The position numbers and the translations under genes are program-made. Source: Flavisolibacter longurius (lineage in GTDB: Bacteria > Bacteroidota > Bacteroidia > Chitinophagales > Chitinophagaceae). Taken from it: a stretch of DNA of 64,000 bases. Shown one piece after another: positions 1-64,000 of the stretch. Each line of letters starts with the position of its first letter. Position 1 is the first letter of the stretch. The notes under the pieces were generated by a model that ran no database searches, was not told the origin of the DNA, and saw only the letters and a list, made by a program, of their open reading frames with translations. The DNA lies in NCBI GenBank assembly GCA_013327885.1, contig JABUMY010000001.1:186001-250000 (forward strand), read 5' to 3'.

Positions 1-125
1 TCCAGGTAAAGCCTTCTTTCCCGAAAGCGCTTATCCAGCAACACGCCGACAACAGCAGTCGCGAAGCTTTTGTGCGAACGGCTACGTTGCAGGTAATGAG
101 CACACCGGAATATCAACTTTGTTAG
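1..125 (+). CDS. DUF1800 family protein, C-terminal end (partial)
   Basis: This frame is open from the window edge to a TAG at 123-125, about 40 codons. Its last residues, ATLQVMSTPEYQLC, resemble the usual C-terminus of DUF1800 proteins, which end in a block like LLASPEFQ. The next gene on the same strand is a DUF1501 protein, and DUF1800 and DUF1501 genes are very often neighbours, which supports the call. The function of the pair is not established; they are exported proteins common in Bacteroidota and Planctomycetota. Only the tail is visible, so nothing can be said about the core domain. Confidence 0.6.
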   Translation, partial: QVKPSFPKALIQQHADNSSREAFVRTATLQVMSTPEYQLC

Positions 126-188
126 CATAAGCTGCGAGCTATGAGCTGTCAGCTACGAGCAAAAGAGCAAAGCCTAAACAACAAAACA

Positions 189-1385
189 ATGCTGATCAAA
201 CGCAGAGAGTTTATACAGGTTGGGTCACTGGCCACTGCATCGTTTATGGTGCCGAAATTTTTAAAAGCTTTTGAAGGTGCTGCCCTGGTACCACCCGGCA
301 ACAAAGTAGTGGTGGTGCTGCAACTCAGTGGCGGCAATGATGGATTGAATACCGTGATCCCGGTCGGCAACGATATCTATTACCGGTCGCGGCCAAAGCT
401 GGGTATTGAAAAAGAAAAGGCCTTATCGCTGACCGATGAAGCCGGGCTGCATCCGGCATTGACTGCGTTTGCCGATGCTTTCCACGACGGTTCGCTGGGC
501 GTATTGAACAACGTGGGCTATCCCAATCCCGACCGGTCGCATTTCCGCAGCATGGACATCTGGCATACCGCCAGCAGGAGCAGCGAGTACCTGCACACGG
601 GTTGGATCGGTCGTTACCTGGATGCGCAGTGCAAGGGCTGCGACAAACCCACGCAGGCACTGGAGATCGATGATGTGCTGAGTCTTGCCCTCAAGGGTCA
701 AAGCGAGAATGGCCTGGCCCTGAAAGACCCCCGGCGGCTTTTTGGTACCAGCAATGAAAAATTCTTTAAGGACGTTGCTGCAGTCCATGCCCATCACCAC
801 GAAGAGCCGGTGGACTACCTGTACAAAACCGTTGCCCGTACGGTTTCTTCGGCGGACTATATTTTTAAGCAGTCACGAATGCGCCCTTCAGCCGGCAGTT
901 ATCCCAACACGGAACTGGGCAAAAGCCTGCAGACCATTGCCTCGCTGATCTTTTCCGATATCAACACAAGCGTATATTATGTTTCGCTGGGAAGCTTTGA
1001 TACGCATGTGGGACAAGAGGGACAGCAGCAGCGGTTGTTTAAAGAAATGAACGATGCGGTGGCTGCATTTGTAAAAGACCTGAAGGTTGCCAACCGGTTC
1101 AACGATGTGCTCTTTTTTACGTTCTCCGAATTTGGGCGGCGGGTAGCCCAAAACGCCAGCGGCGGCACCGATCATGGAACGGCCAATAACATGTTTTTCT
1201 TGAGCGGCGGGTTAAAAGAAAAAGGATTGCTGAATGCCCTGCCCAATCTTGCTGACCTGGATGATGGTGACCTGAAATTTAAAGTTGATTTTAAAAACGT
1301 ATATTCAACCATTCTTTCGAATTGGTTAAGCGCCGACGATAAAACGATCTTAAGCCATGACTACGAAAAACTGAAGTTTATCTAA
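189..1385 (+). CDS. DUF1501 domain-containing exported protein
   Basis: The preferred start is the ATG at 189, which begins MLIKRREFIQVG, a twin-arginine-like signal (KRREF) followed by a short hydrophobic stretch. An upstream ATG at 141 would add 16 residues from repeat-like AGCT-rich DNA and is less likely. The body has the DUF1501 signatures VVVLQLSGGNDGLNT near the N-terminus, SLGSFDTH in the middle, and FSEFGRRVAQNASGGTDHGTA near the C-terminus, as in the sulfatase-like DUF1501 family. The family is related to the alkaline phosphatase superfamily, but no reaction is established. It follows a DUF1800 gene by about 60 bases, the usual partner order, and is closed by a hairpin terminator. 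Confidence 0.88.
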   Translation: MLIKRREFIQVGSLATASFMVPKFLKAFEGAALVPPGNKVVVVLQLSGGNDGLNTVIPVGNDIYYRSRPKLGIEKEKALSLTDEAGLHPALTAFADAFHDGSLGVLNNVGYPNPDRSHFRSMDIWHTASRSSEYLHTGWIGRYLDAQCKGCDKPTQALEIDDVLSLALKGQSENGLALKDPRRLFGTSNEKFFKDVAAVHAHHHEEPVDYLYKTVARTVSSADYIFKQSRMRPSAGSYPNTELGKSLQTIASLIFSDINTSVYYVSLGSFDTHVGQEGQQQRLFKEMNDAVAAFVKDLKVANRFNDVLFFTFSEFGRRVAQNASGGTDHGTANNMFFLSGGLKEKGLLNALPNLADLDDGDLKFKVDFKNVYSTILSNWLSADDKTILSHDYEKLKFI

Positions 1386-1411
1386 TACACGTGAAAAATA
1401 TCAGTAAGTTA

Positions 1412-1446
1412 AAGGCCACCTTATCAGGGTGGCCTTGCTTCTTTTT
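1412..1446 (+). terminator. Rho-independent terminator after the DUF1501 gene
   Basis: A perfect 9-bp stem (AAGGCCACC at 1412-1420, GGTGGCCTT at 1428-1436) with a 7-nt loop is followed by a T-rich run GCTTCTTTTTA. It lies 27 bases after the DUF1501 stop codon. Confidence 0.8.
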
Positions 1447-1465
1447 AGAGGGTTTCTGTTTGCTA

Positions 1466-1498
1466 AGACATTCCATATCTTAAAGATATGGAATGTCT
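1466..1498. repeat. 33-nt near-perfect palindrome between convergent genes
   Basis: Positions 1466-1481 are the exact reverse complement of 1483-1498, with a single base between the arms. The palindrome lies between the DUF1501 terminator and the end of the OPT gene. It has no T-tract of its own. It could be a cruciform, a binding site or an RNA hairpin at the 3' end of the OPT transcript. Confidence 0.7.
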
Positions 1499-1506
1499 CT
1501 GTAGGC

Positions 1507-3597
1507 CTATTCCCGCAGGTCGATCTGCTCACTTTCTTTCACCTTGCTGGTGGCAATGCGGTAAAGGATAAACGCCAGCAGGGCAAAGAACAGGACGCCG
1601 AGCCATTTGTAACCTTCCTCACTCAGACCTTCTTTCAGTGCATGTTCCGCATTTAGTTTTTGCAGGCCTGCATTGGTGTTTTCAAACGCCGCTAAAAACG
1701 CAACGATCACACCGGCCAGTGCGCCACCGGCTACAAGGCCTGTGGCAAACAGGTTGCCTTTGCCCAGGTCTTCTTCTTCGGAAGCTGTTACCACGCCTTT
1801 GCGACGCTGTCGCCATTCGGCAATGCCGCGAATGGCACCCCCAATAAAAATGGGGAGGGTGGTGGCAAGCGGCAGGTAGGTGCCTACGGCAAACGAAAGT
1901 GATTTAATGCCGCAAAGTTCGAGGGTGACGGCAATGAACACACCGACCAGTACAAACTGCCAGTCGAGGGTTTGCGACTGGATGCCTTTGATAAGCGTTG
2001 CCATGAGGGTACCTTGCGGGGCCGGGTACATTTCGGTGCCGATGGCATGTTTAATGCCCTGCGCGGCCATAGCTGCTGTTGGTGTGTCAAGGATCTTCAC
2101 CGTGGCGCCAATGGCCAGCGACGAAACCACCGCGCCAACAAAAAGTGCAATTTGCTGTGCTCTTGGCGTAGCGCCAACAATGTAACCGGTTTTCAGGTCC
2201 TGCGAGGTGGCACCGGCATTGGCAGCGGCAATACAGATCATACCCCCCACCACAAGGGCCATGGGTTCGTAAATGCGACCCGTCCAGCCCACGGCTAAAA
2301 AGATCAAGCAAGTGCCCATGATGGTGGCGATTGTCATACCAGAGATGGGGTTGTTGCTGGAACCGATCAAACCCACAATGCGGGAAGAAACCGTTACGAA
2401 GAAGGCGCCAAAGATGATGATCAGAATGCCCAGCAAAAGCTTGGCACCAATGCTTTGCCCGGGGATGAGGGAGGAAGGCATCAGGGCTACGCAAAGGATC
2501 AGCACTAAACTGCCGATGCCCACTATTTTTATGGAAAGATCCCGTTCGGTTCTTTTCACGCCTTCTTCCTCTACACCTTCCACACCGCTTTTTTTAATGG
2601 AGCCGATGCTGCTTTTAAACGAAGAGATAATGGTTGGAATCGTTTTCAGCAGTGTGATAAAACCGCCGGCTGCTACAGCGCCGGCACCGATAGACCGAAT
2701 GTAGGCACGGTAGATGGCGGTCGTCCAGTCGCCAAAATTTTGTGCCGCAGGGTCCCAGCCTCCCGGTCCGCCGGGTGTGGTGATGGTGGCCAGGTAACCT
2801 TGTTTTACCAATTGTGCGGCAATTATGTCGGCCGGCACCAATGATGCCAGGAGCGGAATCAGCACCAGCCAGCTTAACACACCACCGGCTACCAACACAC
2901 CGGCAATGCGCGGACCGATGATATAACCCACACCCAGGTATTCCGGTGTGATCTCACCACTGATCTTGGCCGATGGAAAAAAGCGCTGCGTTTGTTGCGT
3001 GGCAAATTCCGGCGCTTCGGCAATCACACGAAATACTTTTTGCAACAACGCATAGGCGCCGGCCACTCCCAAACCAAGGAAGGCTGTCCTGGCAATAGAG
3101 CCTCCTTTTTCACCCGCCTTTAATACAGAAGCGCAGGCGGTTCCTTCGGGATAGGGCAGCACGCCGTGTTCTTTTACAATAAGGGAACGTCGCAGGGGGA
3201 TCATCATCAAGGTTCCCAGGATGCCGCCAAAGATGGCCAGTACGAGGATGGTGAAATAGTTGAAAAAATCGGCGCTGGCCGCATCGCTCAAAAACAAAAA
3301 GCCCGGTAGCGTGAACACCACACCGGCAGCAATGCTTTCGCCTGCCGAACCAGTGGTTTGGATGATGTTGTTCTCGAGAATAGTTGTTTTTAAAAAGGCT
3401 TTGCTTAGGGCAATGGCCAGTACCGCTATCGGGATGGAGGCACTAACGGTGAGGCCTGCCTTAAGTGCCAGGTATACCGTGGCGGCTCCAAAGATGATCC
3501 CGAACACCGATCCGGTGACAATGGATTTGAGGGTAAACTCCGGGATCTTTTTTTCTGCAGGGATAAACGGTTTGAACGCTTTTTCTGTTTCAGCCAT
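1507..3597 (-). CDS. OPT family oligopeptide transporter
   Basis: A 696-residue polytopic membrane protein of the OPT family, which takes up oligopeptides or metal chelates using the proton gradient. The N-terminus FKPFIPAEKKIPEFTLKS leads directly into the first membrane span. Family blocks seen include SAGESIAAGVVFTLPG, NPISGMTIATI and AGATSQDLKTGYIVGATPRAQQ. The length fits the bacterial OPT group. It is monocistronic on the minus strand and converges with the DUF1501 gene. Two POT peptide transporters lie 1-3 kb away, so this end of the window is rich in peptide uptake. The actual substrate cannot be read from the sequence. Confidence 0.92.
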   Translation of the reverse strand: MAETEKAFKPFIPAEKKIPEFTLKSIVTGSVFGIIFGAATVYLALKAGLTVSASIPIAVLAIALSKAFLKTTILENNIIQTTGSAGESIAAGVVFTLPGFLFLSDAASADFFNYFTILVLAIFGGILGTLMMIPLRRSLIVKEHGVLPYPEGTACASVLKAGEKGGSIARTAFLGLGVAGAYALLQKVFRVIAEAPEFATQQTQRFFPSAKISGEITPEYLGVGYIIGPRIAGVLVAGGVLSWLVLIPLLASLVPADIIAAQLVKQGYLATITTPGGPGGWDPAAQNFGDWTTAIYRAYIRSIGAGAVAAGGFITLLKTIPTIISSFKSSIGSIKKSGVEGVEEEGVKRTERDLSIKIVGIGSLVLILCVALMPSSLIPGQSIGAKLLLGILIIIFGAFFVTVSSRIVGLIGSSNNPISGMTIATIMGTCLIFLAVGWTGRIYEPMALVVGGMICIAAANAGATSQDLKTGYIVGATPRAQQIALFVGAVVSSLAIGATVKILDTPTAAMAAQGIKHAIGTEMYPAPQGTLMATLIKGIQSQTLDWQFVLVGVFIAVTLELCGIKSLSFAVGTYLPLATTLPIFIGGAIRGIAEWRQRRKGVVTASEEEDLGKGNLFATGLVAGGALAGVIVAFLAAFENTNAGLQKLNAEHALKEGLSEEGYKWLGVLFFALLAFILYRIATSKVKESEQIDLRE

Positions 3598-3909
3598 ACA
3601 AAGGTTTTGGGATGGTTAAATGTAGGAAGAAAGGCGGTAGGATTTTGTGTGCAAGGGAACGATAGCAGATGAAGTGAGGCCAATGAATGATGAGCGATTG
3701 GCAAGAGTTAGTTGGCAATCGCCAGTTGACATTGGCAAGGGTCAATGGACAAATAACAAAGAGAGGTTGTTCAGAAGAGTCGGAGCAGCTATTTTACTTT
3801 CAAGCCCGGAGGGCTTCAATGTGAATAGCCGCCGGTGGTAACCGGCGGAAAAGTAACGGAAGAAAGACCTCGACCCTGCAGGGGTCGAATGTTTACCATT
3901 ACTTCAGAC
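3598..3909. other. Intergenic stretch, 312 bases, repeat-bearing
   Basis: I see no credible gene here. Bases 3690-3760 carry low-complexity words such as GCCAGTTGACATTGGCAA, similar to 42260-42310. Bases 3802-3887 hold a three-hairpin repeat, described separately. Confidence 0.7.
3802..3887 (+). repeat. Three-hairpin REP-like repeat, copy A
   Basis: Hairpin 1 is AAGCCC-GGA-GGGCTT (3802-3816). Hairpin 2 is CCGCCGGT-GGTA-ACCGGCGG (3829-3848). Hairpin 3 is CGACCC-TGCAG-GGGTCG (3871-3887). The spacer between hairpins 1 and 2 contains AATGTGAATAGC. The inverted copy B lies on the other side of the transposase gene, and copy C lies at 12039-12125. Confidence 0.8.
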
Positions 3910-4356
3910 TCACAATAAATACTTTTCTTCAAACGGAATCTCATTCTCCATTAGCAGCCGCTTGTATTCGTCATAAAAGCTTTCCTTTTTATGGTGCTCT
4001 TTTTGGTTTTTGATATAGTCAATCACGGCATCCTTTTCTTTCACAGAACAAGTAAAGGCACCATACCCTTCCTGCCAACCTGAGAATTGAGGAAACAACC
4101 CGCTTTCTTTTATCCAGCAGCTACTTCCCATTTTCATATCCTTTATAAAATTGGCAAGAGACAGGGCGGGGTGTAGGTCTGAAAAAATGTGAAGATGGTC
4201 TTCTATACCACCAATGCGATAAAGGTGGCAGTGTTTATTTTTTATGATACCCCAGATGTATTTGTACAAGGCTTCTTGATTGGACTGCGTTAGTGTCGGT
4301 TCCCTGTTCTTCGTGGCAAACACAATGTGATAAAACAGTTGTTTATAGGTTCCCAT
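3910..4356 (-). CDS. IS200-like / REP-associated Y1 transposase
   Basis: A 148-residue protein of the Y1 (HUH) transposase family. It starts MGTYKQLFYHIVFATKNREP, the common opening of IS200/RAYT proteins. The HUH motif is DHLHIFSD (about residues 63-70). A candidate catalytic tyrosine lies in WQEGYGAFTCS (about residues 107-117). HUH transposases cut and rejoin single-stranded DNA at hairpins. The gene is flanked on both sides, in opposite orientation, by copies of a three-hairpin repeat, which is what is expected of a RAYT-type enzyme that acts on palindromes rather than a simple IS element. No passenger gene is present. Whether it is still active cannot be told. Confidence 0.88.
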   Translation of the reverse strand: MGTYKQLFYHIVFATKNREPTLTQSNQEALYKYIWGIIKNKHCHLYRIGGIEDHLHIFSDLHPALSLANFIKDMKMGSSCWIKESGLFPQFSGWQEGYGAFTCSVKEKDAVIDYIKNQKEHHKKESFYDEYKRLLMENEIPFEEKYLL

Positions 4357-4449
4357 TTCGCAGTTGTTTTCGAAAAGATAAAAATGATTTTTTGGAAATC
4401 ATTGGGATGTTATAGAAACCGCTGAAGTGCATGTTGCCAGTAAACATTG

Positions 4450-4532
4450 AACCCCATCCGGGGTTCTCCCGTCAATGCAATCCATACACCGGGTTTCACC
4501 CGGCGCTATTCACATTAAAGCCCTCCGGGCTT
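4450..4532 (-). repeat. Three-hairpin REP-like repeat, copy B (inverted)
   Basis: Read on the minus strand this repeats the order of copy A. Hairpin 1 is AAGCCC-GGA-GGGCTT (4518-4532), followed by the spacer TTAATGTGAATAGC. Hairpin 2 is CCGGGT-GAA-ACCCGG (4489-4503) and hairpin 3 is AACCCC-GGAT-GGGGTT (4450-4465). Stem bases differ from copy A but pairing is kept. Confidence 0.8.
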
Positions 4533-4535
4533 GGA

Positions 4536-4565
4536 AGAAAAAACCTCCCGCATTTGCAGGAGGTT
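4536..4565 (-). terminator. Terminator downstream of the first POT gene
   Basis: On the minus strand, AACCTCC (4559-4565) pairs with GGAGGTT (4542-4548), followed by TTTTTTCTTC. It lies 55 bases past the POT stop codon. Confidence 0.8.
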
Positions 4566-4619
4566 AACGTGTAAAAGGCATCATACCAAAATGGCTACTT
4601 GCTATTCACTCACCACTCA

Positions 4620-6266
4620 CTACTTCACTCCTTTTTCCGCCATGATCCTATTCAGCCAGCGTAGCATCAAAAAGCACATGGCGGCGGCGGCCATCAGCAG
4701 GGCAAAATTCAGCCAGAAATAATTGGCTTTGTTGCTGTAGGTATCCCACAGCGTTGCCAGCACACCCGACAATTTATTGCCAATGGACGTGGCCAAAAAC
4801 CAGCCACCCATCATCAGCGAGGTAATGCGCACAGGGCTTAGTTTCGATACCAGCGAGAGACCCATTGGACTGAGAAACAATTCGCCAATAGTGATGACAC
4901 CATAAGAAGCAAACAGCCAGGCCACGCTGGCCTTCTCACCACCGTTGTTGCTGGCATACACCGCGGCTACCATCACCAATGCCGATAAGCCGGAAATAAA
5001 CAATCCCCAGGCAATTTTGGTAGCGGTTGATGGTTCGCGGTTGCGGCGGCGCAGGAAACTAAAGAAAGCCACGACCAGCGGCGTTAGCACGATCACCCAA
5101 AACGGGTTGATAGACTGGCTAAGGTTGGTGGCCCAAAGCGTCATGGCGTTGCCATCCACCGGGCGGTTATCTTCTTTTACGTTGCGGAAATAATAGTGAT
5201 AATTCTCTTCCCGCAATACGTTGCCGTCTTCTTTTTGGATGCGGAACTGTTCATCGTAAACAGGCACATCCCGCCTGGTATACGATAAGGTATCGGCCAG
5301 CCGCAGACCAGAGAAAATTTCACCGGTTACACCACTTACTTCCCGGTTGGTATAGCGGTCGGCCCAGTTGTTCAGCGCCGATCCGTTTTGCTTGAACACG
5401 GCCCAAAAAAGAATCACCACGGCAAAGATGGCCAGCAGCGCAGCAATGGGTCTGCGTTCACTTTTTTCCGCACCAAAATACAGCGAAGCAAAAAAGTAGA
5501 TCACCGGCAAACAGGCAAAGATGAAAGCATCGGTGGATTCGCTGCCCACCAGCGGATGACCCAGCAAAAGATTGGGCAGGTACCAGCCGGCCACGCCGGC
5601 AAGGAGCGAAGGCACCAGGATCAGCATCACGATCCGCGTCATGGACATATCGCCTTCCTTTACGCCTTTGATCACATCGTATTCTTTGTAATGCCTTGTG
5701 CCGATAAGAAACACGATCACGCCAATGAACATACCCACACCGGCGGCAATAAAGGCCGCTCCCCAGCCGTAAGTAATGTAAAGGGCGGCGCCAAAAAAGT
5801 TACAGATAAAGGCACCCACGTTGATGCCCATGTAAAAGATATTGTAGCCAACGTCTTTTTGCTTTTCGTACTGCGGGGTGGAATATACATTCCCCAGCAG
5901 GGTAGAAATATTGGGCTTGAAAAAACCGTTGCCGATCACCACCAAAAACATCGCCGCATAGAGCATACCCAGGTTGTGAATGGACATCAGGCAATACCCT
6001 ACCCCCATCATCAAGCCACCAATAACAATGGACTTGCGGTAACCCATATAGCGGTCGGCAAGAAGGCCACCGAGGAAAGGCGTTAAAAAAACAAGGGCGA
6101 TAAAGGTTCCGTACAGGTCAGCCGATTCGGCTTCGGTCATGGCAAAACCTTCTTTTACATCTTTTAGATAAAGCGTAAAAATCCCGATCATCAGGTAATA
6201 GCCAAAGCGTTCCCACATTTCGGAGAAAAAAAGAAAAGGCAGGGCCTTTGGATGTTGTTTCCACAT
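4620..6266 (-). CDS. POT family proton-coupled peptide transporter
   Basis: A 548-residue major-facilitator protein of the POT/PTR2 family, which imports di- and tripeptides with protons across the inner membrane. The proton-coupling ExxER motif is visible as EMWERFGYY (about residues 16-24). Family signatures GGLLADRYMGYRKSI and FYMGINVGAF follow. A C-terminal membrane block ends in LRWLNRIMAEKG. It lies 159 bases after another POT gene of the same orientation; a terminator between them suggests separate transcripts. An extended hydrophilic segment with DTLSYTRRDVPVYDEQF near the middle makes it longer than the shortest POT proteins. Specificity is not readable. Confidence 0.92.
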   Translation of the reverse strand: MWKQHPKALPFLFFSEMWERFGYYLMIGIFTLYLKDVKEGFAMTEAESADLYGTFIALVFLTPFLGGLLADRYMGYRKSIVIGGLMMGVGYCLMSIHNLGMLYAAMFLVVIGNGFFKPNISTLLGNVYSTPQYEKQKDVGYNIFYMGINVGAFICNFFGAALYITYGWGAAFIAAGVGMFIGVIVFLIGTRHYKEYDVIKGVKEGDMSMTRIVMLILVPSLLAGVAGWYLPNLLLGHPLVGSESTDAFIFACLPVIYFFASLYFGAEKSERRPIAALLAIFAVVILFWAVFKQNGSALNNWADRYTNREVSGVTGEIFSGLRLADTLSYTRRDVPVYDEQFRIQKEDGNVLREENYHYYFRNVKEDNRPVDGNAMTLWATNLSQSINPFWVIVLTPLVVAFFSFLRRRNREPSTATKIAWGLFISGLSALVMVAAVYASNNGGEKASVAWLFASYGVITIGELFLSPMGLSLVSKLSPVRITSLMMGGWFLATSIGNKLSGVLATLWDTYSNKANYFWLNFALLMAAAAMCFLMLRWLNRIMAEKGVK

Positions 6267-6378
6267 GGCGATCTTGTTTTGTTAGTCAGATGTTTAGTAC
6301 AAAAAGGATAAAAGCCAATGGTATGTTCTGCTGTTCAGGAACACGGATTGTCTTTTTGTTTTTGATTTCTGTAATAGA

Positions 6379-6406
6379 AAAGGGTGGCTAAATATAGCCA
6401 CCCTTT
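6379..6406 (-). terminator. Terminator between the two POT genes
   Basis: A perfect 12-bp stem (6379-6390 with 6395-6406, AAAGGGTGGCTA and its complement) around a 4-nt loop, 20 bases past the stop of the 6426-8174 gene. The T-tract on the minus strand is weak (TTTCTATTA). Confidence 0.75.
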
Positions 6407-6425
6407 GCACAAAGGATTTGCAAAA

Positions 6426-8174
6426 TTATTTTCCTGCATTCATCATTGTTTGCAGTTTGCGGGTGATGAGGAACAAAATAAGTGAAGCTGTACCCGCCAT
6501 AAACACAAACAACATAAAGAAGTCGTAGTTGTCCTTCATCTCGTAGCCGACAAAGGAAGTTGTTTTGCCACCCGATGGATAAAGAGCACTCAGGATGCCA
6601 GCCAGTTTGTTGGCGGCCGCATTGGCAAGAAACCAAACCGCCATCAGCAGGGACGCAAACTTGAGCGGTGCCAGCTTGTTCACCAGCGAAAGACCGATGG
6701 GCGACAGGCAGAGTTCACCCCAGGTATGAAGGGCGTACATGCCAATCAACCACATCATGCTCACCTTGGTGGTGGCCGAAACATCTTTTACGCCAAAAGC
6801 GATCCAGAGATAACCCAGCGCCAGCAGGAAAAGACCAATGGCCATTTTAGTAGGAGCTTCGGGCTCCCATTTACCCAGCTTTAACCAAAGCCAGGCAAAC
6901 ATTGGGGCAAAAAGAATAACAAAAAAGGAGTTGAGCGACTGAAACGTACTGGCCGGAATTTCGTTCAGCACCAGGCTTGCTTGGCCGCCTGTTGCCAGTG
7001 AATAAATGACCCAGGCCGTGCCCAGCACCAGGATCAAAATAATGATCTGCACACCATTGAGAAGCGATTTGTCGTTAGCCGACAGGTTCTTCACCGCCTT
7101 GCGCCAAAGCCGCAGGAAAAAGGCGATCAGTGCTACCAGTAACGCATACACCACGTAAATAGAAATGTTCCAGTTGACGGTTCTGTCGGTTTGCCTGTCG
7201 GCGAAAAGCGTTAACGAAGCGCCGGCCTGCTCAAACGCCGACCAGAAAAACACCACAAAAAAGGCCACGATGAAAATTACACTGATGCGCTGTTTCTCAG
7301 GACCGCTAAGCGATTTGTCGGAGAAAAGAATAAAGGCAATGAACAACACGGCGCCCAGCAAAAGGTAAGACAGGTAGCTGAACTGTGTAGCATCGACATA
7401 CAACAAGCCAATGGCCACCGCGGAAAATAAAAGAAGTCCGCCAACAACAAATAGCGGGTTCTGCCACTGCTTCGGTGCATCGGCTGCAGGTTCGCCCAAG
7501 GCAACACCTTGCGGGTTGCGGATGTATTTATCCTGGTAAACCTTTTGAATGACTACGCTGAGCAACATGCCAATACCCGCTACAAGAAAAGCCCATTTAA
7601 AATCGGCCGGATTGCCGGTATCGCCAACAATACCGCAGATCAGCGGTCCTAACATACCACCCACGTTGATGCCCATGTAAAAGATAGTATAAGCCGGGTC
7701 AATGCGACGGTCACCTTTGGGATAGAGTTGCCCTACCAGCGAAGAAATATTGGGCTTGAAAAAACCGTTACCCGCGATCATAAAACCAAGACCGGAGAAA
7801 AAAAGAAAGGTGGAAAGACCGGAGGAAGTTTCATAAAGTGATCCGCAGAAAAAGAGCAGGAATTCGCCAATGGCCATCAGCAGGCCGCCAATGATGATGG
7901 AGCGTTTGCTGCCCCAGTAGCGGTCGGCTATATAACCGCCGATGAGTGGCGTGAGGTACACAAGGCCTGTGTAGCTGCCGTAAAGGTTGGAGGCAAAGGC
8001 ATCATCAAAAAGAAGCGCCTTTGTCATGAAAAGGATGAGAATGGCCCGCATGCCATAGTAGTTAAAGCGTTCCCACATTTCGGTGGCAAACAACACGTAC
8101 AGCCCTTTCGGGTGACCTTTCGGGTTTTCCGAAAAGTCTGTTCTGATTTCATCGGAGGCTTTTATTTCCGGCAT
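6426..8174 (-). CDS. POT family proton-coupled peptide transporter
   Basis: A 582-residue POT/PTR2 protein, paralogous to the product of 4620-6266. The ExxER motif is EMWERFNYYGM (about residues 31-41), followed by GGYIADRYWGSKRSII and FYMGINVGG. These motifs support proton-driven di/tripeptide import at the inner membrane. The N-terminal 30 residues are hydrophilic and cytosolic. It diverges from purD, with a 124-base gap. The gene pair plus the OPT transporter suggests a peptide-using lifestyle, which is inference only. Confidence 0.92.
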   Translation of the reverse strand: MPEIKASDEIRTDFSENPKGHPKGLYVLFATEMWERFNYYGMRAILILFMTKALLFDDAFASNLYGSYTGLVYLTPLIGGYIADRYWGSKRSIIIGGLLMAIGEFLLFFCGSLYETSSGLSTFLFFSGLGFMIAGNGFFKPNISSLVGQLYPKGDRRIDPAYTIFYMGINVGGMLGPLICGIVGDTGNPADFKWAFLVAGIGMLLSVVIQKVYQDKYIRNPQGVALGEPAADAPKQWQNPLFVVGGLLLFSAVAIGLLYVDATQFSYLSYLLLGAVLFIAFILFSDKSLSGPEKQRISVIFIVAFFVVFFWSAFEQAGASLTLFADRQTDRTVNWNISIYVVYALLVALIAFFLRLWRKAVKNLSANDKSLLNGVQIIILILVLGTAWVIYSLATGGQASLVLNEIPASTFQSLNSFFVILFAPMFAWLWLKLGKWEPEAPTKMAIGLFLLALGYLWIAFGVKDVSATTKVSMMWLIGMYALHTWGELCLSPIGLSLVNKLAPLKFASLLMAVWFLANAAANKLAGILSALYPSGGKTTSFVGYEMKDNYDFFMLFVFMAGTASLILFLITRKLQTMMNAGK

Positions 8175-8298
8175 AAGGAGGAATTAATGAATGAATCTTC
8201 GTTGTAAAAATAAAGTGCTCAAAATAAGGGAATTTATATTTCAAAAACGGTCTTGCCCATTTGTACCGATATTCGCACCGCATCAGCAATAACCTGTT

Positions 8299-9606
8299 AT
8301 GAATATTCTTTTACTCGGTTCCGGCGGGCGGGAACATGCCCTTGCCTGGAAGATCTCGCAGAGCAAACACTGCTCCGGCCTGTTCATTTCTCCCGGTAAT
8401 GCGGGCACGGCGCAATGCGGTACCAACCTGCCGGTTGCCGCCACCGATTTTGAGGCGATCCGCAACTGTTGTGTTGAAAAAAAGATAGGCATGGTGGTCA
8501 TTGGGCCCGAAGAGCCGCTGGTAAAAGGACTGGTAGACCAGCTCAAAAAAGAATTCGGTTCCAAACTGCTGGTGGTAGGTCCTTCGCAGGAAGCGGCGCA
8601 GCTCGAAGGCAGCAAGGCTTATGCAAAAGCGTTTATGGAAAGGCATCAAATTCCAACAGCAGGCTACAAAGAATTCACTTCGGATAATTTTGAAGAAGGC
8701 GTTGCCTACCTGCAGCAGCATACGTTGCCGATTGTGTTAAAGGCCGATGGCCTCGCTGCCGGCAAAGGTGTGATCATTGCGCAAAGCAGGGAAGAAGCGG
8801 TGGAAGAATTTACCGCCATGATTCGCGATGCCAAGTTTGGCGATGCCAGCAGCAAAGTGGTGGTGGAAGAATTTTTGGATGGCATTGAATTGTCGGTATT
8901 TGTGCTGACAGACGGAAAGAATTATGTGTTGCTTCCCGAAGCAAAAGACTATAAGCGCATTGGCGAAGGCGATACAGGGTTGAACACCGGTGGCATGGGT
9001 GCGGTAAGCCCGGTGCCGTTTGCCGGTGAAGCCTTCATGCAAAAGGTGATCACCAAAATTGTAGAGCCCACCATTGCCGGTTTTGCCAAAGATGGCCTGG
9101 ACTACAAAGGCTTTGTATTTTTTGGATTGATAAAAGTTGGCGACGAGCCCATGGTGATTGAATACAACTGCCGCATGGGCGACCCGGAAACGGAAGTGGT
9201 GATGCCGCGCATTAAAACGGATTTGGTAGAACTGCTGGAAGCAACGGCCAAAGGCGAACTGGCTTACCGGGTCATTGAACAGGATACCCGCTACGCTACA
9301 ACAGTGGTTGCCGTAAGCGGTGGCTATCCCGGCGATTATGAAAAAGGATTCCCGATGAAAGGTCTGGCGCAGCAAGGCGACACGCTGCTCTTTCACATGG
9401 GCACCAAAGAGGCTGGTGGCGAAGTGGTGACCAGCGGTGGCCGTGTGATCTGCGCAACAGCGCTTGACGAAAGCCTGCAAGGCGCTATTGCTAAAAGTAA
9501 AAAGGCGATAGAAAGCGTACAGTTTGAAGGAAAATATTTTAGAAAGGATATTGGATACGAGTTCGGGACCGAGGCCGGCCCCCTGTCCCCCGGTGGGGGA
9601 ACTTAG
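8299..9606 (+). CDS. purD: Phosphoribosylamine--glycine ligase
   Basis: This ATP-grasp enzyme joins glycine to 5-phosphoribosylamine to make GAR in purine synthesis in the cytosol. It opens with MNILLLGSGGREHALAW. The ATP-binding block KADGLAAGKGV lies near residue 147 and the metal-binding EYNCRMGDPETE near residue 290. The natural end of PurD in relatives is near YFRKDIGYEF. Here the frame runs on through EAGPLSPGGGT, and both this tail and the TAG stop codon are supplied by a GC-rich hairpin repeat (9577-9606). The protein is otherwise full length at 435 residues, so activity is expected to be normal. Confidence 0.96.
   Translation: MNILLLGSGGREHALAWKISQSKHCSGLFISPGNAGTAQCGTNLPVAATDFEAIRNCCVEKKIGMVVIGPEEPLVKGLVDQLKKEFGSKLLVVGPSQEAAQLEGSKAYAKAFMERHQIPTAGYKEFTSDNFEEGVAYLQQHTLPIVLKADGLAAGKGVIIAQSREEAVEEFTAMIRDAKFGDASSKVVVEEFLDGIELSVFVLTDGKNYVLLPEAKDYKRIGEGDTGLNTGGMGAVSPVPFAGEAFMQKVITKIVEPTIAGFAKDGLDYKGFVFFGLIKVGDEPMVIEYNCRMGDPETEVVMPRIKTDLVELLEATAKGELAYRVIEQDTRYATTVVAVSGGYPGDYEKGFPMKGLAQQGDTLLFHMGTKEAGGEVVTSGGRVICATALDESLQGAIAKSKKAIESVQFEGKYFRKDIGYEFGTEAGPLSPGGGT
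9577..9606 (+). repeat. GGT-loop hairpin repeat inside the purD 3' end
   Basis: A 30-bp unit with the core hairpin TCCCCC-GGT-GGGGGA and ending in CTTAG. It encodes the last residues of PurD (GPLSPGGGT) and its stop codon. Near-identical units occur at 9826-9855, 10879-10908, 11067-11096 and 42027-42056. Confidence 0.85.
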
Positions 9607-9656
9607 ACCGGTCACATTTTTAGGGTTTTATTTTTCTTACAGCAAAATGGTTTTTT

Positions 9657-9742
9657 ATTTGCTGCATAGAATTACAGAAAGTACAAGAGTGCGACGCAAC
9701 GTATGCTAAATAGTAGCACTTCAGCTCAGTACATTAAAAGAT
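9657..9742 (+). repeat. Dispersed 3'-end element, copy 1
   Basis: About 85 bases containing TTTGCTGCATAGAATTAC, GAGTGCGACGCAAC and CACTTCAGCTCAGTACAT, ending directly at a terminator. A second copy on the minus strand at 42111-42240 has the same word order (TTTGCTGAATAGAATTAC, GTGTGCGACGCAAC, TACTTCAGCTAAGTACAT) and also ends at a terminator. Both lie downstream of a gene on the same strand. They could be structured 3' UTRs or small RNAs. Confidence 0.7.
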
Positions 9743-9773
9743 AAATGCCTGTTCTAAAACAGGCATTTTTTAT
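9743..9773 (+). terminator. Terminator downstream of purD
   Basis: A perfect 11-bp stem (AAATGCCTGTT at 9743-9753 with its complement at 9758-9768) followed by TTTTATT. It closes the purD transcript and the dispersed element before it. Confidence 0.9.
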
Positions 9774-9825
9774 TACAGGAAAGGTATTGCTTAATGATAG
9801 CGTGAAAAAGTAAAGCCGCATGGAC

Positions 9826-9855
9826 CTAAGTTCCTCAACCGGGGGACAGGGGGCC
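9826..9855 (-). repeat. GGT-loop hairpin repeat at the tryptophan dioxygenase 3' end
   Basis: A minus-strand copy of the 30-bp unit. A variant base in the arm creates the TGA at 9835-9837, so the dioxygenase ends in GFGPLSPG. Confidence 0.8.
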
Positions 9856-10938
9856 GAACCCCAGCTTTTCTTCCACCGATTTTGGCAATTGCGGAAGCTT
9901 TCTCCGCTCGATGAGGAAAGATGTGAGTTGCGCAATTTCTTTGAAGATATAATGTTTGTCGGCGGCTGATTTGAGGTAATCTTTCCCGCTGCTGCCACCG
10001 GTGCCAATGCGGGTGCCGATCATACGGTGAACCATGTTCATATGGCGGTGCCGCCAGGTGCTTAGTTGTTCGTCGATGTCCAATAAATTATTCAGCAATT
10101 GAAAGGGCAATTGTAGCAACGGGTAACCGCGGTACAGCATGATGAACAAGGCCGCACGATTGGCCTTTGCCGAAAACGTATAACGCGATTCGCGTTGCTG
10201 AAAGAAGACCTCGTCAAACGCTTCCAGATTATTTTTTTCCACTTCCGCCAAGCTGTTTGTATATGCTTCCTTGTACGACTCCCAGAAGTCTGCATGCGAA
10301 AAATTCACCCACAGGTCTTTGTTCTCAAAGAAAGGCATCCGCTCCAGCCAGTCGTTCACCAGTTGTAAAAAAGAATGCTCGCTTTCTGCTTTTTTGATAA
10401 TATCAATATGCTCCTGCCGCAACTGCGCCGTATAATATTCCTTGCCATGACGGTATTCAAACTTCAGTCCCAGCTTTGCTTCCAGCAGCTTGAACTGCCA
10501 GCTTTGAAAACCCGATGCCGGACGCAGCGTATCCCGAAAATCCAGAAAGTCCATTGGCGTCATGGTTTCCAGAATGTCGATCTGGTGTACCAGCACACGC
10601 AGGATCACACCCATGCGGTTAAGGCGGTGCACTACTGTTTGCAGTTCCGGTGAATTGTCATTCAAGGAAGGCTTGCGCATGATGGCATGCAGCGAGTCCA
10701 CCTCGTAATGCAGTTGCTTGAACCAAAGCTCGTACGCTTGGTGAATAACGATGAACAGCATTTCGTCATGCGCCGACGCATTGCATTTATCACTTTCGGG
10801 CAATTGGGCACCGAGTATTTTGTCTAGTTGCAGGTAGTCGTGGTAGTGAACAGGGGCCCCCTGTCCTCCGGTTGAAGAGGCCCCCTGTCCCCCGGTGGGG
10901 GAACTAAGGTGGTTGTTGCTATTTTGTTCTTCAGACAT
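9835..10938 (-). CDS. Tryptophan 2,3-dioxygenase family protein
   Basis: A heme enzyme family that opens the indole ring of L-tryptophan to N-formylkynurenine. The segment HYHDYLQLDKILGAQLPES followed by HDEMLFIVIHQAYELWFKQ (about residues 32-77) is the family signature; the second motif contains the substrate-pocket region. RHMNMVHRMIGTRIGTGGSSG lies near residue 290 and includes a His suited to ligating heme. The protein is 367 residues, longer than most bacterial enzymes, partly because a hairpin repeat is inserted twice in frame near the N-terminus (LSSPTGGQGA, then STGGQGA) and once at the C-terminus. No other kynurenine-pathway gene is nearby, so its pathway role is inferred from family only. 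Confidence 0.9.
   Translation of the reverse strand: MSEEQNSNNHLSSPTGGQGASSTGGQGAPVHYHDYLQLDKILGAQLPESDKCNASAHDEMLFIVIHQAYELWFKQLHYEVDSLHAIMRKPSLNDNSPELQTVVHRLNRMGVILRVLVHQIDILETMTPMDFLDFRDTLRPASGFQSWQFKLLEAKLGLKFEYRHGKEYYTAQLRQEHIDIIKKAESEHSFLQLVNDWLERMPFFENKDLWVNFSHADFWESYKEAYTNSLAEVEKNNLEAFDEVFFQQRESRYTFSAKANRAALFIMLYRGYPLLQLPFQLLNNLLDIDEQLSTWRHRHMNMVHRMIGTRIGTGGSSGKDYLKSAADKHYIFKEIAQLTSFLIERRKLPQLPKSVEEKLGFGPLSPG
10855..10908 (-). repeat. Tandem GGT-loop hairpin repeats inside the dioxygenase N-terminus
   Basis: Two head-to-tail units, a truncated one (10855-10878) and a complete one (10879-10908), lie within codons about 11-28 of the dioxygenase gene. On the minus strand they read in frame as LSSPTGGQGA and SSTGGQGA. 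Confidence 0.85.
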
Positions 10939-11066
10939 ATCGAAGGTTAAAGAGTTGATATGATAATATGAACGTTTTTCCTTTGTTATAGTGCTTTATT
11001 GGAAAAGCAATCATATTAGAAAGATATTGCTTAAAGAAAGTCTGCAGTTAGAAAAGGTATTCTAAC

Positions 11067-11096
11067 CTAAGTGCCCCCACCGGGGGACAGGGGGCC
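11067..11096 (-). repeat. GGT-loop hairpin repeat at the MBL gene 3' end
   Basis: A minus-strand copy of the 30-bp unit with core CCCCC-GGT-GGGGG. It supplies the last nine codons and the TAG stop (11067-11069) of the MBL gene. Confidence 0.85.
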
Positions 11097-11840
11097 GTAA
11101 AGTGGTGTTTTAATATCGTGGTAAAACAAAAACGTCCAGCCTTCCTTGTTTCCCTGTTCCCACCATTGCATACGAAGTTGCATGGCCTTTTCGGGATCGT
11201 GATCATATTTTGTTTTGTACCGCACTTTCATCTGCTGCAATTGCGGCGCTTCGTCGCCACCAAAGAAGACTGTTTGAGCCCCTTGTTTGATCCAGAATGC
11301 CTGGTGATAAGGTGAGTGCCCGCCGGTATGCTCGTAGTGGATATAGTCATCGATCACACCTTTGTCGTCGTGCATAAAATGTACCTGGTGCGATTGCAAC
11401 AACGGCTCAATTTCATCGGGTAAAAACGAAGGGGCACCGGTTTGCCAGGCAAAATCCAGTTCCCGTTTTTGAACATAATAAGCGGCATTGGGAAAGTTCA
11501 ACACATTGCCTTCGCCAAAGCGGGAAGACGAGGCATTGGCAATGCCACCTGCGTGGTCTTTGTGTAAGTGTGAAAGCAAAACCTTGGTAACATCCTCCGG
11601 CTGGTAACCGGCCTTGCGGATGTTCTCATGGATCTGCAGTTTGCCATGCGAATCAAAAAAGCCAAGGCCTGCATCGAGCAGCAAAACGTCTTTTGCTGTG
11701 ACCACCAAAAAAGGTTGTATTTCTACCAGCAAGCTGCCGCGATTGCGTTCATTCAGCACATCGGTCTCTTCGTTGAACGGGACAAAAAGCTTTGTTTTAT
11801 CGATGGTAAAGCTGCCTTCGGAAAGCGGAATGATCTTCAT
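11067..11840 (-). CDS. MBL-fold metallo-hydrolase
   Basis: A metallo-beta-lactamase-fold protein with the zinc motif SHLHKDHAGG (HxHxDH form). Further metal ligands are plausible at HTGGHSPYHQ and in FFGGDEAPQ. Such proteins hydrolyse esters, lactones or thioesters; the substrate here is unknown. I prefer the ATG at 11840 (MKIIPLSEGSFTIDK), where homology-like sequence begins; an in-frame ATG at 11897 would add 19 polar residues. The C-terminus LYGPLSPGGGT and the TAG stop come from a GC-rich hairpin repeat, giving exactly the same tail as PurD. It lies 130 bases downstream of the dioxygenase start, on the same strand, but is transcribed after it only if read-through occurs in the other order. 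Confidence 0.88.
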   Translation of the reverse strand: MKIIPLSEGSFTIDKTKLFVPFNEETDVLNERNRGSLLVEIQPFLVVTAKDVLLLDAGLGFFDSHGKLQIHENIRKAGYQPEDVTKVLLSHLHKDHAGGIANASSSRFGEGNVLNFPNAAYYVQKRELDFAWQTGAPSFLPDEIEPLLQSHQVHFMHDDKGVIDDYIHYEHTGGHSPYHQAFWIKQGAQTVFFGGDEAPQLQQMKVRYKTKYDHDPEKAMQLRMQWWEQGNKEGWTFLFYHDIKTPLYGPLSPGGGT

Positions 11841-12038
11841 GGCGCTACCATCCTTGGGCGACTGCGCTTCTTCTATTCTGCCAGTATCGTCCTGCATGCC
11901 TGTATTGTTTTCGTTTGTCTTTTTATATCAGCAGCGAAGGTAGCACAAGGTCAATTAGCGGCAGGAATGATGCGGGAGTGTTGCAAGTGAAAACCAATGG
12001 ATGGTCTGCAGCCGATAACATTAGCAGCGATAAACAGG

Positions 12039-12125
12039 GAACCCCTTCAGGGTTCTGGTTCATCATTCATCTTCATTCACCGGGGTTTCACCTGGTGCTA
12101 TTCATATTGAAGCCCTTCGGGCTTC
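12039..12125 (-). repeat. Three-hairpin REP-like repeat, copy C
   Basis: On the minus strand the order is hairpin 1 GAAGCCC-GAA-GGGCTTC (12109-12125), spacer CAATATGAATAGC, hairpin 2 (CACC...GGTG, 12078-12097), and hairpin 3 GAACCC-TGAAG-GGGTTC (12039-12055). It matches copies A and B in layout and spacer, with different but paired stem bases. Confidence 0.75.
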
Positions 12126-12127
12126 TG

Positions 12128-12151
12128 AGGGACACGCCATGGCGTGTCCCT
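12128..12151. repeat. 24-bp perfect palindrome, copy 1
   Basis: The sequence is fully self-complementary around GACACGCCATGGCGTGTC, followed by CCTACGC. A sister copy at 40763-40782 differs only at the centre (GCCGCGGC). Confidence 0.8.
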
Positions 12152-12234
12152 ACGCATATCAAATGTTACGGTTTACAATTCTTAATTCCCCAAACAAAAG
12201 GCCTCCGCTAGACAACTGACAGAGGCAAAATACG

Positions 12235-12300
12235 TATCGTGCAAAAGCAAGGCTTTGTGCTTGGGTCACCCCTCCACCGGAGGGGCCGGGGGAGGCCGCC
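12235..12300 (-). repeat. GC-rich repeat directly after the rodA stop codon
   Basis: On the minus strand the rodA TAG is followed immediately by GGCGGCCTCCCCC and the hairpin CCCCTCC-GGT-GGAGGGG. Then comes GTGACCCAAGCACA and a GCCTTGCTTTTGCA word. The same word order is found, inverted, inside metH (33080-33232). Confidence 0.75.
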
Positions 12301-13644
12301 CTACCGCAACACCATCTGCCTGTCGGCATCCAGCCGTACCAAAATAAACAGCATAATGGAAAACGTGAGCAGCGACGTACCGCCATAGCTGATAAACGGC
12401 AGCGGGATACCGATCACCGGCGCCAGGCCAATGGTCATGCAAATGTTGATGACGATATGAAAAAAGAATACCGCCGCCACACCGTAGGCATAACAACGGC
12501 TGAACACACTGCGCTGCCGCTCGGCCGCGGCAATGATCCTGAAAAGAAGCAGCACATAGATCAGTACCACAATGGTGGTGCCCACGAATCCAAATCCTTC
12601 GCCAATGGTACAAAAGATAAAGTCAGTGCGCTGCTCGGGAACAAAATCATACCGTGTTTGGGTTCCTTTTAAGAGGCCTTTGCCTATCACGCCACCCGAG
12701 CCAATAGCAATCTTAGATTGCTTTACGTTATAGTCGGTGTCTTTGGGTTTACCCGCCGTCATCTGCGCATATTCTTTTTTATGCACCTGTATGTATTCCA
12801 GCGGAATTTCGCGGCCCACCGTGCTGTAGATGCGTTCTACCTGGTACAGCTTCAGCATGTGCTTAAAAAAATAAGGCACGCCAACACCGGCAAAGGCCAT
12901 CGTCAGCAACCAAATGACCACCACCGGTACGAGGGCTGAAAACCGCCGCCGCTTGCGCTGGTACACAAAGAAGCCAATGATCGCCGCCAGTACCGTAAAT
13001 ACGATCAGGAGCACTTCGGTTTCCATCAGCAGCGTACATACCACGATTATTCCAATGGTGGCGCCGACGGTAAGAATAGTGGATGGCAGGCCCTCGCGGT
13101 ACATCACCAGGAAGAATGCGAAATACACCAGCGCCAGCCCTGTTTCGCTCTGCATCAGGGTTAGTACAGCCGGAAAAAGTGCAATGCCTGCGGCAATCAG
13201 TTGCGACCGCGTTTTGCTGAAATCCATGTTGGGCAGGGAAAGGTATTTGGCCAGCGCCAGGCACACGAAGATCTTACACAACTCCGCCGGCTGAAACTGG
13301 AAAGAGCCAAAGCGGATAATGGATTTTGTTCCTTTTACCTCGGAGTGAAACGGAAACACCAGCAGGAGCAGCACAATGCCCACGGCATAAAAAAGATTGG
13401 CCGTAGCGGGAAAAAATTTACTGTCGGTCAGCAGGATAAAAATGCCCAGCACCGCCGCAATAAAAAAATAAAGAAGCTGTTTGCTGTAATCGCTTTGAAA
13501 GGCAAAAAAAGATGCTACCATCGGGTCGCCGTCCTTGTAGGTAACACCAAAAATGGCCATGATGCCAATGCTTACCAGCAAAAGATAGATCCAGATAAAG
13601 CTCCAGTCGATGTTCCGGGAGAAACCGCTTTCTTTCCGCGCCAT
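12301..13644 (-). CDS. rodA: Rod shape-determining protein RodA (SEDS glycosyltransferase)
   Basis: A polytopic SEDS-family peptidoglycan polymerase of the elongation machinery. The family block GTQTRYDFVPEQRTDFIFCTIGEGFGFVG is present, and the C-terminal GLAPVIGIPLPFISYGG motif is typical of RodA/FtsW. The start chosen is the ATG at 13644 (MARKESGFSRNIDW). It overlaps the mrdA stop by one base (TAATG on the minus strand), which implies translational coupling to PBP2, its known partner. An in-frame ATG at 13686 would lie within mrdA and is unlikely. The stop codon is followed immediately by a GC-rich hairpin repeat that may serve as transcript end. Confidence 0.95.
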   Translation of the reverse strand: MARKESGFSRNIDWSFIWIYLLLVSIGIMAIFGVTYKDGDPMVASFFAFQSDYSKQLLYFFIAAVLGIFILLTDSKFFPATANLFYAVGIVLLLLVFPFHSEVKGTKSIIRFGSFQFQPAELCKIFVCLALAKYLSLPNMDFSKTRSQLIAAGIALFPAVLTLMQSETGLALVYFAFFLVMYREGLPSTILTVGATIGIIVVCTLLMETEVLLIVFTVLAAIIGFFVYQRKRRRFSALVPVVVIWLLTMAFAGVGVPYFFKHMLKLYQVERIYSTVGREIPLEYIQVHKKEYAQMTAGKPKDTDYNVKQSKIAIGSGGVIGKGLLKGTQTRYDFVPEQRTDFIFCTIGEGFGFVGTTIVVLIYVLLLFRIIAAAERQRSVFSRCYAYGVAAVFFFHIVINICMTIGLAPVIGIPLPFISYGGTSLLTFSIMLFILVRLDADRQMVLR

Positions 13645-15797
13645 TATGCTATGCTCCTTCTTTTTTTGCCATTCCTGTCGTCCCACATTTCATCGCGGTG
13701 CCAGAAAACCGTTTGTTCTTTTTCGCGTTCAGCAGGCGGGAGGCTGTTGCCTTCTCCCTGCCATGCCACCCTTCTTTCAGGGGCTGTTGCAGCAGGCTTT
13801 GTCGAATCTTTTTTAGCCGGTGCGCTGTTGCCGCGAATGTATTTCCGAATGTAGTTGCTGTCCTTGGTGAGGTTGAAATAATAGCGGGCCCGCAGCGAGT
13901 CCTCGATGTACTGTTTTACTTTAAGGATGCTTGGCATCAGGTCACGCTGGGCAAAAGCATCAGCCTTTTTCTGGCTGGCCGTGCTAAGCGTGTCGTTGAG
14001 GTATTTTTCAATCATCAGCGAGGCGATGGGACCGGCGGCCGTAGAGCCGTAACCGGCATTCTCCACCACTACGGCTATAGCGATCTTTGGATTCTCCCGG
14101 GGGGCAAACGCCACGAACATGGAGTTTTCGTTCAGCTCTATTTTTTTGCCGCGCAGCATGGTAAAGTTTTGCGCCGTTCCGGTTTTTGCGCAGATGTTCA
14201 CCCCGGGAATGGCAGCGCTGCGTGCTGTACCGTTGGTCACCACATCCTGCATTCCCAGGGAAACCACGTTAAAAGCCGAATCGGAAATGTGCGTCAACAC
14301 ATCGTGCTTGATCTTGTAAGGACGCAGCACTGTATCGGCTTCTTCCTTGTCGATGCTTTTGACAAAGTGTGGTGTGTAATAATAGCCTTTGTTGGCAATA
14401 ATGCACATGGCATTGGCCAACTGTAAAGGTGTAGAGGTCATCATATCCTGACCGATACCGAGGGTCAGATTGGTGCAGGAGTTCCAGGCATTGCGGTACA
14501 CTTTGTTGTACACTGATGTGTCGGGAATATTGCCTTTGTCCTCGCTCGGCAGGTCAATACCCAGGCGCAGGCCCAGGCCAAAGGCGTTCATGTATTCTTT
14601 CCATTTATAATAGCCGTTTTTTACGCCGCCATATTTGGGGTTATCGGCCACCATGCGGTAGATGTGTACAAAATAGGAGTTACAGGAGTTGGCAATAGCC
14701 CGGCGCAGGTCGGCAGCGTGGCCGCCGCCGGCGTGGGTACAGGCGGGTTTGCCATGACCGCAGGCATAATAGCGTCCGCCGCAAGGATAGCCAAACGAAG
14801 GTGTGATAAGCCGTTCGTCCAGGGCAACCAGCGCACCCAGAGGCTTAAAGGTTGATCCCGGCGGGTACTGGCCCTTGATGGCCCGGTTCAGCAGGGGACC
14901 GGAAACATCGAGCACAAACTTGCCATACGTTTTTTTAAAGGCCGGGCCGGTTAATTCGTTGGGGTTAAAATTTGGCCCCGATACCATGCTGAGAATGCCA
15001 CCGGTCTTGGGTTCGATGGCCACCACGGCACCTACTTTATTCTGCATCAGCTTTTCGGCCAGTTGCTGCAGTTCCGCATCTACGTAAGTATGCAACCCGC
15101 GGCCGGCAATGGGCTGCTCATCCAGCTCGCCGTTCTCAAAGCGGCCTACCAGCTTATTGCGGTTGTCTTTGATAAGGTATTGCACGCCGCGCTGTCCCAT
15201 CAGCACTTTTTCGTAGGTCGATTCCAATCCAGTGCGGCCCACGTAGTCGCCCATCTGGTAAAAGCCTTCCGAGCGGGCAATGATGGTTGAATCCACTTCG
15301 CCGATATAACCCACAAAATGGCCACCCACGCCGGCGGGGTAAATGCGCACTGGTCGGTCCTGCAGGTAAAAGCCCTTGCCAAGGCGCCAGCTGTTTTCTT
15401 CCAGGCGGGCATGTTTTTCCGGCGTCAGCAGGCTTTCAAAGGCCGATGGACGGGAACGGCCGTTCTTGATAATAGCGTTCAGCATACGTGCCTTGAACTC
15501 CGTGGTATCGATGTCAAGCAACTGGCAGATGTAAGCTGTATCCACGCCCCGAGCTTCCGAGGGCACCACCATCAGGTCGGTCATTTGGGTGTTGGTAACA
15601 ATGGCCTTGCCCTTGCGGTCGAAGATGATGCCGCGGGCCGGGTAAACGATTTTTTTAAAAACGGCATTTTCCTGCGCCAGCCGCTGGTACTTGTTGCTCA
15701 TTACCTGCAGGGTAAACAACCGTATCAGGATAATAAGGAAAACAACGGCGAATATGATGCGGACAATGTAGCTTCTCGATTGTGTGAAAACAGACAT
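13644..15797 (-). CDS. mrdA: Penicillin-binding protein 2 (elongation transpeptidase)
   Basis: A 717-residue class B PBP that cross-links peptidoglycan during elongation, anchored by one N-terminal membrane helix (about residues 11-30). The catalytic SxxK is STFK in PPGSTFKPLG (about residue 313). The SxN motif is SNSCNSYF and KTG is CAKTGTAQN (about residue 534). The C-terminal 60 residues are charged and proline-rich (NSAPAKKDSTKPAAT), beyond the catalytic fold. It heads an operon with rodA, one base of overlap. A Bacteroidota-type promoter sits 44 bases upstream of the start. Confidence 0.96.
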   Translation of the reverse strand: MSVFTQSRSYIVRIIFAVVFLIILIRLFTLQVMSNKYQRLAQENAVFKKIVYPARGIIFDRKGKAIVTNTQMTDLMVVPSEARGVDTAYICQLLDIDTTEFKARMLNAIIKNGRSRPSAFESLLTPEKHARLEENSWRLGKGFYLQDRPVRIYPAGVGGHFVGYIGEVDSTIIARSEGFYQMGDYVGRTGLESTYEKVLMGQRGVQYLIKDNRNKLVGRFENGELDEQPIAGRGLHTYVDAELQQLAEKLMQNKVGAVVAIEPKTGGILSMVSGPNFNPNELTGPAFKKTYGKFVLDVSGPLLNRAIKGQYPPGSTFKPLGALVALDERLITPSFGYPCGGRYYACGHGKPACTHAGGGHAADLRRAIANSCNSYFVHIYRMVADNPKYGGVKNGYYKWKEYMNAFGLGLRLGIDLPSEDKGNIPDTSVYNKVYRNAWNSCTNLTLGIGQDMMTSTPLQLANAMCIIANKGYYYTPHFVKSIDKEEADTVLRPYKIKHDVLTHISDSAFNVVSLGMQDVVTNGTARSAAIPGVNICAKTGTAQNFTMLRGKKIELNENSMFVAFAPRENPKIAIAVVVENAGYGSTAAGPIASLMIEKYLNDTLSTASQKKADAFAQRDLMPSILKVKQYIEDSLRARYYFNLTKDSNYIRKYIRGNSAPAKKDSTKPAATAPERRVAWQGEGNSLPPAEREKEQTVFWHRDEMWDDRNGKKRRSIA

Positions 15798-15840
15798 AGG
15801 TATTGAAAAACTTAGCCGGGATGGGAAGGCAACTGCACCA

Positions 15841-15872
15841 CAAAAATGCTGAATCGTTGCCAGAAGGCAAAA
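15841..15872 (-). promoter_or_regulatory. Likely promoter of mrdA-rodA
   Basis: On the minus strand, TTTTG (15872-15868) is followed after 19 bases by CATTTTTG (15848-15841). This matches the Bacteroidota consensus TTTG-N19-TAnnTTTG at all but one position. The predicted start of transcription is about 37 bases before the mrdA ATG. Confidence 0.6.
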
Positions 15873-15924
15873 GGAGAGGGAAAAGAATTAATAAATATTT
15901 CGCACTGGGAAAAGTATTTTGAAT

Positions 15925-16075
15925 ATCGAACAAGCGAACAAGGAACAAGGAATGTTGAAATGGGAGTTCCCTGTTCAACATTCCTCACCTTAGCAACATG
16001 TTTAGAGATCGGTTGGAATGGTGGGGCTGAATACTTCGATATTCCTTGTTCCCTGTTCATCTGTTCTGCGGTTCA
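15925..16075. repeat. AACAAGGAACA-type intergenic repeat
   Basis: This stretch contains GAACAAGGAACAAGGAATGTTGAA-like words and their inverted counterparts (CTGTTCAACATTCC and ATTCCTTGTTCCCTGTTC). The right end, read on the minus strand, shares TTTGAACCGCAGAACAGATG with 39738-39757. Confidence 0.55.
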
Positions 16076-16084
16076 AACAAAAAA

Positions 16085-16103
16085 GTCCCGCCACCGGCGG
16101 GAC
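16085..16103 (-). terminator. Terminator of the M13 peptidase gene
   Basis: GTCCCGCC-ACC-GGCGGGAC forms an 8-bp stem with a 3-nt loop. On the minus strand it is followed by TTTTTTG. It lies 26 bases past the stop codon at 16129. The loop is ACC, as in the GGT/ACC hairpin family. Confidence 0.85.
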
Positions 16104-16128
16104 CTTTATCAATAACCAAATTGATGTA

Positions 16129-18156
16129 TTACCAAATACGAATACGCTTGTCCGGTGCCACAAAGAGCTTGTCGCCGGGTTGCACATTAAAGGCTGTGTA
16201 CCAGGCATCGATGTTCACCACGGCGCCGTTGGTGCGGTAAATGCCGGGAGAATGTGAGTCAGTCAGCACTTGCTGGGCCTGGGCTTCGGGCAGCATGTTG
16301 ATGCGCCAGATCTGTGCCCAGCTCAGGAAAAACCGCTGCGCCGGCGAAAAGCCATCGATCTTTTTGCCTTCGCGGAACTGCTTTGTTTTGGTGAAGGCAT
16401 CGTAAGCAATGCTCAGTCCGCCAATGTCGGCAATGTTTTCTCCCAGGGTCAGTCGGCCATTTACATGCAATGTATCCAACACCGTATAGGCGTTATACTG
16501 GTTCACCACTTGGTCGGCCTTTGCCTTGAACTTGGCCTGATCGTCTTTGCTCCACCAGTTCTCCAGGTTGCCGCTGGCGGCGTACTGGGCGCCCTGGTCG
16601 TCAAAGCCATGTGTCATTTCATGACCGATCACGGCGCCAATGCCGCCGTAAATGAGGGCATCGTCGGCACCAAAATCAAAGAAAGGAAATTGCAGAATGC
16701 CGGCTGGGAAGGCGATCTCGTTGTTTACCGGGTTGTAGTAGGCATTGATGGTAGGCGGTGTCATGCCCCATTCGGTTTTGTCAACAGGTTTGCCGAGGCG
16801 GGCTGTCATGTAATTGTAGCTCCAAACCGAGGTGCTGCGCAGGTTGCCAACAAAATCATCAGGAGAGATGCTTACACCTTGGTAGTCTTTCCACACATCA
16901 GGATAAGCAATCTTTTTGCTGAAGGCATTGAGCTTTTGCAGGGCCTTTTGCTTGGTAGCGGCACTCATCCAGTCCAGCTTTTTAATGCGGTCGGCAAAAG
17001 TTAGCTGCAGGTTGTTCACCATTTCCACCATCCGGGTTTTGGCTTCGCCTTTAAAATATTTCTGTACGTACAATTGCCCCAGCACATCGCCCAGGCGCTG
17101 GTCAATGAGGCTGCTCACTCGTTGCCAGCGGGGTGTTTGCTCTTTCTGGCCGGTGAGCACCTGCGACAGGCGGAAATCTTCTGCCACAAAAGCCTTGCTC
17201 AGGTAAGGCGCGGCGTTGCGCAAAACATTCCAGCGCAGGTAGGCTTTCCAGTCCTGCAGGGGAAGCGCTGCCAGCAGAATATCGGCTGTTTTCAGGAAGG
17301 AAGGATTGGTTACCAAGATGCTGTCCACCGACTTGATATTCATGGCGCCGAGCAGCGAGGCCCAGTCCATTCCCGTGGTTTGTGCCGACAGGTCCTTTAC
17401 AGCGAATTTGTTGTAAGTTTTATACGGGTCCCGCATTTCCACGCGGCTCATCTGGGCTTTGGCCAGCGCGGTTTCAATCCGCAGGATGGCATCGGCGCTG
17501 TAGGCAGCCGTAGCTCCATTTTCGCCCACCAGGGCAAACATACGTTCGAGGTGATCGCGGTAGGCTTTGCGGATGGTGCTGCTGCGGGCATTGGTCTTCA
17601 GGTAATAATCGCGGTCGGGAAGCGAGGTGCCGCCTTGTCCCAACTGCACAACGTACTGGGTCACGTTCTTCCGGTCCTGCGCCACAAACATCCCAAACAG
17701 GGGAGAGGCAATTCCCTTGGTGCGGAGGGCGGCTACTTCGGCAACTACCTGCTGCTTGTCGGTTATAGCAGCCAGGCGGTCCAGTTCGGGTTTGATGGGC
17801 GTATAGCCGCGGGCTTCAATGGCGGTGGAGTCCATGCCGCTGCGGTAAAAATCACCGATCAGCCGCGTCAGCCGGTCGGCTTTGTTGCTTTTAACTGCTT
17901 CTTCCAGCAGGGTTCGCAGGCGCTGCGAACTTTCTTCCCGCAAAACATTAAAAGAGCCCCAGCTTGTTTTTGCCGCCGGGATGGCATTCTTTTTCAGCCA
18001 GCCACCGTTGGCGTACTGGTAAAAATTGTCGCCGGGTTTTACCGATTGGTCCATGTTGGCCGGATCGATGTACTTAGGCTTCTTTTCGTTGGGGGCAAAC
18101 GCAAGCACACCGGTGGCCACCGCCCCAACCAAAACAGCTTTGGACAAGGTTCTCAT
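16129..18156 (-). CDS. M13 family zinc metallopeptidase
   Basis: An exported neprilysin/PepO-like endopeptidase of about 675 residues. The zinc motif is HEMTH in IGHEMTHGFDDQGAQ and the third ligand lies in GENIADIGG. The substrate-binding NAYYNP block precedes it. The start at 18156 (MRTLSKAVLVGAVATGVLAFAPN) gives a clean signal peptide; an ATG at 18180 adds eight residues and weakens it. The mature start, DPANMDQSVKPGDNFYQYANGGW-like, is the standard M13 N-domain. The family cuts short peptides in the periplasm, which fits the nearby peptide transporters, though this link is inference. It is monocistronic with its own terminator. Confidence 0.94.
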   Translation of the reverse strand: MRTLSKAVLVGAVATGVLAFAPNEKKPKYIDPANMDQSVKPGDNFYQYANGGWLKKNAIPAAKTSWGSFNVLREESSQRLRTLLEEAVKSNKADRLTRLIGDFYRSGMDSTAIEARGYTPIKPELDRLAAITDKQQVVAEVAALRTKGIASPLFGMFVAQDRKNVTQYVVQLGQGGTSLPDRDYYLKTNARSSTIRKAYRDHLERMFALVGENGATAAYSADAILRIETALAKAQMSRVEMRDPYKTYNKFAVKDLSAQTTGMDWASLLGAMNIKSVDSILVTNPSFLKTADILLAALPLQDWKAYLRWNVLRNAAPYLSKAFVAEDFRLSQVLTGQKEQTPRWQRVSSLIDQRLGDVLGQLYVQKYFKGEAKTRMVEMVNNLQLTFADRIKKLDWMSAATKQKALQKLNAFSKKIAYPDVWKDYQGVSISPDDFVGNLRSTSVWSYNYMTARLGKPVDKTEWGMTPPTINAYYNPVNNEIAFPAGILQFPFFDFGADDALIYGGIGAVIGHEMTHGFDDQGAQYAASGNLENWWSKDDQAKFKAKADQVVNQYNAYTVLDTLHVNGRLTLGENIADIGGLSIAYDAFTKTKQFREGKKIDGFSPAQRFFLSWAQIWRINMLPEAQAQQVLTDSHSPGIYRTNGAVVNIDAWYTAFNVQPGDKLFVAPDKRIRIW

Positions 18157-18279
18157 GTGTTCTAAGATTTTTAGGGTCACGAATTTACGATGCGGGGAAA
18201 TGAAAAAAAGGCTAAATGATTAGTGGCCGGTGCCGGTGCAGGAGCACAATGGCTCCGCCCGGCACCGGCCATGTTGTTT

Positions 18280-19038
18280 TTACTTCTTGATGAAAAGGAG
18301 GGAAAAGGGCTTTTCCGACGGTGTTACTGTTCGCAGAAAATAGGTTCCTGCCGGCAGTGCCGTTGTGGACAGGGTAAACATGTTGCCGCCTTTGGACAGT
18401 ACCCGTTGGTGTTGTTGCACCAACCGGCCGTTAACATCCAGCAGATGAATGGCAACCGGGCCGCCATTGATTACCGTTATCACCACCTGCAGCTCGTTTT
18501 GCACCGGGTTTGGAAATATTTCCAGCCCTTCGCTTTTGCTGTAGCCTTTTACCGCTACATTTTTTGAGTAGCTGTATTTTCCGTCCCTGTCCAACTGCTT
18601 GATACGATAATAAGAAATGCCTGAAAAATCATTGGCATCCGGAAATTCGTAGCTGAAAGAACCATTGGTTTCACCCGTTGCAGGCACAAAACCGGTCTTT
18701 TCGAACTGGGTAGCATTGCCGAGCGACCGCTCTACTTCATACCCGGTCATATTCATTTCGTTGGCGGTTTCCCATTTTACCACCACCCTTGTTTCGCTTT
18801 TTCGTTCGGCTTTCAGCGACAGGAATTTTGCGGGTAAGGGTGAACAAAGCAGGTTACAGCCCGACGTGGTTCCCATCGCCCTGGCAAAAATGCTGGGCTG
18901 TACCGTTCTTTGAACGGCAGGCTTTCGAAAGATCGAATCTTTTGCATAGCTAACCCGGTGGCGTTGGGGCGGCCTGTTTACCTGTGCGCTTGTTTCGGCC
19001 AGGCAGAAAAGGGCCATAACTGTCAATACCAATCGCAT
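18280..19038 (-). CDS. Secreted protein with T9SS type A sorting domain
   Basis: A 252-residue exported protein. The N-terminus MRLVLTVMALFCLAETSAQ is a signal peptide. Residues about 70-165 form a fibronectin-III-like segment (LKAERKSETRVVVKWETANE, SYYRIKQLDRDG). Residues about 175-252 are a type IX secretion sorting domain with IFPNPVQNELQV, LLDVNGRLV and LPAGTYFLR. T9SS cargo is moved across the outer membrane and often attached to the surface. There is no catalytic domain, so it is likely an adhesive or structural surface protein. It follows the Hcp-like gene by 17 bases on the same strand, suggesting co-transcription. Confidence 0.88.
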   Translation of the reverse strand: MRLVLTVMALFCLAETSAQVNRPPQRHRVSYAKDSIFRKPAVQRTVQPSIFARAMGTTSGCNLLCSPLPAKFLSLKAERKSETRVVVKWETANEMNMTGYEVERSLGNATQFEKTGFVPATGETNGSFSYEFPDANDFSGISYYRIKQLDRDGKYSYSKNVAVKGYSKSEGLEIFPNPVQNELQVVITVINGGPVAIHLLDVNGRLVQQHQRVLSKGGNMFTLSTTALPAGTYFLRTVTPSEKPFSLLFIKK

Positions 19039-19055
19039 AAAAATGGTTTAACCGG

Positions 19056-19607
19056 TTAGAAAATCCATTCGGTGTTCTTGGTGCGGTCCCAGCCAAATTT
19101 TACTGCCGGTAACGGCCTGCCATCCGGCCCGGGTTGAGTATATGTCCAACCAATCTTTTGTGGTTCAAATTCAAGCTGGATCGTACTCCTTTCGCTTTCA
19201 CTTCCTGATTCATTGATGCTGACCACATTCACGCCATCCAGGCGAATGGAGTAATAGGTTTGCTGTTTACCCATATCCCCGTTCCTGGTAAAGAAAATTT
19301 CTACTCTGGTTAATGGCGTTCCTTTATACATGTGCCTGCGCAGCGGGTTGAGCGATTTGTCGAGACGAACAGTAAAGAAAAAATTACCGGTATTGGCCAC
19401 GCAGCCTTCTTTGGTTCCGCCGGCACAGGCCGCTGAACTGGCCTGTGCAAAAGAAAGACTTTCCAGGTGGTCCTTAAAACCATCCGCTACCGACTCGCCG
19501 GCAATGACGCCATCCGCGCCGGTGAGTTTAATAAACATGTTTTGAGCAGAGAGGGAAGAAGAAATTCCAAAGAAAAGAACAAGAAAGCAGGTGTAAATAA
19601 TTCGCAT
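19056..19607 (-). CDS. Secreted Hcp-like (type VI tube protein family) protein
   Basis: A 183-residue protein whose mature part resembles Hcp tube proteins. It begins MFIKLTGADGVIAGES and has VRLDKSLNPLRRHMYKGTPLTRVEIFF, a YYSIRLDGVNVVSI strand pair, and a C-terminal end GWTYTQPGPDGRPLPAVKFGWD, where canonical Hcp has Y-T-Y plus GWD. Unlike T6SS Hcp it carries an N-terminal signal peptide (MRIIYTCFLVLFFGISSSLSAQ), so it should leave the cytoplasm through Sec. No other T6SS gene is present. Hcp-like domains with signal peptides are known in bacteria lacking a T6SS, with unclear function. It is first in a two-gene unit with a T9SS cargo gene. Confidence 0.72.
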   Translation of the reverse strand: MRIIYTCFLVLFFGISSSLSAQNMFIKLTGADGVIAGESVADGFKDHLESLSFAQASSAACAGGTKEGCVANTGNFFFTVRLDKSLNPLRRHMYKGTPLTRVEIFFTRNGDMGKQQTYYSIRLDGVNVVSINESGSESERSTIQLEFEPQKIGWTYTQPGPDGRPLPAVKFGWDRTKNTEWIF

Positions 19608-19626
19608 TCGGTTTAAGTTTGAGTGA

Positions 19627-21069
19627 ATGAATAAGCAGTTGATCAGCAGGACACCAGGACGGCAAGACAGAGGATATAAGCAGGTAGTAAAGAAAGTAAA
19701 TATATATGAGATTTTATTAACGGCAGAGGTTGTTTCGAAAAAACTACGCTTTTACCCTTGGGGACTGGCCTTTTTGATCTTGGCAACGAGCTGTGGCACT
19801 ACCCGCAATTTGCAAAAGACAGCGCAGAAAGATCTCCTTACTACCGAAGCCCTGCAAACAGCCCACGTAGGCATCAGCATTTATGAGCCCGCCACGGGCA
19901 AATGGTGGTATAACCACCAGGACGATAAATTTTTTGTGCCCGCCAGCAATACCAAGATCGTGACGGCTTATGCGGCCATGAAATATTTGGGTGATAGCCT
20001 GGTAGCAGGTCGTTTTGCTACAGATGAAGAAGGCCATATGCGCCTCTTTCCTTCAGGTGATCCCACCTTTTTGCACCCGGAGTTTCGGTACCAGCCCCTG
20101 TTCCAGAAAATGAAAGACTTTAAAAAGATTTTATTGGCAACCGATGGTTGGCGAGACCAGCGGTGGGGTAGTGGCTGGTCGTGGAACGATTATGACGCCG
20201 CCTACATGGCTGAACGGTCGCCGTTGCCGGTTTATGGAAACATAGCCACGTTTACGCTGGTTGGAAATGTGTTGCGGACAGTCCCTTTTTCGGTGCCGAT
20301 AAGCGGTGCGCAGGCAATCGGTTACGAGCCATTGACCCGGCAGTTAAAAAACACAGCGTTTACCGTAGAAAGAGGCTTGGATGACGACACGTTTTTGCTG
20401 CGGCAGGCAACAACGAATTTTTCAAGAGCGACCATTCCCTTGCGAACCGATATTGGACTGGTGTCTTCCCTGCTGGAGGACACCCTCAAGGCCGATGTGG
20501 TGCCGTCAAGCGTTGCCCCCGGTTATGCATATTCACCCAAAAAAACAGTTATCTATTCCCAGCCAACGGATTCCCTCCTGAAACCACTCATGCATCGCTC
20601 TGATAACTTTTTTGCCGAGCAGGCCCTCCTGATGGTTAGCAACGAAGTATTGGGCTATATGAACGATGCGGCGATTATTGATACCATTCTGAAAACGGAT
20701 TTCCGTGACCTGGCCCAAAAGCCCCGCTGGGCCGATGGCTCAGGACTGAGTCGCTACAACCTGTTTACCCCGCAAAATTTTGTGGCCATCCTGGGAAAGA
20801 TCAAAGCCGAATTCGGGATGGACAGGATCCGCGAAATTTTTACTACCGGCAACGAGGGAACCCTGACCGGTTATTACAAAAGGGACAGCAGTTTTCTCCA
20901 CGCCAAAACCGGCACCCTTTCCGGTGTTGTGGCCCTCAGCGGCTACCTGACCACGGCCAGCGGCAGGGAGCTGATTTTTTCGGTGTTAGTCAACAACCAC
21001 CAGTCCACCTCCGTCCGCATCCGGCGGGCCGTGGAAGCGTTTTTGCAAAAGCTAAGACAAAACTATTGA
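19627..21069 (+). CDS. dacB: D-alanyl-D-alanine carboxypeptidase/endopeptidase (PBP4, S13)
   Basis: A class C penicillin-binding protein that trims or hydrolyses peptidoglycan cross-links. The catalytic SxxK is SNTK in VPASNTKIVTAY (about residue 106), the SxN is HRSDNFFAEQ and KTG is HAKTGTLSG (about residue 426). A lipoprotein-like signal ends in LILATSCGTT, so it is probably anchored at a membrane. The start is uncertain: an ATG at 19627 gives 33 residues before the hydrophobic segment and leaves only 19 bases to the divergent gene. No later in-frame ATG precedes the signal, so either 19627 or an alternative start codon is used. It precedes mreBCD, consistent with cell-wall elongation. Confidence 0.9.
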   Translation: MNKQLISRTPGRQDRGYKQVVKKVNIYEILLTAEVVSKKLRFYPWGLAFLILATSCGTTRNLQKTAQKDLLTTEALQTAHVGISIYEPATGKWWYNHQDDKFFVPASNTKIVTAYAAMKYLGDSLVAGRFATDEEGHMRLFPSGDPTFLHPEFRYQPLFQKMKDFKKILLATDGWRDQRWGSGWSWNDYDAAYMAERSPLPVYGNIATFTLVGNVLRTVPFSVPISGAQAIGYEPLTRQLKNTAFTVERGLDDDTFLLRQATTNFSRATIPLRTDIGLVSSLLEDTLKADVVPSSVAPGYAYSPKKTVIYSQPTDSLLKPLMHRSDNFFAEQALLMVSNEVLGYMNDAAIIDTILKTDFRDLAQKPRWADGSGLSRYNLFTPQNFVAILGKIKAEFGMDRIREIFTTGNEGTLTGYYKRDSSFLHAKTGTLSGVVALSGYLTTASGRELIFSVLVNNHQSTSVRIRRAVEAFLQKLRQNY

Positions 21070-21118
21070 CCGCAGCAGGTGCAAATCGTAAAATAGCGGC
21101 CCCCGGCTGTTTTTCTTG

Positions 21119-21149
21119 TTTGTATATCAAATCTTTTGCACCACCTTTG
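21119..21149 (+). promoter_or_regulatory. Likely mreB promoter
   Basis: TTTG (21119-21122), 19 bases, then CACCTTTG (21142-21149). This is one base from the Bacteroidota consensus TTTG-N19-TAnnTTTG. Transcription would begin about 30 bases before the mreB ATG. Confidence 0.65.
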
Positions 21150-21183
21150 CACACAATTAAAATTAAAATCCAAGAAAAGCAGT

Positions 21184-22209
21184 ATGGGACTTTTTAACTG
21201 GTTTACACAGGAGATTGCGATTGACCTGGGTACTGCAAATACGCTCATTATACACAATGATGAGGTGGTGGTGAATGAACCTTCGATTGTAGCCCTCAAC
21301 AGAAATAATCCAAAAGAAGTATTGGCCGTGGGTAAACGGGCCCTGATGATGCACGAAAAAACCCACGAAAGCATAAAAACGATCCGTCCGCTGAAAGATG
21401 GTGTGATTGCCGATTTTAACGCTGCCGAATTGATGCTGCGGGAAATGATCAAGCTGGTTTATCCAAAAAAACCCTTGTTTCCCCCCAGCTGGCGCATGAT
21501 GATCTGCATTCCGTCGAGCATTACAGAAGTGGAAAAGCGGGCCGTTCGCGACAGTGCCGAGCAGGCCGGTGCCAAAGAAGTTTACCTTATTCACGAGCCC
21601 ATGGCAGCCGCCCTGGGTATTGGCATTGATGTGGAAGAACCCGTGGGTAACATGATCATTGACATTGGCGGTGGTACCACCGGTATTACGGTGATCGCCC
21701 TTGCGGGTATTGTCTGCGACCAGTCGATCCGCATTGCCGGTGACGAATTTACCGCCGACATTATGGAAGCCCTGCGCCGTTACCACAGCTTGTTGATTGG
21801 TGAACGTACGGCCGAACAGATCAAGATCCAGATCGGTGCCGCCATGAAGGACCTTGACAATCCTCCCGATGATATTCCTGTAAACGGACGTGACCTTGTA
21901 ACCGGTATTCCCAAGCAGATCATGGTAAGCTACCAGGAGATTGCCGAAGCACTGGACAAGAGCATCTTTAAAATTGAAGAGGCCATTCTGAAAGCCCTGG
22001 AGCAAACGCCGCCCGAGCTGGCCGCCGATATTTATCGCCGTGGCCTTTACCTCACCGGTGGTGGTGCCCTGCTGAAAGGCCTGGACAAGCGCCTGAGCCA
22101 AAAGATCAAACTGCCGGTTCACGTGGCCGACGACCCGCTGAAAAGCGTGGTTCGCGGTACCGGGCTGGCCCTTAAAAATTACGACCGCTATCCGTTTGTA
22201 ATGAGATAA
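21184..22209 (+). CDS. mreB: Rod shape-determining protein MreB
   Basis: A bacterial actin of 341 residues. It forms filaments under the inner membrane that organise the elongation machinery. The start at 21184 gives MGLFNWFTQEIAIDLGTANT, where the membrane-binding N-terminus and phosphate-1 loop (DLGTANT) are standard. Phosphate-2 is IDIGGGTTGITVIAL and the adenosine motif is LTGGGALLKGLDKRL. An ATG 48 bases upstream would lie over the promoter and is rejected. It is followed by mreC after 100 bases of repeat-like DNA and then mreD. Confidence 0.97.
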   Translation: MGLFNWFTQEIAIDLGTANTLIIHNDEVVVNEPSIVALNRNNPKEVLAVGKRALMMHEKTHESIKTIRPLKDGVIADFNAAELMLREMIKLVYPKKPLFPPSWRMMICIPSSITEVEKRAVRDSAEQAGAKEVYLIHEPMAAALGIGIDVEEPVGNMIIDIGGGTTGITVIALAGIVCDQSIRIAGDEFTADIMEALRRYHSLLIGERTAEQIKIQIGAAMKDLDNPPDDIPVNGRDLVTGIPKQIMVSYQEIAEALDKSIFKIEEAILKALEQTPPELAADIYRRGLYLTGGGALLKGLDKRLSQKIKLPVHVADDPLKSVVRGTGLALKNYDRYPFVMR

Positions 22210-22212
22210 AGG

Positions 22213-22306
22213 CTTCTGGCCACTGGCTGCTAGCTTCAAGCTGGTCGTTTATACACGACCATTGCTTTCGGCCAGCAGCCAGTAGCTTGTAGCCAGTAGC
22301 TTCCTC
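22213..22306. repeat. Intergenic inverted/direct repeat between mreB and mreC
   Basis: Words such as GGCCACTGGCTGCTAGCTT on the left are partly inverted on the right (GGCCAGCAGCCAGTAGCTTG). A perfect hairpin GGTCGT-TTATAC-ACGACC lies in the middle. This kind of AGCT/GGC-word filler also occurs at 126-175. Confidence 0.55.
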
Positions 22307-22309
22307 CCC

Positions 22310-23188
22310 ATGCTTAACATCTTTGCTTTTCTTCGCCGGTATTTTACATTTATCACCTTTGTTGTGCTGCAGGCGGTTTCGCTCTGGATGCTGTTCAACT
22401 ACAACCGCTTTCACCGCGCTGCCTTTTTGGGCGTGGCTTCGGAACTGACGGGCCGCATCAACACACAGGTGGATAAGCTGGACGACTATTTTCACCAGGG
22501 CGAAGAATCGCGGCGGGTACACCGCATGAACGATTCGCTGATGAACCTTCTGCAGGCGAATTATTTTGTTCCGGATACCGGTGTGGTGGCAAAAACAGAT
22601 ACCCTTCGTTTTGATACCACCCGTGCCATTCGTCGTTACCTCTGGCGGGATGCGAAAGTAGTGTACAACACTATCAGTGCAGAGCAGAATTACATCCAGT
22701 TGAACCGCGGAAGCAACCATGGCATCAAGGATGAAATGGCGGTGCTGAGTTCAACCGGTGGTGTGGTTGGCGTGGTGGTCAACGTAAGCCCTAACTTCAG
22801 CCAGGTGATGAGCCTTTTGCATGTGCAGAACTCCGTGAGTGCGGCGCACCAGAGATCGGGTACGCTGGGCAAGGTGGAGTGGGAAGCAAAAGATCCCCGC
22901 TACGTACTGCTGAAGGGTATCTCAAAAAGTGTGGAGGTAAAAGTGGGCGACTCGGTAGTGACCAGTCGTTATTCCTATAACTTCCCACCCAATTACCTTA
23001 TTGGTACGGTGAATGAAATAACCAACGACCCGGCCACCGGTTTTTACCTGCTGAAAGTAAGGGTTGCTGTCAACTTCTCTACCCTGCAACAGGTATTTGT
23101 AGTAGAAAACCTCACACGGGAAGAACAACTAAAGCTGGCTGCCGACACGGAAAAGAAACTGGAACAACAAAAAAAAGGACAACGGTGA
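22310..23188 (+). CDS. mreC: Rod shape-determining protein MreC
   Basis: A 292-residue inner-membrane protein with one N-terminal membrane helix (FITFVVLQAVSLWMLF), a coiled-coil stretch at about residues 55-85, and a periplasmic beta domain (GSNHGIKDEMAVLSSTGGVVGVVV, VGDSVVTSRYS). It links MreB with PBP2 and RodA. The C-terminal tail is a lysine-rich helix (LAADTEKKLEQQKKGQR). Its TGA overlaps the GTG start of mreD by four bases, so the two are translationally coupled. Confidence 0.93.
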   Translation: MLNIFAFLRRYFTFITFVVLQAVSLWMLFNYNRFHRAAFLGVASELTGRINTQVDKLDDYFHQGEESRRVHRMNDSLMNLLQANYFVPDTGVVAKTDTLRFDTTRAIRRYLWRDAKVVYNTISAEQNYIQLNRGSNHGIKDEMAVLSSTGGVVGVVVNVSPNFSQVMSLLHVQNSVSAAHQRSGTLGKVEWEAKDPRYVLLKGISKSVEVKVGDSVVTSRYSYNFPPNYLIGTVNEITNDPATGFYLLKVRVAVNFSTLQQVFVVENLTREEQLKLAADTEKKLEQQKKGQR

Positions 23189-23718
23189 GCGACCTGGTAA
23201 GAAATAGTTTACGGCTGATCATGTTTTTGCTGGTGCAGGTTTTTGTACTGAACAAGATTCCTTTCCTGCACCAGTTTGTAGTGCCTTACCTCTACTTTCT
23301 TTTTATTCTCTGGCTGCCGTTTTCCATTTCCCGAACGGGGCTGCTGGTAATTGGTTTTTTCACCGGTTTGCTCCTTGATTATTTTATGTGGCAACCCGGT
23401 TTGCATGCCGCCGCCTGTGTGCTGGTAGCCTTTGTGCGGCCTTTTATCATCACCCTTTTGATTCCCAAGGACACGCAGGAGTTCAACTACCGCGAACCTT
23501 CGCCCAAAGCGATGGGCTGGGCGCCTTACAGCGTGTATGCGCTGGTAATGACCATCGTGCACCATCTTTATCTTACCCTGCTCGAGTGGCTGCAATTTGG
23601 TACCTGGCTTAGTTTCCTCATTAAGGTTGGCGCCACCACGGCCATCAGCATGTTGCTCATTTTTACCGTTGAATTGCTGTTCCCCCGCAAGGAAAAATTC
23701 AGAACCAATACGGCGTAA
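23185..23718 (+). CDS. mreD: Rod shape-determining protein MreD
   Basis: A 177-residue polytopic inner-membrane protein completing MreBCD. It starts with GTG at 23185 inside the mreC stop (GTGA overlap). About five membrane segments are visible, starting MFLLVQVFVLNKIPF; the segment LLLDYFMWQPGLHAAACVLVAFVRP is characteristic of Bacteroidota MreD. The stop TAA is followed directly by a GC-rich hairpin repeat. Confidence 0.9.
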   Translation: MSDLVRNSLRLIMFLLVQVFVLNKIPFLHQFVVPYLYFLFILWLPFSISRTGLLVIGFFTGLLLDYFMWQPGLHAAACVLVAFVRPFIITLLIPKDTQEFNYREPSPKAMGWAPYSVYALVMTIVHHLYLTLLEWLQFGTWLSFLIKVGATTAISMLLIFTVELLFPRKEKFRTNTA

Positions 23719-23755
23719 GGAAGCCTCCCCCTTCCCCTCCGGTGGAGGGGCTCAG
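23719..23755 (+). repeat. GC-rich hairpin repeat directly after the mreD stop codon
   Basis: CCTCCCCC is followed by the hairpin CCCCTCC-GGT-GGAGGGG, the same hairpin as after rodA. It starts at the base after the mreD stop. Confidence 0.75.
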
Positions 23756-23849
23756 GACTAACAAACTATTTTTTCTGCGGTCAGTTTTTATCATTTGTGC
23801 TGGATTCGAATAGTAAATGAATGTTGCCAACAAAACCAGTGTCTTCGAT

Positions 23850-23884
23850 CTGGGCCCTCCCACCGGGAGGGGCGGGGTGGGCCG
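23850..23884 (+). repeat. GC-rich hairpin repeat upstream of the Ig-like lipoprotein gene
   Basis: The hairpin CCCTCCC-ACC-GGGAGGG is followed by GGCGGGGTGGGCCG and a T-run, so it may act as a terminator for the mre operon. The loop is ACC, the complement of the GGT loop. Confidence 0.65.
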
Positions 23885-23950
23885 TTTTTTAATCTAACCT
23901 TATGACAGCCCCTCCTTTTAATCACCCGGAACGCCTTAAGTTTGTTCTCC

Positions 23951-25354
23951 ATGCGTAAGGCAATCTTTTCTTTTTTCATTCTGCTGGCCGGCGCTTTTTT
24001 CCTGACGTTTTCGTCTGCCGGCTGCGCCAATATTATTCCTCCTTCCGGTGGTCCGCGGGATAGCCTGCCGCCAAAGCTCGTCTCAGCCACGCCTGCCGAC
24101 TCCACGCTGAACTTTAGGGAGAACCGTATCAGCTTTGTTTTTGACGAATACGTTGACCTGCAGGAAGTGCAGAACAACCTTCTTTTTACGCCAACTTTCG
24201 AGATCAATCCCGAAGTGTCGGTACGACTGAAAACGGTATCGGTACGCTTTCGCGACAGCCTTCTTGCCAACACTACTTACATTCTCAATTTTGGCAATGC
24301 CATCCGCGATATCAACGAAAACAACCCGGTGCGCAATTTTACCTATGTGTTTTCCACCGGCAATGTGCTTGACTCGCTGACGCTGAGCGGCCGTGTTCTC
24401 CTGGCCGAAAACGGCAAAACCGATTCAACCCTCACCATCCTCTTGCACCGCAACCTGGAGGACTCTGCCGTGATCAAACAACGGCCGATCTACGTGGCCC
24501 GTGTGAACGGTGACGGGCGGTTCCTGTTTACCAACCTTCCCCGCGACACCTTTGCCATTTATGCCCTGGGTGATGCCGGCATTGTGCGGCGCTACCAGAA
24601 CAAGGCTACCCAGTATTTTGCTTTTAATGATGCGCCAGTAGTAGCAGGCAGTTCTGATTCTATTGTCCTGTATGCTTACAAAGAAGCACCGGCAACGGGC
24701 ACGCCGGCTGCACCTGCTACCCGCAGCACGGCACCGGCCGGAGGTGGTGCTGAACGGTTGCGCTTTACCGCGGCCGGCGGTACGGTTGACCTGCAAGGCG
24801 ATTTTGTATTGACCTTTCCTGTGCCTATCCGCAACCTGGATACAACGCAACTCTTGCTGAGCACCGACAGTACATTCACGCCTGCTCCCTTTACCGCCCG
24901 TCTCGATTCCATCGGAACGGAACTGCATATACGGTCGCCCTGGCGTGAGGGCACCCGGTATAATCTTGTTCTCAACCGTACGTTTGCAGAAGATACGCTG
25001 GGCCGCCGGCTGCTGAAAACCGATACGCTGAATTTCACCACCAAAAAGCTCAGCGATTACGGCCGGCTGAACCTGCGCATTCGCGGAGCCGATACGGCCC
25101 GCAACCCGGTGCTGCTGTTTGTACAAAACTCGCAAGTGGTAAAAGCCGTGCCCATCCGCAGCGGTGTGTACACCGACAGGCTGTTTGCTCCCGGCGAATA
25201 CGAGCTGCGCATTTTGTATGATCAAAATGGCAATGGCAAATGGGACCCGGGTGATTTTTTTGGTGGCCGCCGACAGCCGGAAACCGTTCTTCCCATCCGG
25301 CAAAACATCACCATCAAAGCCGACTGGGACAACGAATTTGAGCGGTCGTTATAA
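23951..25354 (+). CDS. Lipoprotein with SbsA-type Ig-like domain
   Basis: A 467-residue exported lipoprotein. The start at 23951 gives MRKAIFSFFILLAGAFFLTF and a lipobox-like SSAGC. An Ig-like (Big_5) domain follows at about residues 35-130, with PPKLVSATPADSTLNF, ISFVFDEYVDLQ and TYILNFGNAIRDINENNP. A second beta-rich region repeats a similar theme (FVLTFPVPIRNLDTTQLLL, RYNLVLNRTFAEDTLG). The C-terminus has YDQNGNGKWDPGDFFGGRRQPE, a motif typical of this Bacteroidota family. The function is unknown; the architecture suggests a surface or periplasmic structural protein. It is followed by recR after 48 bases, though recR has its own promoter-like sequence. Confidence 0.85.
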   Translation: MRKAIFSFFILLAGAFFLTFSSAGCANIIPPSGGPRDSLPPKLVSATPADSTLNFRENRISFVFDEYVDLQEVQNNLLFTPTFEINPEVSVRLKTVSVRFRDSLLANTTYILNFGNAIRDINENNPVRNFTYVFSTGNVLDSLTLSGRVLLAENGKTDSTLTILLHRNLEDSAVIKQRPIYVARVNGDGRFLFTNLPRDTFAIYALGDAGIVRRYQNKATQYFAFNDAPVVAGSSDSIVLYAYKEAPATGTPAAPATRSTAPAGGGAERLRFTAAGGTVDLQGDFVLTFPVPIRNLDTTQLLLSTDSTFTPAPFTARLDSIGTELHIRSPWREGTRYNLVLNRTFAEDTLGRRLLKTDTLNFTTKKLSDYGRLNLRIRGADTARNPVLLFVQNSQVVKAVPIRSGVYTDRLFAPGEYELRILYDQNGNGKWDPGDFFGGRRQPETVLPIRQNITIKADWDNEFERSL

Positions 25355-25370
25355 GCCCTTTTTAACACGG

Positions 25371-25396
25371 TTTGCGGGGGCAAAATTGTACATTTG
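25371..25396 (+). promoter_or_regulatory. Possible recR promoter
   Basis: TACATTTG (25389-25396) fits the -7 element TAnnTTTG. The only TTTG upstream (25371-25374) is 14 bases away, shorter than usual. If used, the transcript would start almost at the recR ATG (25403). Confidence 0.35.
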
Positions 25397-25402
25397 TACA
25401 CT

Positions 25403-26020
25403 ATGCAATTCTCTTCTTCTCTCCTGGAAAATGCGGTGGCCGAATTTGCAAAATTGCCCGGTATTGGTAAAAAAACAGCCCTACGGCTGGTGCTTCATTT
25501 ATTGAAGCAGGAGAGTGAAGATGTGCAGCATTTCAGCGAGGTAATGAGCCGCATGCGCAGCGAGATCAAATTCTGCCAGCGCTGTCACAATGTGGCCGAT
25601 GCCGACATTTGTTCTATCTGCGCCAACAGTATGCGCAAGCAGGAAATGGTTTGCGTGGTGGAAAACATCCGCGATGTGATTGCACTGGAAAGCACGCAGC
25701 AATACAGCGGCACCTACCATGTACTCGGCGGCGTTATCTCACCGCTTGACGGTGTAGGCCCGAACCAGTTGAACATTGACACCCTGATTCACCGCGTACA
25801 GAAAGAAGAAACAGCAGAAGTGATCTTTGCGCTAAGCCCCACCATCCAGGGCGACACCACCATTTATTACATTCAGAAAAAATTGCCGGCAACCTGCAAA
25901 GTAACCACCATTGCCCGAGGCATTGCCTTTGGCGGCGAACTGGAATATGCCGATGAAATGACGCTGGCCCGCAGCCTGCAGAACCGCCTGCCGGTTGACA
26001 GTTATGTTAGCAGCCGGTAA
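25403..26020 (+). CDS. recR: Recombination protein RecR
   Basis: A 205-residue DNA-binding clamp of the RecFOR pathway, which loads RecA at gaps. The start at 25403 gives MQFSSSLLENAVAEFAKLPGIGKKTA, containing the helix-hairpin-helix. A four-cysteine zinc finger (CQRCHNVADADICSIC) follows at about residues 55-70. The Toprim domain is VCVVENIRDVIALE and HVLGGVISPLDGVGP. Length and order are standard. It converges with the small gene 26027-26254 with only six bases between stops. Confidence 0.96.
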   Translation: MQFSSSLLENAVAEFAKLPGIGKKTALRLVLHLLKQESEDVQHFSEVMSRMRSEIKFCQRCHNVADADICSICANSMRKQEMVCVVENIRDVIALESTQQYSGTYHVLGGVISPLDGVGPNQLNIDTLIHRVQKEETAEVIFALSPTIQGDTTIYYIQKKLPATCKVTTIARGIAFGGELEYADEMTLARSLQNRLPVDSYVSSR

Positions 26021-26026
26021 GCGTTG

Positions 26027-26254
26027 TCAGAGTGCATAATTTTCACGGTCTTCTTCCACTGATTTTATACCGCGAACGCCGTTGAGTTTTTGCATATCGG
26101 GAGCCGTGCCGGTGATGATGCCCGTGAACGACATCACCTGGTCGATTTTGGCGCCTTCTTTTTTTAACTCGTCGGCAATGTCAGCAATCTTTTCCGCCTG
26201 CTCTTCTTCAACAACAGCAATAAATTTTTTTGTTTTTTTCGCCCCTTTTTTCAT
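26027..26254 (-). CDS. Small protein resembling a subtilisin propeptide / I9 inhibitor
   Basis: A protein of about 75 residues with a lysine-rich start (MKKGAKKTKKF) from the ATG at 26254; an ATG at 26278 adds eight residues. The core FIAVVEEEQAEKIADIADEL, VMSFTGIITGTAPDMQKL and GVRGIKSVEEDRENY has the strand-helix-strand-helix-strand pattern and the closing V-x-x-V-E-x-D seen in inhibitor I9 domains (subtilase propeptides). No signal peptide is visible. It lies 55 bases downstream of a subtilase gene of the same orientation, so it could be an inhibitor, chaperone or immunity factor of that protease. This is a fold-level guess. Confidence 0.55.
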   Translation of the reverse strand: MKKGAKKTKKFIAVVEEEQAEKIADIADELKKEGAKIDQVMSFTGIITGTAPDMQKLNGVRGIKSVEEDRENYAL

Positions 26255-26309
26255 ACAAAGCGATTGATGTCTTTGCAAGGTAAGTTTCGTTATTCAATTG
26301 CTTGCTGGC

Positions 26310-27557
26310 TCAAGACGGGCATTGCGCCAGGCCAATACCCACATCCGTAGCAGGAAGATTGAGCCGGCGTGCCAGTTGCACAAGCTTCATCCAGATATCC
26401 GCAGCCGTTGCTTTCGGGTATTTTTCCCAGAGCAAAGCAGCAATGCCGGCTACAAATGGCGTAGCCATCGACGTACCCGAAATGGTGCGGTGCTTTCTGC
26501 CTTTCCAACTGCTGTAAATATCAACACCCGGTGCGGCAATGTCTACCTGGCCGCCATTCAGGTTCAAGCCGCCACAGGAAAAATCGGCAACCCGCAGGTC
26601 ATTATCCAGTGCGGCCACCGCCATTACCGAAGGACAATTGGCCGGGTGACCCACAGGCTTTATCAAACCAAATTCACGTTCGCTTTCATTGCCGGCAGCA
26701 GCGATAATGATGCAGCCGTTAGCCAGCGCCGTACGGGCTACCCGTTCGTAGGCAGGAGAAAAGGTTTCGCCTTCTTCGACTCCCGAACCCAAGGACATGG
26801 AAATGACCTTGCACTTGTTCTGCAGGGCCCATTCAATACCAGCCAGGATGCCCGAATCGTAACCAACACCCTGGTTGCTGAGCACTTTGCCCACGAAAAG
26901 GTTGGCATCTTTGGCAACACCGTAACGCCAACCGGTTTTCTTTTGAATGGCGCCTACCGAAATGCCACAGCAATGCGTACCATGGCCATTGGCATCTTCC
27001 ACACCCTGCCGCTTGATAAATGATTTGTGCTGGATCTTCAGCCGCTTAAAATCGGGGTGCGTTAGATTGAGGCCTGTATCCAGCACAGCGATATTCACCC
27101 CAACTCCTGTGCATTTGGAAGCCGGCAGCTTGATAGCCTGGCAGCCCCAGGAAAATTCGTCGCTGTCGGGAATGGCCGCAATTTTTAGTTTCTTTTTTTG
27201 AGCGGTGGCAGGAAAGGCATACACATAACGTTCGGGCTCACTGCGCACCTGGTCGCTGGTGCCGGCGCTGGCCGCCATCATAAAGCTTAGCTGGTCTTCG
27301 TTGCCTTCGTTCACAACCGCCACTTTAAAATTGTCGAAGTAGATCCCGTCGGCCTGCTGAAAGGCTTCGTTATAGCGGGTCATGTCGGATTTAAAGTCAT
27401 TGATGCTGGCCATCTTCAGCGAAGCGCCGCGGGTAAGCTTTTGAATGGAAGACCGTTTGGCATCATTGCTCATGGTGAGAATGCGTTTGCCGGTAAAGCG
27501 GGGCCGGTCGCCCTGTTTGCCAAACAGGTTGTCGGGTTGGTTGTTAGTACTGGCCAT
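26310..27557 (-). CDS. S8 family (subtilisin-like) serine peptidase, no signal peptide
   Basis: A 415-residue subtilase. The triad is D160 (NIAVLDTGLN), H192 (NGHGTHCCGI) and S363 (ISGTSMATPFVAG); the oxyanion Asn is N290 (AAAGNESE). The first 150 residues are not a recognisable I9 propeptide and there is no signal peptide or membrane helix, so the enzyme may act inside the cell or leave by an unknown route. The C-terminus ends shortly after the catalytic domain. It sits in a minus-strand set: lysozyme-like protein, unknown protein, this protease, then an I9-like small protein. The set suggests a functional unit. Confidence 0.9.
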   Translation of the reverse strand: MASTNNQPDNLFGKQGDRPRFTGKRILTMSNDAKRSSIQKLTRGASLKMASINDFKSDMTRYNEAFQQADGIYFDNFKVAVVNEGNEDQLSFMMAASAGTSDQVRSEPERYVYAFPATAQKKKLKIAAIPDSDEFSWGCQAIKLPASKCTGVGVNIAVLDTGLNLTHPDFKRLKIQHKSFIKRQGVEDANGHGTHCCGISVGAIQKKTGWRYGVAKDANLFVGKVLSNQGVGYDSGILAGIEWALQNKCKVISMSLGSGVEEGETFSPAYERVARTALANGCIIIAAAGNESEREFGLIKPVGHPANCPSVMAVAALDNDLRVADFSCGGLNLNGGQVDIAAPGVDIYSSWKGRKHRTISGTSMATPFVAGIAALLWEKYPKATAADIWMKLVQLARRLNLPATDVGIGLAQCPS

Positions 27558-27600
27558 GGTTATTTATTTAACGGTGAAGAATCGGTTGAAGAACTTCTGG

Positions 27601-28377
27601 TCAAAGCGGCTGCAGGTTGACGTCCGGCGCTTCGGTGATCATGCGTGAGGTTGCCAGCGTTTCCTGCCTGCTGCGAACGACCATTTTAAAATTAAAGTCC
27701 ACATCGCGGGTGGGATAAACCAGCGGCGTTACACCAAGCTTGTCAAAATCGCCAAACAGGGTGGTGTAGCTGTTGATGACCGTGCCAAGCGGCTTGTCTT
27801 CTACCTTGCCCAAATACTTGCCAACCACCGAAGCCACGTTAGTTAAAATTTCGGTGGCAATGTTGAATTTAGCGGCATCTTTTGCCAGCTTGGCAAGGCT
27901 GCCCACCAGGTCTTTGTATTCGGTGTCTTCTTTTACCTTGCCCAGTATTTCACCCACATCCCGCAGGCTTTGCTTGCTTTTCATTACCGAGCAAAAAACA
28001 TGGAGCTGGTTGGGCGCCTTGTCTTCTTTTTTCTCTGCCTGCCAGAGGTAAACCGTTTTATTGATGGGGAGATTTTCTTTGTCGTCGATGCGGGGAAAGC
28101 CTTGGAGGTCGATAGTGCCCACCAGTTGGTTGGTTACATTGCTGGCCAGCAGCGTAAGGCAATACAATTTGGCGTAGCCGGGAAAAGGCCAGACTTTTTC
28201 GGTGCGATTGTCTTTGATGTAAGGCGGCAACATGCGCAGCTCAATACCCGTAACATCGGCCGACGTATCAATTTCACGCAAGGCACCGCGGGTGCCCAGC
28301 GTCGAGAGTTTTTTTGCCAAGCTGCTGTTGCGGGCAGAGATATACGTTGTTTCAGGATCTAAGAATTGGATGGCCAT
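27601..28377 (-). CDS. Unknown 258-residue protein
   Basis: I do not recognise a family. The protein is soluble, lacks a signal peptide and starts MAIQFLDPETTYISARNSSL. The N-terminal half looks beta-rich (YAKLYCLTLLASNVTNQLVGTIDL), and the middle is helical and lysine-rich (KVKEDTEYKDLVGSLAKLAKDAAKF). The C-terminal part returns to strands (VDFNFKMVVRSRQETL). It lies 43 bases upstream of the subtilase gene on the same strand and 171 bases after the lysozyme-like gene. The start of the neighbouring lysozyme-like protein is also MAI, but the two are not otherwise alike. Co-occurrence with the protease is the best clue to its role. Confidence 0.7.
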   Translation of the reverse strand: MAIQFLDPETTYISARNSSLAKKLSTLGTRGALREIDTSADVTGIELRMLPPYIKDNRTEKVWPFPGYAKLYCLTLLASNVTNQLVGTIDLQGFPRIDDKENLPINKTVYLWQAEKKEDKAPNQLHVFCSVMKSKQSLRDVGEILGKVKEDTEYKDLVGSLAKLAKDAAKFNIATEILTNVASVVGKYLGKVEDKPLGTVINSYTTLFGDFDKLGVTPLVYPTRDVDFNFKMVVRSRQETLATSRMITEAPDVNLQPL

Positions 28378-28548
28378 GGTTGAAGGTTTGTTTGCTTACT
28401 CTTGGTTCCTGTTTTCAGCTTCCCAGGTGCTTACTTTTTTGCGGGTGTTCAGCTAGTGCCCGGATGTATGGTAAAATGGTTGCGGTGCGATAAAATGAAT
28501 ACAGGCTTCGTCCATAAGATGATTCGCTTTTGCTGGTTGATCACAACA

Positions 28549-29349
28549 TCAGGCAGGCAATGGCGCCGACTGCCGGCGGCTATCGCCCAAAAGGTATTGG
28601 CCACTGATGCGGTGAAAAGCATCGGAGGTGATCTTACCGGCCTTGCCATCAACACGCAGTTGCTGGCCGGCACTGTTCAACAGCACCTGCAGGGTTTCGG
28701 CGCCCTTGTTGTAGGTAGAGGGATTGAACACCACTTCGGCGCCTACTTTTTTGATCAGCGTGATCACATCCACTTCACCGGCTACGGCCAGTTGCCGTTC
28801 GCTCATGCGGCGCAGGAGCACAGCGCCACCAATTTGCTTGGACACAGCCCTTGGATCAAATATGCCATCGCTGGTGAACTTGCCACGGGTGTATTGATTG
28901 GAAAAACTCCAGAGGTAGGGCGAATGAATGCCGTGGCGCCGGTAGCCAAAACCGTTGTATTCTTCCATTTTGAACAAGGTGGCGGCAATGCTCCAGTCGG
29001 TCCAGGTGTGCAGCCGTTTCAGGCGCAAGGCATCTTCGGCACTTTCTTCCCAGGTAAACGGCGGGGTGCCGGTTTTGGGAAAACCTTTGGGTACGTGCAC
29101 GGTTCGTGCCGTTAACGGGTCGCCGTTGTGCAGGTGGGTGTTGAACCGGCAACTGCATTCCATGTTGTGCAAAATGCCGGTAAAATACCAGGGTACGCCG
29201 GTGCGTTGGGCAACAGCCTCGTAACGGGGGCGGCCAGCCAGGATCCTGTCTACACAGGCGTCGATGGCTGCGTAATGCCGTTGTGGAATCTCGCAGGTAT
29301 TGAATAAATGCTGGTACTCGTTGCGCAGCGTAAGATTAAAAATGGCCAT
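28549..29349 (-). CDS. Lysozyme-like protein with C-terminal peptidoglycan-binding domain
   Basis: A 266-residue protein. Residues about 1-185 resemble a lysozyme-like family found in phages and bacteria: GVPWYFTGILHNMECSCRFNTHLHNGDPL, TVHVPKGFP and PPFTWEESAEDAL, with a plausible catalytic Glu in HNMECS. Residues about 205-255 (ETLQVLLNSAGQQLRVDGKAG, TSDAFHRI) match a PG_binding_1-like domain. There is no signal peptide, so export would need lysis or a dedicated route. It opens the minus-strand set that continues with the unknown protein and the subtilase. The family assignment is from memory of the HLHNGDPLT motif and should be treated as likely, not certain. Confidence 0.65.
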   Translation of the reverse strand: MAIFNLTLRNEYQHLFNTCEIPQRHYAAIDACVDRILAGRPRYEAVAQRTGVPWYFTGILHNMECSCRFNTHLHNGDPLTARTVHVPKGFPKTGTPPFTWEESAEDALRLKRLHTWTDWSIAATLFKMEEYNGFGYRRHGIHSPYLWSFSNQYTRGKFTSDGIFDPRAVSKQIGGAVLLRRMSERQLAVAGEVDVITLIKKVGAEVVFNPSTYNKGAETLQVLLNSAGQQLRVDGKAGKITSDAFHRISGQYLLGDSRRQSAPLPA

Positions 29350-29531
29350 ATAGCGGGGTTTGATGGTGCGTTAGCAGGGGCAGATCAGGAGGTTATCACA
29401 GAGGCGGATTGCCGGTAGCAGTAAGCATTATAAACTTACACTTATAATTTTATAGTTATGCCTGGGTCGGTAAATATATTTTTCTTGCGGGAGCTGAGGT
29501 TCAAACACTTAACACGCAAAGGTTCCAGGGC

Positions 29532-29561
29532 TTGCGGGTATGAAGATTTGCCTTACTTTTG
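29532..29561 (+). promoter_or_regulatory. Likely metH promoter
   Basis: TTG (29532-29534), 19 bases, then TACTTTTG (29554-29561), a full match to TAnnTTTG. The resulting leader before the first metH gene would be about 240 bases. Confidence 0.6.
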
Positions 29562-29566
29562 CGCCA

Positions 29567-29808
29567 CAGGCGGATTTGTTTATTGTTCGGCCTTTAATAG
29601 AACTAATAAACGCAAGAAACTCTCCACTATAGGTTTTCCTGACGTTTATTGGTTGCGTACGTACGACGTAAAATGTCAAACGCCAAACGTTAAGGCCGTA
29701 CTCTTTTCAGCCTGTTGTTTTTTTAACTGGTGAACATAGGAACTCATGAACGTGTAAATGCATCTTGTTTCACTTCTCACGTTTTCCGTTTCACATAAAA
29801 TGTACACG
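29567..29808 (+). promoter_or_regulatory. Candidate structured 5' leader of the metH genes
   Basis: A long-range stem pairs CGGCCTT (29588-29594) with AAGGCCG (29692-29698). Inside it AATAAACG (29605-29612) pairs with CGTTTATT (29643-29650), and CGTACGTACG (29656-29665) is a palindrome. A T7 run follows at about 29720-29730. This layout could be a regulatory RNA, but it matches no riboswitch class I can name. Confidence 0.4.
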
Positions 29809-30846
29809 ATGGCAACCATTCAGGAAATTTTAAAAGAACGCATACTGGTCATTGATGGCGCCATGGGCACCATGATCCAGCGCTACAAGCTGGCCGAAGA
29901 AGATTATCGCGGCGAACGGTTTAAAGACTGGCCTTCGGACCTTAAAGGCAACAACGACCTGCTTTGCCTGACGCAGCCGCATATCATCCGTGAAATCCAT
30001 GGCAAGTACCTCGATGCCGGGGCGGACATCATTGAGACCAATACCTTCAATGCACAGAAAATTTCGCTGGCTGATTATGGCATGGAAAGTCTTGCCTACG
30101 AGATCAATCTTGCCGCTGCCCGCATTGCCAAAGAAGCAACGGCGCTGGTGGGTTCCGGCGAACAAAAATGGGTAGCCGGTGCATTAGGACCATTGAACAA
30201 AACCCTTTCGCTTTCGCCTGATGTCAACAATCCAGGTTATCGTGCGCTGACGTTTGATGAAGCCGTTGATGCCTATTACGAGCAGGTAAAAGGATTGGTG
30301 GATGGTGGTGTTGATCTTATTCTGATCGAAACCATTTTTGACACGCTGAACGCCAAGGCGGCCATCTTCGCGGTGAAAAAATATTTCAGGGATGCGGGCC
30401 AGCCCGAGCTTCCCATCATGATCAGCGGTACCATCACGGATGCTTCCGGCCGCACATTGAGCGGACAAACCCTCGAAGCGTTTTATACCTCCATCCGGCA
30501 TGCCCGCCCGTTGAGCATTGGGCTGAACTGTGCCCTGGGTGCACAGGAAATGCGTCCGCACATTGAAGAACTGAGCACACTTGCCGAATGTTTCACTTCG
30601 GCTTATCCCAATGCCGGCCTTCCCAATGCTATGGGCGAATACGACGAACAGCCGGAGCAAACAGCGCATTTTATTGAAGACTGGGCGAAGGAAGGTTTTG
30701 TGAATATTGTGGGTGGCTGCTGTGGTACCACGCCGGATCATATCCGCCATATTGCAGAGCAGGTGCGGAAGATTACGCCAAGGCCGCTGCCGGTGGTAGA
30801 GAAGACCATCCAAACCGAAATAGAAGAAAACGTTTCAATTGCCTAA
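29809..30846 (+). CDS. metH: Methionine synthase, homocysteine S-methyltransferase part
   Basis: The first half of a split cobalamin-dependent methionine synthase: the zinc-dependent domain that activates homocysteine. The start at 29809 ([24 protein letters not shown]) gives the standard N-terminus; ATGs at 29800 and 29758 would extend it into leader DNA. Zinc cysteines are visible in GLNCALG and [10 protein letters not shown]. The length, about 345 residues, equals one MetH domain. The remaining domains are in the next gene, 54 bases downstream. Separate genes for these two parts are common in Bacteroidota. Confidence 0.93.
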
Positions 30847-30900
30847 ATCAATCTTAGCAACCCATTGTGCCATTGCGCCTTTGTGGTTCAAAATACAACT

Positions 30901-33741
30901 ATGAGCGAAGCAACCATCATTAAACCGTATTTACGGCTATCGGGCCTGGAGCCGCTGACCATTCGTCCCGAATCCAATTTTGTGAACGTGGGCGAACGTT
31001 GCAATGTAACCGGCTCTAAAAAATTTGCACGCCTTGTGCGTGAAAGCAGGTATGAAGAAGCGCTTTCCGTTGCCCGCCAGCAGGTGGAGAACGGCGCACA
31101 AGTACTTGATATCAACATGGACGATGCGCTGCTTGACGGCGTAAAAGCCATGACCACCTTCCTGAATCTTTTGCAGGCAGAGCCGGATATTGCCAAGATC
31201 CCCATCATGATCGACTCATCGAAGTTTGAGATCATTGAAGCGGGACTGAAATGCGTGCAGGGCAAGTGCATTGTCAACTCCATCTCCATGAAAGAAGGCG
31301 TTGATAAATTCATTGGGCAGGCCTTCATCTGCCAGGCTTATGGCGCTGCGGTGGTGGTAATGGCGTTCGACGAACAAGGCCAGGCGGATACGCTGGAAAG
31401 AAGGGTGACCATCTGCGAAAAAGCGTATGATATCCTCGTAAACCAGGTTGGCTTTGAGCCGCAGGACATCATCTTCGATCCCAACATTTTTGCCGTTGCC
31501 ACCGGCATCGAAGAACACAATAATTACGCTGTTGACTTTATTGAAGCCACACGCATCATCAAACAAAAAATGCCGCTGGCAAAAGTGAGCGGTGGCGTGA
31601 GCAATGTGTCGTTCTCATTTCGCGGCAACGATCCCGTACGGGAAGCCATTCATGCTGTGTTCCTGTACCACGCCATCAGGGCCGGTATGGACATGGGCAT
31701 TGTAAACGCCGGGCAACTGATTGTGTACGATGAAATTGAGCCGCAGCTGCGGGAGCTTTGCGAAGATGTAGTGCTGAACAGGCGGCCCGATGCAACGGAA
31801 AGGCTGGTAAATTTTGCCGAAACGGTAAAAGCAAAAGACAAGAATGAAGTAAAGAACGAAGCCTGGAGAAACGGATCGGTGGAAGAGCGGCTGAAGCATG
31901 CGCTGGTCAATGGCATTACCGACTACATTGATGGCGATACGGAAGAAGCGCGGCAAAAATACCCGGCACCGCTGGATGTGATTGAAGGGCCATTAATGGC
32001 AGGAATGGATGTTGTTGGCGACCTGTTTGGCAGTGGTAAAATGTTTTTGCCGCAGGTGGTGAAGAGTGCCAGGGTGATGAAAAAATCGGTAGCCATCCTG
32101 ACGCCTTACATCGAAAAAGAAAAAGAAGAAAAAGCGGCAAGGGGAGAAATTTCGCCTGCCGGTGCTGCCAAGATCCTAATGGCAACGGTAAAAGGTGATG
32201 TGCATGACATTGGAAAAAACATTGTTGGCGTGGTGCTGGGTTGCAACGGTTACAACGTGATTGACCTGGGTGTGATGGTGCCGGCTGATAAAATACTGGA
32301 AACGGCACAAAAAGAAGGCGTGGATGTGATTGGCTTGAGCGGACTCATTACACCGTCGCTGGACGAGATGGTGCACATTGCCAAAGAAATGAAACGCCGC
32401 AACATGACGCAACCCCTGCTGATCGGTGGCGCCACCACCTCACGGGTACACACAGCCGTAAAAATTGCGCAGGAATATGATGGGGGCGTGGTGCATGTGC
32501 TGGATGCTTCCCGTAGTGTGACGGTGGTGAGCAACCTGCTGAACAAAGAAGGAAAAGAAAGCTTTTTGCAGCAAACACAAAAAGAATACACAGGGCTGCG
32601 GGAGCAGTTTGCCAACAAGCAAAAACACAAGGTGCTTATTCCTTACGAAGAAGCCGTTGTAACCAAAGAGTATTTCGACTGGAAGAATTACAAGCCAACA
32701 AAACCCGCTATTGATGACGTAAAGGTTTTCAAAGAGTTTGATCTCGGCACCATTGCCCGCTATATCGACTGGGGACCGTTCTTTATCGGTTGGGAAATGC
32801 CGGGCCGTTTCCCGGAAGTACTGACTGATAAAATCTTCGGCACCGAAGCCACAAGATTGTACAGCGATGCGCAGGCGATGGTGAAAAAGATTGTGGAAGA
32901 AAGATGGTTTACCGCCAGTGGTGTCATCGGCTTTTGGCCGGCGGTAAGCAACAACCGGGACACCATCACCTTGCAGACAAAAGAGGGTGAGGTTAACCTG
33001 GAATCGCTTCGCCAGCAAATGAAAAAAGCCATTGGACAACCTTCTTACTCACTCGCCGATTTTGTGATGCCGGCCCATCCCGACCTTCCCGGTGGGAAGG
33101 CCACCGGCGCACAGCCCACGCTTGTCGGAGAGGTTGAACAGAATACAAGCACTTCGCAAAGCGAGGCCGGTGTGTTGGGTCACTCCCCCACCGGGGCAAC
33201 CGTAGGTTGGGAGCGAAGCTCGGGAGGGGGCCGCACCGACTACATGGGCGCCTTTGCTGTTACCATTCACGGCGCAAAGCAATGGATCGATAAATTTATC
33301 AGCGAGCATGACGAGTACAACAAGATACTGGTACAAATTCTTGCCGACCGCTTTGTAGAAGCCTTTGCAGAATGTTTGCATGAGCAAGTACGAAAAGAGC
33401 ATTGGGGTTATGCAAAAGATGAAAGCCTTTCAAACGAAGAACTGATCAAAGAACAATACAAAGGTGTTCGTCCGGCGCCTGGTTATCCTGCCTGCCCCGA
33501 TCATACCGAAAAACTGAAGTTGTTCTCCTTGCTGAACGTAACGGAAAACATCGGCATCGAGCTAACGGAAAGCCTGGCCATGAACCCGCCTGCATCGGTT
33601 TGCGGCTGGTATTTTGCGCATCCGCAAAGCCATTATTTTGGGCTAGGCAAAATTGGGAAAGACCAACTGGAAGATTATGCAAAGCGTAAAGGCATGAGCC
33701 TTGAGGAAGCAGAAAGATGGTTGCGACCAGTGTTAGAATAA
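30901..33741 (+). CDS. metH: Methionine synthase, folate, B12 and AdoMet domains
   Basis: The rest of methionine synthase, which moves the methyl group from methyl-tetrahydrofolate through cobalamin to homocysteine. The start at 30901 ([15 protein letters not shown]) precedes the pterin-binding domain ([16 protein letters not shown]). The B12 cap and binding domain has [19 protein letters not shown] (cobalamin-ligating His) near residue 435. The AdoMet reactivation domain follows, with [12 protein letters not shown] near the end. Residues about 728-777 ([11 protein letters not shown] to SSGGGR) are an extra in-frame block where relatives go straight from DFVMP-like to DYMGAF. The block is repeat DNA and lies in a surface loop of the reactivation domain. 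Confidence 0.95.
33080..33232 (+). repeat. GC-rich repeat inserted in frame inside metH
   Basis: About 153 bases containing CTTCCC-GGT-GGGAAG, then the words TGTGTTGGGTCAC and CCCCCACCGGGG, then GGGAGGGGGCCGC. Read on the other strand the order GTGACCCAA, CACA, GCCT, GCTTT, GCA is shared with the repeat after rodA (12235-12300). The insert keeps the reading frame and contains no stop. Confidence 0.75.
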
Positions 33742-33773
33742 AACAAAAGCCCGGAACGCTCCGGGCTTTTGTT
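33742..33773. terminator. Bidirectional terminator between metH and the DUF5694 gene
   Basis: A perfect 14-bp stem (33742-33755 with 33760-33773) around a 4-nt loop. T-runs lie on both strands. It starts at the metH stop codon and ends in the stop region of the convergent gene. Confidence 0.85.
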
Positions 33774-34647
33774 ATTTCAGCAACGACTTCAATTCCACCA
33801 CTTCAAACTCCGGTGAGCTTTGAAAGCAGTGTTTGAGAATGGGCATATGGCCATTGCCAAACAACACCAAAATCCTGTCTTCACTACTCGGCTTTGTTTT
33901 CAAAATATTATTAAAGATGCGCAGGTTTCGGTTGTACCACCACATCGACAACAGGTCCGGCCCGTTGTTGTCCATCGAGTTAAACCCACCGGCGAGGTAA
34001 TGCCCGGGCATGCGATTCAATGTTGAAGGTTCGGCCATCAGCAAAAAGTTTTCAAGCATGGTCAATTTGGTTTGCACGGAGTCGCCGGCGTTGTACATGG
34101 CCGTGTACATCCTGTTCCAGTACTGGTCCCGTACCGTATCAACAAGATTGCTGCTCTTCCACATGCTGTCAATCCACGGAAACCGTTTGTAGTTTTCCTG
34201 TGTAAACGGGCTTGCATCTACCGTGTACACACGGGACAAATTTTGCTGCTTTGCCACCCGGTAGCCCACCTGGTAAATTTCATTGGCGCCGGGCTTGTAA
34301 TCGTTCTTCAGATAAGCCGCATACAGCGAATCATGGTAGGCTTGCTTTACTGATTCCACATAAATGCGTGTGGGTTGAAAGCGCTTGATGACAGCAGCCA
34401 GTTCTTCCAATTCGCGTTGGCGTTGAGCCGATAAAACATCAATGAAATTCTTTTGATCGGTTTTGTGTGCATCGGCCTGCGGGTAAGCAAAGTGAAAAGT
34501 GCCCAACAACAACACCTTTGTGGGTTGGCGTTGTCCGCTCAAAAGAATGCGGTCACTTTGCAGTGTATTCAGTTTCGCCCAGTCAACTTTTTGGGCATTG
34601 CACAGTAACGAAAAGAAGCAGAAAAGAGGAAGCATATACATTTTCAT
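33772..34647 (-). CDS. DUF5694-type (TraB/ChaN-like) exported protein
   Basis: The start at 34647 (MKMYMLPLFCFFSLLCNAQKV) gives a signal peptide; an ATG at 34656 is equally possible and adds three residues. The protein has KVLLLGTFHFAYPQADAHKTD near the N-terminus, where a GxxH pattern is typical of TraB/ChaN-like folds. Further features are RIYVESVKQAYHDSLYAAYL and a C-terminal ILVLFGNGHMPILKH. DUF5694 proteins are widespread in Bacteroidota and may be metal-dependent hydrolases; activity is not established. It is divergent from a LytS-type kinase, and the 175-base gap between them carries two interleaved inverted repeats. Confidence 0.8.
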   Translation of the reverse strand: MKMYMLPLFCFFSLLCNAQKVDWAKLNTLQSDRILLSGQRQPTKVLLLGTFHFAYPQADAHKTDQKNFIDVLSAQRQRELEELAAVIKRFQPTRIYVESVKQAYHDSLYAAYLKNDYKPGANEIYQVGYRVAKQQNLSRVYTVDASPFTQENYKRFPWIDSMWKSSNLVDTVRDQYWNRMYTAMYNAGDSVQTKLTMLENFLLMAEPSTLNRMPGHYLAGGFNSMDNNGPDLLSMWWYNRNLRIFNNILKTKPSSEDRILVLFGNGHMPILKHCFQSSPEFEVVELKSLLK

Positions 34648-34697
34648 ACAAATCATTTTTTCAAACTTTCGCTCTTTTTGCCAAGGTAAAAAAGCCG

Positions 34698-34784
34698 ATC
34701 TGCCAACCATTTTGTTTTGTCTGCAAATGGCGGTTGGTGAGCCTTTCGCCGGTTGGCAGATGAATACAGCCTGTTTGCAGACAA
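34698..34784. promoter_or_regulatory. Two interleaved 11-bp inverted repeats in a divergent promoter region
   Basis: Arm A (34698-34708, ATCTGCCAACC) is complementary to A' (34751-34761). Arm B (34717-34727, TTGTCTGCAAA) is complementary to B' (34774-34784). Both are perfect. The two dyad centres are 21 bases apart, two helical turns. The order A-B-A'-B' would form a pseudoknot if transcribed. B' covers the -33 element of the kinase promoter, which favours an operator. Confidence 0.6.
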
Positions 34785-34803
34785 GGCTTTCCTTCTGCTT
34801 TTG
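34774..34803 (+). promoter_or_regulatory. Likely promoter of the LytS/LytR pair
   Basis: TTTG (34774-34777), 18 bases, then TGCTTTTG (34796-34803), one mismatch from TAnnTTTG. The expected start of transcription is about 14 bases before the kinase ATG. Confidence 0.55.
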
Positions 34804-34822
34804 CAAAACCTATTTTAGTGGC

Positions 34823-35845
34823 ATGACAAAAAAGCAACTGGTTGCGGTGTATGCGGTGGTGGTGTTTATGATGGTGTGGGGCTTTGATCTCATCAACGCA
34901 CTTAAATTTAATGAGCCCATCACCGTTTCCCGGGCCTTCAGAGTTTTTGCCATTACGCAAATGATTTACAGTCTTACCACGCTGGTGCTTACACGGGCCG
35001 TGTTCCGGAAGTATTTTCCCAGCCGGCGCTATTGGCATTTGCTGGTTTCACTTGCCGGTGTGCTGGTGCTTTTTATTGGCTGGCGCTATTTACTGGAAGA
35101 AGTGTTTTCGGCCGCACTTTTTGGCTATCACAACTATTCTAGAAACGTTTCGTTTGGCTATTATGCGTTGGATAATCTTTACTACGCACTGGTGTATATT
35201 TTTCTTGGCTTTCTTATTTTTCTTCTCGACAACCAGGTGACGTCGCAAAAAACACAGGCAGCATTGCTGCAAAAAACAAAAGAAGCCGAACTGCAGTTTC
35301 TGCGTTCGCAGATCAACCCGCATTTTTTGTTTAATACCCTCAACAATATTTATTCGCTGGTGTACGAACAATCGCCGAAGGCACCCGAAGCCGTACTGAA
35401 ACTGGCGGAGCTGATGCGTTATCTTTTGTATGAGCAAAAAGAAAAAGTGCCGTTAAGCCGCGAGTGGCATTACGTACAAAACTTTATTGAGCTGCAGCTC
35501 TTGCGTTTTCCGCAGGAGCTTCCGCTGGAAATAAAAACCGAAGGCGATGTGGAGAAGCATGAAATAGCGCCGCATGTGCTGATTGGCTTTGTGGAGAATG
35601 CTTTTAAGCACGGCTATTTTAAAGATCCTTCAATGCCTTTGCGCATTACACTTGCCTGCAACGGCAGCACTGTGCGGTTTGAAACCGAAAACAAAATTGG
35701 CAGGCTGCACAAAGACGAAAGCAGCGGCGTGGGGCTCGAAAACATCCGGCGACGGCTGGAGCTGTTGTATCCCGAACGGTTTTTGCTGCAAGTGTCCGGC
35801 AAAAACGATCTTTACCATTCGCAACTTGTTTTGCATGTAAACTAA
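34823..35845 (+). CDS. LytS-type sensor histidine kinase
   Basis: A 340-residue membrane kinase of the His_kinase (LytS/YehU) family. Four hydrophobic segments lie in the first 130 residues (LVAVYAVVVFMMVWGF, WHLLVSLAGVLVLFIGW, LYYALVYIFLGFLIFLL). The phospho-acceptor region is LQFLRSQINPHFLFNTLNNIYSL, with H in NPHFLFN. The ATPase end has NAFKHGYF (N box) and GVGLENIRRRL (G box). I start it at the ATG at 34823; an upstream frame reaches 34499 but crosses the promoter and operator. It is followed four bases later by its LytTR regulator. Confidence 0.9.
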   Translation: MTKKQLVAVYAVVVFMMVWGFDLINALKFNEPITVSRAFRVFAITQMIYSLTTLVLTRAVFRKYFPSRRYWHLLVSLAGVLVLFIGWRYLLEEVFSAALFGYHNYSRNVSFGYYALDNLYYALVYIFLGFLIFLLDNQVTSQKTQAALLQKTKEAELQFLRSQINPHFLFNTLNNIYSLVYEQSPKAPEAVLKLAELMRYLLYEQKEKVPLSREWHYVQNFIELQLLRFPQELPLEIKTEGDVEKHEIAPHVLIGFVENAFKHGYFKDPSMPLRITLACNGSTVRFETENKIGRLHKDESSGVGLENIRRRLELLYPERFLLQVSGKNDLYHSQLVLHVN

Positions 35846-35849
35846 TATT

Positions 35850-36554
35850 ATGCGCTGCCTGATTGTAGATGACGAACCGCTGGCCCTTAACCTGCTGAAA
35901 GGTTATGTAAGCAAAGTGCCCGGTCTTGTGTTAGTAAAAGCCACCACCGATGTTTTTGATGCATTGAAAACAGCGCAGACAGAAAACATTGACCTCGTCT
36001 TTCTAGACATTCAAATGCCGGAACTAACGGGCATCCAGTTCATGAAAATTTTGGCCGGTAAATGCAAGGTGATACTGACCACCGCTTACCAGGATTATGC
36101 CTTGCAGGGGTATGAGTTTGACGTGGTAGATTATCTTTTAAAACCGTTCTCGCTGGAGCGTTTTATGATTGCCGTAAACAAAGCAAAAAGCAGGATGGAG
36201 CCCAATGCTGCGCCGGCAACAGCAGCGACCAATGATTTCATTTTTGTAAAGTCAGAATACCGTATGGTGCGCATTGAACTTAATCAAGTGCTTTACCTGG
36301 AAAGCCTGCGGGATTATGTGGCCATTCATACGGCAACGGAAAAGATTCTTACGCTGCAAAGCCTGCGAAGTTTTGAAGACCAACTCGGCAGCGCTTTTCT
36401 TCGTGTGCATAAATCCTACATCGTTGCCATCGATAAAATAAAAGCCATTGAACGACGGCGGCTGCTTATCGGCGACGCTTATATTCCCATTGGTGAAACC
36501 TACCAGGATGCTTTCTGGAGCAGGATACCGGCGCCAAAAAACGAAGGCGGGTGA
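35850..36554 (+). CDS. LytTR family response regulator
   Basis: A 234-residue two-component regulator paired with the kinase just upstream. The receiver has DDE (IVDDEPLAL), phospho-Asp in LVFLDIQMPEL and the conserved Lys in LLKPF. The DNA-binding LytTR domain covers about residues 128-228 (FIFVKSEYRMVRIELNQVLYLESLRDYVAIH, RVHKSYIVAID). LytTR proteins bind direct repeats near promoters. The gap of four bases to the kinase shows a single operon. Confidence 0.92.
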   Translation: MRCLIVDDEPLALNLLKGYVSKVPGLVLVKATTDVFDALKTAQTENIDLVFLDIQMPELTGIQFMKILAGKCKVILTTAYQDYALQGYEFDVVDYLLKPFSLERFMIAVNKAKSRMEPNAAPATAATNDFIFVKSEYRMVRIELNQVLYLESLRDYVAIHTATEKILTLQSLRSFEDQLGSAFLRVHKSYIVAIDKIKAIERRRLLIGDAYIPIGETYQDAFWSRIPAPKNEGG

Positions 36555-36584
36555 TGAGTAAGCTATGCAATAAAATAAGAAAGC

Positions 36585-37559
36585 TTACTGGAGAAGCTTC
36601 CCATATTCATCCACACTCATATCGGTTTGTGCCAAGCGCTGCCGGGAGTCGGAGGGTGTGGCAATCACCCCGGTAAGTTTCAGCTTTACATTTTTTTTCT
36701 CCGGCACATAGATCTTCACATGGGTGCGGGGATAGCCCTGCGGTTCGTACCGAACGTAATAGCCGTCTTTGTGTTGAAACCAGGTGCCAAATTCCACCGG
36801 TTGCGGTTCGTTGCTCATACCTGCCAGCACGGCCAGGCGTTCAAAATCTTCGTAGGTACTGGTAGACGATTTGTATAACTGCCGCAGCGATTGTTCGGCT
36901 TCTTCAATGGTGCGTACCAGTGCAGGCTTTTCCATCCAGCCTTTGTCGCTGGCAAAATTCACGGCCGATTTTACCGCGCCACCATTGAGCTTTACAATTT
37001 GTTGCGGCGAAAGAAGCGCAAGCGCCACGGCTTTGGTCTTGCCCTGCATGTCATCAAAATCGGCTTTGGCAATAATAGCCCATAATAGCAACTGCACATC
37101 TTTTTGCGAAACGATCATTCCCGATAGTTTGTTTGTCAGCGTTGTGCCGTTGGCATTGCCGCGCCAAAGGTCCTGCGACTGTTGCAGGATGGTCAGCACG
37201 ATGTCGTCCATTTTGCCAAGCACCGGGGCATTGCCATATACATCACCTTTGGCCGGACCGTTGGTGCCCGCCTTGAGGCAGTAACTCAGGTTGGTGGTTT
37301 CGTAAAAGCCTGTGCCCAGTTCATAAAGCCCATCATCGTTGCGGGTAAGCGACGAAAGTGGCGTAAAGGTTTTGTCGGCGCCAAAGTCGGGCGGCAGGGT
37401 ATTCTTCAGGTCAACATCTTTGAACGCGGTGGAAATGGCAGGTTTTCCTTCCAGCACATTGCTGACTACTTTGTTGGTGCCCAGCTTTTTTAAAAACCCC
37501 TGGCCATTAACAAACAAAGTACAAGTGCAGCAAAGCAGAACAAGCAGGAGGTTACGCAT
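36585..37559 (-). CDS. Exported protein of unknown function
   Basis: A 324-residue protein from the ATG at 37559 (MRNLLLVLLCCTCTLFVNGQGF), which begins with a clear signal peptide. The body has no motif I recognise. It contains LPPDFGADKTFTPLSSL, YETTNLSYCLKAGTNGPAKGD and a C-terminal beta region (YYVRYEPQGYPRTHVKIYVPEKKNVKLKL). Two Cys remain in the mature part at most. It converges with the LytTR regulator gene, 30 bases apart. A longer frame beginning at 37691 would overlap the neighbouring gene and is rejected. Confidence 0.75.
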   Translation of the reverse strand: MRNLLLVLLCCTCTLFVNGQGFLKKLGTNKVVSNVLEGKPAISTAFKDVDLKNTLPPDFGADKTFTPLSSLTRNDDGLYELGTGFYETTNLSYCLKAGTNGPAKGDVYGNAPVLGKMDDIVLTILQQSQDLWRGNANGTTLTNKLSGMIVSQKDVQLLLWAIIAKADFDDMQGKTKAVALALLSPQQIVKLNGGAVKSAVNFASDKGWMEKPALVRTIEEAEQSLRQLYKSSTSTYEDFERLAVLAGMSNEPQPVEFGTWFQHKDGYYVRYEPQGYPRTHVKIYVPEKKNVKLKLTGVIATPSDSRQRLAQTDMSVDEYGKLLQ

Positions 37560-37604
37560 AAAAAAGGGTTTGTGTAAGCGAAAGTACTGGAAGCTGCAAA
37601 AAAC

Positions 37605-37630
37605 AAAAAGCCCTTTATAAAGGCTTTTTT
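37605..37630 (-). terminator. Terminator of the small membrane protein gene
   Basis: AAAAAGCC (37605-37612) pairs with GGCTTTTT (37622-37629). On the minus strand it is followed by a T-rich run GTTTTTTG. Confidence 0.75.
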
Positions 37631-37663
37631 GTGTAGATTTAAAGAGATGCCCATCAGTGAAGC

Positions 37664-38113
37664 TTACACAGTGCCAATCGATTCTTTCCATTTTTCTACC
37701 TCACGGGCATCCTTGTACGCTTTTACCAATGCGAAGACGATAAAGATTTTCAGGAGTACGCCTTTGTAAAGGTTTGCCGGCTCCAGAATGCCTGCGCCGA
37801 TATAGATGACCACATAAACAATAAGGGCCGTGAGAAAAGATGCGGCCGGCTTTTTATAGCTCCAGAGGGCAAGGCCAAAAAAAAGAATTCCTATGCCGAC
37901 GTCGATGAGAAGCGCAAACAAAGCAAGATCGGGGTCAAGTGTGCTGTATTCATAAACTCCAAGCCCTATCTGCAGGACTGTAAGGACGTAGAGCCAGATG
38001 CGGGCTGTGCGTAAGCTTTTTTCATATGGTTTGGAATCGGCCAGGTTGCTAAAGAGGGATTCTTGAGAAGGAGAAGGCATTGCTTCACCGATTGGCTGTT
38101 GTTTTGTTTCCAT
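37664..38113 (-). CDS. Small membrane protein of unknown function
   Basis: A 149-residue protein with about four membrane segments (WLYVLTVLQIGLGVYEY, LALFALLIDVGIGILFFGLALW, ASFLTALIVYVVIYIGAGI, VLLKIFIVFALVKAY) after a 35-residue polar N-terminus. The C-terminus (KDAREVEKWKESIGTV) is cytosolic in the likely topology. No family is recognised. It is on the minus strand, 52 bases downstream of the HAD gene 38166-38774, and ends at its own terminator. Confidence 0.75.
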   Translation of the reverse strand: METKQQPIGEAMPSPSQESLFSNLADSKPYEKSLRTARIWLYVLTVLQIGLGVYEYSTLDPDLALFALLIDVGIGILFFGLALWSYKKPAASFLTALIVYVVIYIGAGILEPANLYKGVLLKIFIVFALVKAYKDAREVEKWKESIGTV

Positions 38114-38165
38114 TGTTTTGGTTGTATCTGCAAGATACCTTCTCTTTTTCGCGGTACAAAGCCCG

Positions 38166-38774
38166 CTACAAAATATGCTGTTTCTGCAGTTCTTCTTTCA
38201 ATTGTGCCGGGCTTGTAAAACGGATGGATGAAATGCCAAGTTTTACAGCCGCTTCCACATTGCGCAGGTTGTCGTCAATAAAAACGGCTTCCTCTTTTTT
38301 AATTGCAAAACGGTCGAGTAAAAGCTGGTAAAATTCCGGAAACGGCTTGCGTGTTTTTTCATCGCCGCTCACCAGGCGTCCATCGAACCAGTGCAGGAAA
38401 TCATATTTCTGCAGGGCAATGGGAAACAATTCACCGCTCCAGTTGGTCAGCGCATACAACTTGTATTGGCCGCTCTCTTTCAGTTGCCGGAAGATCTCTA
38501 CGGTTTCGTGGATCGGTCCGCCCAGCATTTCTTCCCAGCGACCGTAGTATGCTTCAATGTATTCCTGCCATTCGGGGTGTTGGTCTACCAACATTTGCGT
38601 AGCTTCCTGCAGGCTGCGGCCGGCATCCTGTTCTTCATTCCAGTCAGACGTGCAGATCTCCGCAAAAAACTGCCTGCGTTTTGTTTCGTCTGTGATCAGC
38701 TTGTCAAAAACATAAGCGGGGTTCCAGTCGATAAGCACACCGCCAAGGTCAAAAATGATGGTGGTAACGGGCAT
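38166..38774 (-). CDS. HAD-superfamily hydrolase (tandem paralogue 1)
   Basis: A 202-residue HAD-IA phosphatase-like protein. Motif I is IIFDLGGVLIDWNP, motif II is YALTNWSGE, motif III is KTRKPFPEFYQLLLDRF, and motif IV is AVFIDDNLRNVEAA. The first Asp would form the phospho-enzyme intermediate. The small-molecule substrate is unknown. The upstream neighbour, also 202 residues, is a clear paralogue (shared RxxxW, DAGRSLQEATQ against DGGRSPQEGTA) two bases away, so the pair arose by duplication. Confidence 0.9.
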   Translation of the reverse strand: MPVTTIIFDLGGVLIDWNPAYVFDKLITDETKRRQFFAEICTSDWNEEQDAGRSLQEATQMLVDQHPEWQEYIEAYYGRWEEMLGGPIHETVEIFRQLKESGQYKLYALTNWSGELFPIALQKYDFLHWFDGRLVSGDEKTRKPFPEFYQLLLDRFAIKKEEAVFIDDNLRNVEAAVKLGISSIRFTSPAQLKEELQKQHIL

Positions 38775-38776
38775 GG

Positions 38777-39385
38777 TCAGGTTAAAATTTTAAGGGTTTG
38801 TAAATGGGTGCGTAGGTCTTCGGGTGAGGTAAATAAGATGCCATGGAGTCCAAGGCGTTTGCCGGTGGCTATATTGTCCCTGTTATCATCGATAAAAACA
38901 GCATTTCTAGGGTTGATGCCGAAGCGTTCAAACAACAGGTGATAAATGTTCTCGTCCGGTTTTTTCATGCTTTCTTCGCTGCTGATGATCTTGCCGTCAA
39001 ACCAGTTCATAAACGGAAAATGGGGCAGCGTACGCTGAAACAGTTCGCTGTTCCAATTGCTCAGTGCATAGACTTTGTAACCGGCTTCTTTTATTTCTTT
39101 CAGAATGGCTACCGAGCCTTCAATAGCGCCATCAAACATTTCTTCCCAGCGGTCGTAGAAAGCACGGATCGCCGATTCGTATTCGGGATATTGTTTCAGC
39201 AGGTCAGCAGTGCCTTCCTGCGGGGAGCGGCCGCCATCCTGCAACGTATGCCATTCCATGCTGCAGATATTTTGCAGGAAATGGTCGCGTTCCGCTTCGT
39301 CCGTAAATATCTTTTTGTACAGGTTGGCAGGGTCCCATTTTACCAATACATTCCCAAGGTCAAAAATAACAGTATCAATCTTCAT
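38777..39385 (-). CDS. HAD-superfamily hydrolase (tandem paralogue 2)
   Basis: A 202-residue HAD-IA protein with motif I VIFDLGNVLVKWDP, motif II YALSNWNSELF, motif III SMKKPDENIYHLLFERF and motif IV AVFIDDNRDNIATG. It is the upstream member of a tandem pair with 38166-38774, two bases apart, so the two are co-transcribed. It is probably a sugar-phosphate or nucleotide phosphatase, a guess from family only. Confidence 0.9.
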   Translation of the reverse strand: MKIDTVIFDLGNVLVKWDPANLYKKIFTDEAERDHFLQNICSMEWHTLQDGGRSPQEGTADLLKQYPEYESAIRAFYDRWEEMFDGAIEGSVAILKEIKEAGYKVYALSNWNSELFQRTLPHFPFMNWFDGKIISSEESMKKPDENIYHLLFERFGINPRNAVFIDDNRDNIATGKRLGLHGILFTSPEDLRTHLQTLKILT

Positions 39386-39392
39386 GGGCTTT

Positions 39393-39674
39393 TTATGGCG
39401 TGGTTTGCGCCGCTTCTGTTTTTCCGTACCGGAATTTAAAATAAAGCATGATCAGCGAAAACAGGAGCACCATGCTGTTGGTGAAAATAATAGGGATGTT
39501 CATCAGGATAATGCCATACACCAGCCACATGATCACGGAGATGGTGGCGAAGGTGAACATCAGCAGCGAAATATCTGCTGCCGATTTGGTCTTCCAGGTT
39601 TTAATGACCTGCGGCAAAAAAGTAATGGAGGAAATGCAACCCGCTGTCATGCCCAATATGTCAATGGCTGTCAT
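39393..39674 (-). CDS. SemiSWEET family transporter
   Basis: A 93-residue, three-helix PQ-loop protein from the ATG at 39674 (MTAIDILGMTAGCISSITFLPQVIKTWKTKSAADIS). The PQ motif is FLPQVIKTW. SemiSWEETs dimerise and move sugars in both directions. A longer frame starting at 39800 runs through repeat DNA and is rejected. It lies eight bases upstream of the HAD pair on the same strand, so sugar transport and sugar-phosphate processing may be linked. Confidence 0.88.
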   Translation of the reverse strand: MTAIDILGMTAGCISSITFLPQVIKTWKTKSAADISLLMFTFATISVIMWLVYGIILMNIPIIFTNSMVLLFSLIMLYFKFRYGKTEAAQTTP

Positions 39675-39947
39675 AATAAAATTTAAGGATGTGAAAATAG
39701 GGAAGAAGAAGTTGAACCGCAGTTTTTCGAACAAGGAAATTTGAACCGCAGAACAGATGAACAAGGAACAGGGAATCACGAAGTACGTAAAGTTCATCAT
39801 TCCCTTCTGCTATCTGACAGGCTGCTTAAGGCTGAAAAAGATAGATCAGAGAATAGTATTCGTGCAATCTGTGCAAAAATTCGTGTTTAACATTTCATCA
39901 TTCCTTGTTCCTTGTTCATCTGTTCGCTATTCTCTGTCCGCTATTCT
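39675..39947. other. Intergenic stretch with AACAAGGAACA-type repeats
   Basis: Bases 39738-39775 and 39895-39935 carry inverted copies of GCAGAACAGATGAACAAGGAACAGGGAAT-like words. Similar words lie at 15925-16075. No gene is seen. Confidence 0.6.
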
Positions 39948-40706
39948 TCATGACTGCTGTTCACGGCGCACAATATTGCTCATTCTCTCCAGCAGCCACC
40001 ACTTGGGTTTGTAGGGCATTACCTTGTAGTTGCTGCGGATGTATTTTAAAATATGGTTCATGGCTTCGTCCATGTCATCGGTAAACAGCACCAGGTCCAT
40101 GTCTTCAACGGAGATGGTGCCTTGCTTGGCCATGTCGTGCATGGCTTCCCACAACTCTTTGTAGTAAGCTTTGCCAAACAACACAATGGGAAAAGCGGTA
40201 AGCGTTTTGGTTTGGATCAGCGTCAGCGTTTCAAAAAATTCATCCATGGTGCCAAAGCCGCCGGGCATGATCACAAAAGCATAGGAGTATTTAACGAGGA
40301 GGGTTTTGCGTACAAAAAAATGCTCGAAGGTGTAGGACCGGTGCACATACCGGTTGCCCACCTGCTCAAATGGCAACTGGATGTTGCAGCCCACCGACAT
40401 GCCGCCGGCTTCGTAGGCACCGCGGTTGGCTGCTTCCATAATACCCGGGCCCCCGCCGGTCAGCGTGGTAAAGCCCGACGCCGCAATGCGCCTTCCAAAT
40501 TCCACTGCCTGCTGGTAGTAAATATGGTCTTCTTTGTACCGGGCCGACCCAAAAACAGTGATGCAGGGACCGATGTAGTGCAGGGTTCGAAACGCTTTTA
40601 CAAACTGTGTGAACACTTTCCAGGCAAACCGCAATTCATAGCGCCTTGTTCTGGGGCCATCCAGGTAAATGTGATTTTTGGGGGGGATAACGGGTTTTTG
40701 TTCCAT
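39948..40706 (-). CDS. LOG-family / TIGR00730 Rossmann-fold protein
   Basis: A 252-residue protein of the LOG (lysine decarboxylase-like) family, members of which cleave nucleoside monophosphates to free base and ribose-5-phosphate. It has ITVFGSARYKED, the nucleotide motif TGGGPGIMEAANRGAYEAGG, and MPGGFGTMDEFFETLT with the catalytic Glu and Arg region. Members with an N-terminal basic stretch (PRTRRYELRFAWKVF) like this are common in Bacteroidota. Cytokinin activation is one known role in other bacteria; here only the generic activity can be suggested. It lies upstream of no gene on the same strand. Confidence 0.88.
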   Translation of the reverse strand: MEQKPVIPPKNHIYLDGPRTRRYELRFAWKVFTQFVKAFRTLHYIGPCITVFGSARYKEDHIYYQQAVEFGRRIAASGFTTLTGGGPGIMEAANRGAYEAGGMSVGCNIQLPFEQVGNRYVHRSYTFEHFFVRKTLLVKYSYAFVIMPGGFGTMDEFFETLTLIQTKTLTAFPIVLFGKAYYKELWEAMHDMAKQGTISVEDMDLVLFTDDMDEAMNHILKYIRSNYKVMPYKPKWWLLERMSNIVRREQQS

Positions 40707-40762
40707 GGTACTTTTTTCAGGTTAAAAATGATGCCTGTCCTTTTGTTGACTACTTTTTATGC

Positions 40763-40782
40763 GGACACGCCGCGGCGTGTCC
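40763..40782. repeat. Perfect palindrome, copy 2
   Basis: A 20-bp self-complementary sequence (GGACACGCCGCGGCGTGTCC), followed by CTACGC. It is the sister of 12128-12151, with a changed but still palindromic centre. Confidence 0.8.
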
Positions 40783-40825
40783 CTACGCTTATTCTGCTAG
40801 GCCTAAACCTTAGTCTCAACCTTTT

Positions 40826-41203
40826 CTATAAATCCTCTTCCCGCTCCAGCATCAAAATGGCACTTTGCGGTACAATAAAATATTTGTCACCCTCGTACAT
40901 TACTTCCGTTGCGCCATTCAGCAGAAAAATGGCCAGGTCGCCTTCTTTGGCCTGCAGGGGAATGTATTTTACCTGGTCTTCCAGTGCCTTCCATGGCTCG
41001 TCTTCGGCGTTGGACGGAATGGCATAACCAGGGCCAGTTTTGATGATATAGCCTTGTTGCACCTTTTCCCTTTCCTGCACGCCAGGCGGCAGGTATAGGC
41101 CTGTTTGGGTACGCTCATCGGGCTTGGTCGGACGAACCAGCACCCTGTCGCCAATGATGATCAGCTTTTTCAACCGGTTGTCCGGCGTTACATGCATTGC
41201 CAT
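40826..41203 (-). CDS. GroES-like co-chaperonin, orphan
   Basis: A protein of 125 residues starting at the ATG at 41203. The Cpn10 fold is shown by IIIGDRVLVRPTKPDERTQTGLYLPP, QGYIIKTGPGYAIP, and GDLAIFLLNGATEVMYEGDKYFIVPQSAILM. The mobile-loop region between is present but divergent from typical GroES, and the protein is about 25 residues longer. No groEL is adjacent. Bacteroidota often encode a second GroES-like protein away from groESL; its role is not established. An upstream ATG at 41269 would cross a promoter-like sequence and is rejected. Confidence 0.82.
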   Translation of the reverse strand: MAMHVTPDNRLKKLIIIGDRVLVRPTKPDERTQTGLYLPPGVQEREKVQQGYIIKTGPGYAIPSNAEDEPWKALEDQVKYIPLQAKEGDLAIFLLNGATEVMYEGDKYFIVPQSAILMLEREEDL

Positions 41204-41226
41204 ACAAATTGCTTTACAATTACCTG

Positions 41227-41234
41227 CAAAAGTA
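41227..41234 (-). promoter_or_regulatory. Possible -7 element for the GroES-like gene
   Basis: On the minus strand TACTTTTG fits TAnnTTTG, about 23 bases before the ATG at 41203. No good -33 element lies at the right distance. Confidence 0.4.
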
Positions 41235-41319
41235 GGGTGGAAGAATTTTTGCATAGGATACATTGGCAACTTATAAGGGGAAAGGCCTTAATTTTATACG
41301 CAACTAAAAACCCAATCTC

Positions 41320-42027
41320 ATGGCAGAAAAAGACAAAAGAGCAAAGATTTTATTATGCGAGGATGATCCGAATTTAGGCAGTGTTTTAAAGAATTACCTT
41401 GAGTTGAACGATTATGATGTAACGCTTGAGCGGGACGGCCGCCTGGGACTGGCTGCTTTTCAACGCGAAAGCTTCGACCTCTGCCTGCTGGATGTCATGA
41501 TGCCCAATATGGATGGTTTTACACTGGCAGAAGAGATCCGCGATATCAACCCCGATGTGCCCCTGTTTTTCCTGAGTGCCAAAACCATGAAGGAAGACAT
41601 CATCCAGGGCTACAAGCTGGGTGCCGACGATTATATCACCAAGCCTTTCGACAGCGAAGTGCTGCTGCACAAGATCAAAGCCATCTTAAAGCGCAACGAA
41701 GAGCTGAACCGCGAGCAGGAAAACCGTGAGTACGACTTGGCTTCGTACCATTTTAACCCCAAGCTGCGGGAGTTGTCGCATGACGGCAAAACACAAACGC
41801 TTTCGCCAAAAGAAAACGAGTTGCTCAAAATGCTTTGCGAGCACATGAACGACCTGCTGCCACGGGAGCAGGCCCTCAAGCGCATTTGGGGCAGCGATAC
41901 CTATTTCAACGGCCGCAGCATGGACGTGTACATTGCCAAGCTGCGCAAATACCTGAAAGACGATACCAATATCGAGATTGTGAACATTCACGGTAACGGG
42001 TTCCGGTTAGTGGTGAAGGAGGTGTAG
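41320..42027 (+). CDS. OmpR-type response regulator, orphan
   Basis: A 235-residue regulator with an N-terminal receiver (ILLCEDDPNL, phospho-Asp in LCLLDVMMPNMDGF, Lys in YITKPF) and a C-terminal winged-helix DNA-binding domain (LSPKENELLKMLCEH, FNGRSMDVYIAKLRKYL, NIHGNGFRLV). No histidine kinase is adjacent, so its partner must be elsewhere. It resembles RprY-type regulators of Bacteroidota. A GC-rich hairpin repeat begins at its stop codon (42025-42027). It diverges from the GroES-like gene. Confidence 0.92.
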   Translation: MAEKDKRAKILLCEDDPNLGSVLKNYLELNDYDVTLERDGRLGLAAFQRESFDLCLLDVMMPNMDGFTLAEEIRDINPDVPLFFLSAKTMKEDIIQGYKLGADDYITKPFDSEVLLHKIKAILKRNEELNREQENREYDLASYHFNPKLRELSHDGKTQTLSPKENELLKMLCEHMNDLLPREQALKRIWGSDTYFNGRSMDVYIAKLRKYLKDDTNIEIVNIHGNGFRLVVKEV

Positions 42028-42056
42028 ACCCCCTGTCCCCCGGTGGGGGAACGTAG
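42027..42056 (+). repeat. GGT-loop hairpin repeat abutting the response regulator stop
   Basis: The same 30-bp unit as in purD, with TCCCCC-GGT-GGGGGA and ending in CGTAG. It begins on the last base of the stop codon. Confidence 0.85.
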
Positions 42057-42110
42057 GTCTGGGCAACTTTTCTTTTTCAGTCCTTCATCAAGCAATGTCT
42101 TTCTATCAAT

Positions 42111-42142
42111 AAAAAAGGCCTGTTTCAACGACAGGCTTTTTT
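42111..42142. terminator. Bidirectional terminator between the regulator and YcxB-like gene
   Basis: AAAAAAG-G-CCTGT (42111-42123) pairs with ACAGG-CTTTTTT (42131-42142), with a bulged G. T-runs lie on both strands. Confidence 0.75.
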
Positions 42143-42240
42143 CTTTTTCTTTTTATGTACTTAGCTGAAGTACTACTATTAATCTCCGGTTGCGTCGCAC
42201 ACTTGTGCGGCTGGTAATTCTATTCAGCAAAAAGACAATC
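42143..42240 (-). repeat. Dispersed 3'-end element, copy 2
   Basis: On the minus strand the order is TTTGCTGAATAGAATTAC, the hairpin CGCACA-AG-TGTGCG, GACGCAAC, then GTACTT-CAGCT-AAGTAC, and finally the terminator. It matches copy 1 (9657-9742) word by word. It lies 75 bases past the stop of the YcxB-like gene. Confidence 0.7.
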
Positions 42241-42314
42241 TTTTGCTTGCTATCATTTATGCCTATTGCCAGTTGCCAATTGACTGTTGTCCATTGACTG
42301 TTGTCCATTGAACT

Positions 42315-42797
42315 TCAGGAAGACGGGGATTGAACCTTACTGCGCAGCATGTCACGCATTTCGGTAAGCTGCTCTTTTTTGAACGCAGCTTTCGGCACCA
42401 GGAAAAAGGAGGTAGGGTTAAAGTACAGGTGAAAGAAGTACGGCGTTTCCAGATAATAACTGACGGTTTTCCAACTCCATTCGCGGCCGCCACGTTCGTT
42501 GCCCAGTGAAAAGCCGGCTTCTTCAAAATTCATGGTAAAGCGGTCGCGAAAGGTAGCTGCCCGGCGGTACACCACCCCCGGCAGAATAAACCAGAACGAG
42601 AGCATCAGTACGATCCACAGGCAGGTGCTCATAAAGAAAGCAAACGGTAGGATCTTCTTTAGATAAAAAAGGGCGGCAGCCATCAGCGCAAATACATTCA
42701 CCAGGATGATCATCAGCCTTATTTCCTTGCGTGCTAAAAAATGGTAACGCAAGGCCTGAACCACCTGCTTTTTGTCGTATCCAAATTGTACGGTCAT
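42315..42797 (-). CDS. YcxB-like membrane protein
   Basis: A 160-residue protein with two membrane helices (RLMIILVNVFALMAAALFYL, LPFAFFMSTCLWIVLMLSFWF) and a soluble C-terminal part of about 90 residues. That part, FTMNFEEAGFSLGNERGGREWSWKTVSYYLETPYFFHLYF and FFLVPKAAFK, fits the YcxB-like C-terminal domain. The family has no known function. It sits on the minus strand after a 250-base gap with no gene and is followed by the dispersed element and terminator. Confidence 0.8.
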   Translation of the reverse strand: MTVQFGYDKKQVVQALRYHFLARKEIRLMIILVNVFALMAAALFYLKKILPFAFFMSTCLWIVLMLSFWFILPGVVYRRAATFRDRFTMNFEEAGFSLGNERGGREWSWKTVSYYLETPYFFHLYFNPTSFFLVPKAAFKKEQLTEMRDMLRSKVQSPSS

Positions 42798-43003
42798 CGT
42801 TTAATGGGCCTCCTCTGTTTGGCGGCCGGAAGGTGCCAGCCTGTTTGGTAAGAATTTGACAATGTAAAATATAGCGTTGGGCAACTGTCTAAAGATACGG
42901 TTGTATGGAATAAGAGCCTCTTTTCCGGTTGAATTCGCTTTTGGTGACGGCCGTTGGCGAGTCGGTCGTTTGGGTCGATGTTATTGAAAATGAGGGCATA
43001 AAA

Positions 43004-43027
43004 AAAGTCCCGCGGTTGCAGGACTTT
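43004..43027 (-). terminator. Terminator of the ileS-DksA operon
   Basis: AAAGTCC (43021-43027 complement) pairs with GGACTTT (43004-43010 complement). It is followed on the minus strand by seven T. It is 22 bases past the stop at 43049. Confidence 0.85.
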
Positions 43028-43048
43028 ATCAAAATGCGTTTTAAACGC

Positions 43049-44011
43049 TTATTTATTCATCATTTGCTTGGCTTCAATGCTCAGCGTGGCATGGGGCACG
43101 GCACGGAGGCGGGCCTTGTCGATCAGCTTCCCGGTAACGCGGCAAATACCATAGGTCTTGTTCTCGATCCGCATGATCGCTTTTTCCAGGTGGTCGATAA
43201 ACTGGATCTGGCGGCTGGCCATCTGGCTCAGTTGTTCTCTTTCCATACTCATACTGCCGTCTTCCATCGTCATGTAACGGCCTTCGTCCAGGTCACTGCT
43301 TTCATCCTTGCGGGTGATCAGTCCCTGTAAGTAAGCAAGCTCTTTCTTCGCAATGTCCAATTTCTTGTTGATTAGCTCTCTGAATTCTATCAATTCTGCA
43401 TCACTGTATCGCATAGTCGGGCCGTTTTCTTCTTGTTTTTGTGAATTGTCCAATATGGATCGGGTAAAATCAGGTTCATACTTGATGACCTTGTCTGTTG
43501 ATGTTTTTGGAATCACCACTTTCGCAGGCCTTGCGGGTTCTTTTGCCTTTGCGGGGCTTTTTTCCAACGGTTTGGTTGCTTCTTTGGTGGTTTCGCGGGT
43601 TGGCGCTACTACCTCGGGCTTTTTTACGGGTTCGGATTTGGCCGGGGCCTTTTCCGCTACCTTCTTTGCCTGGGGAGCAGCCGATACTTTTTTCTGCGGG
43701 GCCGGGGCGGGTTTTTTAGCAGCCTCTTTTTTGGCTGCAGGAACAACTTTATTGGCTTTGGCAGCAGGCTTGGCCGGCGCTTTTGCGACCGGCTTGGAAG
43801 CAACCGGCTTCGTTTTGGCCGGCGGTGCGGCTTTCGCAGGCTTGGCCGGAGCGCTTTTCGCCGGGGCTTTTGCCTTGGCGGGGGCCGTTTTAACAGCTTT
43901 TTTGGGCGGTGCAGTTTTTACTGCCGCCTTTTTTACAGGCTTAGCCGGTGCTTTTTTTGCGGGCTGGGCAGCTTTGCCTGACTTTTTGGTTGCTACCTTT
44001 TTTGTTGCCAT
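43049..44011 (-). CDS. TraR/DksA-like protein with H1-like Lys/Ala/Pro tail
   Basis: A 320-residue protein. Residues 1-150 are a Lys-, Ala- and Pro-rich repeat (KKAPAKPVKKAAVKT, PAKAKAPAKSAPAKPAK) like histone H1 tails, likely DNA-binding and unstructured. Residues about 195-320 are TraR/DksA-like: a coiled coil (LIEFRELINKKLDIAKKELAYL) and a zinc-finger remnant ICRVTGKLIDKARLRAVPHATLSIEA. Only one of the four expected zinc Cys is present (ICR), so metal binding is doubtful. DksA proteins enter the RNA polymerase secondary channel. It follows ileS by seven bases on the same strand. In many Bacteroidota lspA follows this gene, but here it does not. Confidence 0.85.
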   Translation of the reverse strand: MATKKVATKKSGKAAQPAKKAPAKPVKKAAVKTAPPKKAVKTAPAKAKAPAKSAPAKPAKAAPPAKTKPVASKPVAKAPAKPAAKANKVVPAAKKEAAKKPAPAPQKKVSAAPQAKKVAEKAPAKSEPVKKPEVVAPTRETTKEATKPLEKSPAKAKEPARPAKVVIPKTSTDKVIKYEPDFTRSILDNSQKQEENGPTMRYSDAELIEFRELINKKLDIAKKELAYLQGLITRKDESSDLDEGRYMTMEDGSMSMEREQLSQMASRQIQFIDHLEKAIMRIENKTYGICRVTGKLIDKARLRAVPHATLSIEAKQMMNK

Positions 44012-44018
44012 ACGGTTG

Positions 44019-47000
44019 TTACCCTTTTTTTAATACGATGACTTTCAACGGGTTTTCGTTAACCTCGATCTCAATGCCATCGGCAATCGTTGATGTAATC
44101 TCCAGCTTGTCTGCCAGAATTTCCGCGCAAATATAATTAATATACTTACTGAGAGATGCAGCCACGCCGTTGGCGGCTTCAACCTGCACCTCTATGCGGT
44201 CGGTTACATCAAACCCGCTGTCCTTCCGGATCTTCTGGATCCGATTCACAAACTCGCGGGCATTGCCTTCATGCTCCAGTTCCGGCGTAATGTTGATATC
44301 CAGGGCTACCGTCAGCGGGCCTTTGCTGGCTACCGACCATCCCGGGATGTCTTCGCTCGTGATCTCAACATCCGTCAAGGTTAATTCTACGGCCTCATCA
44401 TTTAGGGGCAATGAATATCTGCCTTCTTTTTCAAATAATGAAATGTCGTGCTGGGAAAAGTTTTGCAGGGCTGTGGAAACTGCTTTCATCTTGGGACCCA
44501 AGCGTTTGCCCAGGGCCACAAAATTGGCTTTGATACGTTTTTTAATAAAGCCCTCGGTTTCTGTCAGGTACGAAATTTCTTTCACATTCACTTCCGCCTT
44601 GATAAGGTCCTCTACCTTCTGCAATTGTTGTTCCATAGCCGGGCTCAGCACCGGGATCAACACTTTTTGCAGGGGCTGCCGCACTTTGATATTGGCTTTT
44701 TTCCGCAGCGAAAGCACCAGGGACGAGGCGTCCTGCGCCAGGCCCATCCGCTCTTCCAGCCTTGCGTCTATTTGTTCTTCGCTGGCAGTGGGGAAAAGAA
44801 TATGGTGAACCGACGCCTCAGGATGCTTCCCGGTAACGGCGTTGAGTTGGAGGAAAAGTTCGTCGCTGAAAAAAGGAGAGATGGGCGCCATCAGGCGAAC
44901 CACCGTTTCCAGGCATTCGTAAAGGGTTTGGTAAGCGGCAATTTTGTCCCCTTCGTACTCACCCTTCCAGAACCGGCGGCGGCAAAGGCGTACGTACCAG
45001 TTGCTAAGGTGTTCATCCACAAAGTCTTCTATCAGGCGACCCGCCTGCGTAGGTTCGTAGGCATCAAAAGCGGCCGTAACTTTTTTCACCAGGGTTTGCA
45101 GGCTTGAAAGGATCCAACGGTCAATTTCAGGGCGTTCGGCCAGCGGGATGTAGGCCTCTTTAAACGTAAAGCCGTCCACATTGGCGTAGAGCGCAAAGAA
45201 TTGGTAGGTATTGTACAAGGTGCCAAAAAACTTCCGCTGCACTTCTTTAATGCCTTCCAGGTCAAACTTCAGGTTGTCCCAGGGCGAAGCGTTGGTGATC
45301 AGGTACCAGCGGGTGGCATCGGCGCCAAACTTTTCAATGGTTTGAAAGGGGTCCACCACGTTGCCCAGGCGCTTGCTCATTTTGTTGCCGTTCTTATCCA
45401 GCACCAGCCCGTTGGAAACCACGGTTTTATACGCCACACTGTCGAAAAGCATTACGCCAAGGGCATGCAGGGTATAAAACCAGCCGCGGGTCTGGTCAAC
45501 GCCTTCGGCAATAAAATCGGCCGGGAAGTTCTGGCTGAATTTCTCCTTGTTCTCGTAGGGATAGTGCCATTGAGCATAGGGCATGGCACCGCTGTCAAAC
45601 CAAACGTCGATCAGGTCCGGCTCGCGGTGCATGGGTTTTCCGCTGTCGGAAACCAGCACCACTTCATCCACGTAAGGCTTGTGCAGGTCCAGGATGCCGT
45701 CGTGGAGGTAATGTGTATTCACATCACCGCCCAATACCTCGCTGGCCTTGCGGATCTCGGCGTTCAGTTCTTCGATAGAGCCAATGCATTTTTCTTCCTT
45801 TCCGTCTTCGGTGCGCCAGATGGGCAGGGGTGTACCCCAGTAGCGGCTACGACTCAGGTTCCAGTCCACCATGTTCTCCAGCCAGTTGCCAAAGCGACCG
45901 GTGCCGGTGCTTTCCGGCTTCCAGTTGATGGTTTTGTTCAGTTCCACCATCCGGTCTTTTACCGCCGTGGTGCGAATAAACCAGGCATCCAGCGGGTAGT
46001 ACACAACCGGCTTGTCGGTACGCCAGCAGTGAGGGTAGCTGTGCTCGTATTTTTCAACCTTAAAGGCCCGGCCTTCTTTTTTCAGCTTGACCGAAATGTC
46101 AACATTCACGTCAACATAACCTTCTTCGTTTTTATAGTCTTTGATGTAGCGGCCCGAAAATTCACCCAGGCCATCCACAAATTTTCCTTCCTTGTCAACC
46201 AGCGTCAGGATGCCGATGCCATATTTTTTACCAACGCGAAAGTCATCCGCACCAAAAGCCGGGGCCGTGTGTACGATACCCGTGCCGTCTTCGGTGGTTA
46301 CAAAATCACCCAGCAAAACACGCCAGGGGGCCGCATCGGGGGTGATTTCCTGCACGGCTTCCAGCGAGTTGGCAGGGTAGGGAAGCAGGGGCTCATAGGC
46401 CAGGTCTTCCAGGTCTTTTCCTTTGAACTCGGCCAGGATGCGGTACGGGACCACCTTGTCGCCTTCCTTGTAAGCCGAAAAATCAGCGTTTTCGCCTTCG
46501 GCTTTGAAGTATTTGTGTAACAAGGCTTTCGCCAGCACAACGTTTTGAGATTCGTGTGTATAAGGGTTAAAGGTTTTCACCAAGGCATAAGCGATGTTCG
46601 GTCCAACCGTCAATCCAAGATTGGAAGGAAGCGTCCATGGCGTGGTCGTCCAAGCCAAGAAAAACACTTCGTTGTTATCGGCAGCATCAAATAAAAATTG
46701 TGAGGCTGGGGCTTGCTTCGCTTTGAATAAAACGGTTGCCGAGGTGTCCTTTACCATTTTATAGGTACCGGGCTGGTTGAGCTCGTGGGAGCTTAAACCG
46801 GTTCCGGCCGCAGGGGAATAAGGCTGAATGGAAACACTTTTGTACAAAAGCTTTTTGCTGTACAATTCCTTCAGGCACCACCACAGCGTTTCGATATACT
46901 CGTTGGTGAAGGTGATATAGGGATTTTGCAGGTCAACCCAATAACCCATTTTCGTGGTCAGGTCGTCCCACTTGTCTTTATAGCGGAGTACTGCCTCGCG

Positions 47001-47366
47001 GCACTTCTGGTTGTATTCTTCAATGGAGATCTTTTTGCCGATATCCTCTTTGGTGATACCGAGCTCTTTTTCTACGCCCAGTTCTACCGGCAGGCCGTGG
47101 GTGTCCCAGCCGCCCTTGCGTTCCACCTTGAAACCCTGCATCGTTTTGTACCGGCAAACCAGGTCTTTGAGTGTACGGGAGATCACATGGTGAATGCCTG
47201 GCATGCCATTGGCGCTGGGTGGGCCTTCGTAAAACACAAACGGTTGTGCGCCTTCGCGAACGGCTATACTTTTTTGAAAGGCTTCTTCCCGCTGCCAGCG
47301 TTCCAGTACTTCTTTTTCAATGGCAGGCAGGTTGAGATGTTTAAATTCTTTATACCGATTGGCCAT
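44019..47366 (-). CDS. ileS: Isoleucyl-tRNA synthetase
   Basis: A 1115-residue class I synthetase that charges tRNA-Ile in the cytosol. The HIGH-like motif is GIHHVISRTLKD (about residue 58), and KMSKR is NKMSKRLGN (about residue 660). The editing CP1 domain lies between. The eukaryote-like length and C-terminal extension (VNENPLKVIVLKKG) are typical of Bacteroidota IleS. The start MANRYKEFKHLNLPAIEKEVL is standard. It is the first gene of an operon with the DksA-like gene, seven bases apart. Confidence 0.97.
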   Translation of the reverse strand: MANRYKEFKHLNLPAIEKEVLERWQREEAFQKSIAVREGAQPFVFYEGPPSANGMPGIHHVISRTLKDLVCRYKTMQGFKVERKGGWDTHGLPVELGVEKELGITKEDIGKKISIEEYNQKCREAVLRYKDKWDDLTTKMGYWVDLQNPYITFTNEYIETLWWCLKELYSKKLLYKSVSIQPYSPAAGTGLSSHELNQPGTYKMVKDTSATVLFKAKQAPASQFLFDAADNNEVFFLAWTTTPWTLPSNLGLTVGPNIAYALVKTFNPYTHESQNVVLAKALLHKYFKAEGENADFSAYKEGDKVVPYRILAEFKGKDLEDLAYEPLLPYPANSLEAVQEITPDAAPWRVLLGDFVTTEDGTGIVHTAPAFGADDFRVGKKYGIGILTLVDKEGKFVDGLGEFSGRYIKDYKNEEGYVDVNVDISVKLKKEGRAFKVEKYEHSYPHCWRTDKPVVYYPLDAWFIRTTAVKDRMVELNKTINWKPESTGTGRFGNWLENMVDWNLSRSRYWGTPLPIWRTEDGKEEKCIGSIEELNAEIRKASEVLGGDVNTHYLHDGILDLHKPYVDEVVLVSDSGKPMHREPDLIDVWFDSGAMPYAQWHYPYENKEKFSQNFPADFIAEGVDQTRGWFYTLHALGVMLFDSVAYKTVVSNGLVLDKNGNKMSKRLGNVVDPFQTIEKFGADATRWYLITNASPWDNLKFDLEGIKEVQRKFFGTLYNTYQFFALYANVDGFTFKEAYIPLAERPEIDRWILSSLQTLVKKVTAAFDAYEPTQAGRLIEDFVDEHLSNWYVRLCRRRFWKGEYEGDKIAAYQTLYECLETVVRLMAPISPFFSDELFLQLNAVTGKHPEASVHHILFPTASEEQIDARLEERMGLAQDASSLVLSLRKKANIKVRQPLQKVLIPVLSPAMEQQLQKVEDLIKAEVNVKEISYLTETEGFIKKRIKANFVALGKRLGPKMKAVSTALQNFSQHDISLFEKEGRYSLPLNDEAVELTLTDVEITSEDIPGWSVASKGPLTVALDINITPELEHEGNAREFVNRIQKIRKDSGFDVTDRIEVQVEAANGVAASLSKYINYICAEILADKLEITSTIADGIEIEVNENPLKVIVLKKG

Positions 47367-47398
47367 ATGGGGCTTTTCTACTGATTTAAAAATGGTGG

Positions 47399-47406
47399 CA
47401 AAGGTA
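47399..47406 (-). promoter_or_regulatory. Possible ileS -7 element
   Basis: On the minus strand TACCTTTG matches TAnnTTTG exactly, about 33 bases before the ileS ATG. The -33 element is not clear. Confidence 0.4.
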
Positions 47407-47479
47407 AGAAAATACGTCGGGGAGGGATTGTGAAAACTGGGGGAAAACCGTTAGGTACAGTGCTGGAACCTAATTTCTT

Positions 47480-48241
47480 TTATGATGGAAACTGGCTGGT
47501 AACAGTAAAGTCATGAAACCTGCATGCGCTGCCCGGAAGCAACGCTATGCTGGCAATATGCTGCTCATCAAGCTTGAAACTTTGTATATCCCAATCCTGG
47601 TTGCACCGGACAAGTTTGGCTTTTACCCTATTGGCACCGTTCAAACAGGGAATAGCGGTGAGTTCGTCAACTAAGCCAATTCCCGTAGCCTTTAACAGCG
47701 CTTCTTTTCGGGTCCAATAGGTGCAAAATAACTGGCGCTTATCCGGTGCTTCCTGTAAAGCTTCTTGTTCTTCCGGTGATAAACAAGCCGCAAAAAGATC
47801 TTCGGGGGAATCTATGTGGTTAATGGCTTCCACGTCCACGCCGCTTTCAGATAGACCCATAGAAAGCAGCACCCAATGGCCGGCATGCGAAAGGTTAAAG
47901 AAAATTGGTCTCTCCTCATTGGTTGAAAGAAAAGGCTTTCCGTTGCTGCCGGTTTTGATTTTTACCGATTCCGGTGGGGTACCGTAAAAATAACCAACCA
48001 AAGAGCGCAGCATTTTGCGGCCCAGCAAAAAACGATTCCTGTCCTCTGTTTGTACAAAGCGTGCAGCCCGTTGTTTTTCATCCGGCGGCAGTTCCTGTAA
48101 ATAATCATCCGGCGAAAACTGCAACGGATGGAGGGGTGCTCTCCATACATGAATGATCCCGTCCGCCAGGTGATTCGATGAGAGTGGCTCCCATATGATA
48201 TCATCCAACTGCGAGCAGGTAACCGTAACCGTTTCTGTCAT
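47480..48241 (-). CDS. Sfp-type 4'-phosphopantetheinyl transferase
   Basis: A 253-residue enzyme that moves the phosphopantetheine arm of CoA onto carrier proteins. The metal site is GVDVEAINH (about residue 113), followed by YWTRKEALLKATG (about residue 162), the two signatures of the Sfp group. Length fits Sfp rather than AcpS. Its ATG overlaps the NRPS stop by ATGA, so translation is coupled and it very likely activates the three carrier domains of this cluster. Confidence 0.93.
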   Translation of the reverse strand: MTETVTVTCSQLDDIIWEPLSSNHLADGIIHVWRAPLHPLQFSPDDYLQELPPDEKQRAARFVQTEDRNRFLLGRKMLRSLVGYFYGTPPESVKIKTGSNGKPFLSTNEERPIFFNLSHAGHWVLLSMGLSESGVDVEAINHIDSPEDLFAACLSPEEQEALQEAPDKRQLFCTYWTRKEALLKATGIGLVDELTAIPCLNGANRVKAKLVRCNQDWDIQSFKLDEQHIASIALLPGSACRFHDFTVTSQFPS

Positions 48242-51200
48242 ATCAGCGAAGGTTCGGAATGGAAGGTCTTCTGCGCTAGTATCCTGCTTTCTGTTTTACC
48301 GTCGTCCAGGCAGCGTTGCAACACGGCGCCAGTTGTGCCGCTGTTCTCATACGCAAAAATTTCGCTGTGTATGCCCGGTACATCGTAGATCTTAATCTCA
48401 CCCTTGACGAAGGGACGCCAGCCCAAATATTGCTCGTCATGGGTATAACGGATTCGCTGGCCGGCCCGCAACAAACAAACATCGCCTTCGTAAGGTGCTG
48501 GCTTGTATTTTTTGCCTGCAGCGATACAGCGTTTTTCAAGTTCCGCCGCAATGTAAAAAGGATCGGTCTTGGGACCTACCAGGTCACGCTTTGCTTTCAC
48601 CAATGTTTCGGTCAGCTTCAGCTTTTCGTAACGAATCTTTCCCTTCGGGTCTTTCAGGAAATAGCTGATATCATGCGTTTTCCTCCGGGCGAACTGCATC
48701 CAGCTTTTGAACTGCCTGGCAAAAATGGCATCCGGCTCCTGGGCTTTGTTGGCCTCCGTATCAATCAATACCAGTTTCTTTATTTCTTTGCCCATTTGCT
48801 GCATTTGCCTTGCCATTTCAAAGGCTACCAGTCCGCCAAAGCAATAGCCCATCAGGATGTAAGGCCCGTTCGGGTTTTGCCGCAGAATGGCTGCCACGTA
48901 AGAAGCCGCTATCTCCTCCACATTGTCCGGCATTTTGCCCTTGCCCGTGAGGTCTTTGGCGCGGAGGCCGAAAATGGGTTGCTCCGGATGCAGGTGTTTT
49001 ACCAGCAGCGGAAGACCAAACACATTGCCCAGGGCGCCATGCACATAATAGAACGGTACCCGTGTGCCTCCCGGACGTACCGGTACCAGGCAGTCATCGT
49101 CGCCATCATCCGTATTGGTTTGGAGCCTTGCCGCTATTTTTTCTACGGTTGAATGCTCGTATAAAATGGCCAGCGGCAACCGGATGCCGGATTCTTTTTC
49201 AATCAACCGCATCATCTTTACGGCTAACAACGAGTGTCCGCCCAGGTCGAAAAAATCATCCTGCCGTCCGATGTTATCAATCCCTAATACTGTACGCCAT
49301 GCATCCATCACGATCTTTTCCTGTGGGGTTGCCGGCTGCGTTGTCGCTGCTTCTTTTTTTGTGTTGTTTACGTCAACATCGGGTAGTGCATTTTTGTCGA
49401 TTTTACCGTTAGGCGTAACCGGTAGTTTATCCAATACAATAATTTCATTGGGCACCATATAGGCCGGCAGGCTTTTCTTCAGCGCTTCCTTGCATTGAAC
49501 CGCAAAATCCTGCCGGTCCTGGTGGTGCACACCGGGGACTTGAACCACATAGGCAAGCAAGGCAACATGACCACCAGGTCGCTGCTTGGTGACCACTACG
49601 GCCTGGCCGATCTGAGGCTGTTGCAACAGGCAGGCTTCAATTTCCTCGGGCTCTATCCGGTAGCCGCGGATCTTTACCTGCTGGTCAATTCTGCCCAAGC
49701 ACTGGATCTCTCCATTTGGTAAAAGCTTTCCTAGATCGCCGGTGCGGTAAAGCAACCCGTTGTTGGCAAATCGATTGACAACAAACTTTTCTTTCGTCAG
49801 GTCCGGGCGGTTGAGATAGCCACCGGCCACCCCATCGCCGCCAATATAAATTTCACCGGTCCCGTTCACCGCTACAGGGTTGCGCTCTTTGTCGAGGATA
49901 TAAAGCTGCGTATTGGCAATGGGCCGCCCAATGGTGATGATGTCATCGAGTAGCGAAACTTTCTTGATCGCAGACCAAACCGTTGTTTCGGTGGGTCCGT
50001 AAAGATTGTATAGCGAGGTACAGCGAAGAAGCAAGGCATCTGCCAGGTTTTTCGAAAGGGCTTCACCCCCGCAACAAATGGTTTTAATGGCTTGTGCTTT
50101 TGACCAACCTGCATCCAGCAGCATTTGCCAGGTTGATGGCGTTGCCTGCATCACGGTGGGACGCAGTTGCTTTATCGCCTCCCGTAGCAAGAAGCCGTCT
50201 TTTGCTGTTTCCGTATCTACCAGTTGCAACACCGAACCACTCAGCAGCGGCAAGTAAAGTTCCAGGCAGGAAATGTCGAAGGAAATGGTGGTGACTGCAA
50301 GCAAGGTGTCTGATTCCGTTAGGCGGAGTGAGCTTTGCATGCTGCACAAAAAATTCACCAGGTTGTAATGCCGCACCGGCACTCCTTTGGGCTTGCCGGT
50401 TGACCCGGATGTATACAGCAGGTAAACACATTGGTCGCTGCTCACCGAAAGCGGGATGTTTTCCTTTGCATAAGCCGTCCTGTTTTGCCAGGCATCTTCT
50501 GCTACAAGTATCCTGGCTTGCAGGTCAAATTTAGTTTGATAGGTATGCGAAACGACAACCGTTTTCACACGTGCATCCCGCAGCATATAATTGATACGGT
50601 CGCCGGGATACGTAGGATCAATGGGAAGATAAGCTGCACCGGTTTTCATCACCGCCAGCAACAGGGCCACCAGTTTTGGTGACCGGTCCAGCAACAACCC
50701 CACCGTATCGCCGGGCTTAACGCCGGCTTCCTGCAACAGCCTTGCCAATTGGTTGGCTGCTTCTTCCAGTTCTCCGTAGGTAAGCTTTTCGTTTTTATAG
50801 GTGACAACCACTTGGTCGGGAAAGCGGCTCGCCTGCCGGCTGATCAACTGGTGCAGCGGCGTTTCTTTCGGATACGCTTGTTCCGTAGCATTCAGCTTGT
50901 CATAAGCGGCCCGTATTTTACGTGTATCGGTTAACGATAGCTGCCTGATGGATGCTGAGGAATGGCTGATGAGGGATTGAAGCAGGTAGTCAAATTCGCC
51001 CATCCACCGTTGAATGGTAGATGCCTGGAACAACTGCGTGTTGTACGACCATTCAAACGTAAGTGCGTCCGCTTTGCCGTTTATGTTCAGGAAAATTTCA
51101 AAGGCTTCGAAGGCTCTCGGGTTGGATATTTTTTCGTGTGTCAGCCCATAAAAAGCCACCTTGTTATCCATGCCCATATCGATGTTGAAAACAACCGGCA

Positions 51201-52308
51201 CCAACGGCACACGGGAAGGGTCGCGACGGATAGGGAGCTTTTGCAGTAAGCTGCCAAAGGTGAACAACTGGTGATCGTAAGCATCCAGCACAACCGACTT
51301 TTGTTTTTTCAGAAAGTCGAGAAAGCTTTGCTCTGCATCCACTTCGCTGCGCAGCGGCAGGAGGTTTACGCAATGTCCCACCAGGCCATAATGGCCGGTT
51401 GCCGACTGTCCGGCAGCAGGCAAACCAATGACGATCTTTTCCTGCACCGAAAGCTTGTGAATAAACAGTTCGAATGCCGCTAAAAGTGTGGTTACAAAAC
51501 TGCATCCTGCTTTCGCCCCCAACTGCTTTAAAGCTTTGGTGGTTTCCGGCAGCAAAGCAACATCCAGTCGCTGGCCGGTAAAGGTGCGTACTGTGGGCCG
51601 CGGAAAATCGGTTGGCAGGTCCAGCACAGGCACATCGTTTTTGTATTGGTCGATCCAGTACTGTTCGATCTCCTGGTATCGTTTGCTGCCGGCAAACTTT
51701 TTCTGCTCCAGCGCATACGACAGCAGGGAAGGAGAGGCTATGAGTTGCGGCACCTCGTTCCTGGCAAAGGCAGAATAAAGCTGGCCCAGTTCTTCCAGCA
51801 AAATGCCAAACGACCAGCCATCGCAAACAATATGGTGTGCGGTTAGGGTAAGAAGGTGCTGCGCTGCCTCCAGTTTGTGCAACGCGATTCTAAAAAGAGG
51901 TCCTTCTTGCAGGTTGAAGGCAGTTGTTGCCTCCTGTTGCAGGAACTGTTGTAAAGAAGCTTGTTGTTCGTTTGCCGACAGGTGTGTAAGGTCCTGGCAA
52001 TCCACCGCCAGGGGGTAAGGTTTGCCTATGAGAAGATACGTTCCGTCGGCACTGAACGTTGCTCTTAATGCTTCGTGGCGAGCCACCAGTTCCTGCAATG
52101 CCTGTTGCAGTGCAGGCAAGTTAAGTGATCCTTTTAGTCGCAACGAATTGGATTCGTTATACGACCGGTTCGCGTCTTCGCCGCCAATGAGGCAGGCAGT
52201 AAGAATCTCCAGTTGCGGTTCGGTAGCCGGAACGCCGGCTTCCAGCTCCATTTGCGCAAACGGGTCAAAGTCTACCGGAACAAATCCTGGGCTTTCTTTT
52301 CTGTTCAT
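48238..52308 (-). CDS. NRPS module C-A-PCP-TE (predicted Gly)
   Basis: A terminating peptide synthetase module of about 1356 residues from the ATG at 52308 (MNRKESPGFVPVDF). A frame back to 52416 overlaps the upstream gene. Order: condensation, residues about 10-440, with HHIVCDG (about 157); adenylation, about 470-990, with YTSGSTGKPKG (about 631) and the closing PNGKIDKNALP; carrier FFDLGGHSLLAVK (about 1023); thioesterase about 1080-1345. Pocket residues read against GrsA give D-I-L-Q-C-G-L-V-W-K, close to the glycine code DILQLGLIWK. The TE nucleophile motif is GYCFGG, with Cys in place of Ser, and a likely His lies in GIHSEIF. It starts 11 bases after the upstream synthetase stop and feeds on its product. 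Confidence 0.92.
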   Translation of the reverse strand: MNRKESPGFVPVDFDPFAQMELEAGVPATEPQLEILTACLIGGEDANRSYNESNSLRLKGSLNLPALQQALQELVARHEALRATFSADGTYLLIGKPYPLAVDCQDLTHLSANEQQASLQQFLQQEATTAFNLQEGPLFRIALHKLEAAQHLLTLTAHHIVCDGWSFGILLEELGQLYSAFARNEVPQLIASPSLLSYALEQKKFAGSKRYQEIEQYWIDQYKNDVPVLDLPTDFPRPTVRTFTGQRLDVALLPETTKALKQLGAKAGCSFVTTLLAAFELFIHKLSVQEKIVIGLPAAGQSATGHYGLVGHCVNLLPLRSEVDAEQSFLDFLKKQKSVVLDAYDHQLFTFGSLLQKLPIRRDPSRVPLVPVVFNIDMGMDNKVAFYGLTHEKISNPRAFEAFEIFLNINGKADALTFEWSYNTQLFQASTIQRWMGEFDYLLQSLISHSSASIRQLSLTDTRKIRAAYDKLNATEQAYPKETPLHQLISRQASRFPDQVVVTYKNEKLTYGELEEAANQLARLLQEAGVKPGDTVGLLLDRSPKLVALLLAVMKTGAAYLPIDPTYPGDRINYMLRDARVKTVVVSHTYQTKFDLQARILVAEDAWQNRTAYAKENIPLSVSSDQCVYLLYTSGSTGKPKGVPVRHYNLVNFLCSMQSSLRLTESDTLLAVTTISFDISCLELYLPLLSGSVLQLVDTETAKDGFLLREAIKQLRPTVMQATPSTWQMLLDAGWSKAQAIKTICCGGEALSKNLADALLLRCTSLYNLYGPTETTVWSAIKKVSLLDDIITIGRPIANTQLYILDKERNPVAVNGTGEIYIGGDGVAGGYLNRPDLTKEKFVVNRFANNGLLYRTGDLGKLLPNGEIQCLGRIDQQVKIRGYRIEPEEIEACLLQQPQIGQAVVVTKQRPGGHVALLAYVVQVPGVHHQDRQDFAVQCKEALKKSLPAYMVPNEIIVLDKLPVTPNGKIDKNALPDVDVNNTKKEAATTQPATPQEKIVMDAWRTVLGIDNIGRQDDFFDLGGHSLLAVKMMRLIEKESGIRLPLAILYEHSTVEKIAARLQTNTDDGDDDCLVPVRPGGTRVPFYYVHGALGNVFGLPLLVKHLHPEQPIFGLRAKDLTGKGKMPDNVEEIAASYVAAILRQNPNGPYILMGYCFGGLVAFEMARQMQQMGKEIKKLVLIDTEANKAQEPDAIFARQFKSWMQFARRKTHDISYFLKDPKGKIRYEKLKLTETLVKAKRDLVGPKTDPFYIAAELEKRCIAAGKKYKPAPYEGDVCLLRAGQRIRYTHDEQYLGWRPFVKGEIKIYDVPGIHSEIFAYENSGTTGAVLQRCLDDGKTESRILAQKTFHSEPSLI

Positions 52309-52318
52309 TGGTTGGTGT

Positions 52319-55300
52319 TTATTCGTACAGGTCAACTTGTAGATACTTGCCGGGTCTTTCAGGGTCGTGAACGAACCATGCCGGGTTGCCCTGCAGGTCT
52401 TTTCCCAGGCGGGCACCTTCTACCGGCGGCACCTGGAAGCGGGTGAAATCTTCCGCTGCAACGGCATTTGTTGCCGGAAAAAAACCGGCCTTGATCAGGT
52501 CCTGGATACTTTCGCGGAAAGCCCGTACAACAGCCTGCAGGTCTTCCTGCGTATGCGCTTCCGTCATGTAGCAGGGAAACAGGTCCATGATGTGAATGCC
52601 TTTCAACCGCATCAGCGTAAACAGCAATTCGCTGTAGGGAACTTCCTCTTTGAATTTTATTTTCCAGAGGGAACCAAAATGAACAATGTGCAACGGCATG
52701 CCATGCTGTTCGCAAATAGCATTCAACGTGCCGGCCAGCCAGTCTGTGTTCCGGGTAAGGCCTTGCTGCAGCGAAGGTCCTTTCTCTTTTAGGTAAAGTA
52801 GGGATGCTTTTGCGGTGGCCAAGGCCAGGGGGTGACGTACAAACGTGCCGGCAAAATAAGTAACACCAACTTCCGGTACGGAAGCATCGCCAAACTGCCA
52901 CCAGCCACCATCCAATGCATCCATAAATTTTTTAGTGCCGGCAATGGCACCAATCGGCAAGCCGCCACCAATCACTTTTCCATAGGTAGCAAGATCGGCC
53001 CTGATGCCGGTAATACCCTGAACACCTTGGGGATGCATGCGGAAACCCGTGATGATCTCGTCGAAGATCAAAGCGGAACCGGTGATTTCGGTCAGCTTGC
53101 GGAGATCTTTTAAAAACGAAAAAGGCTGAAATTCCGGCCGGCGGCTTTGTACCGGCTCAACCAATACAGCGGCAATTTCGGATGCTCTTTCTTTGATGAT
53201 GCGTAAGCTTTCTTCCGAACCGTAATCCAGGATGAGCATATTCTGCACCGCCTCCGGCAGAATGCCTGGCGCTGCCGGAAATGATTTTAATTTTTTGCTG
53301 CCGCGAACAATCACTTCGTCTACAATGCCATGATAGGATCCGTTGAAGGCAACGATCAGGGGCCGGCCGGTAACGGTACGGGCTATGCGCATAGCACCAA
53401 GAACAGCCTCGGAACCGGTGCTGCAAAGTGCCGACCTGTCGAAGCCTGTGGCTTCGCAAACCAGCTGGCAAACCTCACCTGCCAGTTCGTGTTGCGGGCC
53501 AATTTCATAACCTTTGTCAACCTGCTCTTTCAAGGCACGAACAATAGCCTCCGGCTGATGGCCCAGCATGTTGGACCCAAAGCCGTTGAGCACATCAATG
53601 TATTCGTTGCCGTCTACGTCCCACAAACGACTCCCTTTTGAGCGGTTGATCACAATGGGATAAACAATCTCTTTTGTCAGCGGCTTAAAGCCTGATACCA
53701 CCCGCGGGTCGGCCATTTGTGACCGGTGTTTTTGCGTGTAGGCCTTGCTGCCCGCTGTTTTTTTTGTGTACTCGTGTACCAGGGATTCCAAAAAGCTTTT
53801 TTGCGCCGGCGTTAGTGTGGTTACCTGCTTGTCGATGCGGGCCGTAGCACCAAAGGGCTTTTTGATTTCGATGGCTTCTTCGGGTGTCAGTTCCGTGTTG
53901 GTTGTAGACTTACTGTTATCCCTAACCGTAAATGATTGCGGCGTTGGTGCAGACACGGGCATGGGTGCTGGTACAGGTGAGCCTTGTAACAAGGCCACTT
54001 GTTTTGCCAGCAGTTGCAGTTGCTGTGCAATAAGGCCTAGTGGCGTATCACCGTTTGTCGAAAAATTGAACGGCGGTGCCTGGCTTTGGATTTGTTGCAC
54101 CAGTTGCGGCGCCGGCATAGACTGTGAAGGTGCTTCTTCCGGTGGTAAATTGGCATCAATAAAAGCGGCAAGCCGATCCAGGTTACTATAGTCTTCGTTC
54201 AGTTGGCGGAAGGTGATGGCCAGCTTAAATTCTTTTTTCAGAATCAACGCGATCTGTGTCAGGAGCAGGGAGTCGAGTCCCATCTCCATGAACGAAACCT
54301 CCGGCTCAACACCGTTCATTTCGATGCCGGACGCATCTTCCAATATTGTTTTGATCTTTTCGATCAGTGCCTCTTTTCTCATTTGTTGCTTTTGGGGTTG
54401 GCTGTTTTCAGGGTGAATGGTTTCGGGCACAGGAGAGTGGTTGTTGACAGCAGCAGGAATTGGGGTCTGTGCTGCTTTTTCGATCCAATACCGTTTGCGG
54501 TCGAATGCATAGGTAGGAAGGCGAAGGTTTTGTTTTTTCTGCCCGCCGTTAAAGGCAGTCCAATCCGGCTCCGCGCCGTGCAGCCATAACTGGCCAAGGG
54601 CTTTTAACATGCTTTCGTCGGCAGGCGAATTTTCTGCTCCCTCCAGGCTTGCCACAATTGCTTTTTGTGACGTTTGCTGGCGGGCCAGGGTTGCCAGCAC
54701 ATTGCGTGGTCCTGTTTCCAGCAAGCTATAATTGCCGTCGCTGCAAAGGCATTTGATCGCATCCGCAAAACGAACCGTTACTCGCAGGTGGTTGGCCCAA
54801 TACGTACTGCTGGTGGCTTCTTCATTCGCTAGTAATTGGCCGGTAACGGTTGAGATGATCGGTTTCGTTGGGTTGGCTAGTTGTACGGACCGAACCACTT
54901 CTTCAAAAGGCGCAATGGCAGGGTCCATCATGTGGGAATGAAAGGCATGACTGGTTTGCAACAGCTTGTTGACAATGCCTTTTTCTTCCAGTGTTTTGGA
55001 AAAGTTTTCGATGGCGCTATCCGGTCCGGCTACCACGCACAGGTTAGGACTGTTTACCGCCGCAAGCGAAATCTCCGGCGGAAGCATTGCTTCAATAGCT
55101 GCTGAACCTTTTCTTACTGAAAGCATGCTGCCTTTGGGCAGGTCGCTCATGAGACGTCCGCGTACCGCTACCAGCTTTAATGCATCTGCCAAGCTAAATA
55201 CACCTGCCAGGTGCGCCGCTACAAATTCGCCAATGCTATGGCCAATGAAGGCAGCAGGTTTGATGCCCCAGCTTTGCCATACTAGCGCCAATGCATATTC

Positions 55301-58300
55301 GATACAAAAAAGTGCCGGTTGTGCAAAACGGGTATCCTTCAATACCTGTTCCTCTTCTTCGCTGGCTGTTTGCGGGTAGATAATGGTTCGAATGTCTTTA
55401 CCAATTTCCGCTTGCAGCAGGTCAGCACAGGTATCGATCGCTTCGCGGAAAACCGGTTCTTTTTCGTACAAGGCACGACCCATGTCCAGGTATTGCGAGC
55501 CCTGGCCGGGAAAAAGAAAGGCTACACTGCCAGCCGCTTCTTTTACAAGCTTTGTTTCCGAAGCCGTCACCGGTGCTTCCAGTTTTTGCACCAATTCGTC
55601 GATTGTTTCCGCTACCAAAAAACGCCTGGCGCCAAACTGTTGCCGGGCACTCTGTAAGGTGTGGGCAACGGCAGTAATGTCAACAGCCTTGTTTTCCCGT
55701 AAATAGGCAGCCAGCTTTTTTGCATAAGCATCCCGACTTTTTTCTGTTTTGGCGGAGAGAAGAATAAGTTGTTTGGTACGAACCGGCGTATGCTGCTGTT
55801 TCGAATTTTCGTACTCCTCCAATACCACGTGCACATTGGTGCCGCCAACGCCAAAAGAACTGACACCGGCCCGCCTGGCTGTTTCCGATTCCCAGCTGCG
55901 GAGTGTATTGTTTACATAAAACGGGCTGTTCTCAAAATCTATGTTTGGATTCGGGTTCTTGTAAAAAAGTGAGGCGGGCAGTTGTTGGTGGTGCAGGCTT
56001 AAAACGGTTTTGATCAAGCCTGCCACACCGGCCGCCGTTACCAGGTGACCCATGTTGCTTTTGATGGAACCGATGGCGCAAAACTGTTTTTTCGCCTGCT
56101 GTCCAAACGCTTTTTTCAGGCCTTCCATTTCAATAGGATCACCAAGCGGTGTGGCCGTGCCATGTGCTTCTATATACGAAATGGTAGATGGTGCAACACC
56201 GGCATCGGCTATTGCCATTTTAATGGCCGTTGCTTGTCCATCGGCACTGGGCGCCGTAAAGCTTCCCTTGCCACCACCGTCGTTGTTGATACCCACGCCT
56301 TTGATGACTGCATAAATAAAATCGCCATCTTTTTCGGCTTCTTTCCTGCTTTTCAAAAGCACTACCCCGGCGCCATCGCTAAAGACGGTTCCTTTTGCAG
56401 CCGCGTCAAAAGGGCGGCAATGCCCATCGTCGCTCATCATAGCGCCTTCCTGGTACAGGTGGCCGCTGGCCACCGGCACCGTTACAATGGCACCACCCGC
56501 GAGGGCCATGGTGCATTGTCCTTTGCGGATGCTTTCCACTGCCTGCGCAACCGCCAGCAAGGAGGTGGAGCAGGCCGATTGCACCGTAACCGCAGGCCCT
56601 TTGAGATTGAGAGTATAAGCAGTGCGGGAAGAAATATAGTCTTTGTCGTTAAAGGTCATTACCTGCAAAAAGCCGGCTTTGTCAACCAGGTCAGGACGAC
56701 TTGATACGTTGTTCAGGTAATACGAGTTGAAACGGCAGCCGGCAAAAACACCCACCGATGCGTTGTTATTTTCGGTAGCATAACCTGCGCCTTCCAATGC
56801 CTCCCATGCAATCTCAAGGAAGATGCGTTGCTGCGGGTCCATCAGCTCGGCCATCTTTGGATTGATACCAAAAAAGGCCGCGTCGAATTCTTCTACATTG
56901 TCTACAACGCCACGGACCTTTACATAATTCGGATCGTTGCGCAGGCTTTGCGGAATGGAGGCGTCCAATTCATTGTCGGTAAAAAAGCGGGTGGTTTCTT
57001 TGCCCTCTTTCAGAATCGTCCAAAGGTCCTCCACCGTGCTGGTGCCGGGAAAACGAACGGCCATGCCAATTACAGCAACTTCATGATCGGCGGAAGCGTG
57101 AAGCGCTTCTGTTGCCGGTAAGAAATTTTCTTCGTCAGCGTTGTCCAGTGCATTTGCCATCTTACCAATGGTTCCCAACTGGTAAAGTTTGGTCACCGGC
57201 AGGTCGTAGTTGTACAAGGCTTTTAGTTGCGCAATGGTTTTTATGGCCAGGAGCGAACTTCCACCCAGGCTAAAAAAGTTATCGTTTACACCAACTTTGT
57301 CAAGATCCAGCAAGGTCTCCCACAACGCTGCCATTCTTTTTTCCGATACCGTTTGCGGTGCTTTGTACAGCACTGGCAGATCCGGCCTTTTTGAAACAAC
57401 ATCAGGCAAGGACTGGCGGTCAATTTTTCCATTGCTGGTGAGGGGCAAAGAGGAGAGCGGGACAATGCGGGAGGGAATCATATAGTCCGGCAACTTGCCC
57501 TGCAGGAACTGGAGCAGCCCGTTTCGGTCAAACTCGCTTTCCGAAACAATATAGGCCACCAATAACTTGTCGCCTACCTTGTTTTGTTTTGCCATCACCA
57601 GGCATTGAAGGATGGATGGATGTTGCAGGATCGCCGCCTGCACTTCTCCGGGTTCAATACGGTATCCCCGGATCTTTACCTGGTCGTCTATCCTGCCCAG
57701 GAATTCAATGTTACCATCGGGCAGCCACCGGACAAGGTCACCCGTTTTATAGAGTCTTCTGTTTTCTTCCGGATGAAAAGGGTCCGCCACAAAACGTTCA
57801 GCGGTCATGGCTTCGCTATTCAGGTAGCCTTTTGCCACGCCATCGCCGCCAATGTATAATTCTCCCGCTACGCCAATGGGACAAAGCTGTTTGGCCTCCG
57901 AAAGAATATAAACCCGTGTGTTGGAAAATGGCTTGCCCAATGGAACCTGCCTGCTGTAATCGATATGCGTACCAACTACATGCAGCAGTTTGCCAATGGT
58001 TGTTTCGGTTGGTCCGTAATGATTGATGACCTGGCAGGAGGTGCCGGTGGCCTGAATTGCTTTCACGGCAGCAACCGGTAGGGCTTCACCACCAAAAATG
58101 ATTTTTTTAGCTGGTAAGAGGAGTTTGTCGCCAATAGAAAGGGCTTGCCAATGCGAGGGAACGATCTTCACACAGTCGATAACGTGTGTGGCAAAATAGT
58201 CGTGCATCAGGGCCGGATTGCTTGCCCGTTCTTTGGAAAGAATATGCAGGGTGCCGCCGCAAAAAAGCGAACCGAAAACAACCGTGTGGCCAAGATCGGC

Positions 58301-59539
58301 GGCAAAGGTAGAAACCACGGCAAAGGACCGGCAATCACTAACCTGAATCTTTTCTTCTAGCCCGTAGAGATAATCCAGCAGGTTGCCATGTGTTACCATA
58401 ACACCTTTGGGCTTGCCGGTAGAGCCAGATGTGTAAATAACATAGGCCAGGTCTTCCGGTGTAACAACAACTTTGGGTAATTCAGAAGAAGAAATTTTGG
58501 GTAGTTCTTCTTCGCTATTGATCAAAACTTGCTGCCTTTCTTTTTTCTCTAAAAAAGTTGATAAGCTGGCTGCATTTGCATTATCTGTTATGATAACGTT
58601 TGCCGCAGTATCATCAAGGATAGCCAATAGCCTCTCCTTTGGTATTTCCGGATCGATGGGTACATAGGCGCAACCTGCTTTCAAAATTCCCAACATTCCT
58701 GCTATGAATCCGGTGCCCCTTTCCATGCAGATGGGTACCAAAGTGCCGGGTTGTACACCCCTTTTTAGCAAAGCGCTGGCTATTTGCGTAGAGCGAAGAT
58801 CCAACTCCCCATAATCCAGGCTTTCCTTTTCATACACCACGGCAACCGTGTCAGGACGATCATTTACATGCGATGTAAACCTATCAAGGATTGATTGGCC
58901 CGTTGGATACGCAACATGGCTATGATTCAATCCGTCTACGAGGAGATTTTTTTCTTTCTCCGGTAGAATGTTGATCGTGTCAATGCTTTGTTCGGGTGTT
59001 GTCGTGATGGAACGCAAGGCTTCGTGGAAACGTTCCAGAAGAATTTCTGCCGTGAGGTTATGCTGTGTTGTTGTCAGGTTATCGATCGTGATCACTACTG
59101 CCTCCGTGCCAAATGTGACAGTAATTATTCGGTGCAGGGTGGGTACCGATCGTATCCAAACCGGTACAAGATCCTTTTCTGATTCCGTACTCTTTTCAAC
59201 GGTGCTGCTATCCTTAAAGAGAAGTATATCTGTCCAGGCAGATTCAGTACCGGTTTCATTTTGAGCAATAAACGCACTGCATTGCCTTGCCAACGCAGGA
59301 AATGATTCGGATTCGGGAAATTTTTTGAAGAGGGCATTTAAACTTATAATATCCGTACCAGTCTCAGCAACTACATTTTTCTGATGCCGGTAACCAACGC
59401 GAATATGGTCTTGCTCAAATGAACGGTAGTAGACAAGTTGAAAAGCAGCTACAAAAACTGCTGGTAGCTCAATTGCATAGCGGTCTGCAACCCTTTGCAA
59501 TGCTTGTATGGCGTCTTTATCAAGTCGCAATGATTTCAT
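52319..59539 (-). CDS. Hybrid NRPS-PKS-aminotransferase (predicted Asp, malonyl-CoA)
   Basis: A 2406-residue assembly-line protein. Residues about 1-200 look like the C-terminal half of a condensation domain without HHxxxDG. Adenylation follows (about 215-720; YTSGSTGKPKG near 366), then a carrier (FFSLGGSSLLAIK, about 755). The ketosynthase has ACSTSL (about 990), EAHGTATPLGDP and SNMGH. The acyltransferase has GHSIGE (about 1433) and HAFH, the malonyl signature. A second carrier is MGLDSLL (about 1754). The C-terminal class III aminotransferase (about 1900-2390) has FDEIITGFR and YGKVIGGG (PLP Lys about 2186). The pocket code D-L-T-K-I-G-H-I-G-K is close to DLTKVGHIGK (Asp). No KR, DH or ER is present. 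The aminotransferase placement parallels MycA/ItuA, where it makes a beta-amine. Confidence 0.93.
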   Translation of the reverse strand: MKSLRLDKDAIQALQRVADRYAIELPAVFVAAFQLVYYRSFEQDHIRVGYRHQKNVVAETGTDIISLNALFKKFPESESFPALARQCSAFIAQNETGTESAWTDILLFKDSSTVEKSTESEKDLVPVWIRSVPTLHRIITVTFGTEAVVITIDNLTTTQHNLTAEILLERFHEALRSITTTPEQSIDTINILPEKEKNLLVDGLNHSHVAYPTGQSILDRFTSHVNDRPDTVAVVYEKESLDYGELDLRSTQIASALLKRGVQPGTLVPICMERGTGFIAGMLGILKAGCAYVPIDPEIPKERLLAILDDTAANVIITDNANAASLSTFLEKKERQQVLINSEEELPKISSSELPKVVVTPEDLAYVIYTSGSTGKPKGVMVTHGNLLDYLYGLEEKIQVSDCRSFAVVSTFAADLGHTVVFGSLFCGGTLHILSKERASNPALMHDYFATHVIDCVKIVPSHWQALSIGDKLLLPAKKIIFGGEALPVAAVKAIQATGTSCQVINHYGPTETTIGKLLHVVGTHIDYSRQVPLGKPFSNTRVYILSEAKQLCPIGVAGELYIGGDGVAKGYLNSEAMTAERFVADPFHPEENRRLYKTGDLVRWLPDGNIEFLGRIDDQVKIRGYRIEPGEVQAAILQHPSILQCLVMAKQNKVGDKLLVAYIVSESEFDRNGLLQFLQGKLPDYMIPSRIVPLSSLPLTSNGKIDRQSLPDVVSKRPDLPVLYKAPQTVSEKRMAALWETLLDLDKVGVNDNFFSLGGSSLLAIKTIAQLKALYNYDLPVTKLYQLGTIGKMANALDNADEENFLPATEALHASADHEVAVIGMAVRFPGTSTVEDLWTILKEGKETTRFFTDNELDASIPQSLRNDPNYVKVRGVVDNVEEFDAAFFGINPKMAELMDPQQRIFLEIAWEALEGAGYATENNNASVGVFAGCRFNSYYLNNVSSRPDLVDKAGFLQVMTFNDKDYISSRTAYTLNLKGPAVTVQSACSTSLLAVAQAVESIRKGQCTMALAGGAIVTVPVASGHLYQEGAMMSDDGHCRPFDAAAKGTVFSDGAGVVLLKSRKEAEKDGDFIYAVIKGVGINNDGGGKGSFTAPSADGQATAIKMAIADAGVAPSTISYIEAHGTATPLGDPIEMEGLKKAFGQQAKKQFCAIGSIKSNMGHLVTAAGVAGLIKTVLSLHHQQLPASLFYKNPNPNIDFENSPFYVNNTLRSWESETARRAGVSSFGVGGTNVHVVLEEYENSKQQHTPVRTKQLILLSAKTEKSRDAYAKKLAAYLRENKAVDITAVAHTLQSARQQFGARRFLVAETIDELVQKLEAPVTASETKLVKEAAGSVAFLFPGQGSQYLDMGRALYEKEPVFREAIDTCADLLQAEIGKDIRTIIYPQTASEEEEQVLKDTRFAQPALFCIEYALALVWQSWGIKPAAFIGHSIGEFVAAHLAGVFSLADALKLVAVRGRLMSDLPKGSMLSVRKGSAAIEAMLPPEISLAAVNSPNLCVVAGPDSAIENFSKTLEEKGIVNKLLQTSHAFHSHMMDPAIAPFEEVVRSVQLANPTKPIISTVTGQLLANEEATSSTYWANHLRVTVRFADAIKCLCSDGNYSLLETGPRNVLATLARQQTSQKAIVASLEGAENSPADESMLKALGQLWLHGAEPDWTAFNGGQKKQNLRLPTYAFDRKRYWIEKAAQTPIPAAVNNHSPVPETIHPENSQPQKQQMRKEALIEKIKTILEDASGIEMNGVEPEVSFMEMGLDSLLLTQIALILKKEFKLAITFRQLNEDYSNLDRLAAFIDANLPPEEAPSQSMPAPQLVQQIQSQAPPFNFSTNGDTPLGLIAQQLQLLAKQVALLQGSPVPAPMPVSAPTPQSFTVRDNSKSTTNTELTPEEAIEIKKPFGATARIDKQVTTLTPAQKSFLESLVHEYTKKTAGSKAYTQKHRSQMADPRVVSGFKPLTKEIVYPIVINRSKGSRLWDVDGNEYIDVLNGFGSNMLGHQPEAIVRALKEQVDKGYEIGPQHELAGEVCQLVCEATGFDRSALCSTGSEAVLGAMRIARTVTGRPLIVAFNGSYHGIVDEVIVRGSKKLKSFPAAPGILPEAVQNMLILDYGSEESLRIIKERASEIAAVLVEPVQSRRPEFQPFSFLKDLRKLTEITGSALIFDEIITGFRMHPQGVQGITGIRADLATYGKVIGGGLPIGAIAGTKKFMDALDGGWWQFGDASVPEVGVTYFAGTFVRHPLALATAKASLLYLKEKGPSLQQGLTRNTDWLAGTLNAICEQHGMPLHIVHFGSLWKIKFKEEVPYSELLFTLMRLKGIHIMDLFPCYMTEAHTQEDLQAVVRAFRESIQDLIKAGFFPATNAVAAEDFTRFQVPPVEGARLGKDLQGNPAWFVHDPERPGKYLQVDLYE

Positions 59540-59661
59540 TGTTGGACGTACGGATTAAGATTTATTCTCGTTTCAGATTTAATTTTTCTCATAACAAACC
59601 GGTTGTCATCTCGCTCCTGGCACAAACACCAAACACAAAAAGCCTGTTTAAAGGCTTTCAT
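59536..59661 (-). CDS. Possible 41-residue leader peptide before the hybrid synthetase
   Basis: A short frame begins MKAFKQAFCVWCLCQERDD and ends in a TGA that overlaps the synthetase ATG (ATGA). It is Cys-rich (CVWCLC) and basic. A terminator-like hairpin lies over its first codons. It could be a leader peptide of an attenuator, a coupling ORF, or chance. No family match is known to me. Confidence 0.35.
   Translation of the reverse strand: MKAFKQAFCVWCLCQERDDNRFVMRKIKSETRINLNPYVQQ
59637..59658 (-). terminator. Terminator-like hairpin upstream of the synthetase operon
   Basis: On the minus strand AAAGCCT (59658-59652) pairs with AGGCTTT (59645-59639), and the T-run TTTTTG follows. It lies about 100 bases before the synthetase start and has no obvious upstream minus-strand gene to terminate, so attenuation is possible. 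Confidence 0.55.
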
Positions 59662-59895
59662 AGTTGAATTGGTTTTAACACGGTAAGGTGCTGGTTACAG
59701 AAAACGAGCAAAAAGTTTGTAGCAAGCAATCGCTTGTGCGAAAAAATCTGTTTTGAATTATTGGCAATAATAAACCAATAAGAGGCTAAGGTAATTGCAT
59801 AAAATTCAAAATGCAAGTATTTCCATCTTTCCTTTCCCCCTTCGGCACTGAACCTGAGCTCATTGAGCAACTATCCCAACAACGGCATTAGCAGG

Positions 59896-59903
59896 TACAT
59901 TTG
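59896..59903 (+). promoter_or_regulatory. Likely -7 element of the AlkC-like gene
   Basis: TACATTTG matches TAnnTTTG exactly, 17 bases before the ATG at 59921, giving a very short leader. No well-spaced -33 TTTG is seen. Confidence 0.45.
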
Positions 59904-59920
59904 CCCTTCAATTGCACACA

Positions 59921-61018
59921 ATGCCTGAACCGCTAAAAAACGTTTACGACACTCATTTTATCAAACGATTTGCTTCCGTTGCTGCTGCTATCCCGGGGTT
60001 TGGGGCAAACGATTTTCAGGCGGCTGTTTTCGACAATACATGGAATGGCCTTGAACTCAAACAGCGGATGCGCCATCTCTCCTCCGTTTTGCACAGCCAT
60101 TTGCCGGGCGACTATCCTGCCAAGGTCTCTTCAATTCTGCGCATTATTTCTCTTTTGGAAGAGCGGGGCGAAAAGGGCGGCTTTGCATACATGTTTCTTC
60201 CCGATTTTATTGAGCAATACGGGCTGGCCGACCTCGCAACTTCGCTTGCGGCGATGGAAAAGGTGACGCAATTTGCCAGTTGCGAGTTTGCCATACGGCC
60301 TTTTTTACTGGCGCACCCCGAAAAAGTAATGGCGCAAATGCTAGCCTGGAGCCGGCACCCGCATGCCAGTGTGCGGCGATTTGCCAGCGAAGGCTGCCGG
60401 CCGCGATTGCCCTGGGCCATGGCCATTCCTTCGCTGAAAAAAGACCCTTCGCTCCTCCTTCCCATTCTTGAAAACCTAAAGGCGGATGAATCGCTTTTTG
60501 TGCGCCGAAGCGTAGCCAATAACCTGAACGATATTGGCAAAGATCATCCTGCCGTGGTGACAGGCCTTGTGAAAACATGGAAGGGCATTGGTCCTGAAAC
60601 CGACTGGATCATCCGGCACGGTTGCCGTTCGCTTCTGAAAAAAGCCAATGCTTCGGCATATGTTCTCTTTGGCCTGGAAGAGGCTTCCGACTGCCGGTTA
60701 TCAAACCTTGTTATTTCACAACGGCAATTGAAAATTGGTGAACGGCTTCAGTTTTCGTTTGCGCTAAAAACAGGGACTTTACCGCGAAAGATCCGGTTGG
60801 AATATGCCGTTTATTATGTAAAGGCAAACGGCAAGCAAAGCCGTAAGATCTTTCAGCTTACCGAAAAACTATTTCAGCCTTCCCAAACGCATGTTATTAC
60901 CAAGGAGCAGCGCTTCCAGGATTTTACTACCCGTAAACATTACCCCGGTGAACACAAACTGGCCATTGTGCTGAATGGGAAAGAAGTGGCTTCTGCCCAA
61001 TTCATGCTGCAGCCCTAA
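59921..61018 (+). CDS. AlkC/AlkD-like DNA glycosylase with C-terminal Ig-like domain
   Basis: A 365-residue DNA alkylation repair protein built of HEAT-like helical repeats (residues about 1-255). Seen are DNTWNGLELKQRMRHLSSVLHSHLPGDY, MLAWSRHPHASVRRFASEGCRPRLPWA and DESLFVRRSVANNLNDIGKDHP. These match AlkC-type glycosylases, which remove 3-methyl bases without flipping them. Residues about 260-365 form an extra beta domain (LSNLVISQRQLKIGERLQFSF, IRLEYAVYYVKANGKQSRKIF), as in AlkC forms with an Ig-like domain. The start is the ATG at 59921; a TTG nine bases earlier is not needed. Its place beside a biosynthetic cluster might reflect chance. Confidence 0.85.
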   Translation: MPEPLKNVYDTHFIKRFASVAAAIPGFGANDFQAAVFDNTWNGLELKQRMRHLSSVLHSHLPGDYPAKVSSILRIISLLEERGEKGGFAYMFLPDFIEQYGLADLATSLAAMEKVTQFASCEFAIRPFLLAHPEKVMAQMLAWSRHPHASVRRFASEGCRPRLPWAMAIPSLKKDPSLLLPILENLKADESLFVRRSVANNLNDIGKDHPAVVTGLVKTWKGIGPETDWIIRHGCRSLLKKANASAYVLFGLEEASDCRLSNLVISQRQLKIGERLQFSFALKTGTLPRKIRLEYAVYYVKANGKQSRKIFQLTEKLFQPSQTHVITKEQRFQDFTTRKHYPGEHKLAIVLNGKEVASAQFMLQP

Positions 61019-61310
61019 AATTTGTTTGTAAAAGTTTTGACCCAGTTGCTGTCAGTTGCTATCTGTTAAAACAAGTGCATTTACGGCTCTGTCACCGTTT
61101 TGTCATTTCAGACGGCAACTGATTTCAAACGCCTTCCTCCTGACAAAAATCATCTTCCCCCAAGGTGGTGTTAAGCAGTTTTACACTTGTCCTTATCAAT
61201 TTCAAACCGGCAAAAAACCAAATTTTTCCTTCTTCCGTAAACGGATTTTCCCGGTACGGAGCCTCCCGGTGGTTAAACTTTGGTCTCTTTGCAAAAAAAT
61301 ATACCTGATC

Positions 61311-63734
61311 GTGAGAAATGTGATTGTTTTTGGATTGTTGGCTCTCAGCCTGAATGGATTTGCTCAATTTGAAATGGCGTCCGTATCCACCCCCGTTACC
61401 CCTGTTTCCGAAATTCCGGCCGGTGCCATTACCGGTACCGTGCTCACTACCGATAACCAACCGGCTTCTTTTGTTACCGTGATCATTAAAGAAACTGGTG
61501 TGGCCACACTTACCGATGAAAATGGCTTTTTTGCTATCAAAGGCCTGCAAGAAGGTGTGTACACCCTTGAAATTTCGATGGTTGGCCTAAAGCCCCAGCA
61601 AAAGCAGATCGAAGTAAAAAAAGATAAATCCGCATTTGTTTCCATTGCCCTTTCCGAAAATGCCAAGCAACTCACCGAGGTTGTTGTGGTATCGGGCAAG
61701 CGCCTCAACAGCAAGCCGGTTTCCATTGGTAAGATCGAAGTACATCCCATGGACCTGCCGCAAAGCCTTGCGGTTGTAGGCCAGGGACTGATTCGTGAGC
61801 AGCAGGCGCAGCGCCTGGGCGATGTAATTAAAAATGTAAACGGTGTGTATGTAACCACCACCCGCGGCGCTGTGCAGGAAAGCTTTGGCGCAAGGGGTTA
61901 CAGCTTTGGCAACACCAACCTGTTTAAGAACGGTGCCCGTGTCAACTCCGGTACCATGCCCGAAATGAGCTCGCTGGAAAGGGTGGAAGTGCTGAAAGGA
62001 AGTTCCGCCATTTTATATGGCCAGGTGGCACCCGGCGGAATCGTGAACATGGTGACCAAGCAGCCGAAGTTTAATTTTGGCGGCGAAGTATCGATGCGCA
62101 CTGGAAGCTTTGACCTGTACAAACCTTCTTTTGATGTGTACGGACCGCTTTCTTCTTCCGTGGCTTATCGCGTTAACGGTACGTACGAAAAAGCCGGCAG
62201 CTACCGCGATGGCGTGAATTCGGAGCGTTATTATGTAAACCCCTCGCTGCTGTTCAAGCTGAGTGATAAAACCGATATTGTGCTGGAAGGCGATTACCTG
62301 AAGCACGATTTTACCCCTGATTTTGGCATTCCCAGCTGGGATAACACCGAAGTTCCTGAGCTGCCCCGCGGCGCCTTTTTTGGCGAAAGATGGCAGTACA
62401 GCAAGGTTGACCAGGCGACGGCTACCGTTACCCTGCGTCACCGCTTTAACGATGCCTGGAAGTTGAACACCTCTGCTTCTTACCAAAATTACCAGCGTGA
62501 CTACCTGGCTATTGAACGGCTGCAGGCCAAGGCCAACGGCGACCTTGACAGACCCCTAGGCAGGCAGCAAAATGAGGAGAATTATGCTACGGCACAAGTA
62601 AACCTTGTGGGTAAATTTGCCACCGGCACCATGGAGCACAACCTGCTGGCCGGCATAGATGCCGATCTTACGGTAACCGACAACACCGACTTTAGTTTTC
62701 CTTCATCTACCTACGACAAGATCAACATTTTTGACCCGGCCAAATTTGAACGCCGCTCCGGTATTCCCGTAGCTACCGCTATCCGCGACCGCAGGGCCCA
62801 ATCGAACCGCGCCGGTATTTACGTGCAGGACCTGATCAAGCTGTCGCCGAAGTTTAATGTACTGGTGGGCGGAAGATGGTCTTATGTAGAAGCAAAAGGC
62901 ATTGATTCTACCAACCTGGCCACTGGCGTTAAAGTCACCGGTAAATCAAAATACGACAACGCCTTTTCGCCACGGGTAGGTGTGGTGTACAAGCCAACAG
63001 GAACAACATCTGTATTTGCCAGCTATGCCAATTCCTTTACCGTGAACAGCGGGCAGGATATTAACGGAAACGTGTTGCCGCCGTCTATCATCGATCAATT
63101 TGAAGTAGGTGTTAAGAACGAGTTCCTGAACGGAAAGCTTTCTGCAAACGTAACCCTGTATCGTATTGTCAACAACAACCTGGTGCAAACCCTGCCCTTC
63201 CTGCCGGACGGATCGGTGAATACCATTTCAAGCATCAAAGCACTAACAGGACAAACCATCAGCGATGGGGTAGAAGTGGACTTCGCCGCTCACCCGGTCA
63301 AAGGACTTGACATCACCGCCGGCTACAGCTACAACTATGCCCGTTACACCAAAACGCCGGAAAGCACGGGCAGCAACAAAGAAGGCGAACGACTGGTAAA
63401 CAACCCGGCCAACACGGCCAATGGAACGGTGTTTTACACCTTCCACAACACGCCGCTGAAAGGCTTCCGGATTGGCGCTTCGGTGTTTTACATTGGCGAG
63501 CGGTTTGGCGGCTGGAACAACACCACCAACCAATCGCAGGCTTATTCAAGGCTGATTCCCGTAGACGGCTTCACCACGCTTGACCTGTCGGCCGGCTATA
63601 CCTGGAAAAAAGTTTCGCTGCTTGGAAAGGTGGCCAACGTAACCAATACATTCAACTATTTTATGCATGAGAATTACAGCATCAACCCCATTCCGCCAAC
63701 ACAGTTTGTGGCAACGGTTTCCTATAAATTTTAA
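61311..63734 (+). CDS. TonB-dependent siderophore receptor
   Basis: An outer-membrane receptor of about 807 residues. I place the start at the GTG at 61311, which gives a signal peptide (RNVIVFGLLALSLNGFAQ); the frame is open back to 61056 but that part lacks features. A CarboxypepD_reg-like domain follows (ITGTVLTTDNQPASFVTVIIK, GFFAIKGLQEGVYTLEI). The plug has LPQSLAVVGQGLIREQQAQRLGDVIKNV and SLERVEVLKGSSAILYGQVAPGGIVNMVTKQP, a strong siderophore-receptor signature. The barrel ends in FVATVSYKF with the terminal aromatic. It is followed by a PepSY-type gene, so the pair resembles a ferri-siderophore uptake and reduction unit. Confidence 0.9.
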   Translation: MRNVIVFGLLALSLNGFAQFEMASVSTPVTPVSEIPAGAITGTVLTTDNQPASFVTVIIKETGVATLTDENGFFAIKGLQEGVYTLEISMVGLKPQQKQIEVKKDKSAFVSIALSENAKQLTEVVVVSGKRLNSKPVSIGKIEVHPMDLPQSLAVVGQGLIREQQAQRLGDVIKNVNGVYVTTTRGAVQESFGARGYSFGNTNLFKNGARVNSGTMPEMSSLERVEVLKGSSAILYGQVAPGGIVNMVTKQPKFNFGGEVSMRTGSFDLYKPSFDVYGPLSSSVAYRVNGTYEKAGSYRDGVNSERYYVNPSLLFKLSDKTDIVLEGDYLKHDFTPDFGIPSWDNTEVPELPRGAFFGERWQYSKVDQATATVTLRHRFNDAWKLNTSASYQNYQRDYLAIERLQAKANGDLDRPLGRQQNEENYATAQVNLVGKFATGTMEHNLLAGIDADLTVTDNTDFSFPSSTYDKINIFDPAKFERRSGIPVATAIRDRRAQSNRAGIYVQDLIKLSPKFNVLVGGRWSYVEAKGIDSTNLATGVKVTGKSKYDNAFSPRVGVVYKPTGTTSVFASYANSFTVNSGQDINGNVLPPSIIDQFEVGVKNEFLNGKLSANVTLYRIVNNNLVQTLPFLPDGSVNTISSIKALTGQTISDGVEVDFAAHPVKGLDITAGYSYNYARYTKTPESTGSNKEGERLVNNPANTANGTVFYTFHNTPLKGFRIGASVFYIGERFGGWNNTTNQSQAYSRLIPVDGFTTLDLSAGYTWKKVSLLGKVANVTNTFNYFMHENYSINPIPPTQFVATVSYKF

Positions 63735-63749
63735 TTAAACTTTATTCAA

Positions 63750-63783
63750 AAGAGGCAGAACACCGAATGTTTTGCCTCTTTTT
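63750..63783 (+). terminator. Terminator of the siderophore receptor gene
   Basis: AAAGAGGCA (63750-63758) pairs with TGCCTCTTT (63774-63782). The T-run is short (TTTTTG). It lies 24 bases before the PepSY gene, so read-through is possible. Confidence 0.7.
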
Positions 63784-63806
63784 GCATCCGCAAACCTGCA
63801 CTCTTC

Positions 63807-64000
63807 ATGAAAGTTTTTTTTCGCCGCATTCACCTTTATTTAAGCTTTGCCGCCGGCCTGGTCATCCTTATCTGCTGCCTTACCGGGGCGATTCTTGTTT
63901 TTGAAAAGGACCTGATGATGGTCTTTAACAAAGAACGTTATTACGTGGAAGCCACGGGCAACCGGCTGTCGGCCGATAGCCTGGTAAGCAGTGTCAAAAA
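63807..64000 (+). CDS. PepSY-associated membrane protein (partial)
   Basis: The first 64 codons of a gene cut by the window end. It reads MKVFFRRIHLYLSFAAGLVILICCLTGAILVFEKDL, the opening of PepSY-TM (PiuB-like) proteins, with one helix containing an IHLYLSFAAGL-type motif and a following EKDL. Such proteins often sit next to siderophore receptors and are linked to ferric reduction or iron release in the periplasm. The start at 63807 lies 72 bases after the receptor stop, behind a terminator. Confidence 0.85.
   Translation, partial: MKVFFRRIHLYLSFAAGLVILICCLTGAILVFEKDLMMVFNKERYYVEATGNRLSADSLVSSVK

Follow-up and report, generated by a model that had tools for sequence, protein, structure and literature searches.

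The question raised by this locus is what a compact minus-strand operon of Flavisolibacter longurius assembles, and whether it does so as a self-contained unit. Positions 47480-59539 of the window (the whole 64,000-nucleotide stretch of DNA that was analyzed) hold three apparently intact open reading frames in the order A-PCP-KS-AT-ACP-aminotransferase (AMT), C-A-PCP-TE and Sfp-type phosphopantetheinyl transferase (PPTase). Gene 1 (52319..59539, 2406 aa), gene 2 (48238..52416) and gene 3 (47480..48241), all on the minus strand like the domains located below, were called as ORFs and assigned with Pfam, which returned for the first AMP-binding, two PP-binding stretches, KS, AT and a class-III aminotransferase, for the second Condensation, AMP-binding, PP-binding and Thioesterase, and for the third ACPS and AASDHPPT_N. 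The called GTG start of gene 2 overlaps gene 1 by 98 bp, while an in-frame ATG at 52308, leaving a gap of 10 bp, is likely the true start; genes 2 and 3 share 4 bp. Every catalytic motif sought in the three proteins is present and no ketoreductase was found among the domains of the operon, and both the domain order and the missing ketoreductase of a first-pass annotation are thereby borne out. Promoter and terminator scans returned 16 sites (11.0 in shuffles, sd 3.6) and 23 sites (20.0, sd 4.0), respectively. The same genome carries a second NRPS, on contig C44. With a probability of roughly 0.6, we read the operon as a complete three-gene hybrid NRPS-PKS, probably transferred, that would combine Asp, malonate, an added amine and Gly and release the chain via a Cys-TE.

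The operon is a real, new member of a widespread, previously tabulated Bacteroidota family, for which a literature search found no product. Relatives were taken as the best 80 of 584 loci by aminotransferase similarity, and the conserved architecture is thus partly a result of selection. In the search of related genomes that the first-pass annotation had proposed, 90 distinct Bacteroidota loci among the matches listed were examined; 89 have the protein-1 layout, and the remaining locus is cut by a short contig. The window copy has the family order in both proteins, i.e., A-T-KS-AT-T-AMT followed by C-A-T-TE. Four of the 90 loci have no following C-A-T-TE reading frame, which contig ends explain for L078 and L101; L081 (genome G321) and L083 (G323) are not at contig ends, and the only C domain among the matches listed lies 14 and 31 kb away. 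No relatives were found on viral contigs. The same annotation had regarded the assembly logic as undescribed, a view that fails, since the family is widespread and Table 2 of a 2013 paper already lists Pedobacter heparinus C6XWU5 as A-CP-KS-AT-CP-PLP1, with the prediction 'Nrp-Mal-Gly-Pk' and no product reported in that table (PMC3870968). By its tabulated layout alone, C6XWU5 resembles the window line in protein-1 layout, GSA-type aminotransferase and predicted Gly, whereas its first amino acid is given there only as a generic 'Nrp', as opposed to the Asp-like code of the window. For Mucilaginibacter aquariorum JC4, from which family locus L098 comes, PMC9843747 reports an NRPS / NRPS-like / T1PKS cluster called by antiSMASH, and PMC13211072 cites Carrion 2019 for a Flavobacterium or Chitinophaga NRPS-PKS cluster that is reportedly essential for fungal suppression.

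In a KS+AMT tree of 91 rows, all family members and with no outgroup, the window copy is sister to the Spirosoma utsteinense locus (L068; support 99; all trees were built with FastTree only). At least 19 switches of starter class fall on this tree, by classes that we defined and with leftover codes lumped as 'other'; half of the examined loci, among the matches listed, have a Pro-like first A domain. The A1 core of the window copy is Asp-type and foreign to its nearest KS/AMT relative. This foreign core, the at least 19 starter-class changes, an N-terminal extension, the Cys-TE and an accessory operon with an empty site are what is new here.

The surroundings of the family loci suggest another use for the product, namely as a unit that is built into or caps an extracellular polysaccharide rather than as a free small molecule. 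At least 31 of 42 family loci, in 31 of 39 genomes, have a PF02397 sugar transferase within 50 kb, compared to 1 of 31 other NRPS loci among the matches listed, a control drawn from only 12 of the 39 genomes, with several loci on small contigs, and therefore biased towards 'no neighbour'; in 11 of those 12 genomes the family locus is PF02397-linked. The sample comprised 40 of the 80 loci, none after L095, taken from 39 genomes and in the main from isolates with long contigs; two of 44 aminotransferase matches, which belong to larger NRPSs at 43-47% identity, were dropped from the count. For the control, 55 Condensation rows were entered, omitting those next to family loci and any additional ones from a cluster already entered. 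The Fisher p of 3e-10 is not a true probability, the genomes being related. Furthermore, the line of Mucilaginibacter OK268 adjoins a sugar transferase, OEP, an AAA_31 protein, Wzy, a flippase, glycosyltransferases, acyltransferases and a lone A-T-TE module; flank clusters were annotated via one representative each, and their GNVR match is below its cut-off. Such a neighbourhood is frequent in the family and not defining. The window operon, however, lies about 70 kb from its nearest PF02397 match (76 kb from the AMT), outside any such neighbourhood, and in the family to which its genome belongs 3 of the 15 line-bearing genomes (window counted) have PF02397 within 50 kb, with a fourth just outside. 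Moreover, related loci are not independent and no attaching enzyme was identified. We regard a polysaccharide-bound product as improbable. A broader conjecture, which we regard as speculative and unlikely, is that these are minimal amine-rich synthetases whose starter is rewritten time and again by A-core exchange and which, to judge from where their genes lie, natively serve in extracellular polysaccharide loci. Their nonribosomal vicinal-diamino dipeptide would be attached to a secreted polysaccharide as decoration, cap or cross-link and be diversified in the manner of surface antigens, the window copy being a detached, transferred, Asp-using member. A literature search, by titles and abstract openings, found no report linking assembly-line synthetases to surface glycans.

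For the assembly of Asp, malonate, amine and Gly, the starting point is A1 (57395..58894), with pocket code DLTKIGHIG, Asp-like, and the Lys of the NGKID motif; A2 (49372..50871) has the Gly-like code DILQCGLVW. Both codes, previously read by eye, came out the same in the alignment, and the column choice was checked on relatives, which gave DFWNIGMVH, the canonical Thr code, and DAFWLGGTF, which is Val-like. A clade with support 100 (FastTree), made up of 14 A domains whose codes are of Asp type or derived from it, includes A1, but the fork that places A1 within the clade has support 0 and the nearest relative of A1 is only 48% identical, and the pocket code is thus the main evidence for its specificity. 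A2 belongs to a loose Gly-like class that, among the matches listed, takes in 70 of the 90 A domains of second modules (window counted). Asn-like codes such as DATKVGEVG adjoin the Asp clade and the starter class changes often in the family, both of which would suit activation of another residue (Asn, hydroxy- or methyl-Asp) with the assembly logic unchanged; against this stands the His at the seventh code position, an Asp-type residue common to most of the supported clade, which makes such a substitution quite doubtful.

With Asp as starter, A1 would load PCP1 (57134..57337, LGGSSLL; Pfam and motif), and the KS (55805..57097; Cys/His/His motifs ACSTS, HGTATPLGD and SNMGHL; nearest relative Spirosoma utsteinense, 79%) would extend it with malonate from the ACP (54140..54394, MGLDSLL; Pfam and motif) to a 4-amino-3-oxoadipoyl thioester. 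The AT (54650..55534; Pfam) has GHSIGE and HAFH, the latter typical of malonyl-specific enzymes, which supports the earlier assignment. The fused MycA-type aminotransferase (52472..53857; class III, GSA-like, by Pfam and PDB similarity) would then replace the 3-keto group with an amine, so that a vicinal 3,4-diaminoadipoyl thioester results. Its closest solved structure is indeed the MycA domain (6kfu/6kfm, E about 1e-121, similar along the domain length), as the proposed mycosubtilin-type assignment predicted, the next entries being stand-alone aminomutases (3e-54). Iturin and mycosubtilin synthases are long lipopeptide lines that start with a fatty acyl ligase, MycA itself starting from a fatty acid, whereas the window line begins with an amino-acid A domain, which would give a vicinal diamine, and consists of two proteins and three carriers, all with their Ser motif. 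In a passage of PMC3870968, the mycosubtilin MycA AMT is described as aminating a beta-keto chain with Gln as donor. In a literature search we found no report that a beta-keto chain derived from an amino acid is aminated. By the general chemistry of aminoacyl beta-ketothioesters, the intermediate might escape the aminotransferase and yield a product without the second amine (e.g., keto or cyclised tetramate-like), but the AMT motifs FDEIITGFR (Asp) and YGKVIGGG (Lys) are intact and the PLP Lys and Asp do not vary across 15 family members, so that we hold escape to be very unlikely.

Protein 2, with C domain (50902..52179, HHIVCDG) and PCP2 (49123..49311, LGGHSLL), both by Pfam and motif, would append Gly. 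A C-terminal tail of protein 1 (52322..52417, ARLGKD..GNPAWFVHDP..PGKYLQV), conserved between the window copy and its family relatives, is probably a linker or docking stretch to this C domain, since L035 and L068 have the two proteins fused into one. The TE (48382..49074; motif and alignment) has Cys at the nucleophile position (GYCFGG), with Asp and His present, and shares no more than 36-38% identity with its seven best family TE matches. Its closest solved structure, ABBFA_003403 (4zxh, E 1.7e-21), which we take to be a C-A-PCP-TE protein of Acinetobacter baumannii, presumably lacking PKS and aminotransferase unlike the window line, likewise has a Cys nucleophile (GWCFGG), at only moderate similarity. 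Aligned with its IDT is the Asp of LIDTEAN in the window TE, which suggests a triad Asp in the ordinary position. This would differ from the ObiF and SulM thioesterases, which, according to a passage of PMC11298585, share the Cys nucleophile but have an unusual triad arrangement, with a SulM Gln-Cys-Asn motif where the window TE has Tyr-Cys-Phe. The TE would release a linear acid or small lactam, by colinearity 3,4-diaminoadipoyl-glycine or a cyclised form, and the dedicated PPTase (GVDVE, WTRKEALLKA) would activate the carriers. The linear compound would have the formula C8H15N3O5 and a neutral mass of 233.10, its lactam being lighter by 18.

Protein 1 opens with an N-terminal extension of about 215 aa (58895..59539) without catalytic motif, peculiar to the window copy among the relatives examined: a search of the family's 293 other genomes at E 1e-8 gave no counterpart. 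The 'partial C' proposed for it is weakly supported by a likeness to the second half of a condensation domain (Pfam E 0.00066 for residues 156-200, short of the curated cut-off; hhalign E 0.021, probability 2, 179 columns), while HHxxxDG is absent, the predicted fold is unusable (pLDDT 34) and a PDB search gave no credible match. A whole domain severed by a frameshift is disfavoured, the 372-bp gap before the divergent upstream gene being, on length, too short for the missing half. The extension could affect A1. Its uniqueness, the Cys nucleophile and the accessory nature of the operon were absent from the first-pass annotation.

One of the 18 genomes of the genus carries the operon, and 47443..59905 (left edge uncertain by about 25 bp) is missing from the nearest congener, where ileS and a HEAT gene lie about 160 bp apart; no further gene thus arrived with these three. 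We infer that the operon was probably acquired as a block by transfer, although loss from the other genomes may account for the pattern. The neighbouring IleRS was rejected as a self-resistance duplicate, being the genome's single match at E 1e-50 and present in all 18 genomes. The HEAT gene and a TonB receptor were rejected as cluster parts, since both occur near ileS in the operon-free congener, the receptor (89% identical) 4.7 kb beyond it. In three other genomes the receptor directly follows ileS, in one it is 8.5 kb off and in two neither gene was found near ileS, making this flank variable in the genus. The patchy presence, the odd N-terminus and the second NRPS would also fit an operon that was acquired but is silent or decaying, or one that supplies part of a larger assembly line encoded at other sites of the genome; we hold this to be scarcely probable given intact motifs, an own PPTase and TE, and relatives mostly of the same self-contained form.

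If the chemistry of the Asp-malonate-amine-Gly line is right, this is a three-gene cassette for a vicinal diamino acid peptide, small enough for expression as a whole and tractable for diamine chemistry and A-domain engineering, with a starter domain already swapped in nature. The polysaccharide association of the family, if functional, would tie assembly-line enzymes to surface glycans.

Three closely packed genes on the minus strand (window 47480-59539, by ORF calling) encode a hybrid NRPS-PKS line. It is genuine and well formed, and the family of assembly lines to which it belongs is widespread. According to Pfam, protein 1 (2406 aa) comprises an N-terminal extension followed by A, PCP, KS, AT, ACP and aminotransferase (AMT) domains, protein 2 (1392 aa) has the order C, A, PCP, TE, and protein 3 (253 aa) is an Sfp-type PPTase; no ketoreductase was returned for the three proteins, and every catalytic motif searched for was found across all of them. 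The domain order, single tight operon and lack of a ketoreductase described in the first-pass annotation are borne out. Protein 2 as called starts at a GTG within gene 1, an ATG at 52308, 10 bp beyond the gene 1 stop, being the likelier start. Elsewhere in the window, the minus strand encodes three transporters at 1507-8174, one an OPT oligopeptide transporter and two of them peptide transporters of the POT family, and two neighbouring HAD-type hydrolase genes (38166-39385, 202 aa each) perhaps represent a tandem duplication. Another NRPS locus, on contig C44 (193-206 kb) of the same genome, encodes four condensation domains.

The A match begins at residue 221 of protein 1, versus residues 2-116 in 94 other lines, a set in which duplicates and contig-truncated lines are counted. 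Of the ‘partial C’ previously assigned here, the extension itself is present, but its likeness to the second half of a C domain is weak (Pfam, hhalign). Among 92 aligned TE domains, including four duplicates, the nucleophile is Ser in 88 and Cys in three (one is cut), the latter belonging to the window line, locus L023 and a separate NRPS at locus L041. The closest solved structure to the window TE, 4zxh, also possesses a Cys nucleophile, as do ObiF and SulM, whose TEs make beta-lactones or beta-lactams according to the available part of PMC11298585. A strained ring is not claimed for the window line, since of the ObiF/SulM marks the Cys alone is established and others are missing.

The best solved relatives of the AMT domain are the MycA structures 6kfu (E 6.1e-122) and 6kfm (E 2.5e-121), with stand-alone aminomutases far behind (2.9e-54) in structure-sequence comparison, which upholds the proposed mycosubtilin-type assignment. 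Gln is the amine donor of MycA and was suggested for many related domains (Milano et al., PMC3870968, available part). The layout is not new, although the first-pass annotation knew of no described compound with this logic: for Pedobacter heparinus C6XWU5, Table 2 of that paper already gives the domain order A-CP-KS-AT-CP-PLP1 and predicts the product Nrp-Mal-Gly-Pk, which partly removes the surprise; the available part gives no identified product for that line. An NRPS/T1PKS cluster was flagged by antiSMASH in Mucilaginibacter aquariorum JC4, a strain represented in our set (PMC9843747, available part), and no product for the family was found in the literature searched.

Alignment yields the pocket codes DLTKIGHIG for A1 (protein 1) and DILQCGLVW for A2 (protein 2), which by the specificity-code tables would stand for Asp and Gly, respectively; in relatives, the same columns return the canonical Thr code and one that is Val-like. 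In a tree built from 182 A domains, A1 belongs to a 14-row clade (support 100) whose codes are of the Asp type or derived from it, its position within that clade not being settled by the tree. Motif inspection identified HAFH, the malonyl signature, in the AT. Codes and motif agree with the initial reading, and the Asp-acetate-Gly chemistry with an extra amine proposed from them is plausible.

AMT matches at E 1e-60 occur in 16 of 294 genomes of the window's taxonomic family, window included. Of the other matches, 14 are 64-70% identical and lie in ORFs of 2033-3451 aa, whereas the last is weak and in a short ORF. Phylum-wide, a match at E 1e-150 was found in 14 of 395 sampled genomes (window included) and nine of 170 genera, one being more distant (51% identical). 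A scan of genome contigs returned at least 584 related stretches, the best 80 of which are Bacteroidota throughout by title, with Mucilaginibacter, Pedobacter, Spirosoma, Larkinella and Hymenobacter predominating. These 80 and a further 14 gave 94 loci, or 90 without four duplicates, and 89 of the 90 carry 90 lines with A first and AMT last, the remaining locus being cut by its contig; the cluster type, which the first-pass annotation had suggested seeking in related genomes, is widespread. The 86 partner ORFs read C-A-T-TE (57), C-A-nMT-T-TE (23) or six other layouts once each (two cut), and a PPTase-like ORF occurs at 57 of 89 loci, window included. Paired lines with differing starter codes lie close together at L034 (1-15726, the first cut by the locus end) and L115 (3955-17244). 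Loci L025, L048, L053, L091 and L099 each carry two ORFs from one cupin_8/JmjC-like cluster, for which hydroxylation of the product is possible.

First A domains (n=92, window included) comprise 46 Pro-like, eight Asp-like, four Thr, four Asn-like, two Val, 27 other and one incomplete, and 70 of 90 second A domains fall in a loose Gly-like class. On the KS+AMT tree (91 rows) the starter classes require at least 19 changes. Here the window line partners Spirosoma utsteinense L068 (support 99) within a 23-row clade (support 89) whose other members are Spirosoma, Larkinella, Fibrisoma, Fibrella, Hymenobacter, Rudanella and a Cytophagales MAG. When protein 1 is compared with L068 per 100-residue block, identity is 80-85% in KS and reaches its minimum of the aligned protein, 17%, in the block that carries the A1 pocket (residues 401-500), flanked by 34-46%. 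The same residues are 48-49% identical to Asp-coded L065 and L111, whose KS domains are farther from that of the window (68-76%). Because the A1 core is nearer to L065/L111 and the KS nearer to L068, these profiles provide good evidence for an A-core exchange.

The operon is present in one of 18 genomes of the genus, five of the 17 without it being <90% complete. The closest congener, whose IleRS is 93% identical, has only ~160 bp between ileS and the HEAT gene. Homology to it breaks off near window 47443 and resumes near 59906, which in this comparison delimits an insert consisting of the three genes and nothing more. The operon is absent from all seven congener regions compared, among which the genes past ileS differ. 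Loss from the other genomes of the genus, rather than gain here, is possible; the absence of the operon from congeners together with the KS+AMT tree position favours acquisition by transfer.

In relatives, the neighbourhood of family lines suggests a possible link to polysaccharide synthesis. Genes of two GT2 sequence clusters lie beside 33 and 30 of the 89 loci, with flippase-like genes at 14 and GNVR-like genes at 13, each cluster being annotated from one representative. In whole genomes, among the matches listed, a PF02397 gene lies within 50 kb of 31 of 42 family loci, versus one of 31 other NRPS loci, and within 25 kb of 18 of the 42. In Mucilaginibacter OK268 the line sits within a Wzx/Wzy-type cluster that includes a lone A-T-TE module. 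However, the window operon lacks polysaccharide gene context, as do most of the 15 line-bearing genomes in its taxonomic family. C-less lone A-T-TE modules near a family line were seen at L122:11749-14406, inside a polysaccharide locus, and L060:15531-18155; such modules could pass an amino acid straight to an acceptor. Among the matches listed, 12 of 39 genomes possess a single C domain, which is the line's own in ten (G298 via locus L046) and lies 14 and 31 kb off in the other two. The family-level patterns are more interesting than the chemistry of the single locus.
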